Below, piece by piece: positions 1 through 64,000 of a stretch of 64,000 bases of DNA. This stretch comes from Clavelina lepadiformis (Eukaryota > Chordata > Ascidiacea > Aplousobranchia > Clavelinidae), in contig NC_135246.1 of assembly GCF_947623445.1 (NCBI RefSeq), positions 19,836,288-19,900,287 on the forward strand, read 5' to 3'. Within the stretch, counting starts at the first letter, position 1; each line of letters opens with the position of its first letter. The translations under genes were made by a program, and so were the position numbers. The notes under the pieces are model-generated. The model was not told the DNA's origin and did no database searches. It worked only from the letters and a program-made list of their open reading frames with translations.

Positions 1-660
1 CCTCTGTTGTGCTCATCAACAACGGAGCGCCAGACGATTGACAAAGAGCTACGAACGATAGTCATTTATTCGTCTGTAACTTTCCGGGACGGAAAGAATG
101 TACGATGTGGGGAGATGTGACGGGATTATTTCTACACACTTGTTTTAAGAAGCACTGCACATTGATACGTTTTTAGTTGTTTAGTTAGATGTATTTCCCA
201 CAACATGTTTTTATATTTATATTAAGATGTATTTCGCACGTATTGTTGTGGCCATAATGTGTGACGGCGTTTTTATATAGTATTAGTCATCGATATGTCA
301 CTTGTGAATCCGTTTATTGTTAGTAAGTTTTCTACACGTGTACACGGTTTACGCCTTTACCCACAACTCCCCCCGAGGTATGTTACGCTTCCCGCAATTT
401 CCAATCTCACACCCTAATGATAATTAATTGATTACGCTGTGTTTTGTTGGAAAAGAGTTTTTTGGTCATTACATTTGGTTTTAATGCAAGAAAGACGTTT
501 ATTTCTATTAAAGGAATGCTCATAAAAGATAAGAGAGCAGAAACCGGCTAATCGACAAGTCGTAAAAGCGGGAGGTTTCCTGGCCAAGAAAATCTTGGTT
601 ACATACTGTACTATAAGTTATATATAATTACTATAACTTAGAGAGAGGGGTGAACGAAGA
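1..660. other. AT-rich stretch without a recognised gene
   Basis: One forward frame stays open from base 1 to a TGA near base 120 (about 39 codons, no Met). It could be the 3' end of a gene that begins outside the window, but it matches nothing I recognise. The rest is AT-rich and has no supported coding exon. Confidence 0.4.
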
Positions 661-789
661 ACCGCCATGGGCTGTTGCTGCAAACCAACAACCTTTTCAC
701 CCACCATCACGTACAATTATAATTACCACAATTATACAGGGTCCATGTAAAATTGGAAAGTGGCAAATCTTCTATCGAAATTAGTTTTG

Positions 790-1026
790 ATGTTTGCATT
801 GTCAACCATAACCATTATTCTTCTATTGTCTGCTATATACAGTTGTGGAAATGGTGAATTTGATCCGGGACAATTCTTATCCGTATCGTTTGGGGGTTTC
901 CAGCGTAAACGTGGAACGAATAAAATTAACTATAAATTTAGTGGTTTGAGGTTTTGTTACAATATTGATTGTGGTAGTTTATGGTCGTATGTTGGTTATT
1001 GGTTGTGTGATTTGTGGTTTGTGTAG
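790..1026 (+). CDS. Possible secreted peptide precursor (weak)
   Basis: From the ATG at 790 the frame opens with a convincing signal-peptide-like stretch (MFALSTITIILLLSAIYS), then a short segment with the motif FGGF followed by the basic run RKR, a possible prohormone cleavage site. An AG dinucleotide at 783-784, five bases before the ATG, could serve as a trans-splice or cis-splice acceptor. Beyond about base 900 the sequence becomes G/T-rich and looks non-coding; a possible donor (GTAAAC) lies just after the FGGFQ codons, so the true exon may end there and downstream exons are unknown. A separate ATG at 667 in a strong initiation context opens a 27-codon frame beginning MGCCCK in the same phase, interrupted by a stop before 760; an intron 747-842 would join the two in frame but remove the signal peptide. 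No homologue recognised. Confidence 0.25.
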   Translation: MFALSTITIILLLSAIYSCGNGEFDPGQFLSVSFGGFQRKRGTNKINYKFSGLRFCYNIDCGSLWSYVGYWLCDLWFV

Positions 1027-1201
1027 TTGTTTGTAGTCCACAATAGAAAAATTAGTTTAGTAATCTACTTACACTTATTGAACTTTCATGATTAACATTT
1101 GTGGCGAATTTAACTCTTTACCATTTTGTTGAGTTCATTTTCGTCAAAAATATTTCAGGTTAAAAATCGAAATTTACAGCAGAAGAATTAGAAATGTTGT
1201 T

Positions 1202-4200
1202 TTTATGACGTTGTTGTAGTTAAAAACATTCACAATGCCTCAAGATAATACTCATGTAACGAAAGTTTAAAAAATATTCTCGAAAGTTTTTTTGACATGT
1301 TTTGAACCACTGCAAGCCAATGGCATCCTACCCCGCGAAAAGATAGCAAAAAAAAAATACGTTTTTCAAAAATTTTTTGTGCCCTTAAAAACGAAAACAG
1401 TTTGAGCAAGTTCTTATTTCATTTTAGTTCACGAAGTTATAAAATTATTCGTTTCCTGGTTCCGGGAATATAAAATCATTTTGCGATGGATTTGTTTGAC
1501 AAAGCACACTCAGGTTCTTATCTGAAGATGTATTTGATCATCTTCATGTTATTTGCGTTGATCATGTCTTCGAACGGAAGGAAGAGAAGTCTCAATTACC
1601 GGTGAGTATCTCAGTGTTAAATGTACGACATTTACTCGAAATCATGTTTATTTTATGGTGTTTAAAAGTGACGATACTTTGCCTTGTAGGTCGATCAAAG
1701 CTTGCCGGGGATTGATCAACATCAAATGCAAATACTTGACTCGCTATTGCAGAACGAGAAGTTTGTTCAAGCGAGATATTGGCAACAAGCAAGGTAAGAT
1801 TTTACAAATTGCTTTATTTTTGAATAACTGCTATAAGTTACGTATAGGCGACTGAAAATTACATGGCATTGAAAACCTTTTAGATTCGTTAACAACACCT
1901 AATTGTTACAAAATAAACTAAACTATGATGATCGACAAATCGGCATAAAGAAATTTTTTGCTGTTGCACATAATATGAGATTTTGTTACGCAGAAAACTA
2001 AGTCGCATTAAATCTTTACAATTGACAAACATGTTTGATCAAGTGTATTGTAAAGCTGCCGAAACATGACGAGAAACCTAGATAGACATGCAACTATATT
2101 CAAACCATCAGTTGACACTTTACTGCGTCCATGGTTGTCCACACGAAGAAGAATTGACAGTTCAAAAATTTTTCTTATCAGTTCCATTATATCAAATTTG
2201 TGTTTCAGAAGAATCGTCAGAAGAATTTTCAAAAGAAGATAAAAACCGTACAAAAAGGTCACCAGCTGGCTTTATCATAAAACGCGTGAGATTTCGTGTG
2301 ACCTGCGACCTTTGCAGAAAATTCTGTTGGTGAGACAGCTGCCAAAAGCAAAACTTCAACAAAATCTACCAAGCTTTTAAACCCGCTTTTTAGACATTTT
2401 GCTGCAAATTATCCGGTTAAAAGTTGCTTATTAAAAACAAATGCTTTGCTTAATTACCTGCCTTAACTTGAATTTGAAATATATTAACTTCAACTTAACC
2501 GTGATCTTTCCTTTCTTTGTGAATAACTTTGTTGAATCTTTAAAGTGTTGATGAAATTTTGCTATTGTCTGTTATTATTTGATCTAATTCTATTCCTGTT
2601 GCTGCTAAACTTAGTTTTGAAACACAAATTTGCATTCGCCATATTATCAATTTTTATCTGAACAGTTTATCAAAATAAATCCGAATAATTTCCAATGACA
2701 TATTAAAATACTAAAATCGCCATAGTTGTTAGAAATGCTTACGTTTATCTTGTGAAAATATTTTTAAGTATTTATGTGAAAGCGGTGTTTTATTTGCGAA
2801 TTTCTTTGCCGCTTTCACGTTTGTACGGTCAGTCAATAACAGAACAATTTGCTGAATCACTGTTGTAACGGTTTTCTAAAACCTGGGTACAGCTAAAATA
2901 TTAACACTTGACTTTATGACATCATCAAAGCGAGTAGCTTACATAGTGTTTAGTTAACCACATGACACAAAAAGAACTAAACCACAGCATACTGACAAAT
3001 AAAAAAGCAATACAAGTCATTGAAAATATGTGAATGTCTGAAGCAATTTTGTTGCAGCTATTATTATCAAAAACGTTTTAAACAAAACTTTTTTTCATAT
3101 AGGCCTACTTTAAAATTTCACTAGAGTTTTTGGTGTTATCATATTGATAAGTCGCATGAGTAACAAAAATACTATAAATGATTTTAAATCTTTTTTTACT
3201 GTGAATTTAAGCAACAAATACGCCATTTGTTTTTCACTCTGTAAATTAGGCACGTAAACCAAAGCCGGTTTCTGAAATAAAAACACTGGTTGCTTATTCC
3301 GGTCAATCTCATGCGCTATTGAGTTATTCGGAAGATTAAAACGGTAACATTTTTCATTTTGTCAAGTTCAATGTGGTTTGCTTGTGTGTGTTGTGTTAGC
3401 ATAAAAGCTATGGTGGCAACATAAGCAAAATGAAGGTTAGGGTCAACAATTTCGACTTAAAGACGAGCGAGAGCTTGACTAAGTAATAAATGCCCAGCTC
3501 AGCTCAGTGTACAAATGACAAAAGTTCAAGGAAATGTTACTTACTCAATATAACTGAATGTTAATCGTCAACTAAAATGCTTTGTTTTGTCTTATCTCCG
3601 GTATGCTTAGGATTTGCTTGAAAGGTATTCGGAGTAAACAGGACTGAAGTGCAAACTAATCAAAGCCAAACATGACATTTGTCGTTATTTGAGCATTATT
3701 TGGTAATCACCGAAGCCAAATAACAAAATTGGTTTTGTCTTAATCCAATTAGCTTCAAATTACTGCAGCTTTGGAAGATCATCAAAAAGTGGCCGACCTG
3801 TCAATGAAGCAAATCTAAATCAGACAATGTTTTAGTTATATTCCTCGGATAGGGTTACTAAGTCAATTAGCAAAAAGATATAACTCGATTAACAAATGAC
3901 CTGAAAAACCGATTATCCCCCAGCTAACCAAGATTGGCCGAGTAGGCCGGAGAAAATTGACCAAATGTATCAAGAAAAATATTTTCACCTCATTATGGGT
4001 AAAATATTCTTACTAAAAGCTTTTCTTTCGCACGTTCGGAATTTGTCATCTTTCCAGCGAGTCTAACTAGAAAGGTTGGCTCAGTAATTTGAGAAACTGC
4101 TTTCACGCTAAATTTCATCTTACATGCCATGCTGTAAAAGCAATATCTAGCTGTTAGTTTACAGTACACAATGCACCAACTATGATCACCACGTTCGCTT

Positions 4201-4940
4201 AAAGTTATGAAATGCAAAGCAACACGTGATTGACAACTATCCAAAATTTTTTCTTGGCAGACGTTATATAATGATGAGTCAGCAATGCACAAACAGCAAA
4301 GTTTCAGGCTAAACTCTTCTTTTCTGGCTCTTCCCGCTTATAGTCACATAGCCAGCCAGCTAGAGTTGTAGGTAATGGCGTAAATCATGGACATGGGTAG
4401 AAAACTTACTAAAAATAATGAAAAGAGTCACCATTGGCATATCGATAAATTATTAATAATACCAAACACGCAGTCACATATTGTGTACAAGAATGTCCGC
4501 AAAAACATGGGTGAAAGTCATTTAAATATTCGTCCACAAACATATGAAAGTGCAGCGCTACACTAACCGGCCTTTCAGCGTTGTGTCAGTTCTCAGGTTA
4601 ATACAAAAAGAATCACTACTGATAACTATAAATGACTAGACCTTATACGTTTTGTTAAGTTACTTGTAAATCACTTTTTAAAATTTCCGACTTAAAATTT
4701 GAAATGAAAACATTGCGAAAGAAAATAAACTATATGTTTGTTTGTCCCATTTTAACACAATAAAAAAGTGTGTAAAATACATATAAATACAATATACAAA
4801 TGCTGTAGTCACATATTTTCTGCAAAATTGGTGTAATAATGTTGCCCAGGAAAATGATGACGATTAAGTTGTTTGAAAGATTTTGTCATCGTAAAGTTAT
4901 TAATAAGATATTCGTTTTTTATCTCATCACACATTTTAAA
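1202..4940. repeat. Tandem duplication, copy 1 (about 3.7 kb)
   Basis: This block is repeated head to tail in 4942-8320. Similarity is very high from 1202 to about 3420 (matching 4942-7190), is interrupted where about 600 bases are present only in copy 1 (about 3460-4070), and resumes at about 4070-4330 (matching 7215-7380) and 4765-4935 (matching 8160-8320). Each copy contains one complete peptide precursor gene with its introns. The near-identical introns point to a recent duplication or to gene conversion. Confidence 0.9.
1528..2333 (+). CDS. Secreted cysteine-rich cationic peptide precursor, copy 1
   Basis: Three exons, 1528-1601, 1690-1793 and 2209-2333, join in phase with good GT-AG boundaries to give 100 residues. 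An in-frame ATG 42 bases upstream (1486) is possible, but the chosen ATG gives a classical signal peptide (about residues 1-17) and has an AG at 1508-1509 suitable for leader trans-splicing. The precursor has three parts: a basic segment with three cysteines (C-x7-C-x6-C) ending in KR; an acidic spacer rich in Glu; and, after a second KR, a 24-residue C-terminal peptide with alternating basic and hydrophobic residues (KRVRFRV) and cysteines spaced C-x2-C-x3-C, ending in Trp. Six cysteines in all. The acidic pro-part and cationic beta-strand-like tail resemble antimicrobial peptide precursors; a two-chain hormone is also possible. No known family recognised. A polyadenylation signal AATAAA lies at 2674-2679. 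Confidence 0.75.
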
Positions 4941-5275
4941 TTTATGACGTTGTTGTTCTTAAAAACATTCACAATGCAACAAGACACTACTCATGTGACG
5001 AAAGCTTGAAAAATATTCTCGAAAGTTTTTGTGACATGTTTTGAACGACTGCAAGCCAATGGCATCCTTCCCCGCGAAAAGATAACAAAGAAAAAAATGC
5101 GTTTTTCAAAAATTTTTTGTGCGCTTAAAAACGAAAACAGTTTGAGCAAGTTCTTATTTCATTTTAGTTCACGAAGTTATAAAAATATAAAATTGTTCGT
5201 TTCCTTGTTCCGGGAAAATAAAATCATTTTGCGATGGATTTGTTTGACAAAGCACACTCAGGTTCTTATCTGAAG
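2334..5275. other. Spacer between the two peptide genes
   Basis: This is the 3' flank of the first peptide gene and the 5' flank of the second. Most of it is part of the tandem duplication unit. The segment of about 600 bases at 3460-4070 has no counterpart in the second copy. I see no supported coding exon; the open frames here are short and in different phases between the copies. Confidence 0.6.
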
Positions 5276-6084
5276 ATGTATTTGATCATCTTCATGTTAT
5301 TTGCGTTGATCATGTCTTCGAACGGAAGAACGAGAAGTCTCAATTACCGGTGAGTAACTCAGTGTTAAATGTACGACATTTACTCGAAATCATGTTTATT
5401 TTATGGTGTTTAAAAGTGACGATACTTTGCCTTGTAGGTCGATCAAAGCTTGCCGGGGATTGATCAACATCAAATGCAAATACTTGACTCGCTATTGCAG
5501 AACGAGAAGTTTGTTCAAGCGAGATATTGGCAACAAGCAAGGTAAGATTTTACAAATTGCTTTATTTTTGAATAACTGCTATAAGTTACGTATAGGCGAC
5601 TGAAAATTACATGGCATTGAAAACCTTTTAGATTCGTTAACAACACCTAATTGTTATTAAACAAATTAAACTATGATGATCGACAAATCGGCATAAAGAA
5701 ATTTTTTGCTGTTGCACATAATATGAGATTTTGTTACGCAGAAAACTAAGTCACATTAAATCTTTATGATTGACAAACATGTTTGATCAAATGTATTGTA
5801 AAGCTGCCGAAACATGACGAGAAACCTAGATAGACATGCAACTATATTCAGACCATCAGTTAACACTTAATTACTGCGTCCATGCTTGTCCACACGAAGA
5901 AGAATTGACAGTTCAAAAATTTTTCTTATCAGTTCCATTATATCAAATTTGTGTTTCAGAAGAATCGTCAGAAGAATTTTCAGAAGAAGATAAAAACCAC
6001 ACAAAAAGGTCACCAGCTGGCTTTATCATAAAACGCGTGAGATTTCGTGTGACCTGCGATCTTTGCAGGAAATTCTGTTGGTGA
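5276..6084 (+). CDS. Secreted cysteine-rich cationic peptide precursor, copy 2
   Basis: Exons 5276-5349, 5438-5541 and 5960-6084 give a 100-residue protein with the same signal peptide, three-cysteine basic segment, acidic spacer and C-terminal cationic peptide as the gene at 1528-2333. Exon 2 is identical in the two copies. Only three residues differ (Lys to Thr in the GRKRS site just after the signal peptide, Lys to Glu and Arg to His in the acidic spacer), while the 24-residue C-terminal peptide is identical apart from two silent base changes. The first substitution turns a KR site into TR, so N-terminal processing could differ. The AATAAA found downstream of copy 1 reads AAAAAA here, so the 3' end may be formed elsewhere. 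Confidence 0.75.
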
Positions 6085-9000
6085 GACAGCTGCCAAAAGC
6101 AAAACTTCAACAAAATCTACAAAGCTTTTAAACCCGCTTTTTAGACATTTTCCTGCAAATTATCCGGTTAAAAGTTGCTTATTAAAAACAAATGTTTTGC
6201 TAATCACCTGCCTTAACTTGAATTTGAAATATATTAACTTCAACTTAACCGTGATCTTTCCTTTCTTTGTGAATAACTTTGTTGAATCTTTAAAGTGTTA
6301 ATGAAATTTTGCTATTGTCTGTTATTACTTGATCTAATTCTATTCCTGTTGTTGCGAAAGTTAGTTTTGAAACACAAAATTGCATTCGCCATATTATCAA
6401 TTTTTATCTGAACAGTTTACCAAAAAAAATCCAAATAATTTCCAATGACATATTAAAATACTGAAATCGCTATAGCTGTTAAAAATGCTTACGTTTATCT
6501 TGTGAAAATATTTTTAAGTATTTATGTGAAAGTGGTGTTTTATTTGCGAATTTCTTTGCCGCTTTCACGTTTGTACGGTCAGTCAATAAAAAACAATTTG
6601 CTAAATCACTGTTGTAACGGTTTTCTAAAACCTGGGTACAGCTAAAATATTAACACTTGACTTTATGACATCATCAAAGCGAAACGCTTACATAGCGTTT
6701 AGTTAACCACATGACACAAAAAGAACTAAACCACAGCATACTGACAAATAAAAAAGCAATACAAGTCATTGAAAATATGTGAATGTCTGAAGCAATTTTG
6801 TTGCAGCTATTATCACCAAAAACGTTTTAAACAAAACATTTTTTTCATATATTTAAAAATTTCACTTGTATTTTTGGTGTTATCATATTGATAAGTCGCA
6901 TGAGTAACAAAAATATTACAAATGATTTTAAATCTTTTTTTACTGTGAATTTAAGCAACAAATACGCCATTTGTTTTTCACTCTGTAAATTAGGCGCGTA
7001 AACCAAAGCCGGTTTCTGAAATAAAAACACTGGTTGCTTATTCCGGTCAATCTCATGCGCTATTGAGTTATTAGGAAGAATAAAACGGTAACCTTTTTCA
7101 ATTTGTCAAGTTCAATGTGGTTTGCTTGTGTGTGATGTGTTAGCATAAAAAGCTATGGTGGCAACATATGCAATATATAAGCTCGGGTCTACAATTTCGA
7201 AACTCCAAGTAACTGACTTTGAGTAACTGATTTCACGCTAGATCAAATCTTACGTACCATGCTGTGAAAAAAATATCTTGTTGTAAGGAACATTACACAA
7301 TGCACCAACCATGATGACCACGTTCGTTTAAAAATATGAAATGCAAAGTAACACAGGACTGATAACTATTCAAAGGCCAGAGGTGAATAGTCGGTACTTT
7401 AAAAGTACCGCCGGTACCGGTACCGGTAAGATCGGTTCCCATCTACCCATGACACGGGAAATCAGACAATTTCCGCTATTGTGCGTGCGTTGTAAGCGTG
7501 AAATTTATTGTGTGGAAACTCACATTCGTGCATTGAATTGTGAAATTTACCATATTATTTTGTAATTTACAAATGTCCGTAGTGGAAAATGTGGCACCTT
7601 CGCGCATTAGATTCAACAACTTGTCAAACTTTTTATCTTTAATGTAAATATTTATTTTCGTTGCTGTATTACTTTGTGTGAAGTATTACACATCAAACAC
7701 ATCTGTCATAATGACCGCTTTCACCGGCGGCTATTGTTGCAATAAGAGAGAGAGGACGATTGATGGTTGATAATTTGTTCTGCTTCTGCTAGGATGGTGT
7801 GAGTTCTCATTCCTCAAATTGCGTGACTAATGCTGTTAGTTGCTTAATTCTGTCTCTGCCTATTACTAAATGATAAAGTTCGAAATTTTATTTATTATCA
7901 GATACAAAGGCTTTCACCTTCGGGCAAAGCTTCCTGAATGTTATATTGCGCGGTAGTAACAAGTGAAAGAGTACATGGTAAAAAAGTGAGATTGCAAATA
8001 TTACATCGGTATTTCAATGTGGCACACCATTTCAAGGGAGGTAATTTATCTGAACGTAATTAAGGAGAATTTAAGCTTATTAATTAAGGAGAACAACTTG
8101 TGACTCGTGACGTAACCGTCACACAACTTAGCGAAGGAGCAAAAAAAAACACAAAAAAACAAAGTGTGTAAAAATATTTAAAAATGAACAAATGTCACTA
8201 TCTTCTGCAAAATTGGTGTAATAATGTTGCCTAGGATAATCATGACGACAAAGTTGTTTGAAAAATTTTTTCATCGTAAAGTTATTAATAAGATATTCGT
8301 TTTTTATCTCATCACACAAATATCCACGTGACATCCACATCGCTTTCATAGAGCAGCTTGTTATTGTCTTATAATAGTTTAAGTTGATGAGAGCTTGCTC
8401 GTGGGTCACAGTGACGTTATTCAGAGCGACAAGCGGATCACAGAAGTAGAAAGGTTATTATCACAGTAGTAAAAACACCATATTTATTTACCTTCGCTGT
8501 TTTTGTTGAACGAAAACTAAACCATCAGAGATTTGAAACAAATGGATTTGATCCTGGCAAAAAGTCTTATATTAACAAATGACTCAGTTGTAACTGTTTC
8601 CATGTCAGAGCTTATGAATTGTTTCATATCAAACGGTTCAAGGCCGACTTAAGGAAGTGCGGGGCCCAACGTAAAAATTCATGACGGCCACCATCGCTGA
8701 TTATATGTTGGTTCCTTGTTACCGTGTCTGTTGGTTTAAACTTCTGCTTTTTTTTATTTGTGCCGATGTTAAATGCGTAAAATTACATCACAAATTGCAC
8801 ATTTTTAGTAATACTGCGTCATAATGACCACAAAATATTAGGTTTTGTTAATTGCAGCATCCAATCTAACTTGTATACGCACAGTGACCAGTGGCAACTC
8901 AACAAAATAAAATAAACGAAAAACTTTTAAAGTAGTTTTCCAAAAAAACTCCTGTGTTAACTGAGGACGTTTTAATCGAAATTTTGCGTAACAAAGCTGC

Positions 9001-9117
9001 TTTGAACCAGGTTCAGTTTGAACTAGTGAAAGATAGACATCTTGTAAATCCCGCCAGATATTTATCGCCTTAACGGGGGAAACACCTCAAACATAGACAA
9101 CACACTAGCAGACTGAA
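6085..9117. other. Gene-poor stretch between peptide gene and EPG5 3' end
   Basis: It holds the rest of duplication copy 2, a dispersed repeat at 7650-7965 and AT-rich sequence. The segment 8320-9117 includes the presumed 3' untranslated region of EPG5 (minus strand). I see no supported coding exon. Confidence 0.6.
7650..7965 (+). repeat. Dispersed repeat, copy A (unclassified)
   Basis: About 300 bases here are clearly similar to the reverse complement of 32685-32980. Shared blocks include GTGTGAAGTATTACAC at one end, AGGACGATTGATGGTTGATAA in the middle, and a block containing ACAAAGGCTTT followed by GGGCAAA. Neither copy holds a coding frame. The element lies in duplication copy 2 but not in copy 1, so it probably inserted after the duplication or was lost from copy 1. 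The class (SINE, MITE or other) cannot be decided from two copies. Confidence 0.75.
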
Positions 9118-12100
9118 TCAAGATTGGAGCATGATGTGCCGCAGGTAGTTTTTTTCGCGGAAGTGTTTTGAGAGAAATATGGCGGAGAAACGGCGATGTT
9201 CGTGGAAACTGAACTTGTCCTGGTCGAGAAGGCGACAAACTTCATCGATGGTCGCTTCCAACTGCTGGTATGACTTGTTCGTGGTGGGCAGGGTCTTAAG
9301 CGCTTCATAAGCCTGAAACAAGCAAGGAATGGAAACAAACATGTCACCTTCCAATCTTGGTTAATAGACAGCAATATCCGATTGCAGTCGATTAAATTCC
9401 ATCGAGTCGCAAACACACAACAATGCAGCGTTATTCATTCATCATAATTCACCTTCTGTGACGTCACAATCACATCTTGTGAATCCGGACTTATCTTAGC
9501 CAACCATTGTCTGACAAAGACGGACAGGGACCTGGCTGCGAGACGGATCTCTGCGGATTTAACATTGAGATTGAAAACAAAGTCCATGACCAGAAGCGCC
9601 CTATACCGGGCTCTATATCAAAGACTCAACATCATGCGAAGATACCTGGACAAAGTGGGGATTGCCTCCCTATCCCTATCGAACCAAGTAAGCCCGATTT
9701 CACCTTATCCAGGCTCACGTGATCAAGAATCGGGGGAAGTCCCGAAATGACGTCAGCAACTGCTTGCATGGTGATGCCTGGAACGAGATTTTTGTTTATT
9801 TTGAAAACGAGCGCTCTCCCTTATACGAGCGTTTACAAGTGAATGAACCTTGCTGTGTTGAAGTGTTGGCCGCCTTGAGCAGGACAGAGGTGAGGCAGAG
9901 GAAGTGATCCCATAAAATGAACAACTTGCTCTCGTTCGACGACCTGAACATTTTTATGTTCGTTAAAATGAGTAGCGCTAATACAAGTTCTACTGAAGCA
10001 TCTGTGGCTTAACGTAAATGCCGGCACCAATTTCTGTTGATATTTACAAAAACATCTTTGTGCATTGTGGCGCCCACTTACGACGGGGAAATCGCAGACA
10101 ACCATCGAAGCAGGGAGAGCGCGACCTCATATATCCTCTCTCGGGCGCCATCTGACGGCACTTCCATCTTTATGAACGCCATGTTGCCATGGAAACCGGG
10201 TAGATTGACAAGTGTGAGGGCGTAAATGTGTAGGGCGAGGATGGAGAAGTTCTGCAGAGATTCTTTGATCAATTCCTGGAGATAAATATACATTTTGTTT
10301 AAAACTCCTGCGGAATGAGAAATCAGCAGAAGCCGAAGTGATGTGAATAATAAAAACATGTCACCTCTTCATCAACAAGTGGTTTATGGTAAGACTTCAA
10401 CAAACTGTCCCACCACAGGGAAATGGTGTCAGACAAGGAACACGCGTTCTCCTTAAGATTTGCTGCCAATGTAAAATATAAAACTCATGACACAGCTTTT
10501 TCGATTCAGTGACAGTCTGTCAAATCCTGCCAAGCTCAACTTTGTTCTGAAAAAGATTACAAGAGATGGAGACCTGCTGCCAGATCCAGGTAACTTCCCA
10601 CACTCGCTTCCAAGATCAAACTCGTGTGCTTTGCCTGTGTTAGAGTATCACAAGACGCGGTTATCGATGAAAGAAGAGTTCTTCCATCCAACGCTCGGGA
10701 CTTCATATATGTGCAGTCCTATGACAATGCCATGGAATGAATAAACATTATTGGGGTGAAACTGTCAACATTTTAGAAGTGAAAAACTACAAGTTAAAAA
10801 GAAGTTCAAAGGTGACTCTTGTTTCGTTTTACCAGTCTTGGTGTAAGATGCACTTGGGCTCATAAAAACTAGTTAGTTCTTGCTCTAACTGCCATATTCT
10901 ATTCATAGCAGCATCGAAAGCATTATAGCAAGTTGTAACTTTCAACCAAAACTGAACACCATTAAGCTTTCATTCATCTCATACTAACATAAACATCTTA
11001 TAAAACTTCCACACATGCCTGGCAGTGGGCTGGCATCTGATGTGCAGTGGAGCGTAACACACAACAAGACTGGCAGGAGGACTTCCGGGATATGACAGAG
11101 ATTATGGCGTTAAGTGCTGATTCTTGTAAATTTCCAGGAATCGTGTTGAGATAGTCAAACAATACAGACAGCACAGAGGGAAGATGTAATGATGCGTTTT
11201 CTATAGAAAAGAAAAATTTAAACATGAATCTATCACAATCTGAAACTGTCACCATTCTTGAAATAAAACACGGGACACCTTTAAAAACATTAATGATAAC
11301 AACTGACCATTGTTTGACGTCATTTCAATGCTCTCCATTGTTTGTTCGATGTTTCTTGAAAGAAGGTTGGCGACGACGGTCATTTGATTCTTCTCAACAG
11401 ACTTCATCTTCTGGAAGAGTCTTCCGACGCATCGAATGTAAGATTGCTGCTTCAACCAATCAGAAGGAGAGTGTGGGATAGACCATGACGTCATAGAGAG
11501 GACAGGAGACTGATAATACAATAAGATAAAATCTGACTTGGACTCTCTTGGAATAAGCAAATATCGTCCAAAATTATCAGCTCATTGTTTATTTTTGTCT
11601 TTAATTTTGGGGAATATGATTTCACTTCATTCTACCGGTGGAGACTTTGCTTGTGCCTTCTCTTCAGCCACTAGAGGGAGCATGCACACGAGTTTGAGCA
11701 GTCGTACAGCGTTGTACCGAGGGTCGCGCTTGAGTGACTTGACAGTCTCCTGCATGAGCACACTGGTCCATGAATATCGATCCGCAACGAGGTTGGCCAG
11801 GTACTCAGCCTGGTCGGGGTTGATTCGATGCCACGGGAATCTGTCCACTTGCGTGAAGAGGGACCTGAGTTGGTCGAACTTTGCTAAATTCTCGGAGCTG
11901 CTTCCTGCAAAGACAACAGATCCCTGATGGACATCAGCCACGACAACTTTCTCAGCATTCTCATTGTTATTTGATCTACGCTGGGTGGGAAACATTGAGC
12001 ACCTAACACCAGCATCAAGTGCAACATCCTGCAGAGGATCTCGCCAGTCACCGGATCCCACTCCTCCATCTCACTTCCAAGATCAGTCGCGTGAAGTTGG

Positions 12101-15100
12101 GAGTGAATGTGACACATCTCAACCATCGAGAGCCACGGAATCTTGGGCAGGAGGAAGCAGAGGAATTCCATCGGTTTATCTTTTACGACCGGCTCATCAC
12201 AGATCTGGAATAAATTGAAGTTTGAAGCAGATTCCTTTGAAGAGACGACGCACTGCAACTAATAAAGTGGAAATGATGAAGTGGTTGCGCAGCCACTCAG
12301 GGCAGGTCCAAGCAAGCGATGGACTCAATGCAAAACTAGTGCCTGATGACAGAGCTCATATCTTAAATAACTTAATGTAATAATAATAATAAGCAGTGTA
12401 GGGCTCCGGAACGCAATTGCATTGGCCTTTAAGCCTGGTCCTGCAGCCATAAACAACCAAAAAGCAATATTGGCAGCATGAACAGCACCACATAAACCCC
12501 AGAAAAAACAATTATTTTGCGAAACCTGTAACATTTGATTCAAAGAACCGAGATCGGGCATGAAATGTTTCCATGGCAACTGATCCATAGTTGAGTGGTA
12601 AGCGTCGTAGATGTAGGATGGAACCTTGTTGATTCCGTGAAGAATCGCTTTTGAGTATTGGTTCCAAATATAAGGAAGGTACGATGCTGTGGCTGCCTTG
12701 TCGCTGTGAATATTTTATTAATGGCTCATAGGGTTGGTTTCTACAAGCGTCTGCTTAAGCTAAGATGCCTTCTTAGAAACACAATCATTTCAGTAAAACT
12801 GCAGCCGGCAAAGCATTTGAATTTAATCAATGGACACGATGTCCCATGTTGTTCCATGGATGTCTACATGGACTCACCTTTGGCAAAATGCCTTCAATAC
12901 ATTGGTGAAGGAATCGGTCATGAACTTGGTCGTGTCACCATCACGTTCCCGCCACGGCCAACATAAAGTTCTAAACATGAACCACAAGATGTCACTTTCA
13001 CCATAACGTAACCCTACAGACTCAATGGAAAGATTGTTAGCGAAGAGACCACCTTGTGTCCGCATTGTACGTTGGTTGCATCCAAGCCGCGTACATACTG
13101 TACACTGGTTCAAGCGCTGACCACTTGGGGTCAGAAGTGAGCTTTGTCTCAGTGTAGAGCAACGGAAGTTGATTTCGACGAATGAAGACGAGCAGAGTGT
13201 GCGAGAGACAAAAGAAGAGACGGGATAGAGCAGGAATGTATGGGGTCCAGGTCATAAATAATCCGTGGCTCCTGCACAAGCCAAACAACTTTGCAATATA
13301 TTTGTGGTGTTTGAACAAATAAAAGAAAGTAAGATCAATCAACAACTTGTACGAATGACCACAATAGTACGCAATAATATACATTGACATCAGAAAAATC
13401 TGAAAGTGAAATATGGACCTGGTGTCACCATCGGTGCTCCTGAAGTTGCTGAAATAATCAGTGAGGAGTTCAATTGATTTTATCAGAGTGTTCCAGTCAA
13501 TTGAGGAGGAGAATTGAACAGGAAGATCACTCCCACCATCTTCGGATGTCAACTTCATCGTGTCCGTGAAGGAGGATTTAATGATCATCTCCCAGGTCGA
13601 GCTCTTAACCTCCTGTGTCCTTGAAGCTAACGTCATAAATAAAAATCCAGCAATAAAACTGCAGATGCGAGAAACATCTCGGTACGTAATTAAGTCAATT
13701 TATCAACATCAACAACCACTGCTTTGGACAAGAGAATAAAACTGTTAGAATGTGAAAGCACGATACCTTCCAACATGTAATGCAAAACTTCAACGAACAA
13801 ATCAGGAAAACGATATGTTAAGATTGCCCTCAAGTGGTTGACATAAACCTCATGGACGGCTGAGTGGGACGGTTTGTGAGTGATGGCGTTGGTCAAAATT
13901 CCCGGGTTTCTCCTGAAAACAATTTGGGAGCAAGATATCCTACAGAGCCCTTCAATGAATGTGTCAATCAACAAACTCTTACTTGTCACTTTCTGTTAAA
14001 TTGTTGCTCTTTATCTCGTGGCTGTGTGACTTGACCATGCATCCGACCAAACCAACAAAGACAAACTGGATCAGCTGCAACCGGTCACTTAAATCAGGCT
14101 GAAGGTCGTCCAGCCATGACGTCATGTCGAACTGTGACCAAAATTCACGAATAAACAAGATAATAGATCGATAGAAAGAAGCAGAAGACAAACAAGGAGT
14201 TCACTTACCTTTGTGAGGAGGACAAACAGAACATCCGGGTCATCTTTGCTCGTCGTGGAAACAACCCGCATCACCTTTTGATACATTGTTACGTACTCCT
14301 TGATGGAGGAGTCATGCGAGAGTCCGAATGCTTTTCCTGGAGCAAAGTGGGGGGAGAGGAGAGCAGCTGATGTTGGGTTTCGGAGAACCTGGTCGAGGAT
14401 GTGGCTCGCTTGGTCGTGAGATCGAGAGATGAAAGTCTGCAGAGAACATCCGATAAAAACTGCAAGTTAGTGGCATCTGGTAAATGAATATGTGTTGGAT
14501 ATGTGGATGGTTGGATTTCTAATCATCAATATCAATGCCAGTTTATTCATTAAAAGTTAAAAAGAGACAAATTACATTTCAAAACATCATAACTCATATC
14601 ACGATTATCGAAGAACTTACATGACCGAGCAGTTCTACTGCCGCTGATATCATTTGCTTGGTTGGTAGACAACTGACCCGATCTCCGTGGTATAAATCGG
14701 TGAGAAGATAAAAGAAGCGGATTGCTGCCTCATTCACAGCTCTATACACAAATACAGATTTAAGAGGTAAATATGATATAAAAAGACAGTGAAGAGCTGC
14801 CGACAAGAAACAATGCAAAAGCAACAAGGGCATTAAGATGAGTTCCGTTCACAGAATGACAAATAATTTGAAGAATTTCCTGCAATTTCCAGCCAGCGCA
14901 CACAAATTGTTTGACAAAGTGTTAGACACCAAGACCCTGCCTCTTTATATCGTTGCCATGTGTTGGTTTCTTTGCACTGAGCTCCAGCGCCATGATCACA
15001 CTTTCCACGTGCAGTGATGCGTAACATAAATCTTCCGTTAAGTTTTCCTTCATGAATTCATCCATCACAGTCTTGTACGTTTTCCTGAACAGAAAATTTG

Positions 15101-18100
15101 ATCAATTGAAGTTGTTGGATTTGAAGCTTTTAGTCTGCGGTTGGTTGCACAGAAATGTAAAATAAATTTTATCAATCTCTTACCTGTTTGCATCCAGTTT
15201 TTCTTTCACCAATTCGTTTGTCGTCTTCTCTTTGAAGTGCAGATCAATGTGAGCGGCTCCAGCACATTTGTGAGTCGGTGAAAACGCAGACTGACACTCG
15301 ATGTCCATGCTAAGTTCCGTCTCCTGGTTTTGGGAGGGAAAGATTTTATGCGATTGATAAGAAAACAACTGTCACTACAGTAAAATTGTTGTTAATTTGT
15401 GTCCATAGTTGCGAGCATTTTCACAAACGATGCACAAAATACTCAGCACAAGTACGACGTGGGCAAGATTTCAGATTATTGCTGAAGCTCTTAGACTTAT
15501 TGAGATGCAACAAACATGTCAGAAAACTTTTTTAAACATCGTTGAGCATTTAATAACAGAAGCCCGTATCTATCAGTTCTGAGATGATGATGCTACCTTC
15601 ATGAAGTAGAGATGAGGAAGAATCTTGAGATGATCTCGGTTTATCTGATGATGCTTGGCCTGCATCTCGTTGAAGCGATGAGCAAACTCCATCAGCAAGT
15701 TGATATCCTGGAAATAAAATTATCTCAAAGTGGATACACCAGATCGCATCGGATGTTGCACAGTATGCTCACTTGCTCCGTTTCCCGCATCACGGCGTTG
15801 TAATCATGGAGTGAAGAGTGATCCCTTGCATCAGCAGGAGGATCCCATGTCCCGTATAAAATTTGTGGAGGAATAGGAAGTGGAGGCTCAAATTGATGAA
15901 GAAGTTGAGAGATTCGTTCTTCAGAATTATCAGTTCCCTGGAAGAATGCAGGAAATATTTCCAATAATTTAACGTGGAACTTGGCAGTTTCTGCCGAAAA
16001 CATAACGCAAATTTGCTACTGGAACTAATTATAATGGAGGCAGGGTGATTGTGACATCATAAAGTTTTAGCTTGCTCGTGCTTTTCAGCTAAGGTGGAAA
16101 AGAAAGATTCCATAGAAATAATAATAGCTTCTCACCTCACATTGATGGTAACTGTGTCTTTTATATTTGCGATGGTCCATCGAGTGCAACTTCTGTAAAT
16201 TTGCCCATTTCTCGTGAAGTTTCAGAAGTTCCTTCTTAACGCTGCAAATATCAAAACAAACGCCCTGACATCTGCCTTGAGGACAACATCCATACATGTC
16301 AGAAAATATCAAGATGGATCAATGAAGATATTTGTAAGTCACAAGCCCACCTTGCCCTGTCAATGGCACCGTTGCATGCATTGGGGTTGTGAGTCCTAGC
16401 GCACCCCAACAGCCCGGGATTGTACTGGGATGGGAGAGACGGGAGGTAGAGTCCGCTCTCGTGCATCTTTGGCTCCTCCAGCCACAGCTTGTAAGATTGA
16501 TATAACCGCACTAGACTGAAAATGGTGATTTTGACACGTTAACCACAGCAAGAAAGCAGCAAGGCGTGATAACTAAATTGAGGCGATAATAAACGTGATG
16601 AATTCCTACGTCGGTCTTTAAAAAACCTGGTTACCCCAATCAGAGCGCGGTATTGTTGGAATTGTTTTTTGAACTTGAAACTAGCGCAGTAGATGACGTG
16701 TTTAAAGGAGTTAAGTTGAGTGCAGAAGGCAGCTATGAAGTGAAGCATGAAAATTGGCAAAATGGGTAATTTTTGACTAAAAAATGTTCGCCTTCACTTC
16801 GTGATGCCCAGCACAGGAGTGAGCCCACGAATCCATGTGTCGCAAAATTCAGAGCGCACCATGCGATATTTTTCAAATAATTGCTTCTTAGTGGTTTCAT
16901 CAACAACAAAACAATTACAACTTTTTTACAGTTCGATGACTCCTGCAGCAAAACAAAACAACCAGGTTTCATCCATCACATAAGACTCACATGTCATGCT
17001 TCTGAGGAACCTGCTCATCGGCGGATTTGCTTGAAATAATGCCGTGATGAAATTCCATCGAACTTTGCAATCTTGATCTCAACTTGTTGTACAAGGGCAG
17101 GATGCTGACTGGGTCAAAAAATCTACAAAAATAGAAATCATATACCATCTCTGAGTTAAATCAAAAAACCTTGTTATTTGGTTTGCAGATTATCCGACTA
17201 CGTTGCTGGCAAATGAAACTTTGAATGCAAAAATTTTTTCTTGTTTTGCTTTCGAAACGATTTCATAGACTGGAATGAAATATTTGTGGTGAGTTGTATC
17301 ACTCCGGGAGGAAGTCTCACCGGGATCCGAAGCTGTTTCCTCCCTGATGTGGGAGATAGATGAATCGGAGGAAGAAGTTGTACCAGATCACGGGAAGGAG
17401 AGGATGATCATGAGGAGTGTGGAGAGCGAGTTCCGCCCACCTTGGAAGAGATGATAAAAAAGTGACTACAAAGAGATTCTTCGAATCAAAATAGTCATAG
17501 ATGAGCTCACCTGTACACAGTGAGGTGCAGGTGGAACGGGGTGTGGGCAAGTTTTAGTTTGTTGCCGCACTTCTTGACCGCAGACTCGATCGAAATCTTT
17601 GAGTCTGAGCGCAAAGTTGCCAGAAGAGTCTCCCATAATTTACAGTCATCCTCATACCTGTGTAGAGAAATGGACGCACAAATTAGAAATGTTGTCTGGA
17701 TCTCTGCACAGAACTAAGCACCAACATGCCGATACTCAAACATAAGCTTTCAAAAACAGAAATATGAAGTTAGGCCCATTTTGCACCCATAATTGTCGTC
17801 ATATCAACCGAAACAACAACGCGCTAAATACATCTAGTCAGTCACCATGACCAGGATCAACTACAAAATTCTGTATTAAAAAACTTTAACTTTAAATAAC
17901 TCCTCGTTAATCTAAAATTCCTGCATCCACCTAGTTTCTGCAATGAGAGCGGCGTATTTGAAATAAACGCACTCGCTCGATGCAATGACGGGGATAAAGG
18001 TGGGGGCGCCTTGATGATGACCCCCGGTGACCAGGTGGAAAAACGACGAAACAACATTCCGAGGTGGCTGGGTCTGGTTGCTATGGTTACCATGAAGCAT

Positions 18101-21100
18101 CAATTCAACATAATTGTCATAGAAGAATGTGCTGGAAAAATACCATCGTTATAAACTATAGTAGATAAAGCTATAATTGTATTTACCTGAGAAATATCAA
18201 CACGATTAGCAGGATATAGCACCAACTTTAAGGCTGACGTTTAACTGATGTAAAAGAAAAACCACTTCTTTGAAATTACTTAGATGAAAGTCTTTGTGAT
18301 ATTTTAATGACAACATGCGAAAAAAGTGTCAAAGTGCTTGAGTTTTCAGTTTTTAAAAATAAAACTCGGTTTAGTTCGCTCACCTGCACTCCAAAGCACA
18401 TTTATCACCAATAACAAACGACGATTTGAAAATAAAATCAACCAGAGTTCGCAAGTGGTTATCCTTGAACCATCCTGGAATGGTTAAAACAACCTGCAAC
18501 CAGTAGGACAATATGCTGGTGGCTTGGTCTTCTTCTTTGCCTGGAAAAATGAAGAAGTCACATAACAATGAAATAAGATTTCATTAATTAATTAATAATA
18601 TTAATTAACAATTAATTAGTAATAACTAATTTAACTAAGTATGTTGAGTGATTAAGTGCTATTTAACATAGAGGTAAAAAGCTTGGAATTTTGAGTTTCT
18701 AAAAACATCGTTAAAAATAAGTATAAAGACAACAATTTTATCTCTCGTTAACTTATGCTTATTTAAATGGATCATGCAAACATAGGTTATTACACAGTCA
18801 AGCAGCTGTTAGAGTAAACAAATAGAATGGCGCAAACTACAATACAACCCTTGTTGCACACACATACAAACGTAGCTATTACAACTTAGCTAGTTGGTGA
18901 ATGCAACCAGCAGGTAAGACGAGGGTAAAGGCCACACAAAGAAGCATAACAAAATATTAACACGTACGATTTCTTTCAAGTATTTCCTCAAATATCAGAC
19001 ACGGACCTGCGATATGCTGATTGATGACAGAGGTTAACAACGTCACGGCATCATTATCCTGCTTTGTGTTGTCCATGAGAAGGTTTCGTGCAAAAGACCC
19101 CATCAATCCTTCATCTGTTGCATGGAGCAGTCCATGTAAAGCATCGGTGAATCTGCAAGCATGGTTGCCTTGGTGATACAAGCATACTCTGGTTGGTAAT
19201 GTTGAAGAAGTCACCGTGGCCAAAGATATAATGACACTATTGCTATAAATCTCATTCATAATCTCTAATTTTGTACGATTCTCGAGCATTCACATAAAAC
19301 ATCACCACAAGAAAGCAAGTATAGGATGACCCGTTGTAACGTCAAAGCAACTGCACCTGTGATTCTGGCCCAAGTTGATATTACTCTCGTAGAACAGTGG
19401 CATGATACAGCTGAGACAGCTCAAGGCTGCCCGCACGTGGCCATCTGCAGCAAGGACGTGAAGATATTCTAAACCATCGTGAAGAAATAATTCTTTCCTT
19501 GAAACAAGTGACAGGATAAAAGATTAAATATATCAAATACGCAAATCACTTCAACTATAAGTTTGTTGCTGATTGAAACTACAGTAGATGTAGGTTAATA
19601 GACCGAGTTTAGAAATACTGAGGTGGCCAAGTGCCGAGTCACAAACCTGTGCCCTACAGAGGTCATGAGAAGAGCAACATGGCAAGCCATGGCTTGTTTA
19701 TCCTGGCACGACTGCAGGATGGGGAGGAGGGTCATGGAAGTTTTAAGATCCGGAACATCTGAGGACTTGTCTGATGTCGACACTGTTGCATCATTAGAAG
19801 GACTGTCTTCTGCGTAATGTACATTGTGATGTAACAATTAATTTTTTGCAGTGAGATCAAACACAAGTTTCAAAGCATGTTACGTCATTGATAAACACTC
19901 TGAGTAAAAAAATCCTTTACTGGTTTTATTTTTGGTTGAAGGATTCTGCTGACTCTGATGTAGTTTCAATTTCAGTAAAATCTTCCAACTCCAGGAGAGA
20001 AATTGTTGCTCGTATGAATTCCCGGTCAAACGCACGACTGACGCAACTCTTGAAACCTACAAATATTTCCAGGGTTTGTCACAAACTTGTCATTTTCATT
20101 TTTATCAACTCACAAATAAAATGATGATCGAAGCGGACACACGAATGAAATTTAGAAGCCGAGCTCACCTGGTCGATGCTTTTCAGCATAATCCCGGCTC
20201 GTTCCTGCTCCACCTGCACACACGCTTCAACGAGTAGGACCGCAATTTGCTGAAGCGTTGATGGAGGAAGAAACAACTTTCCACTGACCATGTCGTAATT
20301 TAAGTTCTGTGCAAGGAAGAATAATTGAAAACACTGTGGAAATAATAAACGTCAAAAACAAGTTGATATGATGAGCGCATTCACACACATAAGATCAACT
20401 CACTCAAAACTGCACAAACTTGCATGAGTTTAATTAATTCGTATCATTTATCATTACCTTTACTTTAATATTTGAGAAAAATGTTAATTTTCACAAAACA
20501 CTTGTAACCACTGACTTATCGTCACCTGTATCACAATCTGTGCCAACTTGAACTCCGTCGAACCCACAGGATTAGTAAGAAGCCAGTTACGAAGTGTTGT
20601 GATGTCATTATCGACAGGTTGCCAGGTGAAATAGGGCAAGTCGCTAACGGCATATATTGCCACTGATGCAACTGAACCTACAGAATGTCTATGTTTTTGG
20701 GAATGATCATCAATACTAGGCAGTCAATTGCATTTGGTTTAAAAGATCAGTGATGCCTTTGATTGAGATCTACCTAATCTTAGGGGTATGTCAGCTCAAA
20801 TTAGTAGTTAATTGGCAGAGAGCTCACAAAATTATTTATGAAGGTTAACCAGGATCAAACATGAGAGCATCTACGATTAAATGAAGTATCAAAATAATCA
20901 ATGGCTTAAGCACATACTCATATCATCGGAGACGAACTGAAGAAGTGTGGAGATCACGTACGGATGGTAGCAGGCAACTGAGCATAACAATTCACGGCCC
21001 ATTTTACTGCAAATATCTCGCGTTGATTTGTAAACAAATGACACCTGAAGAAGAAATGACAAAATAAAAGTGGACTTGCCATTATACATGTAGATGACGG

Positions 21101-24100
21101 TGATGCAGAGGCAGTACAACGCTGGTTTATAAATATCCAATTACTTTAAAGATATCAACAACAATGGTGTTGATTAAGTGGCGTTCTGTGCAAGGTCTGG
21201 CCTGGGCAAGATTGGCGAAGGTTGTAAGTAAGTAAACAACCTCATTGGCTGGCATCGTTGACAACTGCTCCTCAAACGCAAGTTTTGTGTCTGGATCTAT
21301 GGAAATATGACAAAATAATTTAAAAAGAAAAAATTTCAAAAAAACAAGTGGTGGTAATATGAACAATACCATGTGTGAAATATTATGACTCGGCCAAAAG
21401 TTGTGCAGATGCAGCCACTAATTAATATAAACTGTTCAAGCTTTATTCAACGACATAACAATTGAACAAAATTCCGCTCACCCTGTATGAAGTCCAACCA
21501 ATCCTGTCTCGAGTATCCAGAGCTAACCAGGGTGTCGACCTCAGATCGAACTCCGGCTGGCACATTCATTAACAGATAGAGGGTTTCTGCAGCTCGTGGC
21601 GACACCGTGTGGTAGGAAAGGTCGGCAATAAACTGATAAATGCCGAATCGTGCGACAGAGAGGAGACGAGCGACACAGCGTTTGCAGAATTCGTCAAATT
21701 CAAGTTGAAGTCTTGCCGCACTATACCTAGGGTTGAGTTAAACAAATTTTTTATTTTACTTCTGAGCAGTTTCGAAATGTAGCAAGATGCTTAAAAACAA
21801 ATTTTAAATCCAAGTGATAAGCAAAGCGAGATCACAATCAATATTCCTGCAAGATGCCAATCTACATGTCTTTGTTTCCTTAAAGAAGAAGAGAACAAAC
21901 GATAGTTTGGGATTTAGTACAGGTTGTTGTAGCTGCAATCAGTGCAGGAAGCTTTATTAATATTGCATTGAAATTATTATTTTAAATCTTGGAACAAGCC
22001 TTGTTGTAGTTTGAGCGAGATGGTTTGTTGGCCATCCGAATAAGGTGTCGAGGTAAGAAACAAACAAGCACTGGGTCATGTTATCTTGTGCAGACTGAGT
22101 GCTCCGCAAGGAACACAGCGTGGGGAACAGCCAGGTGTGGCAAGGTCTGCATTTGCATCTGTGCCACACTCAAAAATTGCAAAGTGTGCAACTCCTATTT
22201 GTAAAAAATTGGGCAGAATCTGCTCACACCACCAACACACCACTCCATATTCCATTGAGTTTCCACTCTGCTTGCGAACAAGCTCCATCATCGTATGGAC
22301 CACGCGCTTGTCTGAGAACAGCTGAGAATCTGAGAACCTTGCATGTAAGGCAGCGGCGCCATGTTGAATCATGGGCAGCAGAAAAGTGTAGAAATACAGC
22401 ACCAGCCTTCACCGTTATGCTGAAGTTATCGGGAATATGTCATAAGAGTGACTTGGTTTATGATTCACTTCACATGTTGATACCCAGCATGCTCACCATG
22501 AAGAAGTAAGTCGATGATAGGTTTAATGCCGGTGCTATCAAGCGCCAAGGAAATGAAGAAATGAAACTGGGCAACATCTCTTTCAAAACTCTGATGGCTT
22601 CTCATGACCACACGCGCTTTCAATGAACTTTAGGAATTTCAAGGCGTTGCGGGAAACGACACAAGCAAGACTTCATGGCAGGTCCAGCAACGGAGTAAAG
22701 TCCAGGCCAATGTTGTCAGGCTCCAGACTCTTGCCTGGTTTTGTTCGCCGTCAGGAGTTTCTGTCCCTCCTCGGTCGTATAATTTCTTTACCACAACACC
22801 AGATTTATTCTTGTAGCCAACAGAAGAAAAAAAAGGAAACAGCAGGAGAACTTGATCGAGTTGTCGTTAGAAGGAACATGCTTTTTATATGTAAAGTTTT
22901 CCAACACTTAAAAAATGGAAACAAACACAATCTTTCAAAGAGTGATAAATAAGAGAGCAAATACACCATATATTTTAGCATACATTGATTGCTTCAGACC
23001 AAGCAAGATATCCTTCACACATCTGTTATTTGTGAACAACGAACGCTCAGAGGAACTTACGTTTGTTTTGTTGTGGTTGGTTGAACAGATAGCTTGTAAT
23101 GAACCCAATGATAAGAAACCACCAGAACTGTATTACGAAGTGATTGCGCGATTCGACGTACCAACTGCTTGTACCTGGGTTGCACGTTTCGACTTAAAAT
23201 CTAATCTTTAGATTTAATATTATAATTCAGATCATAAACTGATTACTGATTAAAAGCAGAGTTTTTCAAATTCATTTTTTGTAAAGATTGTACGTGAAAC
23301 AGATTACGTTTTTAAACAACTGTGCTGCTTAAAAGCTAAACATGCTCATAACTACGACCGATTGTTTGAAAAATCTCTGCTTTAGTGAAACCAAATTTAT
23401 GTTTGATCAAGTTTGTTTTTCTCAGATATAAATGCGAGAACAATCCAGAAAATGATATCTATGTGGCTCTTACTCAGGTCTGCCAAGTGTGGCCAACCCT
23501 TCACCCAGGATGTCACAGATCAAATCACAAACTGCAAAGGTCGCCATCATGTCCTCACTCGAGATATCACGACTCATATAATGATATGAACCACCTGTGA
23601 TGTAATAGAGGAATGCTTTGTATGAATTATGCAGAAAAATCGAACCATCAAGCTTTGATTTACCAGAAGAGTTGTCAAGGCCCAGGGTATGGGCAAGGAT
23701 TGATTCCAATGGAATTTGTCGAAATATGACGATGAGATCATTCTCAAGTGGAAGTGCTCCTGACTCTGACAATGAACTTGGATCCATTTCATCGCCTTCA
23801 TCATCAATCTATAGCGATTATTTGGCCACGTTAGTTTAGATGCCAGGTCATAATTCAAGCAGTTGCAAGTAATATCAATGCATCAAAATCTTCCGCCAAT
23901 GCAAAAACCAAAGTGTGTTCTAATTATATCATTATGCGTAGTTACTTATAATTAACATGAAAATGACCAGAAACTGACCATGGTCCAGCCCATGCTTGGT
24001 TTGTCGTCAGAAATTTCACTCGACTCAGCGATGTGATACTCCAAGAGGAGCTCAATTCTGCCCTTTGGTGGACGGAGTGAGAGGTATAGTAAGTAAATCG

Positions 24101-27100
24101 AATGGTCTAGGGATGTTTTGTCTTTACTGCCCTCAGCTGAGTTACTCGGCCCAGAAACCTACAATGATGGAAATGTGATGGTAAACGATCAATCTTTCTA
24201 GATGAATCATAACTTCTAATATAAGTCACTTATAAAAGCAAAATGTCGCATGGCAACCCAGGGGTTTGTGAACGTTAGCACTCTGAGAAAGGAATTGCTT
24301 TTCAATACAACATCGATCCATCCATCCTTGCTGTCAAAGCTGGACCACTTTGTATACCACACAATCAAGAGCAGAGTAAAACAGAAAAACATTGATTAAT
24401 TAATTATTTCTATTTTTTGTTGAACAAGGCTGGAGCATCGAAACTGGTGAAACCTTTTCTTTTACGTACTCTCTCTCTCGTAATGAAAATATCTCTCATT
24501 TCATCTTTAATCATTGCTACGTTTTTAATAGTAATTGCTTATCAGAGCAGGTTTTGCAATTCCTGAGAATGCTCCATCAAATAGGTAACATTCAGACCGG
24601 GTTGAAAACATGTGAATTATCTGATGCGACTACAAGTAAAAAGTTACATAATTCAAAATATATACACAAGTCACTAGAAGTAGATTATAAAGTTTGATAA
24701 AAACCTACTTTTGTACTTTTATAAATTCACCAATGGTAAATATGCATACATGATCTTACCACCTATGCACAGAAAAAAGGCCAATAATAAAAGTTATTCA
24801 TAAATAGAAGAATATCTGTGAGCACCTGCACAAGACCATCAGCCCACAGGTGGACACCTGGTGGACATCGCAAGATCTGGTTTATGACAAACATCTCTTC
24901 AGCGAAGTGTCGAGATGTGCTCGTACTATCCGAGGATTGAAGAAGATGAACAATTATCTGCATGAAACATCAATTACATTGAGCATTGTCCAAGTATTTT
25001 GTTCTTTACTGGAAGCCACAATGCTTGAAAACCACGAGTTGTTGATGTTTTTCATACCAGTGATATCCACTTCTCTACGTCACTCCAGAATCGATCTTTT
25101 ATCTCGTCACGACTTCGCTTCCGGCGAACAAAGGAAAACAAAACATTGGCGACACATTTCAACTCGAGAACAGATTCATCAACAAGTTGCAGTAAAATGG
25201 ATGAGGGTACACTTTTGGATGAGCCTTCGCAAATATTTCGTATTAAAATAACAATGTGGACAAATGTGTTAAAACTTAGGTAATTTATGTTCAACAACAA
25301 ACGTTACAATGCCATCGTACTTTCTCTCAACTTGTTCCTGTGATGCTTGTATCTCTCTGTGACATCATAGAGGAATTGCTCACAATGGAGTCTCGCCACC
25401 GTGGAGAGGTAGCAAGCAAGGGTGACATCTTCGCTCACGATTCGCCGATCTTCGCGGAAGATGGAACTCAAGCGAGCCGCGGCTTCGGCATCGTACTTGA
25501 CAACCTCGTACCGATGGAGATGATTCACCTTACGCTGATCCTGACAATAAGCCTGGGACAGACACAAATATCTCCGTGAGTGTTTGCTTGCTACAACTTG
25601 TGTTTATGACCACACAAGCTTGATCGACTAAAAAGAAAGCCAGACGTGATAAAAAAAGAAACACTATCGTTTAGTTTTGAGCCATAGAAGACCAACCTCC
25701 GCAAAAACTTCCCCCTCACCAACCACAAAAGCACTTTCAATTGATTTCTTAACAACGCTTCCATGTTCGTTGTACGACTGACGAGCTTGCAATAATTTAA
25801 CACGAGCCTAAAATAATAACAATCAACAAAACAAATCCACCATACCAAGCTAGTGACAATAATCAATGATAAGATTTCCAACCACAAACCAGGAAGGCAA
25901 AGTGAACCCATTTGACCTGGTAATAATTGAGCAAGAGAGTTTTGAACCGGTCGTTGTGTTGCTTCACCTCTTCAAGGAACTGGTCAGTGTAGGAATCAGT
26001 GTGATCAAGCAGCAGGTTGTGGTAGAACACACTCAGCTGGTCTTGAGTGAATGGTTTCTGAGACAATAATAGGGGATATGATGCAATAATATATTCTGCA
26101 CATAAACAATTATGTAAATAAAATATACAGCAGTGATACTGCAATGATGTGTTGGCAAAACAGCAACAAAAGACAACTTAAACTATTTCATTTAAATAAG
26201 TGGAGTAAATGGTCCCGCAACTCCAATGACAACAAACAGTAGAATTTAAGAAAACAATAATAACTATGGTATATAGCCTACAGGACTCTATGACAATGAC
26301 TTATATGAAACAATGCCTGCTTGGTACGGATCAACAGAAAAAAAATGATTTATGGACTTGGTTATAAATTTTCTTGCAGGTAATCAGCTGAAAGCTTGAC
26401 CAGAACAAACCACAGAAAAAATGATGAGTTGGAGCCAAACCGCTGAGTAAATTTGCTAAGTCACCACCACAGCCAATTTTTTCTTTGACACAATCTCCCT
26501 TAAAGCTATCACTTAATTCCCAACAATCTATTAAAGAATTTTGAAATATTTTGAATAGGAATAAAATAATTCACAGTACAAGTATCAAATTAACCTTTGA
26601 AAGAAATTCTAAAGAAGCCGGAATTTCCACATAAATAATTAATGAAACAATGGAGAGGCTTTGAATTATATGAACATAACTAAGCCTACCGCCATTGTCT
26701 GTTTAGATTGTAAGGTAGCCACGAAGTGATAATACCATATCACGAATAAAAGTTATTACACCACAACACGAAGAGTGGGACAAACCATGGCAGATGGGTC
26801 CACATCATCGGTGCTTGTATCAAGTGAGGGATAAATTTTCTCATTGTTCTGCTCCACCAGGTCCCAGTCATCTTCGGCAACCGGAAGCAGGACATCATCA
26901 ACCTGGGACATAGATGAGTAACTTTAAACCTTGGAACTGGCAACATGAGGGGCTCTAAATACCCCGTACTTTAAACATTAACCACATCCAATGTATTTCA
27001 GACTCTTCCCTGTAACGCCTGAGCAGAATGTCAATCACATTGCACATGCGCAGTGAAGCATGCTGTGGCTTGTATAATACTGTGCCGTGGTACACTCTGC

Positions 27101-30100
27101 TGTCTCTTATAATTATCATCGATAAATGCAGTATTATGGTGCAACAATCACGACAACCACCTGGTCGGCAGGTGCAGTTGCAGTGATGACGTCATCGAAC
27201 GCATCATCAAGGATAAATTCTCCGACAGAAGAAAGTTCCGGAGTGTAGATCTCAGGGGCGGAAGGTGAGAGTGATCCGATCTGATCTTTAGCTTCTTCTG
27301 CAGGCGCACTTGCTTCCACTGACTCCTCCAAGGACTCTGTTCATATGGCATGTGTTGAACATTGTGATGTAGCAATGTATACAGTGGCATAAGAATATAA
27401 AAGAGCCACAACACAATTAAAGCACATAATTTAAACTTTTGAAAATAAAACTCTTCTCACTCCTTAGGCTACTCAATTTTTCCTACACTTTCATAAAAAC
27501 TTATAATAAAGTTGATTTACTTACACAATTCCAAACACCTAATTACTTTATTTATGTTGCTTACGAGATATTGATACTCATTTCAAATTATTGTGTGAAG
27601 CACAAGACCTACCTTGCCCAGAATAAGCCAGGACAGCATGGATGCCAGAGTCGGCCTGGTTGGCTGGGTCCTGGTCCTGCTTCGTTGTACAAAGTTTATA
27701 GAAATGGCCAGGTACAACAGGGCTGCACATTCCCTGAAGGTTTGCAGCTTTAGCCGACTCTTCTGTGACATCATCATCGGCTTTCCTGCTCACTTGGGCT
27801 TGGTCTTCATCTTGGACTCCATTCCAATCACTTTCTGTGTCTGAATAATCGAAGTCAGCAAGTTGTCAAATTCATGAAACATGAAGAACTATAACAACTT
27901 CAATGCAGCTTATATATAGTTTATGATTCCAGTAGCTGCTGCAAGGATTTACAGCCGTCCCCTGCAAATTGCAATTCATATTTAAACATAGTTGAAAAGA
28001 TTAGAACAAGTGTGTTACAGACTCAAAAGATCACTTTCTCGGAATTTCTCGAATGTACAATCACTCCGGTCTTGTAGCTAGAGCAAGTCAGTACTTGCTT
28101 AACTATGCAGGCCATATTTAACGTGTCATATATAACTTAATAAGCTATAACAGGGTGGTCCAAGACTGCGAACATGAAGGGCCACATTAGGGTCTGAGAA
28201 AAACTTCACGGGCCGCATAGTGAGAAATGATAACGCGTTGCTGAAAGTAGAAACGTTGTTAACTACTGTTCGCAGGCTATGAACATTAACAAATCTTGTC
28301 GCTTACAAAATACAGTTGTATGAATGAAATGAAATGAATGAAAGGAAAGGACTGAGTTTGCTGTTCTGATCGACCTAATGTTTTGCTGCACGCCTAACTC
28401 ACTTTTTAATCTCTGCTTGCGACTCTGCGTTTTTGCTTTTGCATATGGTGTCGATCTCTGCTTTAAATTCAGTGGTCGACAGACGTAAGCAGGCATCCAG
28501 GGTTTCATCAGCCATTCTGTTCCGTGTGTCGCTTTTTAATCGCTTCATAATGGAGAAAGTGCTTTCACATATGTATGTGCTACCAAACATGGAGCATATC
28601 TTCAGTGCGAAGTCGTTTAATCGTGGAAACTGTTCGTTGCTTAAAAGCCTCCAAAAGGCGTCGTAACGCTCATTCTTACGTGAAAGAAGAAAAGGGTCTG
28701 ACTGCAATTCACATAGTTCTTGCTGAACGTAAGATGGTTGGGATTCTATAACTATTTCCATTGGATTGTTGAAAAGCTCCATTTGTGCTTTCAGCAAATC
28801 AAAGTCAGCGAATCTGTCGTTAAACTCATCGATGATGTCACCAATTTTGTTAGAAAATGCAGAAAAATCGATACTTTTTCTTTCACCAAGTACTTCACTG
28901 CATGCAGGAAAGTGGGTAGCATCATTCCTTTGCAAAGAAGCCTTAAATAGCACAAGTTTCTTGCGAAAACCTTCAATGTGTCCAACCAATTGAGAAATAT
29001 TTTGTTTCTTACCTTGCAGTTTCATGTTTAGGATATTGAAGTGATTACTAATGTCTGTCAAGAACGCCAACGAACCAATGAACTTGTCATCACTCAACTG
29101 AATCTGGTATGTCTCGGTCGTCCCTTCTATCTCATTCTGGAGAAAATTTAGTATTTCTTTTCGCAAAGAAAAGAAATGTTTCAATGTTTTGCCTGCACTT
29201 AACCATCGAATTTTTGAGAATAGTGGAACATCTTCATATTCTGCACCCACATCTTTTAAGAACTGGATGAATTTTCTATGTCTCTGGGCTCTGTTTCCCC
29301 CTTTGATGATGTTGACTATATTCGTCACACTAAGCATAACATCACTCATCTGCAAAACTTTGGCACATAGTGCTTCTTGGTGAATGATACAATGCAATGT
29401 TGGGCAGTTCACTCCATGATCTTTTAGAATGCCAACTAGTCCTCTCTTTCGTCCTGTCATTGCCCTGGCACCATCTGTTACAACACATGCACACTTCTCA
29501 AATCCTCCATAAGCATCAACGACAGACGCAAGGCTGTTATATATGTCGATACCTTTTGTAGTTCCACGAAGTGGAGATATCTTGAGTAGTTCTTCAAATA
29601 CAGTAAAGTTTTTATCAATAGTGCGAATGAAAACCAAAAGCTGGGAAACGTCACTGATGTCAGTACTTTCATCCAAGGCTAAAGAGAAGTACTTGCATTG
29701 TTGAACAACGTCTTTCAATTGCACAGTCACGTTTTCGCTCAATTCTGCCACTCTTCTTGCAACGGTTTGATGAGATAAAGAAACGTTTTCAAATTTTTTG
29801 GCTATTTTTTTATCTCCAAAGGAAAGGGCCATCTTAATCGCACACTCTTTTACAATCTCCCCGTCTCGAAAAGCTTTTCCATGTTTTGCGAGCGTTAGAG
29901 CAACTTCGTATGAAGCTTTAAGGTCTGCAGTTGAATCGGGTTTGGAAAAACCAATAATCATTTTTTTTTGCTTGGAATAATTGCCCTTTAACTCTTTCAA
30001 AATTGCTTCCCTAGAAGTTCCATGGTATTGGCCATATTTTTTCTCATGCATGGTGCTGTAATGTCGCTTTAAATTAAACTCTTTAGGCACTGAAATAACT

Positions 30101-31009
30101 TGCAAGCAAACCAGACACTGTGGTTTACCATTGCTATTGGCAAAAAAATACCTTTCCTCCCAAGTAGAATTGAACTCTCTGTTTTCCTCTGACACTTTTC
30201 TTTTGACACTCATGCTTTTAGTAAACTTTTCCCCTTGACTAAATAAACGAGTTGCAGCTAATTTACAACCAAATTCGAGAGTGTACTCTGCGCTAGCAAC
30301 AAAAGCAAAATATCAACGCACGTTTGTGTCGTCACAAACCGACATTGTTCCCTCATAGTTACCTATTGACCCGATTATGCACGACTTATTTAGGGTTGTG
30401 GCGAATGTAATGTATTTATAAAGCGTAGGTGTATTTTTAAACCTTGGATTTAGCACTGATAATTCCGGCATCCACAAAGTGTTCGCGGGCCGCACAAAAG
30501 CTTCACGCGGGCCGCATGCGGCCCGCGTGCCAGGGTTTGGACCACCCTGAGCTATAATGCCAGGCAGTGAATGCATTCTGGCATATATGATACATTCATT
30601 TAAGCATCTCTCAATGGCTGACTAATAGAACCAGCGTGAGCACCTCCTTCCACATGAGTCATGGCTTGATCAGATGTTTCCTGGTTTGCCGGAGCTTCTT
30701 CCACACGAGCGGGTGCATTAGAAGATCCGAGGATTTTTGATGCAGTATCTGCAACGTCATCCTCAATTTTGGGCTGAAAAAATTATCAAATCTTTTGTGA
30801 TTTTCTTCGGTATGCTAATGATGACTGAAGCAATTCTAGCAAAGTTAATTGTGTAGCAAAATACGTATTCAAATAAAACGTATCTAGGGCCTAGAACGCT
30901 TAAAACACACATATATACAAACATATTCCACATAGTGAGAAACATCTTTTATTCTTACCTTAACCTTCTTCTTACTCTTTGGTTTCTTTGGTCTAACAGC
31001 TTGCTCCAT
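9118..31009 (-). CDS. EPG5: EPG5, ectopic P-granules autophagy tether
   Basis: EPG5 is a very large Rab7 effector that tethers autophagosomes to late endosomes and lysosomes; loss in humans causes Vici syndrome. Exon 1 (30959-31009) encodes MEQAVRPKKPKSKKK, like the human start MAEAVKPQ followed by a basic stretch. Further exons include about 30641-30774 (end uncertain), 27611-27842, 27161-27336, 26786-26902 (ending in an IYPSL motif like human LYPEL), 25917-26057 (PFTQDQL and LLLNYYQ, matching human PFTKEQL and LLLNYSR), 25697-25807 and 25321-25552 (HRYEVV, matching HRYQRV). Dozens of exons follow; the last, 9118-9312, ends LRHIMLQS. The exon before it ends at 9453 and joins it in phase. Later exons such as those near 11630-12200 and 13040-13630 are clearly coding but were not individually resolved. 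A hAT transposon sits in the intron between 27842 and about 30641. Confidence 0.9.
18575..18645. other. Cluster of TTAATTA-type motifs in an EPG5 intron
   Basis: A run of overlapping TTAATTA and AATTAATT cores occupies an intron. It resembles a homeodomain-binding cluster, but low sequence complexity explains it equally well. Confidence 0.3.
28151..30549 (-). mobile_element. Apparently intact hAT DNA transposon (Charlie-like)
   Basis: The element is 2,399 bases long. It begins CAGGGTGGTCCAA (28151-28163) and ends with the exact reverse complement (30537-30549), giving 13-base terminal inverted repeats. It is flanked by perfect 8-base target-site duplications AGCTATAA (28143-28150 and 30550-30557), the hallmark length for hAT. 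GGGCCGCAT motifs recur just inside both ends, as in other hAT elements. It encodes an uninterrupted transposase on the minus strand and lies in an EPG5 intron in the same orientation as the host gene. The intact frame and perfect duplications suggest a recent insertion. Because it is intronic, EPG5 coding sequence is not disrupted. Confidence 0.96.
28399..30213 (-). CDS. hAT transposase, BED-finger type
   Basis: A single-exon protein of 604 residues that would cut and paste the surrounding element. It starts with a BED-type zinc finger (C33, C36, H51, H56). The RNase H-like core follows: the first catalytic aspartate is probably in LALDESTD, the second in CVVTDGARAM, and the catalytic glutamate in the C-terminal hATC region is probably in TYICESTFS, followed by MKRLKSDTRNRM. 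No stop or frameshift interrupts it, so it could be functional. It resembles the GTF2IRD2/ZBED5/FAM200-type transposase branch (Charlie-like). The assignment to hAT is very secure; the subfamily is inferred from overall resemblance. Confidence 0.96.
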   Translation of the reverse strand: MSVKRKVSEENREFNSTWEERYFFANSNGKPQCLVCLQVISVPKEFNLKRHYSTMHEKKYGQYHGTSREAILKELKGNYSKQKKMIIGFSKPDSTADLKASYEVALTLAKHGKAFRDGEIVKECAIKMALSFGDKKIAKKFENVSLSHQTVARRVAELSENVTVQLKDVVQQCKYFSLALDESTDISDVSQLLVFIRTIDKNFTVFEELLKISPLRGTTKGIDIYNSLASVVDAYGGFEKCACVVTDGARAMTGRKRGLVGILKDHGVNCPTLHCIIHQEALCAKVLQMSDVMLSVTNIVNIIKGGNRAQRHRKFIQFLKDVGAEYEDVPLFSKIRWLSAGKTLKHFFSLRKEILNFLQNEIEGTTETYQIQLSDDKFIGSLAFLTDISNHFNILNMKLQGKKQNISQLVGHIEGFRKKLVLFKASLQRNDATHFPACSEVLGERKSIDFSAFSNKIGDIIDEFNDRFADFDLLKAQMELFNNPMEIVIESQPSYVQQELCELQSDPFLLSRKNERYDAFWRLLSNEQFPRLNDFALKICSMFGSTYICESTFSIMKRLKSDTRNRMADETLDACLRLSTTEFKAEIDTICKSKNAESQAEIKK

Positions 31010-33595
31010 GGCATGGGAAATTAACCGAGTAACGACAGAAACAACAAGTTATCAGTTGAATATTATCACAATGCACAGTTCTTTCATTACAGCAGATGAA
31101 TGCCTAATACATGAGTAGGGAAAAACTTATCAGATCTTGTGAAATGTTGAACCGATCATTAGGCTACCTACAGTAACCCCGGTTACCGAGCTGTTCTTTG
31201 TGCAAGTTCTGACGGTTACACATATTTTTATTTTGGTATTTTTATTTGCAAAACACCCTCACGACCACCATAGACTCGCTAGTTCATATTGTATTTTTTT
31301 TCCATATTATGTTCCGTGCAAACCATTACCCCAAAATTTATGTGTTTTCAGGCACAATTTCTTGTCAAAGACTACTATAATTTCCAGTTGGGCACACAAA
31401 CACACCAACAAATGTGAAGTTAACTTCACGACAATGCCACACCATAGACTTCTAAATCATTGGTGAAATCGCTTGATCATAAACTCCACAGATAATAAGT
31501 TTACAAATTCACTTGAATATAATTGAAATAAAATACAACTGAATGAAATTTAACATTTGACAAGAAGTTTTCAAATTTCAACTTCAGATCTTCAACTCAG
31601 CAACTGGCAGGTACTTGTTGCATATAGTGACGTGGTCTTAAAATCTCTTCCGTTTTCAGGCTTAGTAAAAAATGATTTTCAATTTCACGACATTTCACGT
31701 AATGCTCAAATCTTTTACACACACTCCTTATACACATTACTGTACGCCTTCATGCTATCTAATTCTACTCTGGTCTAGGCTAGTCAGGCCAACTTGTCAG
31801 GCTGCCGTTTGCTGGCAAGGTTAAAAGAAACAGCCTAATAAAAATTTTCTTCGGTGTTATAGCTCTATTGTTTGTTCAAAGCTGTAAAACCAGGCTAAAC
31901 ACACATTTTGTAGTAACATTTCATATCATTCACAAGCTTCCATCTACCCACCCAGGTTGGCAAATTGTTTACATTCGATTCCAGCATCAGCTGGTATGTT
32001 GTCATTCAGACGTCACACACCATCGGTGTCACGAGAAGGGTCAATATTTCGACATAAACATCTTAATTTCGCCGACTTAAAACAAACAAACGTTGCACGC
32101 TCTCATTTCTTCTTTATTTTAGTCGTAAAATTAATAAAACTTTGTATGGGAACTTTTACGGAGGTAAGCTCGGTAACCCAGGCTTTAACGATACGAAACT
32201 AACTTGTGCCAAAACTTTCTTTAGTCAGCGGGAAAAGGATGACGTCCTCGCCAAAATATTTTCGAAATTAGGAGTCAAGCTGAGCTTTTATGATGAATTC
32301 GAAGTTAAATGAAAATTGAATTGGACAAGATTTTGATGACTGATTTTAAGTTGCGAAAACATAAGGCGCCGTAAGTGCTGGTAAAAAGGTCTAATTTTTC
32401 TGCTTATTTTATTATAAATTGAAATTGCTAAAATGCAATTAAACGAAAAACCTGCTTGGGGCTCACTGAAATTTTGTATGTTACTGCAGTATGGCTTAGG
32501 CTTGTGACGATTACGTCACGAGTCACGAGTTGTTTTCGAGATGTTTGGAATTTAATTTGGGATCTTGTAATTCAGTTGTTTACCAGACTTGAGTTTTCCT
32601 TAATGACGTCAGATAAATTTCCTCGATTGAACTAGTTTGCCACATATATATACTGTTGTAATGTTTACGATCTTGCCCTTTTACCGTTTCGCGTGTTACT
32701 GAGCGCGATGTAACATTCAGCAAGATTTGCCCAAAGGCAAAAGCCTTTGTGTTATAATAAATAAAATGGGAACTTTATAATTTAGTAATTTGCATGGACA
32801 GAATTCAACCAACTAACAGCATAGTCACGCAATTTGAGAAATGAAAACTCATATCATCGAAGCAGAAGTAAAACAAGTTATCAACCATCAATCGTCCTCG
32901 CTCATATTCAAACAATTACCGCCAACATATGCGGTCTTTATGACAGATGAGTTTCTTGTGTAATACTTCACACAAGTAGTGCACGAACGAATTTATTTGT
33001 CATAGGCTATTAGGCCTATTTCATGAAATCCTAATAAAATTACATATTACTAACTTTTCCAATTGAATGTTAAAGTCAAGACAGCAATTTTGGACCAGAA
33101 AAGTCAAACTTCATTAATTTTCACTCACCTAATCCTCCAATTTTGGCAAACTTAATCATGCGACCTGCAAGTTTTCAACGCGCCATTTGCTAGGGTAATC
33201 CCCGCACTGAAGAGCATCACCGGCCATGCTGGCCTCTGATTGGTCGAACACATTTATTTTAACCATTACGTATAACATCCAACAAAACCATCGAAATCGC
33301 AAAATTTCAGCATGCGCGGCTCCTATAGGTTTCACCCCATTTATCGGTCGAAGTTACCTGATGCACTAACCCTGACTTCAATAAGCAACCGTCACTTTGA
33401 GACGACAAACACAGCTCATAAATTCGCAAATTTAATGAAACAAAAGAAAGCAGCAAAACACACAACTTTCATCGCTTGCAAGTCGGGTAAATTGTATTCA
33501 AACGTCATCACAACAGAAGTGTGAGGTGTTGCACATCTGCGTGGCATGCTGCTCACGTGATATCAGAATCAAGTTGAAAGTTGGTTGGAATTGAA
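31010..33595. other. EPG5 5' flank and PSMA2 3' flank
   Basis: This 2.6 kb lies between the EPG5 start codon and the PSMA2 stop, both genes being on the minus strand, so it should contain the EPG5 promoter. It also carries the second copy of the dispersed repeat (32685-32980). The open frames in it have no recognisable homology. A TTTATT at 33253-33258 (AATAAA on the minus strand) could be the PSMA2 polyadenylation signal. Confidence 0.55.
32685..32980 (-). repeat. Dispersed repeat, copy B (unclassified)
   Basis: The reverse complement of this segment is similar to 7650-7965 over nearly its whole length, with scattered substitutions and small indels. The two copies are about 25 kb apart in opposite orientation. 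No coding frame or clear terminal inverted repeat was seen. Confidence 0.75.
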
Positions 33596-36389
33596 CTAAG
33601 CAATCGAGGCGAGGTAATCTTTCACTTCAGATGGTGAGAGTCGATGGAATCCTTCTTCGTTTGCGATCCCGATCTCAATGTTGTCTTCAGTCATCACGCC
33701 CTCGAATGATTCCTGCATCACAATTGCATTTTATTACTTAACTAAAGTCGAAAATTTCCAGTGATATTCAAAATAAGTAGTTAGTGAGTGAGTGAGTAAG
33801 TTTTGTTAGTGAGAGTAAAACAAGCAGTAACGATAATAATTGTAAACGGCAATGAGTGGTACACAAAGTATTCAAATCAACACATTTACCACAGTATAAA
33901 AAATATTAAAAGTAGTATTCGTAATTCAACACGCCTTAGCAGCTATAAGTAATATTTGAATAAGATTGAGAACATTCATGTACTTACTTTCAGAGTAAGT
34001 ATTGCAGTGTGCACAGCATCTTCTAATTCCAGGTCTTCGTTATACCTGCATGATAATTACAACATAAAGTTAATGTCAGGATTGAGAATTACTCAGATGG
34101 AACTAGTTAGCGGTCCTGGTGACCAGTTTCAGTTTTGGAAAAGATCCTAAAAAATAAAAAACAAAAGAAAAATGAATCCAGCAGAAAAAAGCTCAGACGA
34201 GCAACAAGGAAAGTCTTCAAAGGCAAAAGCATTCCTCAGTCGAAGCTTAAATATTACAATATCTGTCTATGACTGAAAATGCAGGATGCTTGAAACTAGA
34301 GAATGCCAGCTATGTGCACAATACCTCTTCTCTAAAAAGGATTTTCCATTTAAGTGATTTTTCCCCAGAGCTGTTGCTTTCCATGCAAAGTATGCTCCCT
34401 GCAAGATAAAAAGCAAACTTGCACGAAATATCGAGCTAAAACTTTCTAAATTTTAACCAAAGTGCTAGCAGGTGCTGGTAGTGTAGCAAGAATAAAACTT
34501 ACGGATGGGTCGCATTGGAACAGATACGGTCGGTCGTTATCCCATCCACATATCAAGAGAGACACTCCGAATGGGCGAACGCCTCTGCAATGAAATTGTC
34601 ACGCAAAATCAAATACAATCAAATACAATAAAATCAAATACGCGCTTTGCAAACATTCTACAGCAACTACAGGCCAACTTCGTACCGACGAGACATTAAA
34701 AACGCAGAAGTATGCTAGCTCATCTGTAGCTACCGGTACTTACCCTGACTGTGTGTATTCTTGCATCACAGAAGCAATTCTGTGTACCAATTGTGCGGTC
34801 GGAATGCTCTCCTGATATTGAAGAAAATAACTCTGAGCTATCTTTCTTGCTCTGGTCAGAAGGACTCTAAACATCAATCACATCATTATTAGTTGGTGAT
34901 GAAGCTGAAGTAGGAATAGGAATGAATAACTACGAGCAGGGCCACCAAGTTTAGGGCAATAGAACACAAATGCTTCTCCAGATAAAGAAATGAGAATCAT
35001 ACACCACATGTTATAAACACCTTTGATTTCATTCATATGAAACTGATAGGTATTAAACAACTATTTTGTGACGTTTCATGACATTGTTTAGCTGCAAAGC
35101 TTCTATGAAAACATTAGTTGGGCAAAAAAATGTTTTGTAATATTCGATATTCATGATACACACAGGTCAATCCACATCACCTCAGTAGACCAAGAGACCT
35201 TAATGGGTGCTCCTCAATATGTGAGTAAAATAAAACCGCACTGAAAGCAGATACTGCTATAAACAGATGGTCTTACAATGCATAAGGACAAAATAATTAT
35301 TAAATATTGAATTGAAACCAAGAGGTTGAGTTAACATTTATTTATTATGTTTTGGCATCACTTTACAAAAGCATGTTGATGGGCTAGTTGTTGGGTCTTG
35401 GTTTACTATCAGGCATCTAATGTTATGCTAATGTGATGACATCATAATTACCCATCCTCTGGCAAAAATAAAAGTCAACGGCCAGGTTGAATTTGACATT
35501 GATGTTTAAAATTTCATATAAATCTCTGGTTAGGTTAAAATATATTCATTAAAATAGCAATCGATACTCCCAGAAAGTTTCCATACTTCATCACTTTCGT
35601 TTTGAGACAGCAATACGGTAGATACAAAAATACCTTGCCGGTCATTATAAGCACTAATGCACACGAAAAATTGTGAAAGAAAATCTATACAATGATGGCA
35701 ACAACTTGCTGATAACAACTAGTATGGCCACAAGCCATGTCACACAACCTTAATTACAAAGGAATGATTAATGGCAATCTTTCAGTGACCTCCAGAACTT
35801 AAGCAAACTTAGGGTGTGACATAACAAAATTAATCCAAACAAAATAATGGATCTTCAACCTTAAACTATTAGCCCATTTTTGGGCCTGCTTGTTGAATTG
35901 ATCATGTCACAATTTGTACATATGAGTGTGACAGACGTATTTGAAGTATTTTCTGAAAGTTTTTTTCATCCAGCAGAGCAATGCAAACCCAACAAACACG
36001 TAAATTAAAGTAATTATTCGATGGCCGTATAAAAAATGTATATCGGCCTACCTGTAGTCAGGCCCCATGCCACTGTATACTATTCCAATCTTATCAGTGA
36101 TCGGTTCAACCTTGTGAATACTTTGCTCATCGTACAGGATAGATTTCTGCTTCTTCTCGGTTGCCATGACAACTCCATTCTGTGCTTTTATGCCAACCGA
36201 AGGAGACCCGGTTGTTACGGCATTTAAAGCATATTCAATCTGGACAAGTTTTCCAGTAGGGCTGCAAAAATATTACAAGAATTGCGCAACATGATTTACA
36301 ACAAACCAAAATCAGTAACTTAGTATTGTAATTTTTTGGTGCTACATGTACCTGAAAGTTGTCAATGAAAAGCTGTATCTTTCAGTCAT
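33596..36389 (-). CDS. PSMA2: Proteasome 20S subunit alpha type-2
   Basis: Alpha-2 is a structural subunit of the outer ring of the 20S proteasome, controlling substrate entry. Seven exons join in phase: 36352-36389, 36052-36261, 34744-34866, 34503-34584, 34325-34398, 33988-34045 and 33596-33712. The product is 233 residues against 234 in human. It begins [14 protein letters not shown] and continues [10 protein letters not shown], the conserved alpha-subunit N-terminal signature, then [30 protein letters not shown] and GAYFAWKA, and ends DYLASIA (human DYLAAIA). All are close matches to vertebrate PSMA2. The largest intron (34867-36051, about 1.2 kb) has no recognised gene. The start is the only Met preceding the conserved N-terminus. 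Confidence 0.98.
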
Positions 36390-38772
36390 TTTATAATAAA
36401 TCAGAAAACCTGCAAATATTCACACTAGGCCAATTCAGAATCTACAATTGGTGGAAAGAGCAAACAATCCAAAAATAAAACAGTAATTGTAACAATTATA
36501 CGGATGTGCAAAGTAAAAGAATTTAGGGTTTTATTCTTAAATATTCTATAACATTTTCTTTGAATCCAAAAATTTTAAAACCTATTTCGAATAATTTTAA
36601 ATCAATATGCTATTATTTGTCCATTTTTTGGCCCAAGAATGGTGAATTTGAGAAGTTTTAAGAGAAATCTCTAATCTGATCAGGATAAATTTATCTAAAA
36701 ATATGGGTCTAGTGCAGAAGTGCACAAACAAATGACGTCACAAATTGGATAGCAGGGGCTAGTATATGAATGCATCACTTCTGCACTAGACCCAAAAAAA
36801 ATCTAAGGTTTGTTTCGCACAAAATGACAGAGACTTGTGATGATATGATAAGATTACCTGCAAATAGAATGCCGCATAGAATACTGTTTTGTTTACGGAT
36901 ATCGGCAAAGCAAAGCATTACGTTACGTAATCAATTACTCTCTGCTTATCGTATTAAGTTGTGACAAAAATGTCGTGCATGCCTGCATTGCGTGTGTTGT
37001 TATTCATAGTTGTTCAATGCGTTACAGTCTACTAAGTTAACCCTAGAAAATGGTCGACTTTATTATGTAGCTGTCCCAACGTTTTATCTTGATGTATTCG
37101 TTCAATGAAGCTTCAAATATAATCAGAATATACAGTTGTCATTGTTGTGTAACCATTGTAGTGAGGTGGGTAAACCTTACAGGTTAAGGTACCATATATA
37201 CCACTTTTCATTACAGACTTCTGAGAATGGGAGTTTACGTTTGTTTTACTTTGCTTTTATTAAATAAAACAAACAAAAAAACGCCCAAGATAATCTCTCT
37301 GTGATGATTTACAGTACAAAGTTACCCTTTGAATGCTCAATTTCCCTTGTAATTTTTATGTTATCTAGGCTATATGAGGAAATATTCGATCATTTCACGA
37401 ATCCTAACCACATCTTGATTGCACCGGGGCCATTTGGTTGTCAATTTCGTTAAAATTCAGTTTCGTTTGTCTGCTTTACACGGGCTCGTCTTGCTGTCTC
37501 TAGCCTAGTTTATGCTAGCACAAAAGTTCTTCACCGCTTTCTTGCCCATTAACTAGGCCTATACTTTAGCCGAGTTCTCTTCACACTTGGCAATTTTCGA
37601 TTTGTCATCAACATAGACATCATAAATAAATCGTTTTTGTGAAATCTTTATGCTAATACAAAATCTCAAAAATAGAGTTGGGGTTTCGGGACCAAATTAA
37701 AAATCTCGGGATCGAGATTTCCCAGGATTTCTACTCAAAAGTTCCGGGACTGTTTGGGATTAAAAAATAAAAAACAAAAGTGCGCACATAATCTGCAGTT
37801 ACCGCATTTATTTCTTGTAATATTGATGCATAAACAGGAGCGCATCAGAACTATTTTAACTATTATAAATTTATTAAACTAGGAAAAGAATCATCAATAA
37901 TGAAGTTTAATAAGAAAGAAAGAAAGAAATTAAAAGAATACTACACTATTATTACTGACGTAATACACAAGTACAGCTGGAAAAAATAATAAATACCGAG
38001 TGCTTTAAAAGTGATCAATACTCCCAAGGCTTTAGTGACATTGCGTGGCACAGTGCACTATAAATAATTTAATTAGCAATAAAATATCGTTTGAAACCTG
38101 AGGAAGCTGTTTAGCCAGCTAGCTAACTGAACAGCGAACTTGGTAAAGAGGAAATACGTGCATGCAAGACAAACGTGAAATGTGGTGGAACTGGTAAAAT
38201 AAAACATTTTTAAAACAGAATCAGAGATGGAGTGTTTGACAATCTGCATAAACACTTCTATCATTAAAAACTGAAATCACATATCAACACCAATATCAAT
38301 GGATACTAGTTTTACTTTTAACACAATAGCGGGGAGTCATCAAGCTTTTAAAGCATTTGACTTGTAGCAGCAAACCTATTTTGAAGCTTCACACTTCACA
38401 CCACCTTTGTGATGGCTTGATTTTAACAAACAATAAAACGCGCTTAGGCCTACAGAAACTGGAGTTTCGTGAGTCTTTTGGTGCTGCAACTGCTCGAATG
38501 CTGAAGAACTAATTTCAATTTAAACCTAGAAAAAACTTTCTCTATTTTAGAGATTCCTGAATTTTGCATCAATGCTATTATATTTGCTGTTCTTTGTTAA
38601 TAGCGGATTAAATTTCAAGCACGCAGTTCAATACATTTGTCGCAATATTAATCTTGCGCGAATTTAACACAGAGGTACAGCACTAAATCGCATGCACATA
38701 TGCAATCAAGTGCGCTGTGCATTAGAAATCACAAAACAACTTTAAATTTTTCCATGGCCAATAATAAGGAAC
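36390..38772. other. PSMA2 promoter side and AIFM3 3' flank
   Basis: AT-rich sequence with no supported coding exon. It contains an 18-base perfect inverted repeat pair (36705-36793), a short GAAA-type microsatellite near 37911-37930, and at 37680-37760 a stretch rich in GGGAT/ATCCC-like words that may be a decayed transposon end. Confidence 0.5.
36705..36793. repeat. Short inverted-repeat element upstream of PSMA2
   Basis: GGGTCTAGTGCAGAAGTG (36705-36722) is repeated exactly as its reverse complement at 36776-36793, with 53 bases between. The interior contains the palindrome TGACGTCA. It could be a tiny MITE or a regulatory hairpin; no clear target-site duplication is visible. It lies about 320 bases upstream of the PSMA2 start codon. 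Confidence 0.7.
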
Positions 38773-41700
38773 TTAGTTCTCTTCAGGAAGGCGGACAGGG
38801 ATATCATTTCTCGTTATAACCACACCGGACAGAATCTTCTCAGCGATTTGAGCTGCAAGCGGATCCGCCATTATTGTTGCCACGGCAACAACCACGTCAT
38901 TTTTGAGGTAATAAGCAGCAAATTTTCTTTCGTCCAGACTACCGGAAATTATTACGTCATTAAAACCTGCGCCATATCCTGTGTATCGAATGCTAGACCC
39001 AAATTGGACAGTCCAGAAGAAGGGGACAGACTTTATTGGTCTGCCGGAATGGTTCGTCGAAATCGCGGCGTGATACGGTCTCTTTGTCCGACGTAACGAC
39101 TCAGCAATGTCCATGGCTGCGATACGTCCGTGCGTGTGTGCCATTTGCCAATGTTGGACGTTAACTAATTCGCCGTCTTAAAAACAAGAGGAGTAGAAAA
39201 TAATAAATATTGTTCTGCTGTAGGTGTACACTAATGAGTTTATGGCGCGGTATATAATGTATAATATTATGTATAATGCATAATAAGCAAAATCAGGGAT
39301 GTTTTAACTTATAACGCAACATAATACGAATACAACACTTCAACAAACTTGACATAGGAGAGATAGAAAGCATTTCTTTACTTTAACTGCGTCACGTCAG
39401 CTCGCCCCATATAACATGAAAATAGCGAACGTATTTAATACAGCTCCAGTACACAAAACGACTGAATAGAGTTTACCTCTCCACGAAAAGGGAAATAGGG
39501 TGACGTCACCCAGAGCATAGACATGAGGAATCTTGGTCTGCATTCTGCCATCTACCGGAATGAACCCGCGCTCGTTCATACGAATCTCCGAACCCCTCAG
39601 GAATGACGTAGCTGGGGTGACACCTGCGCATTATTACGCAATAATATAGAAATTGTTTCGCAAAAAGTTATTTTGTTGTTTCTGGCAGAGTATCAATAAT
39701 CTCACATAACGTCAAACTGGTTAAGTCATCAGAGAAATGTCGGTTGAGAAATGTCCGCTTAACTCACCAATCCCAACAACAACCACTTCCGCTTCGATCT
39801 TTGTACCGTCTGATAGCTCCACCTCGCGGACATATCCAGTGTCACCATTGTCTCCGCTAAATAGACCTGTAACGCCCACTAGCGGATGAAATTTCACCCC
39901 TGCTTTCTCTTCGTGGATCTGCTGGATCACGTGACCGACCAGTTTCCCCAGAGATGACTCAAACGGAACCTGGCGTGAGAAAAATAAGTTTTACTTAAAC
40001 TTGGAATTTAGGCGTCTGACGCATGAACGTGAACACGAACGCATCTGACGCATAAACAAGAAGAATTCATTTCTTGTGATTGACGATTATAAACATCGCT
40101 TGAAGAGTTTTTGGTTAATTCAACAACATCTTCGACTGATTAAAGAAGCAGTAAAAGTTTATGAAATAAAATTAATAGTTTTACCGAAGACTTTTTTCCA
40201 CAAACGACGGCGATGGATGCAGAAATCTTCTTTGCTCCGAGGAAGGAGGCGACTTCCATCCCGATGAAGGAAGACCCAACAATGACAACTTTCTTGTCTG
40301 GAAAATAATTCAATCTTTCACAGGATGAAGATTATTTATTATTACAGTTGTATTATGATCTGTATCTGCGTTTAATATGATAAAGTCAAATGACACAAAA
40401 TATTGTGCGAAAGTGTTGTTTCAGACGGGGAAAGCACCACCGCCATTTGAAGTAGCCTTCAGTTATACCAAAAATGTAAAAGTTTCCAAGAATTTAAAAC
40501 GAAATAATATTCACAAAATTTACCGCGATAAAGTAATCTTTTACCTTTGCTGGCTTCGGCAATTGCGTTCGCGTCATCAGGTGTTCTTAAAACGAAGACA
40601 TTTTTCAAATTCCACCCAGGGATGGGTTCAAGGGTTCTGGGTTCACCTCCCGTCGCAATCACCAGGTCGTCATATTTCAACTGCTTGGAGGCTGTCCCAG
40701 GAATGGACTTCGACATTTTGACGCTCTTCGCGACAACGTCCACTTCGAGCACCTCCTGTGACGTAATAATTTATTTTGTAAGTTTAGTTTTCCTCGTTGT
40801 AAGCCATTGATTGTGTACAGCTGTATTTGCATTAACAAAGTCAATGGGGGATCATTTGGTCTGTGCATTAAGTGCAGCTTTCTTGATGTCTATGGTAGAG
40901 GTTAATCGGTGACAACTCATGCAACTGAATGCATCAGTTACGTCACAATGGTTAAGAGTAAAAGACAAAAGCTGAGTCAACAAAGTCTTTTTTGGAATCT
41001 TTTCAGTTCACAAATTCAATTGCCAAGGCATGGGAATGTATGTTGACAGTTTTGACAAAACATTATTAAGCTTCATCTAAACTTTAAAATTACGTGAAGT
41101 CCAACATTGTCACATACCACGTCATTGCGCAGTTCTATCCCAATCTTTTCATAATAATCCTGATCCGGTCTTAGATAAGCTGAAGATGGTGAGACATCTA
41201 GCGCTTTGCTTAGCTTTGGCCTATCGTACGGAGGGTGGCGTTCTTTGCTCAGTAGAATAACTCGACCGGTGAAGCCTTCTTTGCGCAGGGTCTCTGCGCA
41301 GGTTAAGGAGGATGGGCCTCCGCCTATTATGACGACATTGTGGTCTTCAGGATCTAGAAAAAAGTTTTACTGTGACAAAAATTTATCAATAAACGTAAAT
41401 CCAATATGTCACCTGGCAACGTGAAAGTTCTCAAACAGCATATACAGCATAGTATACAAAGTAAAAGCATACGATGTTCGAAGAGTGCCTATGTTCCGAA
41501 CTTGGAGTATTTAGGAGATGTTTGAGAGTTGAGATAAATGAGAGAATATTAATATTATCTATTTGTCTGGATCGCGACCAAACCCACAGAGACAATGACG
41601 AAGCAAAACGAACCTTCTTTTCTTCTTACCGTCATTTGCCGACGTCATGCACGATTTTTCGAGCAAGTCATTCCTCTTATTCTCAATCAAGTGTCGCTTT

Positions 41701-42204
41701 TTTGCACGAACTATGACGTCATCGTCTTGCACGGTGACCTGCGCGGGCACGATGGCTATATTACAGCGTAATGACGTCACAATCAACACTAGAAAGCATT
41801 CGAATGATTTTACCTGAAACAAGTGAAGACTATCAAGTCCGGGGAAGTCCTCAATGTCCCCGGTCTGGGTGTTGAAGCAGGCCCCATGCCAGGGGCACCT
41901 CACCTTATTGTTTGAAAGAACCCCCTTTATAAGAGGGGCGCCGTAGTGGGTGCATTTGTGCCCCATCGCGGTGAATTCACCGTTTCTGTGTCTGGGAATT
42001 CGACTTTGAATGTTAGCTGCTGTATTTGCAACTAAATATCAGCAACCAATCGGCTAGTGACACGTCATACCTGACTAGAAGACATTTTCCATCGCCACCT
42101 AACGTCACTTCCTTCATTTCCTCGTCATGTCCGCTTTTGAAATCTTGAACTTTGCACACAATTGATTCAATGAACTCGTCGTTATCTCCAGCCTTGGATT
42201 CCAT
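38773..42204 (-). CDS. AIFM3: AIFM3-like Rieske/FAD-dependent oxidoreductase
   Basis: AIFM3 (AIF-like) couples an N-terminal Rieske [2Fe-2S] domain to a pyridine nucleotide-disulfide reductase fold and is associated with mitochondria. Nine exons join in phase: 42071-42204, 41814-41991, 41630-41738, 41118-41353, 40545-40755, 40185-40297, 39768-39969, 39477-39623 and 38773-39176, giving 577 residues. Rieske ligands are C58, H60, C77 and H80 (CTHYG and CPWHG). The FAD-binding loop is GGGPSS at 151-156, the second nucleotide-binding loop VGSSFIGME at about 296-304, and YALGDV with HWQMAHTHGR matches the FAD-contacting C-terminal signature. The start chosen gives MESKAGD; human AIFM3 has an extra N-terminal segment (MGGCFSK) not seen here, so an upstream exon cannot be excluded. 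Confidence 0.96.
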
Positions 42205-45200
42205 GCCTTGGATGGAATTCAAATTAATCTCAACTCAACTAATATCTGCATAAAATAATGAATCATTCCAGCAGGCTTACGACCGCAGTTGAATGCAAAG
42301 CTACACCTATCTCACCAATCTACATGCAAATCTCTGTATTACCATGTATGCTCAGTGTCGTTTCAGCTGACACAATTGCAGCAGTTCGCTTGGGCCAGAA
42401 TGCAGAGGTTTATAAACAATTAAGTAGCTTGCTAACGATGACGAATCAATTCAGAAATTCTTGATCCTTTTCAGCGCAAAACGGCGTGTGGAGTCACGCC
42501 CATACTAAAACCAGCAAAATATGTCTTTGATGCAAAGCTCCAGCTATTTACGCAATGACTCGAGACAACCACTCAATTATTCGCGACGAGATGCTTTTAT
42601 AACAGTCGTTGAACATAATGTCATCTCCTGTATAGTGACGTCATACTACAGCAAGCTGAAACTTTTTCCGGTGCGCGACTACCACGCATAGTCACGTTAT
42701 GAAAATATCATGGATATGTGGCGATGCTGACAATATAACTCGAGCGTGCAGGCGCGCGTTCCAAAGCGCTGTTAAAGCTGTCTTTGTAAACTAAATTGTT
42801 TCCTGATAACTCCGACGTGTTACAGGTGTTTCCACGCTTGAATGAATGGTGACAATCAACTTTAGATCTTATACAAAAAAACATCTCCATTATCTCCACA
42901 GACCATCATCCTAGTCCACCTCATACTTCAACATTGCGCTTGCGCAGACACCTTGACAATTATTTGATGAAACCACCACCAGAACTTAACCAGAACTCAA
43001 CCACCAGAACATCGCCGCCGGTCATTGAATAGCGAGTAATCCCTGTTATTTAGGGATGTTTTTGTTGTTGCGTCGATCAACGTCTTGCTGTGCGTAGTTA
43101 CGTAATCAACGTGAAAGATCGACCACGCAAACGTAAAAGCTCTAAAGAAGTTGGAGTAAAACAAACAGTAGAAGTAAAATACAACTGAGCAAACTGTTTT
43201 AACGACATTTGAGACTTATAACATCGCAAGCGTGTGTATAAACTCTAACTTACTGAAGCATCAGTTTGAAAGACAACTATATAAGAGCCCACCAGTTAAG
43301 ATTTTTGTTGCAGTGTTTAGAGTTATTCGGCGCTGGAAAAATGAAACCCCAAAGAAATCTCTTTATCGTTTTTTAAGGTTACTTTGCTGTCTACCGTACA
43401 AAGGTAACGCATTTGGTATCCAAATTTTTAGGTTGCACAAAGGTAACAGATAAGTCTGTTATACTCATTCAAGTCCTTTTTGAGATGACGGCTGCCACAA
43501 AAATTGGGCTTTCCTGAGTCCCTAATACAATGGCCCACAAGGCTACTTGAACCATTTAATGAAACAAAAACAACTTAAACTGCTGGATGTCTCCTACAAT
43601 ACTCGTTCCTGAGCCAAAGTCATAAAAGCACGTCCGCGTCCCAGCCAGCCACAATCTTAATCCAACCATCCACCCTTTGCACGCCGTCGAACCAATCAAC
43701 CGAGGGAGGAAGTGAAGTCAAAAGTCGTCAGCCTTAGATCCAAGAAAATTACAACATTCGCTGAAATGTTTTGTGTCCTTGGAAAAACCTAAAACATAAT
43801 TTCAAAGCCATGCACATCAACATTTTAATTATTTCCCGTTTCAACAGAAACGTCGACAAAATTTAAAGCCCTTGAGAATCGATTCTACATTCGCAACGCA
43901 AGTCGCTGGATTTGTGAATGTGAGAGTCCATTGTAAGTAGGACCCTGGACTAGAATGAGTTTGGTTGACAAAGAGGTTGCAAGTTAGATCAGGTCCGGTC
44001 GCTCTACTTCAGGACAGAGAAGAGCTTCGTCAGTCTCTAAACTTTGTTGCCGGGCTGTTTGTTGAAGCGATGTTCGGTAACAGCCACAGACTATTCCTGA
44101 ATGGAATTAAAAGGTCATTCAGGGTTGTGCGCCGCAAGTTTTGTTGAGATCACTGCGGCATGAACTTGTTTCAAAGTTGGCTGACGATTGATTTCTTCCA
44201 CACATTGTTGTGCATTGTTTAACCAACGTGCCCAATGCATCAGACATTGTTTTCATTTTCTACGTCACACAAGTGAATTGCAATAAACTGTCTTATGTTT
44301 TATCTTTGTTTTGTTATTGTTAACAAAGAATTAAATGAATTGATGACGAACACAGAAGCTCTGAAAGCGGCAACAGGAAATAGGGATTATTCAACAGGGA
44401 TGAGCGGATTGCGTAACTTGGCGAATCCGCATTGTTGTAGATATTGGCAGGTTGCTTTGTTGTCGAGACAGAGCTATGTGCCAGAGCAGGGCTGCTGTGT
44501 ACGAGCTCTGCCAGTTAGCAATCTCGGGTAATGAAAGAACCGACTGTTTGTAGTTAAAACTTTTATCGGTGTTTTGTGACGTCTTGATAAAATGATGATG
44601 CAATGTACTGTGACATCATCAGAGCTTGCGTCAACCTGCAATTCCAGATCTGCAGCGAAAGCTTTTTAAGTTTATCTCAGATAAGACTTGACGAATGTGT
44701 AAAAGTTTGTTGGAGCTTACAAATTGTTCTACATGTGCACCGGATGGAAAGACAGTGTTGGCGTAAAAAACGTAGCTATCTGGTGCACGCACAGGCGCAT
44801 AATGTAGTCATCGTAGCTTGTGTGCAAGTCACATGGCAAAAGGCATATCCGTGTTTGCCTTTTGTTGCCTATTGGTGCACACCAGTCTTTGAAAATTACG
44901 TCCTCCAGTGCACAAAAAACTTTCATTTAATACCGGACATGAGCCCAGCGAGTAAATTACATGCTCATTGTGTACTCTGCTTGTATCGCGCTCAAAGTGC
45001 CCATACTGCCCATAGCACACGTTAGTGGACATAAATCACCTTGTCGGATAGAGAGCATGCAGTGCTCGAACACAATTTGTAGGCGTCGGTTTACCACGAG
45101 TTGAACTACTTCATTGCATAGGGCGCCTATATAGTATGTGATGGAGCTTCAAGTAGATTGCAAGAATCGAAGTTAATTACAAGATGCCGTGTTTTATAAC

Positions 45201-45577
45201 GACTTTTATAATTTCTTTTTTGAAAGCATAAAGTAGTATTGTGATGTCATACAAACGACACTTTCCATTGTTCCTATGGATCTGTCTTCATTTTATAGAA
45301 CTTGGTTCCGCCCAACAAAGTAGGTGCTCTCGCTGTCATAGATATCTTTCGGCATAGTATTTAAATTATAGGATGTCTATAAGTATCCAGCATACCAAAT
45401 GTGATAAAAATGTCCTAAAAAAATAACAAGTTTGATAATTAATTTATGAAAAAACTTGACGCGGTGTTATTAAAACATTTATTCTGCGCATAATTATGCG
45501 ATAAACATCCAAGTTCTCTTGCTTATTAGCATTTGGTTTCATTTTAGCATTAGACATCATACACTACACCAGTTTAG
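42205..45577. other. Intergenic region between divergent AIFM3 and PTPR
   Basis: The 3.4 kb lies upstream of AIFM3 (minus) and upstream of the first phosphatase exon that I could place (plus). It should hold both promoters and probably the unplaced 5' exons for the receptor's signal peptide and ectodomain. The open frames here, including a 140-codon one at 44603-45025, show no domain or signal peptide I can recognise. Confidence 0.5.
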
Positions 45578-48500
45578 AGATATCATAATCGGAACTATTG
45601 TGATGTCACAGATGGAACACAGACGACGGTCAGCAACGACATCTTCCATTTTGATCTGTATTGGATAATTCCTCTCTCATGCTTCTTCGTTTTGTTCGCC
45701 GTCTTCTTCTTTCTGCTCTCTATGAGGGAGCGCACAAGGTAGCATTATTGCGTCACAAAACTTTTACGAATGCCGCCACTCAGCAACAAGTTACCACTAA
45801 ATCACAATTTAGTTAAATTCTTTTAAAATTATTTCATGGAAATATTTGAAACAAAACCAGATATAACGCGGTGATTTGCGATTCTAGAATGAATGCACAT
45901 CGCGGAATGACGAAACTAATGGAAGAGAATCTTGCCATTATCAAAGGTTTCAGTCTTTTACCAATAAAGTTTAGTTTCTTTTCTATAATGACGACACAAT
46001 GGAACACGACGTCAGTGATATTATTTTTAGAGTTACGTAGCAAGCAGCATGATCCAAAGAACGGGACAGTCCCTGAAAACTACGGACGTCACGCGATGAG
46101 AGCGAGCCAGCTGAGGCAGGAGCTGAGAATTCTTCGCGATGAAGACAATCGGGGTTTTCTGGAACAGTTTACTCAGGAGCTCCCTCTAGCGTTGTCCAAC
46201 TTGTCAATGAGCAGTAACGCGGCGAAGAAGGAGGAGAATCTTTCCAAGAACAGGTTCAAGAACGTCATCCCTTGTAAGTAAATTTCAACTTTGACCCGCT
46301 CTATTGCCATGTTTACTCTACCCTCTGTTACGTCATTTGTGCCATTGTGTCGTGTTTGATACTTAATTGAGTATTTGTTTTAGACGACAAGACCCGCGTT
46401 AAACTCACACCGATTGATGACGACCCGAACTCAGACTACATAAACGCCAACTACATCGATGTGAGAATAACTTTATAGCGTTGCTAAGGTGTAGTGCGCG
46501 TGTGGGGGTTTTATTCTAACAGCTGTTACGTATGTGGGCAGAGTTATGACGTCCCAAAGAAGTACATCGCGACCCAAGGACCGAAAGCGAACACCATCAG
46601 CGATTTTTGGCGGATGGTCTGGCAGAGCGAGTGCGGGGTGATTGTGATGTTGGCAAACGTCATAGAGAATGGCAAGGTATAAAGTGCTGCTGTGCGATAA
46701 GAACATCTACTAACATCGTTATATGCCTCCTTCTATAATCCGGTGGAATTGTCGCAGTGTGTCGAATATGTTGATAAGTAGAAGAGTAAACTGCAGGAAT
46801 TTTGTGAAGTTATTTTAGAGAATGTGACTTTGACAGAGAAAGTGTGAGAAATACTGGCCTGAACCAAACCAACCAATCAACTACAACCAAATCAGAGTTT
46901 CACTGCTCAGCGAGGCAAAGTACGATGATTACGTCGTCAGGGGATTCACCCTTTCCAAGTTGGAAGAGGTAAACCGGAAGTGATATCATAAGCATTTACA
47001 GAAATATGCGGAAGCAGAATCATATTGCAACGTTATGATGACGTCACAACTTTGTTTATGGTTCGTATTTTTATCTATGAAATTGTGAGGTGGTGCAGAG
47101 AAATTCAGACTAACTAACTCCGGATTAAACTACGTCGAACTTACGTCACAAGAGCTCTTGGGATACTTCACAAATGGGTTATTGTATGGAATAAGCTCCA
47201 AAATGTAGAGTTTACAAATTAAAGATAACGCAGCTGGTAATGCGTCCTGTGCTGAAATGTACAGCAGCCAGCCTGGTCTGCTTAATTCGAGGTTAATTTC
47301 AGTCGACTTTCTGCGCACCGCTCCTTAACTTCACTCTGTAACGGTTTGAATCAAATTATACGTTTATCTTTCCATTTGTTCGCTAACAATCGAAATCAAT
47401 TTCAGGAGACGCGTCAGGTGGTTCAGCTCCAGTATCTGACTTGGCCTGACCACGGAGTACCCGCCCTGACCACCGGGATAATTCGCTTCAACGAAAGAGC
47501 ACGAAAATGTTTTAAAAAATCGCGATTACCTGGTCCCATCGTCGTCCACTGCAGGTGACGTTTCGATGACCTTTAACCTTTTCTTCGTTTGCGAATCCCA
47601 TGACATGCTTTTTCATTAAAGCGCTGGGGTTGGACGGACTGGAACCTTCATCGCATTCAATGTGCTAATGAGGGAACTGAACTACAAAGCCAGCGTCAAC
47701 GTCTATGAAACCGTTCTAAGTCTCAGGAAGCAGAGAATAGCGATGGTTCAAACAGCGGTAAATGATTCAATCTTGTAACTACTTGTTTGGCAGAGTTGAA
47801 CTTTCAAAGGTACCTAGTTACCTGGTTAAGGTTTTGTGAAAGTTTTTAAATTGACAAAGCTTTTTCTGGTATGTTTTTGTGGAAAGCCAAGAAAAAACTT
47901 TGTTGAAATAATGTCAATGTAATTATGAGTAAATTTTCAACCAAGAAATACAATTCATTAATATTAGAGTCACTTTGATGCATATTTGGATATCTTTATT
48001 CTAACAGCGCATGTGTTGACCCGACTTTAGCTGTTTTTTCATCTTTCGGTCCGCTTTTGCAGGATGGCTGCAAGCAATATGGACTCGCTCGTACGATTTT
48101 ATTCTGTTTAAATTTGACATATTTCCTTCACAGAGGCAATACATCTTCCTACATTATTTGATCACAGAAACACACGAACTTGGAAACAGCGATTATGACG
48201 TCAAAGATCTTATCACTAAGATGAAAACCTTAGAAAAGTATGGTCCAAAAAATTATCAATTTATTTTTACAAATTTGAATAATTAGGCGCTGTTACTAAA
48301 CTTGCACAAATGCCAACCTTGAACCCTGACAAATTCTCTTCTTTATGACGTCATTTCCTGTACAGGTTGAGCGGTGGCGGCAAGTCAGGATATGACGATG
48401 AATTCCAGAAATTGTGCAACCTTGACCCGGTAGAGGGCGCTAAGGAGATTGCAAATGAACCGGAAAATGCGACAAAGATTCCCTTATCAGGGGTTTTCCC

Positions 48501-49858
48501 CTGTGAATAACTTTTAATGCAAAGTTTTATACTCACGTGACATTCCCGTATAAATAAAATTTGTGTTTTGTTCTTAGACGATCACTCCCTTGTCTCAATG
48601 TTGCCGCTAGCGGATGGGACTCCATTGTTTTACAACGCCTCTTACGTGAAGGTTTGTGACGTAAGAAAGATGTTTGAAAGCGAATAGCAGACTTACCTCA
48701 AATGAGTTGTCATGTAGGCTTACTACGGAGATCGCTTCATCGCCGCCCAAGGACCTCTGCAAAGAACAAAGACAGACTTCTGGCATTGTGTCGTAAGCAA
48801 TGACGTACGTGTTATTGTATCGTTAACGTCATCAAATCAAGAAGAGGTATGACGTACTTAAAAGATATTGGTTGCTATTACTTAACAACATGTAATTCTA
48901 AATAACTGGAATGATTATGCCGTCACAAAGGAAAGCGTGGTTTGCCCTTATTGGCCTGAACGTGTTGATGAAGAAGTGACGTATGATCACGTGACACTCG
49001 TCATGGAAGAAGAAGAAAATATTTCCGACAATTTGATTCGTCGAAACTTCACAGCTTCCGCCGAGAAGCATGGCATTGTGAGATCATAATTAATCTTTTG
49101 CTGACAGAGTTGTGCTGTTTGTTGAAATATCAAAAATAATTGGTCTGAGATGTTGAAAAATTCTGCCCAGGGAAGTAAGTCGGTCATCCAGCTCGACTAC
49201 GATGGTTGGTCGGAGGATAGTGCGCCGTCTAACGGATCGGAAATTATCCAATTGATCGAATCAGCGCAAGAATTAATCAAAAGGCAAGGCGTCATGCTCG
49301 TGCATTGCAGGTAATTGAGCCAGATATATGCAGAGTGAACAGGAACGACACTTTGTGACGTCAAACATAAACTATTCCCAGTTTCCTTCTGATTTTAACC
49401 TCCAGTGTGAAACAAGAAGTAAAATATTTGTTACAGCGATGGCGTTAACCGCACGGGGGCGTTCTTGGCACTCACCAACCTGATCGAACGTGTCAAGTGC
49501 GAGCAGATGATTGACGTCATTAGGGCGGTAAAAGACCTACGGGACATGAGACCTAATATGGTCAAAAACGTGGCAAGTATTCTTTGATTAATCAGTGCTA
49601 TAAAGGATGAGATGGAAAAAATAACTATTCTTGGGTTATTCTGCATGAGACGACGGCATTTTACCGTCGAGCATAACAGGCATGACGTCGAGTCTACTCA
49701 ATGTCATCTTTGGAGTTTAGTGTTCGGCAAATTCTAAACAAGGACTTTATTTACAGGCTTTGTACCGCTACATCTACAAGACCATGGCCGACTACGTCAT
49801 CAGCCATGGACTCAACACAAATAGCGACAATCTTGAAGAAGTTCAAGTTGACACATAA
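45578..49858 (+). CDS. Receptor-type tyrosine phosphatase, tandem catalytic domains (5' partial)
   Basis: Sixteen exons, all phase-compatible, give 686 residues: 45578-45738, 45888-45946, 46031-46273, 46384-46460, 46542-46676, 46837-46968, 47406-47554, 47622-47757, 48134-48237, 48366-48502, 48578-48651, 48718-48846, 48931-49077, 49171-49310, 49437-49572 and 49757-49858. Exon 1 encodes a short ectodomain stretch and one membrane helix ([19 protein letters not shown]), then a basic stop-transfer. D1 has the WPD loop ([10 protein letters not shown]) and signature [10 protein letters not shown], so it should be active. D2 keeps [10 protein letters not shown] but its WPD loop is altered (DGWSEDSAP), typical of a weak or inactive second domain. 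Resemblance is to PTPRA/E and PTPRK/M classes; I cannot decide between them. A signal AATAAA follows at 50018-50023. The 5' exons were not found. Confidence 0.93.
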
Positions 49859-51500
49859 TTTATTACGTCACGTCCATTTGTGTAATGTATATTCTTGTAT
49901 AGTTCTGTTGTTTTTTCATTTTGTCAAAATCGTGATCATAATAACAATTTACGTCCATCAATGTAAAAAGAACTTTCTCTGATATTAAAAAACAAGATAC
50001 GTTAGTATGTGGCTAAAAATAAAAATGTACTAAAGTTTGTTGAAATATTTTACTTTTAAATTTCATCACCTTACTGCTTTCATATTGTCGTGTTTTGAGA
50101 TAATACACAGTTTATGTAAAAATTTATTTCTTGCTGTGTGGATGATATTCACTACGTCATCGGTTAATTCAGTTCAGTAAAGAAGCTTGTTTTCTCGATC
50201 AACGAAAAGTGAATCCTGGAGAGCAGAAGGAAATTCCAACCAAGTCGCTTTGTGACAACAACAAGTGCAGATTCCTCAGTTGCCTAAGACCTTGCAAGAG
50301 TCCTGTAAAGAATAAAACTTGATTTATTGCCAGAATAAACAAATGTTCTGCTTTTATTGTCTTCATATTGTTAAATGACCACATACCACATACAGACATC
50401 GATCAGCTAAATTGCTTAGCTGGATGATGATCAACTTTATCTTCCTATCCCATTATGACGTACAGACAGCAGTGCAACTTCAAATTATAGTTCGAGATGT
50501 GATGCAGTATGTGTAACATTTTACATCGCTGTAGATTGAGTTGCGGTTGCTTGTGGTTGAAGATGGTCAATGTTGGACACAATGTTGGCGAAATTGGTAA
50601 AATTAAATAAAACTTTATCACCGTATAGCCTACCTTAGCTTCCTTCAATTTCTTCGCCTACAATTATTTAAATGGCAGCAAAAAAGGTGACAATTGTCGA
50701 CGTGTGTAGCACTGCATTCTTTTGTGCGTCATAATTATGTGTCGTCGTGAGTGCAAGACTGACGTTTATTTGACGCAAAATGACGTAGGATTACATCAAC
50801 AGTCAGTGGGTTTGAGGCGCGTACACAAACCTATCTTGTAGTTATCATGGCAACATAGAAACCTCCAGCAACGCTCATGAAGTTTTTGTGTTGACGTGGT
50901 GTTAAGTCAATGCTGGTTTGTTCCCATTTTACTTTGTCTTTGTCTGCTTTTAGAATTCGCCGAATGCGCATTTATAAAATTAACAAACTTTTTTTATTAG
51001 AATTTTTGGGTTGGTAAAGTTTATTTATTTCAACATTATTTCTATGTGGTGGACTAATTGCCTTTAAAAGCGCCGCGAAAACGGCCCTTTAATTATGACG
51101 TTAGGGCGCGTCTTTTTGCTTTCAATTAGCGTTTTTAATTCATTGTTGTTTCGACATCGATAAAAAGGCCACGATTCAAGACTGTTGCTGTCGCAGTTAT
51201 TTGGACAAAATGACGCTCTTCCCTCATTTCGTGCGTAAATTACATGGAAAGCAAGTAAAAGTGTCAGAGATGGTAAAATAACCTTGACGCAAAATTGTAA
51301 AACCACCGTAAGTGGCATCCGTCGCTTGGTGGAGCTGTGTCAAGCTTATTTCACAATAGTTCGGTAGCTACAGCAATAAACTGTAAAGATAATTCTATTA
51401 GTTTATTATCACGTTAGGACCTTTTTAATTTTTCAAAAATTGACTGAACTTCTCAGAGGAGAAAATTGTCTGAATTCGATTTTAATCAAGTCGGTACAGT
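49859..51500. other. Spacer between PTPR and first BACK-MIF4G gene
   Basis: It contains the phosphatase 3' untranslated region and the promoter side of the next gene. A plus-strand open frame at about 50147-50323 has no Met but ends in a cysteine-rich run (C-x4-C-x4-C-x3-C); it could be an orphan exon. An AG at 51463-51464 precedes the next gene's start by about 36 bases. Confidence 0.5.
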
Positions 51501-54500
51501 ATGGAGGAACTGGTTCAAGCAGATGAAGAATATGTTCACACCAAATTACGAGCCATTATAAAAAATGCAGATTTTCTTTTGGTAAGTTTTGCTGAAGCCA
51601 AGGATATTCTGGGAGTAAAGATGAATCAGGTATAAATTTGTAAGTTTTACCAAGTTTTTTGGTTATGACATAACTATTGAATATATTTTTATCAATTTAT
51701 GCAAACATTAACAAAAATGGATTTCGATGCCAACCACGCAATTAAGGCCTCGTTTGAATAAATGTTTAAAAGCTTTGTTAATCCATCTATGAAGAACATG
51801 TCAAACGTTTAACTGAATGATTAAACTGAACTAAATGTTGATTAAACTCAGGATTTTGTCGATGAAGAGGAACTAAGGGTTATTGAGGAGGAGAAATTTT
51901 GGAGTCTAATGGATTGGATTCAATGCAAATTGGAAGCGAGAAGGGACCATTTCGATGACTTGTTTCGGCTTCTTAACCTGAACTTTTTGTCGAAGAAGTT
52001 CTTAAATGAAGTTGTTTACAGCGAAGTAAGATTATTTGATTCTAAACTAACTTTGTTTGTAAAACTGATCTGAATTTTTAGCGAAATCAACATTGGTTTG
52101 TGTTTATGGACAAACATTCACTTTGTTAGGAGTTATTCTGGCTGCTTGGACTGCCGCATTATTGTCATTTTTTGCCGTAGCCTATAATTTCGAGTGCACA
52201 GTAAACACAACGCTCTAAATCTGCTGGAGATGTAGCTGAAGACTAGCTTTGTTTACATTTTGAAGCCAGTCAAACGCTAAACCCTTCAATAAGAATCTCA
52301 GTAGTTACTAGTTAATATTAGTATTATTATTATTATCATTATTATTAGTAGTAGTAGCATAATTAGAAGAAATCGTTATATACCAGTCAGCAACAAAAGG
52401 AAGTGATAAATTTCCCAAATTCAGATCTGACGAAATGAGGTCGTACAACTGAAGGCAACAAACACGTATAATGGGCGCCTCTAGCTTAATTCAGTTTTCT
52501 AAATTCACTGATCTTTAAAAAATCACGTGATGAATTGCACAAAACCTTGTTATGCTTGGCAAATTTCTCAGTTAGTTTACAGTTAGAAACGTGTTTATGT
52601 GGAGTTAATCTCAATCACATGAAATCGTTTCTCGGGCTGATGCTCAGCAGAAGATGTCTGATCATGTGCTATTGCTACGTCACCAGCTGTTTGTCTAGAA
52701 ACATAATTTATTTTAAAAATCAAAGGTCTTTTGAAAATATGTTCCTGTAGTTGGATTTATGTATTTCCTTCAAAGTTTGTAAAATTGCAAAGTTACTGCA
52801 ATTTAGCAACTATCGTTAACTATTTCATGAGATTAAACATGTTAGTAGCTTTACTGATCGCTGATCCGGCGTCCTGTGTGGCGTGAGATACGTGTTGCGC
52901 CAAGTGAGTCAAAGTTGCATCAATGCTTGGTCATGCATGAAACCAGTGTTATTGTTGACGTCTTATCTAACATTTCCCGGCAAACCGAGCTGGAAAAATC
53001 GTCATGAATCGTCATGAATCGTCATGAATCGTTATGAAAATTATAACATGCTCGCAGTGACCAAAATAACCGCTAAAGATTTAAACCAAAACACCAACTG
53101 ATGTTAATTTTAGAAAAAGTGATTAAGTTTAAAAATCAGCCCAATAACTCGTGTAATTTGCCCCGGTTATCTCCAAGGCGGGCTCAGGGTGAATGTAGGG
53201 TTAGAAATAAACCCAAAGTCAAGTTTCTAGGAAATAGGATTTGAGGCATTGCGTCCCTGTGCGCGTTTGATAGAAGCGTGTTGCAGTATATTGAGTCAAC
53301 AGCATAGAAATAACGAATTTATTTTGTAGAGTCTGGTCAAGGAATCGATGACTTGTGTGCATTTGATTCTCACTAATTTACTTGGCCGGATACCGGAAGA
53401 ATGTCTTCACATAAGGGGAGAATCTCAGTTTTCAAGTTCGTGTCAACTTTCAAAGTTGTTTTTGTACTAAATTACGCTGCAATATCAAAGATTTAAAGAA
53501 GAATGGACAGTGCAGTCATTGTTGGTATATGACACGTATTGTTTTTATACAGCCCGGTCTGCTAGCGAAGTGAATAGCCCACAAATCGGTGACAGCTCAA
53601 AGGCGTTAAAGGAAATTGAACAGAAACCGAGCAAGTTGGACCAAGGACATGCGGAGACTCCAGAAGAAACACAAGTTTGTTTTTTAGTTTTTGGTCCATC
53701 AATTTCTTCACGATTTCTATTAAGTTTGTAATATCATGACAGCGTTGGTAGATACCATCATGTTATTTGTCAGGCCCACAAGAATTCTTATTTTCAGCGG
53801 AATTTTGACAAAACTATTTGTCCATCATGTCTCCTAGAAATTTTTCTTGATAACATTCGTCGAAAAGAAACACTTCACAACGTAGTCAAATGGCTGAAAT
53901 TTTACAATTTCTCGAGCGCACTTTTTGACCTTAGGCTCAACATCACAAGATCTGTGTTTTGAGTAACAATTTGTTTTCTTCACCAGTATGTCTTAGATGA
54001 AGCAAGGTTGATATTGAACAAACTAACTCCAGACACATTCAGCGAACTGATGGAGGAATTTCAGCAACTGCCAATATACTCTGAGCTGGGATTGAGAAGA
54101 ATAATAGATCTCATCTTTGAAAAGGTATCTTGTCGAAGTTAAGCTGCATCAGATTTCATGAAATAAACAACTGGGCATTTCTGGTCTGATTGAAAATACT
54201 TGGTATCGTGGAAGTTAAAGCTTTTTTGTTAATGTTTTGCGATATATATATGATATTTATATATATTTGTTGCCTGTAGTTGTATTATTCTTAGCAAATA
54301 ATTAGCAATAAGTTATAGGTGAAACAAAACACCAGAGAATTTTACACAGGAAATACTTCTAGACAAATTTTCTATAGAGTAGCCTAAAAGTCATCAGTAG
54401 AATTATAATACTGAGTTTCATCCAGTATTTGCTTCGTATCTTTTTACAAATAAATTCCACTTTGTTCAGATAACAAATAAAAAATTGAATTTATAAATCA

Positions 54501-55967
54501 ACAATCAAGAATTTGGATTAATGTTTTTTTACATAAAAAGTTACGTACAGCAATTTTCATCTATAAGCGCAAACACACATTGCTGTAACTCTGGTTTTTT
54601 CAAATATATGATGAAATTTCATTTCATACCATATCATCTTTCGATATATTGATATGACGCGTTCGCAAATGGTTGCATTAACTTTGCGGTAAAAGATTAA
54701 GATGACGAATATTTTTAAAAGCATTAAATGATGACTTAAAATCAAACCAACATGTTATCAAAGTCAAAGTGTTTTGTCTTCACCATTAAGCACAAAAAGA
54801 AAGATTAACAAAAACTGAGGACCACCTTTCTCCAACCAGGTCAATGATGATCCAGATAACAGCAAAATGTACGCAAATGTATGCCGCATGATGGCGCCAT
54901 ATACAATTACAATCCCATCCACTCCAAACCAATCTCAGCAACAGACGACAACTTTGGAATTTCACAAGTTTTTGCTGACGAGATGCGAACACGAGTTTGA
55001 GAAGCATCGTCAGGATGATGACGTTCTCGTCAAGCTTCGACAGAAACTAAAAGATGCGACAACAGTTGTAAGTGAACGTCTTTGAATTATTTCAATAATA
55101 AACCTCATTTTATTGGTTCAACCAACGTAGACAGCGAAGGAAGAAATTGCGGAGGAGACGAGACTCGCCGAAGCCAAAGTACGAAAGGAAATGTTTGGAA
55201 ACATTAAATTCATCGGCGAACTGTACATGCAGAAAATGTTAACGGATGCGATCATGCACGACTGTGGAATGTCCTTGTTCAAAGGCAACGATAACGACTT
55301 CCTGGAGTGTCTCTGCGCGTTGTTGACAATAATAGGCCAAGATCTTGAACTTACTAAAGACGAGGTATCTGACTGTTAACCATGAGCAGGTTTTTTTTTA
55401 AGGTTTGGTTTGGGTGACCGCTAAGTAGTTTTAAGAGACCGCAAGTGTTTCATTTAAATACCAAAAAATAGTAGTAGTAAGTTGCAAGTCCAAATTTTGG
55501 GAAACCGCTGGAGAAATTTGGGGGACCGTTTCGGTCCCCCAAATCACCTTAAAAAAAACACTGACCATGAGCTACAGAAATTTTGCTATTTCTTAACCTT
55601 ACGTAGAGTTATTATTGGCACAAAATTCGTGCTTGTGATTTCATTGAATTCTCTCAGAGTGGTAAAACTTTTGTTGTCCTGTACGCAGCATCATATGAGT
55701 GAGTTCTTTGGTCTTATTGACAAGGTGATAGAAGAAAAAAGCGCATCTCCAACCATCTGTTCTGTGCTGGAAAATCTCATGGAATTAAGAAAGGTAACTT
55801 GATACATATTAAAACGACGATATTAGTGGCTGACTGGTATAATTGCTAAAAAGTTGACCACGGCAAAATGATTTCCGTGGTGTCGTCCTTGCGAAGATAA
55901 CTTTATTACATTTCCTTATTTGTAGAATGAATGGGTTCCAAAACCAGCCCAAACTCAGAGTTTATAA
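51501..55967 (+). CDS. BACK-MIF4G fusion protein, upstream copy (no eIF4E motif)
   Basis: Nine phase-compatible exons (51501-51629, 51852-52025, 53330-53435, 53553-53674, 53987-54124, 54840-55067, 55131-55364, 55689-55793, 55926-55967) give 425 residues. Residues 1 to about 136 match the BACK domain of BTB-Kelch proteins (for example [10 protein letters not shown] and SLVKESMTC), lacking the BTB part. A short Glu/Lys-rich linker follows (to 177). Residues 178-425 match the MIF4G domain of eIF4[65 protein letters not shown] and the terminal NEWVPKP. The protein stops where MIF4G ends, so MA3 and W2 domains of eIF4G are absent. No YxxxxLL motif is present. An in-frame TAA precedes the chosen Met. 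The donor of exon 3 is weak. MIF4G binds eIF4A/RNA in known proteins; the role here is inferred. AATAAA lies at 56069-56074. Confidence 0.9.
52999..53038 (+). repeat. Ten-base tandem repeat, about four units
   Basis: The unit ATCGTCATGA is repeated head to tail about four times, the last unit with one change. It lies in the large second intron of the upstream BACK-MIF4G gene. Confidence 0.85.
55516..55544. other. Perfect 13-bp hairpin in an intron
   Basis: ATTTGGGGGACCG (55516-55528) pairs perfectly with its reverse complement (55532-55544) around a three-base loop TTT. It lies in the intron between the last two large MIF4G exons of the upstream fusion gene. A chance hairpin of this GC content would be rare in such AT-rich sequence; it may be a small repeat end or a structured intron element. 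Confidence 0.8.
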
Positions 55968-58677
55968 TGCAGTTGGCCGCACCCGTGTCAGCACAAAGAA
56001 ATTTCCTTGGTATTGTAGATTGCCGTCTTTGTGATTGTACGTTTTTGCTTGCGGTGTCGACCAGAACAAATAAACTATTTTCCGCGCTGGTTGTAAATAT
56101 TCCACTCAGACTCGGCAAATTAACTGCTTCAATGTTTTTCGCTTTGCTTTTGAACTTCAAGAATTAAATTTAACATTTGAATCACAGCTGTGTCCATGCA
56201 TGCTCCTTGTAATCATCTTTGCTACTTATGTGCTTTGGTGCTTTGGTGCTTTGGTGTTGATGAATTTCAAGGTTTGCAAGTTCTGCAAATCTGTCAACTC
56301 ACACTTTAACCTGTGACTACATATATTATGTTATAAATATAACGTGTGTTCTTAATGCGACTGCGATATCACATCGACATCACATTGTTCTGTGCGGTTG
56401 TTGTTTGTTGAAATCAAATAAAGCATCACTTCGTCAATCAGCCGCTGTTGATCTATTGAGCTCTGGATGAAACGCGCTGCATCTAATTGAGCACTTCTCT
56501 TGTCTTGTTGACTTGCAAATGTAGGGTTGTGCATGTTTATTGTTTATCCACTTTCTCACAACACAAGCGATCGCGTTAAAGCGTCTTAAAACTTTGCATT
56601 ATAATCATTACTTTGCTTTAGTCGATCAAATTGATTTCAACAAACTCTGCCGCTTACCGCCGCTGTGTGATGCAAGAAATAGTAGTTTGAAGACTTGTTT
56701 GCGTCAAAGTACCGATAAAGAAACACCAAGCTCGATAGTTCCAGTGACACGAGCCAAACGATCTGCTGCGTTCACGATCAACCCATTGTTGACTATGGTC
56801 ATTGTTTTGTAACAATGCTTAGGATGTTTAGTGTACCTGATAATGCAGCGACTCCAGACAATGACAATGGACCTGATATCTGGCCAAGTTGAAATGTTTG
56901 CTCAATGGAACAATTACGGCAGGCAATGACTGATTTGTCTGCTGACTTGCAAAAAGCAATTTGCGTAGATGCGAAATTGACAGATTTATCCTGCTGTGAT
57001 TTAGCGATGATAACACAATCGGCGATAACACAATAACAACGACCCATTGTGATAAGGCGTCATCACTAAAAATCGCACCCGCCGTATCCTTTGTCAACAT
57101 TGCACCTGTACAACAAGTGATATCAGGCTAAATGCAATTGCTTAACTCTTTTCTTTGTTCTTGTAACTAAATATATTTCTGTAAATTTGTTGTTTCACAT
57201 TCATTTGCGTTTGTCTCAGCTGAAAGTGGATAAACAGTAGGAGAGGAGATTTGATGAAGAGCAAAGCATAGAAAGACCTCCAGGTTAAAGTGCTGCTTAT
57301 ACAGCTTGGTTGTCGGTGAGGAAGCATACATAGATAAGCTGAGGTAAACTGAACATTGCCTTAAGTTCTTGATTATGTTCAATTGAATTTAGCCAAGACG
57401 CAAATATTTTCTTCAACTTGTTTCAAAAATATCCAACCGACAGTTCGTGTCGGGAAATACGCTGCGCATCGCAGACCGAGTTTTCAATTAAAATCAGCCC
57501 CCGTGTTTCTTCGGTGATGCTTGAAAAAATGTTTCGCAGAATAAAGCTGAAATTGCGTTGTTTAAATAATTTTCTAAGCAAAGCAACTTGTTTAGTGATG
57601 ACGTCACCTTACAAGCAATATTTGGCAACTTTTGGATAACATTTCATTGTTTGGTGTTAATACGAACAGATACGGAATTTGTTCGTGCCGACCTGTCACC
57701 AGTTAAGCATTGTTCCCCAAATGCAAAGTTTATCTTAAAAAATATATTTTTTTTTCTGATTTCGAAAGTTAGAAGCTATAACTCTATAAAGCATTTTCAA
57801 TGTAACTGACAACATGAGTGAGAGCTGGTATTTGAATCAATTATTGTCCCAACAGCGCAAACTGCTAACTTTGTCGTGCGTAGTTCCACGAGTGTTTTCC
57901 CTCCATTAGCTTTACATCTAGCTTCTGTAGATGCAGTGTAACAAAACATTTCTATTTAATTTTGACCAAAAATTGTGCGTTTGAACAGAAAACAGAAACA
58001 AAATTTAAAACGCCAGGGCTTTTGCTTTTACTTTTTCAAATTTACCAGTTTTGTTGGTGTGGTTGTTGGTTAAGTGGTGGGCTTGCTACCATCTTTTTTT
58101 TAAATGGAATACATCCTCGTGTGTAGGTGATTAATTGCAGGTGATGTCAACTTTCAGCACAGATATGTCACAGGCGACAGCACATCTACAAGTAGATAAT
58201 GAACCCACATAGTTTGACTTACGAAATTGCAACCAGTTCTGTTTCTAATTACTGGTTAATGGTAATCTAGTTAGCGGAAAATTTGAAACATTATTTGCAA
58301 TAAAAACTTTGTCTGGTACACTAACTGACAACTCCTTTGCTTTTTCTCATTATTTCTTTCGAAAGGTAACCATAGAAATGTTAATATTGATATTTAATCG
58401 CAATAGGTACGCCAAAGTATAATAATCAGTGTTTTCTTGTGTTATCCTTGAGCAATCCTGAATAGTTTACCACCATCAAATAATGATATTTTCAGCATTA
58501 TTACGAAGAAACAAACAACTTTTTGCTTATGAAAACATAAATAAAGATTAAAACATAAAATAACATCTTCTTTGGTGAAGATAAAATATGTTTTCTCCAG
58601 AAATTGACGCCAAGTTTTTCATTCAGGGCTAAAAGAATATAGCAGGATATTTTTAAGGCATCTCTCAGTGGAGAAAA
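55968..58677. other. Spacer between the two BACK-MIF4G genes
   Basis: No supported coding exon. It contains the upstream gene's 3' end, a short TGCTTTGG-type tandem repeat near 56228-56258, and several frames of 60-90 codons with no recognisable domain. I looked here for a BTB domain that might belong to the downstream gene and found none. Confidence 0.55.
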
Positions 58678-61600
58678 ATGTTTGAGATTCGATCTTATTT
58701 AAGTGGCTGCAACGTAGGTTTTCATACTCAAGCAGCTGAAACTTTTATTTCGGAAAATTTTCGAACATTTTTAAAGAGTCCAGATTTTCTTAAGTTACTT
58801 GTTGATGACGTCAAGGCTATGTTGAAGTTCAAATCCAAACAGGTACAGTTTGCACATTTTACGAAATCTGTATTAGGTGACTTACACATTGTTTTAATGG
58901 TTGAATATTAGCACATGAAAAAGTGGGCACAAACAAAAGTCATGCTGTGTAACTTTGTTAAAATGTCGATGAGAAGAGAGAGCAAACCGATAACGCTTGA
59001 TTAAGACCGAAAATTTTTGATTTACTTTCAGGATTCCATCGACGAGGACAAATACAGATTTGTAATTGAGTGGACAAAATACAACATCGATTATAGAAGA
59101 AAACATTTCAGTGATTTGTTTCATCTCATTCAACTCAATTCTTTATCAAAGAAATTCTTAAATGAAGTTGTTCGCGACGAAGTGAGACTGGTTGGGTCTA
59201 AGCCTTTCAACGTCCTTACCATTTAATTTCTGAAATACTTTGCGCTACCACTGTATTGTCAGTATTGTCAGTATCCAGACAACAACAGATGTAAACATAA
59301 TGAATTTATTTTGCAGGAGTTGGTTAAACAATCGGCAGATTGTATGGCTTTGCTTGTCACTGCTTTAATCAACCGGATACCAGAAAGCATCAACATGGAA
59401 CATCAACGCAAGTTTTTATGTTTGTGTCATAATGAACCTGTTCCGTCTTTATCGAAATTTGATTGTCTTTTATCGTCGTGCAGGTGAACCCGATGAAGTG
59501 CTTGTTATCGGTAGAAAAAATCATCTAGAAAGTGTTGTCAAATTCAACACCAAGACAAAACAGTGGAGTGGCATGCCGGTATAACAGTTGTTTAAATTAT
59601 TTTGTCATTTTGAACAAATAATAAGTTTTCAAAAATCTTAGTTTGGTAATTAAAAGTAAGACAATAACGTCTTTCCAAACAAATGTTTTGTTAACATTTA
59701 TACGTTATTTATCCGTTTTAAGGTTATATATGTCTTATCATTCTGTTTCAGCCTTCATTCAATTTGAACATTTAACTTAAACTGGTTCGATGTTTTTTGA
59801 GGTATTTTAAAGTGTATATTCTTTACAGTCTATGCAAAATGGCTTGCGATGTTGGGATGATTCTGACTCACACTGCAGACATTTTCTCCGAACAGAAGAT
59901 CAATCTGCCATCGAGAATTTTCTGGAGCAACGTGTAAGTTGTTTAGTAGTAGTAGTTACCTGCCAGTCAGTTTTAAAAAAATCGAAAATTTTTATTTACT
60001 GTGGTTTTCATAAACATTTTTAACCAGTTTGGATTCACCTGTCGGTGTCCTTATACAGAAATTTTAAGTTACGGGATAGAAACATGATGCCGCTGTAATC
60101 GAAGTGTTCTTATACACCAAGTCACAATAGGCGAAGTCATTTCGAGACTTTGCAATGGTGTCATTTTACACGTAATATTACTATCGTCACAATCACTAGG
60201 TGGTTTTTACTGTGGTTCTTTGTTTTGTTTAAATTTAACAAAAAAGTGATTTTAAAATTTTAATCCAGAATGTTTCGAATGACATGGAATCGTCAACATC
60301 TGGCGACCAAGTTAAAGATGAGGGAATTTGTTCCGCCTCAGAGCAAGGTTTTATTTTTCCTTTGAATTAGTTCTTAAAGACGCTGTAATAACACTTACTT
60401 AAGCCCTTTAATAATGTCTTTTTTTTATATTACTAATTGTTGTCAGTAACTGTAACTTATTTTCAGCAACTCAGCTGGAAATAGTGTAACAATGGCGATT
60501 ATGTGTCTATTTTAAATACTAATTTTATGATTTTTCTTCTCGTAGAAGTACCTAATGGGAATAAAAAGAGGGTTTATGATCGTGATTTTTTGCTGAGATT
60601 TCGTAACGACGCTTTGTCAAAGGAAAGGCCCGAGAGTCTTCCAGAAGTTGGAGAAATTATCATGGATCTTGTAATATATTTCTTTAGTATAAAGTTGATG
60701 GTTTACGCTAGATATTTATCAACTAACAATTTAGCATATCACTGCTAATGCGTAAATATTCCATGTAGAGAGAACCCCCCAAAAAGCTTGTTTCTTTAAT
60801 CCCTGCTGATGCAGTTTGCTTTTAATTTTGATTTCGATATTTTTTAGGTTCTCTTTTTCTACAAACATTATTTGACATATTATTAATATTTTGTTTGATG
60901 TCACAATATTTGCTTGTTATGTAACAGAGTGATTAATGTTTCCTCAGAGTGTACTGTGGGAAGTCCAGTTGATATTAAACCAAGCGACTTCACAGAAACT
61001 TGGTCCTCTCATGCAAAAGTTTAAAAAATTGCCAATCCATTCTGAGCAGAGATTGCAGGCGGTAGTTGACCTTATTTTTCAAAGAGTAAGTTTTAACAAC
61101 ATTGTGAAAAATCTTTATATCTAGCCAAAACGTTTGTGTTACTCATTATTAAGCAACAATTCTTTTACCAAAGTTACCAATATTACTTTAGTTTACTTCC
61201 ACAGAGCATACTGCTATAAACAGCGTGTTGTTGTTGTTGTATTACAACTCTCGTCTCGAACAAACGTTTCGTCATTTTTGCAACTACACACTTTTTTCTT
61301 TGGTCTAAAAATTGCTTCACTCTAAGGTACTTGATAAACCAAAATTTGCTGAGGTGTACGCAAATGTATGCCACATGATGTCGCAAATCCTAACTACAAC
61401 ACCATCACCGTCAGCTTCAGATAAATATCAAGAGCAAACAAGAAAGATGGAATTTCGAAAACTCTTGCTGATGAGATGCCAGCGAAAGTTTGAGAAGAAT
61501 CGTCAGAAGGAAGGAATTCTGAACAAACTTCGACAGAAATTAGAAAACGCTACCTCAGTTGTAAGCAAACAAGTTTAAATATTTCATAAATAAATGAATC

Positions 61601-62850
61601 GATGATGAATATATATTTTTCTTTTTCCGCGTTTGAACCAAAACAGGGAACGAAACAAAAACGCAAATCTCAATTAGAGGTCGTTGAAGCCAAAATACGA
61701 AAGGAAATGTTGGGAAACATTAAATTCATCGGCGAACTCTTCAAGCTGAGAATGTTAGCGGAATCCATCATGCACATGTGTATAATGGACTTGTTCAAAA
61801 GCAGAAATAACGAGTCACTTGAGTGTCTTTGCGCGTTGTTGACAACAATAGGCGAAGATCTTGACCATATCAAAGAAAAAGTACGTTAAGTGCGACCGAC
61901 AATTATTAACATTATCTAGACTACATTGTTTTCTTGGGTCACGTTGGTTGTTTTTTACCCTCATGAAATGTTTTAATGGATAAATTGAACATAACTGTTT
62001 TCCAGCAACGAATGGATCAATACTTTCACCAACTAGACAAGGTGATAGGAGAAAGAAAGACATCTTTTCGCGTACGTCACTTGCTGCGGGATGTTGTTAA
62101 CCTTAGAAAGGTAACATTGTAGGTGTTTTTCACAAATTATTATCAAGGACCAACTATTATATTCATCATGACTTCGTCGCAACACCTGTAAAAGTTAACT
62201 AAATATTTACATTTCATTTATTTTTGTATTCTACGTTGTTGATTTTAGAATCAATGGATTCCGAGGCCAGTACAAGCTCAAGGTCCTGAAACAATCGAAC
62301 TGGTCAATGTCGATGTCAAAGAGCGGTTTGAATTGAAAGCTGCAGTTACAGCATCTGCTGCTGCCGGCGACACTGGTGGAAAATCCCAGGTAGGGAAAAA
62401 CTGACTAAGAATGAAGCGAATGCTTCATGCAAAATTGTAATTAAAGCTTCAAACATAACTTTGATAATTCTAGTACATATGACTCTAGTATATATGACTC
62501 TAGTATATATGACTCTAGTACATATGACTCTAGTATATCAACCGTCTTTAAGGCGAACGATATAATTAATACCCAACTAAGTGTTTTGCTTGACTTGACG
62601 TTTTCTCAACACTACCCGAGTTAACCGAAAATCATTTTTATAGAATTCGGAAGCATTTTTTCCCACCAAAACACACACAGATACGTTGGAAGCAAAATCT
62701 AAATCATTGTTCACATTCAACCCACGTCATTCCTCCTTCACCAAGCTACTTGACAGGAGGAAATTCTACAATGATATATGCGAGTGGATTGACAACAGTT
62801 CTTATTATTCTTCTTATCAACCCGAAACTAAATCGCTGCTACGTTTATAA
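58678..62850 (+). CDS. BACK-Kelch-MIF4G fusion protein with eIF4E-binding motif
   Basis: Thirteen exons join in phase: 58678-58842, 59032-59181, 59317-59407, 59484-59578, 59829-59933, 60269-60347, 60546-60670, 60948-61085, 61327-61560, 61647-61880, 62006-62110, 62249-62389, 62644-62850; 622 residues. Residues 1-135 are a BACK domain ([25 protein letters not shown]). Residues 136-170 look like one Kelch strand set ([26 protein letters not shown]). After an acidic linker, YDRDFLL at 239-245 matches the canonical eIF4E-binding motif of eIF4G (human YDREFLL), followed by PESLPEV. MIF4G follows ([67 protein letters not shown]), then QGPETIE as in eIF4G, and a tail of about 100 residues without homology. 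The intron after 59407 uses a GC donor. An AG 12 bases before the ATG could be a trans-splice site. AATAAA lies at 63108-63113. Confidence 0.92.
62470..62538 (+). repeat. Fifteen-base tandem repeat, about four to five units
   Basis: The unit ATGACTCTAGTATAT repeats head to tail with one-base variants (TATAT/TACAT). It sits in the last intron of the downstream BACK-MIF4G gene. Confidence 0.85.
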
Positions 62851-64000
62851 GTTTGTCTATGAAGAAACATCGCTCAAGTGCGCGGTCGACAAAATCATCC
62901 GGATGCGAGCGGAAGATTTCATTCTATCCCAATGATCTTATTTGTCATGACTGTATAATGCCCTTTGTCGTTGGCGATTTGCCGCCATGCAAAGTTATCT
63001 TGGACAAAAGAACACGATTGCCGAATCACTTCACTTGCAATACTTCTACGCTGTAAACTCTCATTCATTATAAACCCGTCGCATTCGCATTAAGTGTTCT
63101 TTTTGGCAATAAATGTAATCATTGTCGCACTCACAAAAACAGTTGAATTTTTGTCATCAACCATGTGGTTAAAGAACTGACAACCAGGCTTAGTTTAAAA
63201 CAAAGTCCTTGCAGAATAGATACAACTAAACCAGCCAATGCATTCTTTTGAAACTCATTGATCAGTTACTTTTTTAGTTTTAGCATTGATACAAGCAAGC
63301 ACATGAATATAGAAAATTAATGAGTGAAAAAGTAATTGTATAAACCGCTAAATCAATCAATTTCTGTTAAATTAAAAAAACTTGAAAAATGTGATATGTC
63401 ATACGATATATGTTGATATGTGTTGTTGTGTGATATATATACGAAATATGATACTTACGTTATGCAATCTAGCCTATGGTCAGATAAGCAAAACCATATT
63501 TTTTAAATAAAAAAAAATTAAATGAAAAATTATCATGAAGTTGCTAAAAGTAAACAAACTGCAGACAAAAACATAATTCTGCTTGCCACCGCCACCGCCA
63601 GCTTTTGTAAACGAAATATTTCCGCGCAAGAGAAGTTTATTGCGGGATTGAAGTTGTGGTGGCAGTGACGTCACAAACCCACAACCTTCATATTAAAATA
63701 CGTTCATATCGTTAATATCCTTTTCAAATAGTTTGGAACCTTAGCGACGCCGCAACAATCATAAATCGTGAAAAGTTACGTTAAGTTTAAAAAAACATCG
63801 AGTAAAAATCATGTTTTGTATTAGTTCTGGAAGCAATTAACTCGAAATAAATGAAGGCATTATGACGTAAAGCAATGATGAAAATCGATTTGAATAAATC
63901 CTGCCGCTGACTTATAAGCTTTTGATAAAAGAAATTCAAGATGGAAGACGTTCTTTTTTCACGACGTAGATTATTTTATTTGATATTTTGCTGAACTTGT
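62851..64000. other. 3' flank of the last gene
   Basis: It contains the presumed 3' untranslated region with a polyadenylation signal at 63108-63113, then AT-rich sequence with short GATATA-type simple repeats around 63390-63450. No coding exon is supported. Confidence 0.5.

Follow-up and report, generated by a model that had tools for sequence, protein, structure and literature searches.

Can a single reading frame join part of a BTB-BACK-Kelch (KLHL-like) protein to the core of the translation-initiation scaffold eIF4G? A locus of the ascidian Clavelina lepadiformis raises this question, and we analysed it within a stretch of 64,000 nucleotides (the window). Few animal proteins are as conserved as translation factors, so that the gain of a domain by an eIF4G paralogue via exon shuffling would be rare and could be dated.

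Anatomy of the gene and sources of its exons

An earlier note had read an in-phase chain of exons leading from a BACK domain through one Kelch-like strand to the motif YDRDFLL and on to MIF4G. This chain held in an open model of 13 exons on the forward strand (target gene, 58678–62850; 1869 nt including the stop, 622 aa, 0 internal stops), which corresponds to chromosome 7 at 19,894,965–19,899,137. GT-AG borders are found in 11 of its 12 introns, and the intron after exon 3 is GC-AG. A Pfam search of the spliced product bore out both domains: BACK scored 44.9 bits (cut-off 20.9) and MIF4G 130.5 bits (cut-off 30.8), the latter nearly complete with profile positions 4–202 of 203. The scores of eIF_4EBP over the YDRDFLL exon (21.3–22.6 bits, cut-off 24) and of Kelch_1 (15.2 bits, cut-off 20.1; a single strand-like stretch) stayed below theirs. 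In match searches, the BACK part found the solved structures of KLHL3 (E 6e-8) and KLHL11 (E 2e-6), and MIF4G found human eIF4G1 (E 4e-69) and eIF4GII (E 8e-67).

Exons 1–4 match a BTB-BACK-Kelch family that is expanded on chromosome 5, and the nearest donors are the KLHL-like loci L019–L024 on C5 and C2. Exon 1 (58678–58842), from a KLHL-like exon, carries the ATG and the first part of BACK. It is followed by exon 2 (59032–59181) with the second part (76–80% aa identity to the nearest donors over 50 residues), exon 3 (59317–59407) with the end of BACK, and exon 4 (59484–59578) with the first Kelch-like strand (52–65% aa identity to exon 4 of the same donors). Compared with all six aligned donor loci, 1 nt has been deleted immediately before the start codon and, judging from this alignment, the former KLHL frame is broken at this point.

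Exons 5–13 match the canonical eIF4G gene on chromosome 6 (C6:3049000-3069000, minus strand) in a changed order. Exon 5 (59829–59933) has the length (105 nt) and phase of the canonical exon C6:3054471-3054367(-), which is located between MA3 and W2; here it stands upstream of the eIF4E-binding (4E) motif (16 of 34 aa identical, score reached by 0 of 1000 shuffles). Exon 6 (60269–60347) corresponds to part of the canonical exon preceding the 4E exon, a weak homology with 9 of 26 aa identical and a score that 0 of 1000 shuffles reached. Exon 7 (60546–60670), with 17 of 36 aa identical to the canonical 4E exon, holds an intact YDRDFLL of the YxxxxL-phi type, which aligns with both human eIF4G1 and the canonical exon. 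The four parts of MIF4G are encoded by exons 8 (60948–61085), 9 (61327–61560), 10 (61647–61880) and 11 (62006–62110). Exon 12 (62249–62389) is a post-MIF4G segment with 58% aa identity to the canonical gene over 50 residues, and exon 13 (62644–62850), which canonically precedes the Pfam W2 region, matches in 25 of 53 aa (0 of 1000 shuffles reaching the score) and then diverges up to the stop. The starts of exons 8 and 13 coincide with those of canonical eIF4G exons, and an AATAAA follows exon 13 at 63108. Partial eIF4G copies are also present on chromosome 6 at 2.733–2.750 Mb, and a separate locus, DAP5-like by eye, lies at C2:26453700.

No BTB was found in the 64-kb window, with a query that detected BTB in the control locus L026 (E 4e-39). 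Besides the one Kelch-like stretch the window yielded no further Kelch exons, that is, no propeller. The spliced product gave no Pfam match for MA3 or W2, for which the canonical exons score 47.7 and 59.2 bits, respectively. Using tblastn, we found no MA3 or W2-core exons in the window and 20 kb downstream; the MA3 part of this search is weak, as its queries gave no positive at a control locus. Two peptides from the N-terminal region of canonical eIF4G, which we take to be PABP-binding, had no match in the window, and one of them (PAM) matched a relative in L011.

A tandem sister copy and selective constraint

Upstream of the target we found a second chimera on the same strand (51501–55967), in which nine exons encode BACK and MIF4G in an open, in-phase frame of 425 codons. 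Exon C1 (51501–51629) contains the ATG, downstream of a 2-nt deletion, and the first part of BACK, which continues in C2 (51852–52025) and ends in C3 (53330–53435). Exon C4 (53553–53674) weakly resembles the eIF4G segment directly before MIF4G (score reached by 1 of 1000 shuffles). MIF4G extends over C5 (53987–54124), C6 (54840–55067), C7 (55131–55364) and C8 (55689–55793), and C9 (55926–55967) adds a short tail and the stop. No 4E motif was found in the model of this sister copy. The sister, the far C-terminal eIF4G source of exon 5 and the absence of BTB all go beyond the earlier note.

In the MIF4G tree, built like the corresponding omega estimates from exons 8–11, target and sister pair with a UFBoot of 99, and all six tested trees separating them were excluded by the AU test (p 0.014 or less; 5000 replicates, where the program warns that 10000 are needed). 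The BACK tree covered 25 of the 28 fetched KLHL-like loci (L043, L045 and L046, with fewer than three usable exons, were dropped), and in-frame stops of donor rows were replaced by gaps. It again paired the two copies (UFBoot 90) as the best among 49 placements. This pairing is not decisive: 7 of 48 alternative placements survived, FastTree support on amino acids was 0.635 and both branches are long. Point estimates of pairwise dS were 0.68 for BACK (115 codons) and 0.66 for MIF4G (234 codons). Since dS is alike in both halves, they appear to have been duplicated as a unit. Two independent fusions, which the BACK tree alone permits, are not favoured, given that both domain trees group the copies together and that dS is similar in the two halves.

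On the target lineage, omega was 0.33 for BACK (2dlnL 16.9 versus omega = 1; 11 of the 25 donors used) and 0.50 on the target branch for MIF4G (2dlnL 4.85). Compared with its canonical counterpart, the 4E exon gave an omega of 0.19 (2dlnL 8.67 versus omega = 1), and exon 6 was uninformative (1.12). For the time after the duplication, constraint was detected neither in the target BACK (omega 0.65, 2dlnL 0.62 versus 1) nor in the two halves of the sister (omega 0.72 and 0.75, 2dlnL 0.78 and 1.04). In MIF4G, both copies evolve more quickly than canonical eIF4G does (omega 0.50–0.75 versus a background of 0.20). In a neutral simulation, limited to substitutions and applied to frames that had been picked for being open, each stretch should have gathered 3.4 to 13.2 stops. 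The probability of no stop was 0.028 for the target BACK, 0/4000 for the target eIF4G exons, 0.0075 for the sister BACK and 0.002 for sister exons C5–C9. That is, neutral substitutions alone rarely leave the frames of target and sister open. As both exon sets match genes elsewhere and open frames are rare under neutrality, the anatomy of the target appears to be more than chance.

One mRNA or two genes

We consider it quite likely that both halves are part of one mature mRNA, because the sister shows the same join and the two halves have diverged similarly. The same is supported by the BACK exons, in which no stop codon precedes a splice donor, and by the MIF4G half of the sister, which lacks a suitable ATG: the translation of exon C4 has none in frame, and the first lies inside MIF4G. 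For the species, a poly(A) RNA-seq run is available (ERR10908613, PMC10884593). Neither AATAAA nor ATTAAA occurs between 59649 and 60560 or between 53206 and 54162. We also scored splice sites with a model that had been trained on homologous KLHL-like introns (22 donors, 21 acceptors). Several eIF4G-type sites ranked low, among them the acceptors of target exon 9 (E9) and sister exons C6 and C7, which did not stand out from ordinary AGs, and the model had no score for the GC donor. It is too narrow for any conclusion; its scores are nevertheless unfavourable to the chimera, as is the one GC-AG intron.

The main rival to a chimera is a trans-spliced operon of two adjacent genes, encoding a short BACK protein and a mini-eIF4G, which would have been duplicated together and never have shared an mRNA. 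The BACK protein would then comprise 168 codons, with exon 4 read into its own intron up to a TAA, and the mini-eIF4G mRNA would receive a spliced leader at the acceptor of exon 5 or exon 6. Spliced-leader genes, with an exon identical to that of Ciona, are indeed present in the genome in a 745-bp tandem array. There is an ATG 3 nt past the exon 5 acceptor, another in frame in exon 6, and an ATTAAA at 59649. Furthermore, an excerpt of a Ciona study places about 20% of genes in operons and describes operon genes as often mispredicted as a single fused gene (PMC2760879), which counts for two genes here. However, Ciona operon genes abut directly according to the same excerpt (PMC2760879), whereas neither AATAAA nor ATTAAA lies within 150 nt before the acceptors of exon 5 (59829) and exon 6 (60269). 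Together with the missing start codon in exon C4, and with a BACK fragment that would be an odd stand-alone gene without BTB or propeller, this makes an operon improbable in our view. We give even less credit to decaying debris, in which tandem KLHL-like and eIF4G fragments would have little or no transcription and yield no useful protein. Such decay would fit the further partial eIF4G copies on chromosome 6, the fast evolution of both copies relative to the canonical gene and a post-duplication BACK compatible with no constraint. It conflicts with 622 and 425 codons without stop or frameshift at a synonymous divergence of about 0.2–0.55 per branch, for which the simulated substitutions predict several stops per stretch, and with the constrained 4E exon.

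Proposed origin and function

Taken as a whole, we regard a young chimeric gene, arranged as a tandem pair and encoding a mini-scaffold, as the probable explanation. A BTB-BACK-Kelch stretch, consisting of BACK and the first Kelch-like exon, would have ended up in front of rearranged exons from an eIF4G duplicate, and phase-0 introns would have allowed the KLHL-like and eIF4G exons to be spliced into a single reading frame. The chimeric unit would then have been tandemly duplicated, each copy losing different exons. The predicted target product of 622 aa would combine BACK, the eIF4E-binding motif and MIF4G, and lack BTB, the PABP-binding region, MA3 and W2. Such a mini-scaffold would hold eIF4E via YDRDFLL and eIF4A via MIF4G while bringing in no other part of the initiation machinery, and would therefore compete with eIF4G or serve a subset of mRNAs. 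The domain content suggests, tentatively, that the target binds eIF4E and eIF4A and competes with eIF4G; a lineage-specific mini-scaffold of this kind would be its most likely role. The sister, which lacks the 4E motif, would bind eIF4A alone. As one copy has the motif and the other does not, the pair lends itself to comparing the role of each part. A more elaborate version appears doubtful: BACK would replace the PABP-binding N-terminus of a novel, exon-shuffled initiation scaffold and steer its minimal eIF4E-eIF4A core towards selected partners, the sister would retain the eIF4A-binding core alone, and the pair would form a lineage-specific switch of cap-dependent translation.

The earlier note had also suggested that the protein might tether eIF4E/eIF4A to a degradation complex. 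This idea is weakened by the missing BTB and the KLHL frame shifted upstream of the start, and competition, the note's other proposal, seems to fit better. For KLHL3, an excerpt of a structural study locates about 80% of the Cul3-binding surface in BTB and describes a part of BACK, the 3-box, as touching Cul3 (PMC3616122). Given that the target keeps most of BACK, a BTB-less cullin-3 adaptor that carries eIF4E/eIF4A to a ubiquitin ligase is conceivable, but we judge it highly improbable, as the main contact surface is missing and the frame break and restart fall on the 3-box side of BACK. A normal adaptor role is likewise unlikely because BTB was not found and the former frame is shifted, and we rejected cullin-3 adaptor as the main reading for lack of BTB. 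In the proposed mini-scaffold, BACK would rather serve as a helical protein-binding module.

Like canonical eIF4G (eIF4G1/eIF4GII), the target has an eIF4E-binding motif, a complete MIF4G and the corresponding exon structure; it differs in its exon order and N-terminal BACK, in lacking MA3 and W2, and in that no N-terminal PABP-binding exons were found. eIF4G2 (DAP5/NAT1) is also a shortened eIF4G paralogue with MIF4G (target versus 4iul, E 2.5e-36). DAP5 has MA3 and W2 and is not known to carry an eIF4E motif; the target shows the reverse. With KLHL proteins, represented by the nearest donors, the target shares BACK over four exons, exon 2 at the identity given above, whereas it has no BTB and one Kelch-like strand instead of a propeller, and is joined to eIF4G exons. 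The locus illustrates an expanded KLHL family as a supply of exons for unrelated genes. A literature search at the level of titles and abstracts found no description of a BACK-MIF4G protein, and we know of no MIF4G-BACK fusion among 4E-T and the 4E-BPs. These proteins share the YxxxxL-phi motif with the target, and in their case, as an excerpt of one study states, it can sequester eIF4E (PMC5291280).

Domain architecture and origin of the probable chimeric gene

The genome totals 209 Mb, and the window lies on contig C7. The chimera (58678-62850, forward strand) comprises 13 exons that read without interruption from ATG to stop and encode 622 amino acids. In its spliced product, BACK (44.9 bits) and MIF4G (130.5 bits) exceeded their Pfam cut-offs, with eIF4EBP (21.3 bits) and Kelch_1 (15.2 bits) below theirs. 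Comparison with solved structures matched the BACK domain to KLHL3 and KLHL11 and the second half to human eIF4G1 and eIF4GII, with weaker matches to eIF4G2 and PAIP1. These results bear out the earlier note, which had described a BACK domain and MIF4G in one in-phase exon chain and had proposed the domain search.

Exons 1-4 resemble a KLHL-like family, of which one spliced member, L019 (C5:24.32-24.33 Mb), carries BTB (79.3 bits), BACK (61.7 bits) and four Kelch_1 stretches. The BACK-Kelch stretch of the chimera matched the genome at least well over 100 times among the matches listed, many of them at C5:22.5-24.3 Mb; the closest loci were L019-L024, with exon 2 residues 76-80% identical. BTB-BACK-Kelch-like genes are greatly expanded at C5:22.47-24.33 Mb, certain members having in-frame stops, and further genes of this expansion lie at C7:2.28-2.45 Mb, C4:15.34-15.35 Mb and C2:24.07 Mb.

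Exons 5-13 resemble canonical eIF4G (C6:3.049-3.069 Mb, minus strand), whose C-terminal exons encode MA3 (47.7 bits) and W2 (59.2 bits). Exon 5 shares its length (105 nt) and phase with a canonical exon between MA3 and W2, exon 13 resembles the next canonical exon, and exons 6 and 7 resemble those around the eIF4E-binding motif. Since exon 5 is placed 5' of this motif in the chimera, the eIF4G exon order has changed. Besides the canonical gene, partial copies exist at C6:2.733-2.750 Mb. There (C6:2733000-2750000; loci L010 and L011), we observed two MIF4G segments of 97% amino-acid identity and a longer partial eIF4G duplicate.

Tandem copy and coding constraint

A sister copy (51501-55967, forward strand; 9 exons, 425 amino acids) carries BACK (32.2 bits) and MIF4G (117.9 bits). 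No exon with the eIF4E-binding motif was found in it; exon C4 shows a weak similarity to the stretch of eIF4G directly 5' of MIF4G (score reached by 1 of 1,000 shuffles). Both chimeras paired in the MIF4G tree (UFBoot 99), where the AU test excluded all six tested trees separating them. Their pairing in the BACK tree (UFBoot 90) was the best among 49 sister placements, with 7 of the 48 others surviving the AU test and an amino-acid support of 0.635. Pairwise dS was 0.68 for BACK and 0.66 for MIF4G. The simplest account would be that the tandem duplication copied an existing BACK-MIF4G fusion. For the target chimera, dS was 0.66 between its BACK and L019 and 1.14 between its MIF4G and canonical eIF4G, which would date BACK acquisition to about the time of the tandem duplication and later than eIF4G copying.

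Under neutral substitution (substitutions alone, indels left out, frames chosen because open), the probability of no stop was 0.028 for target BACK, 0/4000 for the target eIF4G exons, 0.0075 for sister BACK and 0.002 for sister exons C5-C9. Codon models gave omega 0.33 for BACK over the whole target lineage (2dlnL 16.9 versus omega=1) and 0.50 for MIF4G on the target branch (4.85). Constraint tests were null for target BACK after the duplication (omega 0.65, 2dlnL 0.62) and for sister BACK (0.72, 0.78) and MIF4G (0.75, 1.04). Compared with canonical eIF4G, exon 7, which holds the eIF4E-binding motif YDRDFLL, was constrained (omega 0.19, 2dlnL 8.67); constraint was suggestive for exons 5 (0.43, 2.77) and 13 (0.42, 3.02) and was not seen for exon 6 (1.12, 0.03). 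Both copies look coding but fast evolving.

One transcript or two

Both halves of the target probably share one mRNA: phases are compatible at every junction, the BACK exons reach a splice donor without a stop of their own, no AATAAA or ATTAAA was found shortly 5' of the exon 5 or exon 6 acceptor, and sister exon C4 lacks an ATG, the first one available truncating MIF4G. We consider two mRNAs, from neighbouring operon genes with a spliced leader on the downstream one, unlikely. In favour of this arrangement, an ATG lies 3 nt past the acceptor of exon 5, the genome holds a large spliced-leader gene array whose leader exon equals that of Ciona (sequence from PMC7986045), and Ciona operon neighbours are reported to be frequently misread as a single fused gene (PMC2760879).

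The array (G000:C6:12139467-12225578 and beyond, locus L049) is a 745-bp repeat with ATTCTATTTGAATAAG followed by GTAAGT; all three copies read have a TATA box and AGCTTTTG downstream. Genome-wide, with at most one mismatch, there were 857 forward and 705 reverse matches (control, 0).

Loss of BTB and proposed action

The earlier note had also suggested a tether to a degradation or regulatory complex. A role as ligase adaptor is unlikely for a protein without BTB, which in KLHL3 is reported to form about 80% of the Cul3-binding surface (PMC3616122). A BTB-BACK query that detected BTB in locus L026 (E 4e-39) gave no hit to a BTB exon across the 64-kb window and the 20 kb that follow it. Relative to all six donors compared, a shared spot just 5' of the two start codons carries a 1-nt deletion in the target and a 2-nt deletion in the sister, so the old KLHL frame cannot enter either product.

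The YxxxxL-phi motif binds eIF4E, and MIF4G of eIF4G binds eIF4A. Both elements are retained in the target; Pfam found neither MA3 nor W2 in the spliced product, and no N-terminal eIF4G exons were found in the window. The protein would occupy eIF4E and eIF4A without the remaining scaffold and so might compete with eIF4G or serve a subset of mRNAs, tentatively its most likely action, with BACK as a putative helical protein-binding module. A literature search found no BACK and MIF4G combination; genes are known to fuse through exon shuffling, and each half is an established domain.

Elsewhere in the window, a 2.3-kb tandem duplication (1202-3455 versus 4941-7200) has 95% identity, and a transposase-like open frame of 637 amino acids (28402-30312, reverse strand) contains an hAT dimerisation region and a zinc finger. 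Exons for Rieske and pyridine-nucleotide oxidoreductase domains (38776-42038, reverse strand) appear AIFM3-like by eye. At 47286-49860 (forward strand), a protein-tyrosine phosphatase exon (47286-47555) is followed by more exons, recognised by eye, that end 5' of the sister copy.
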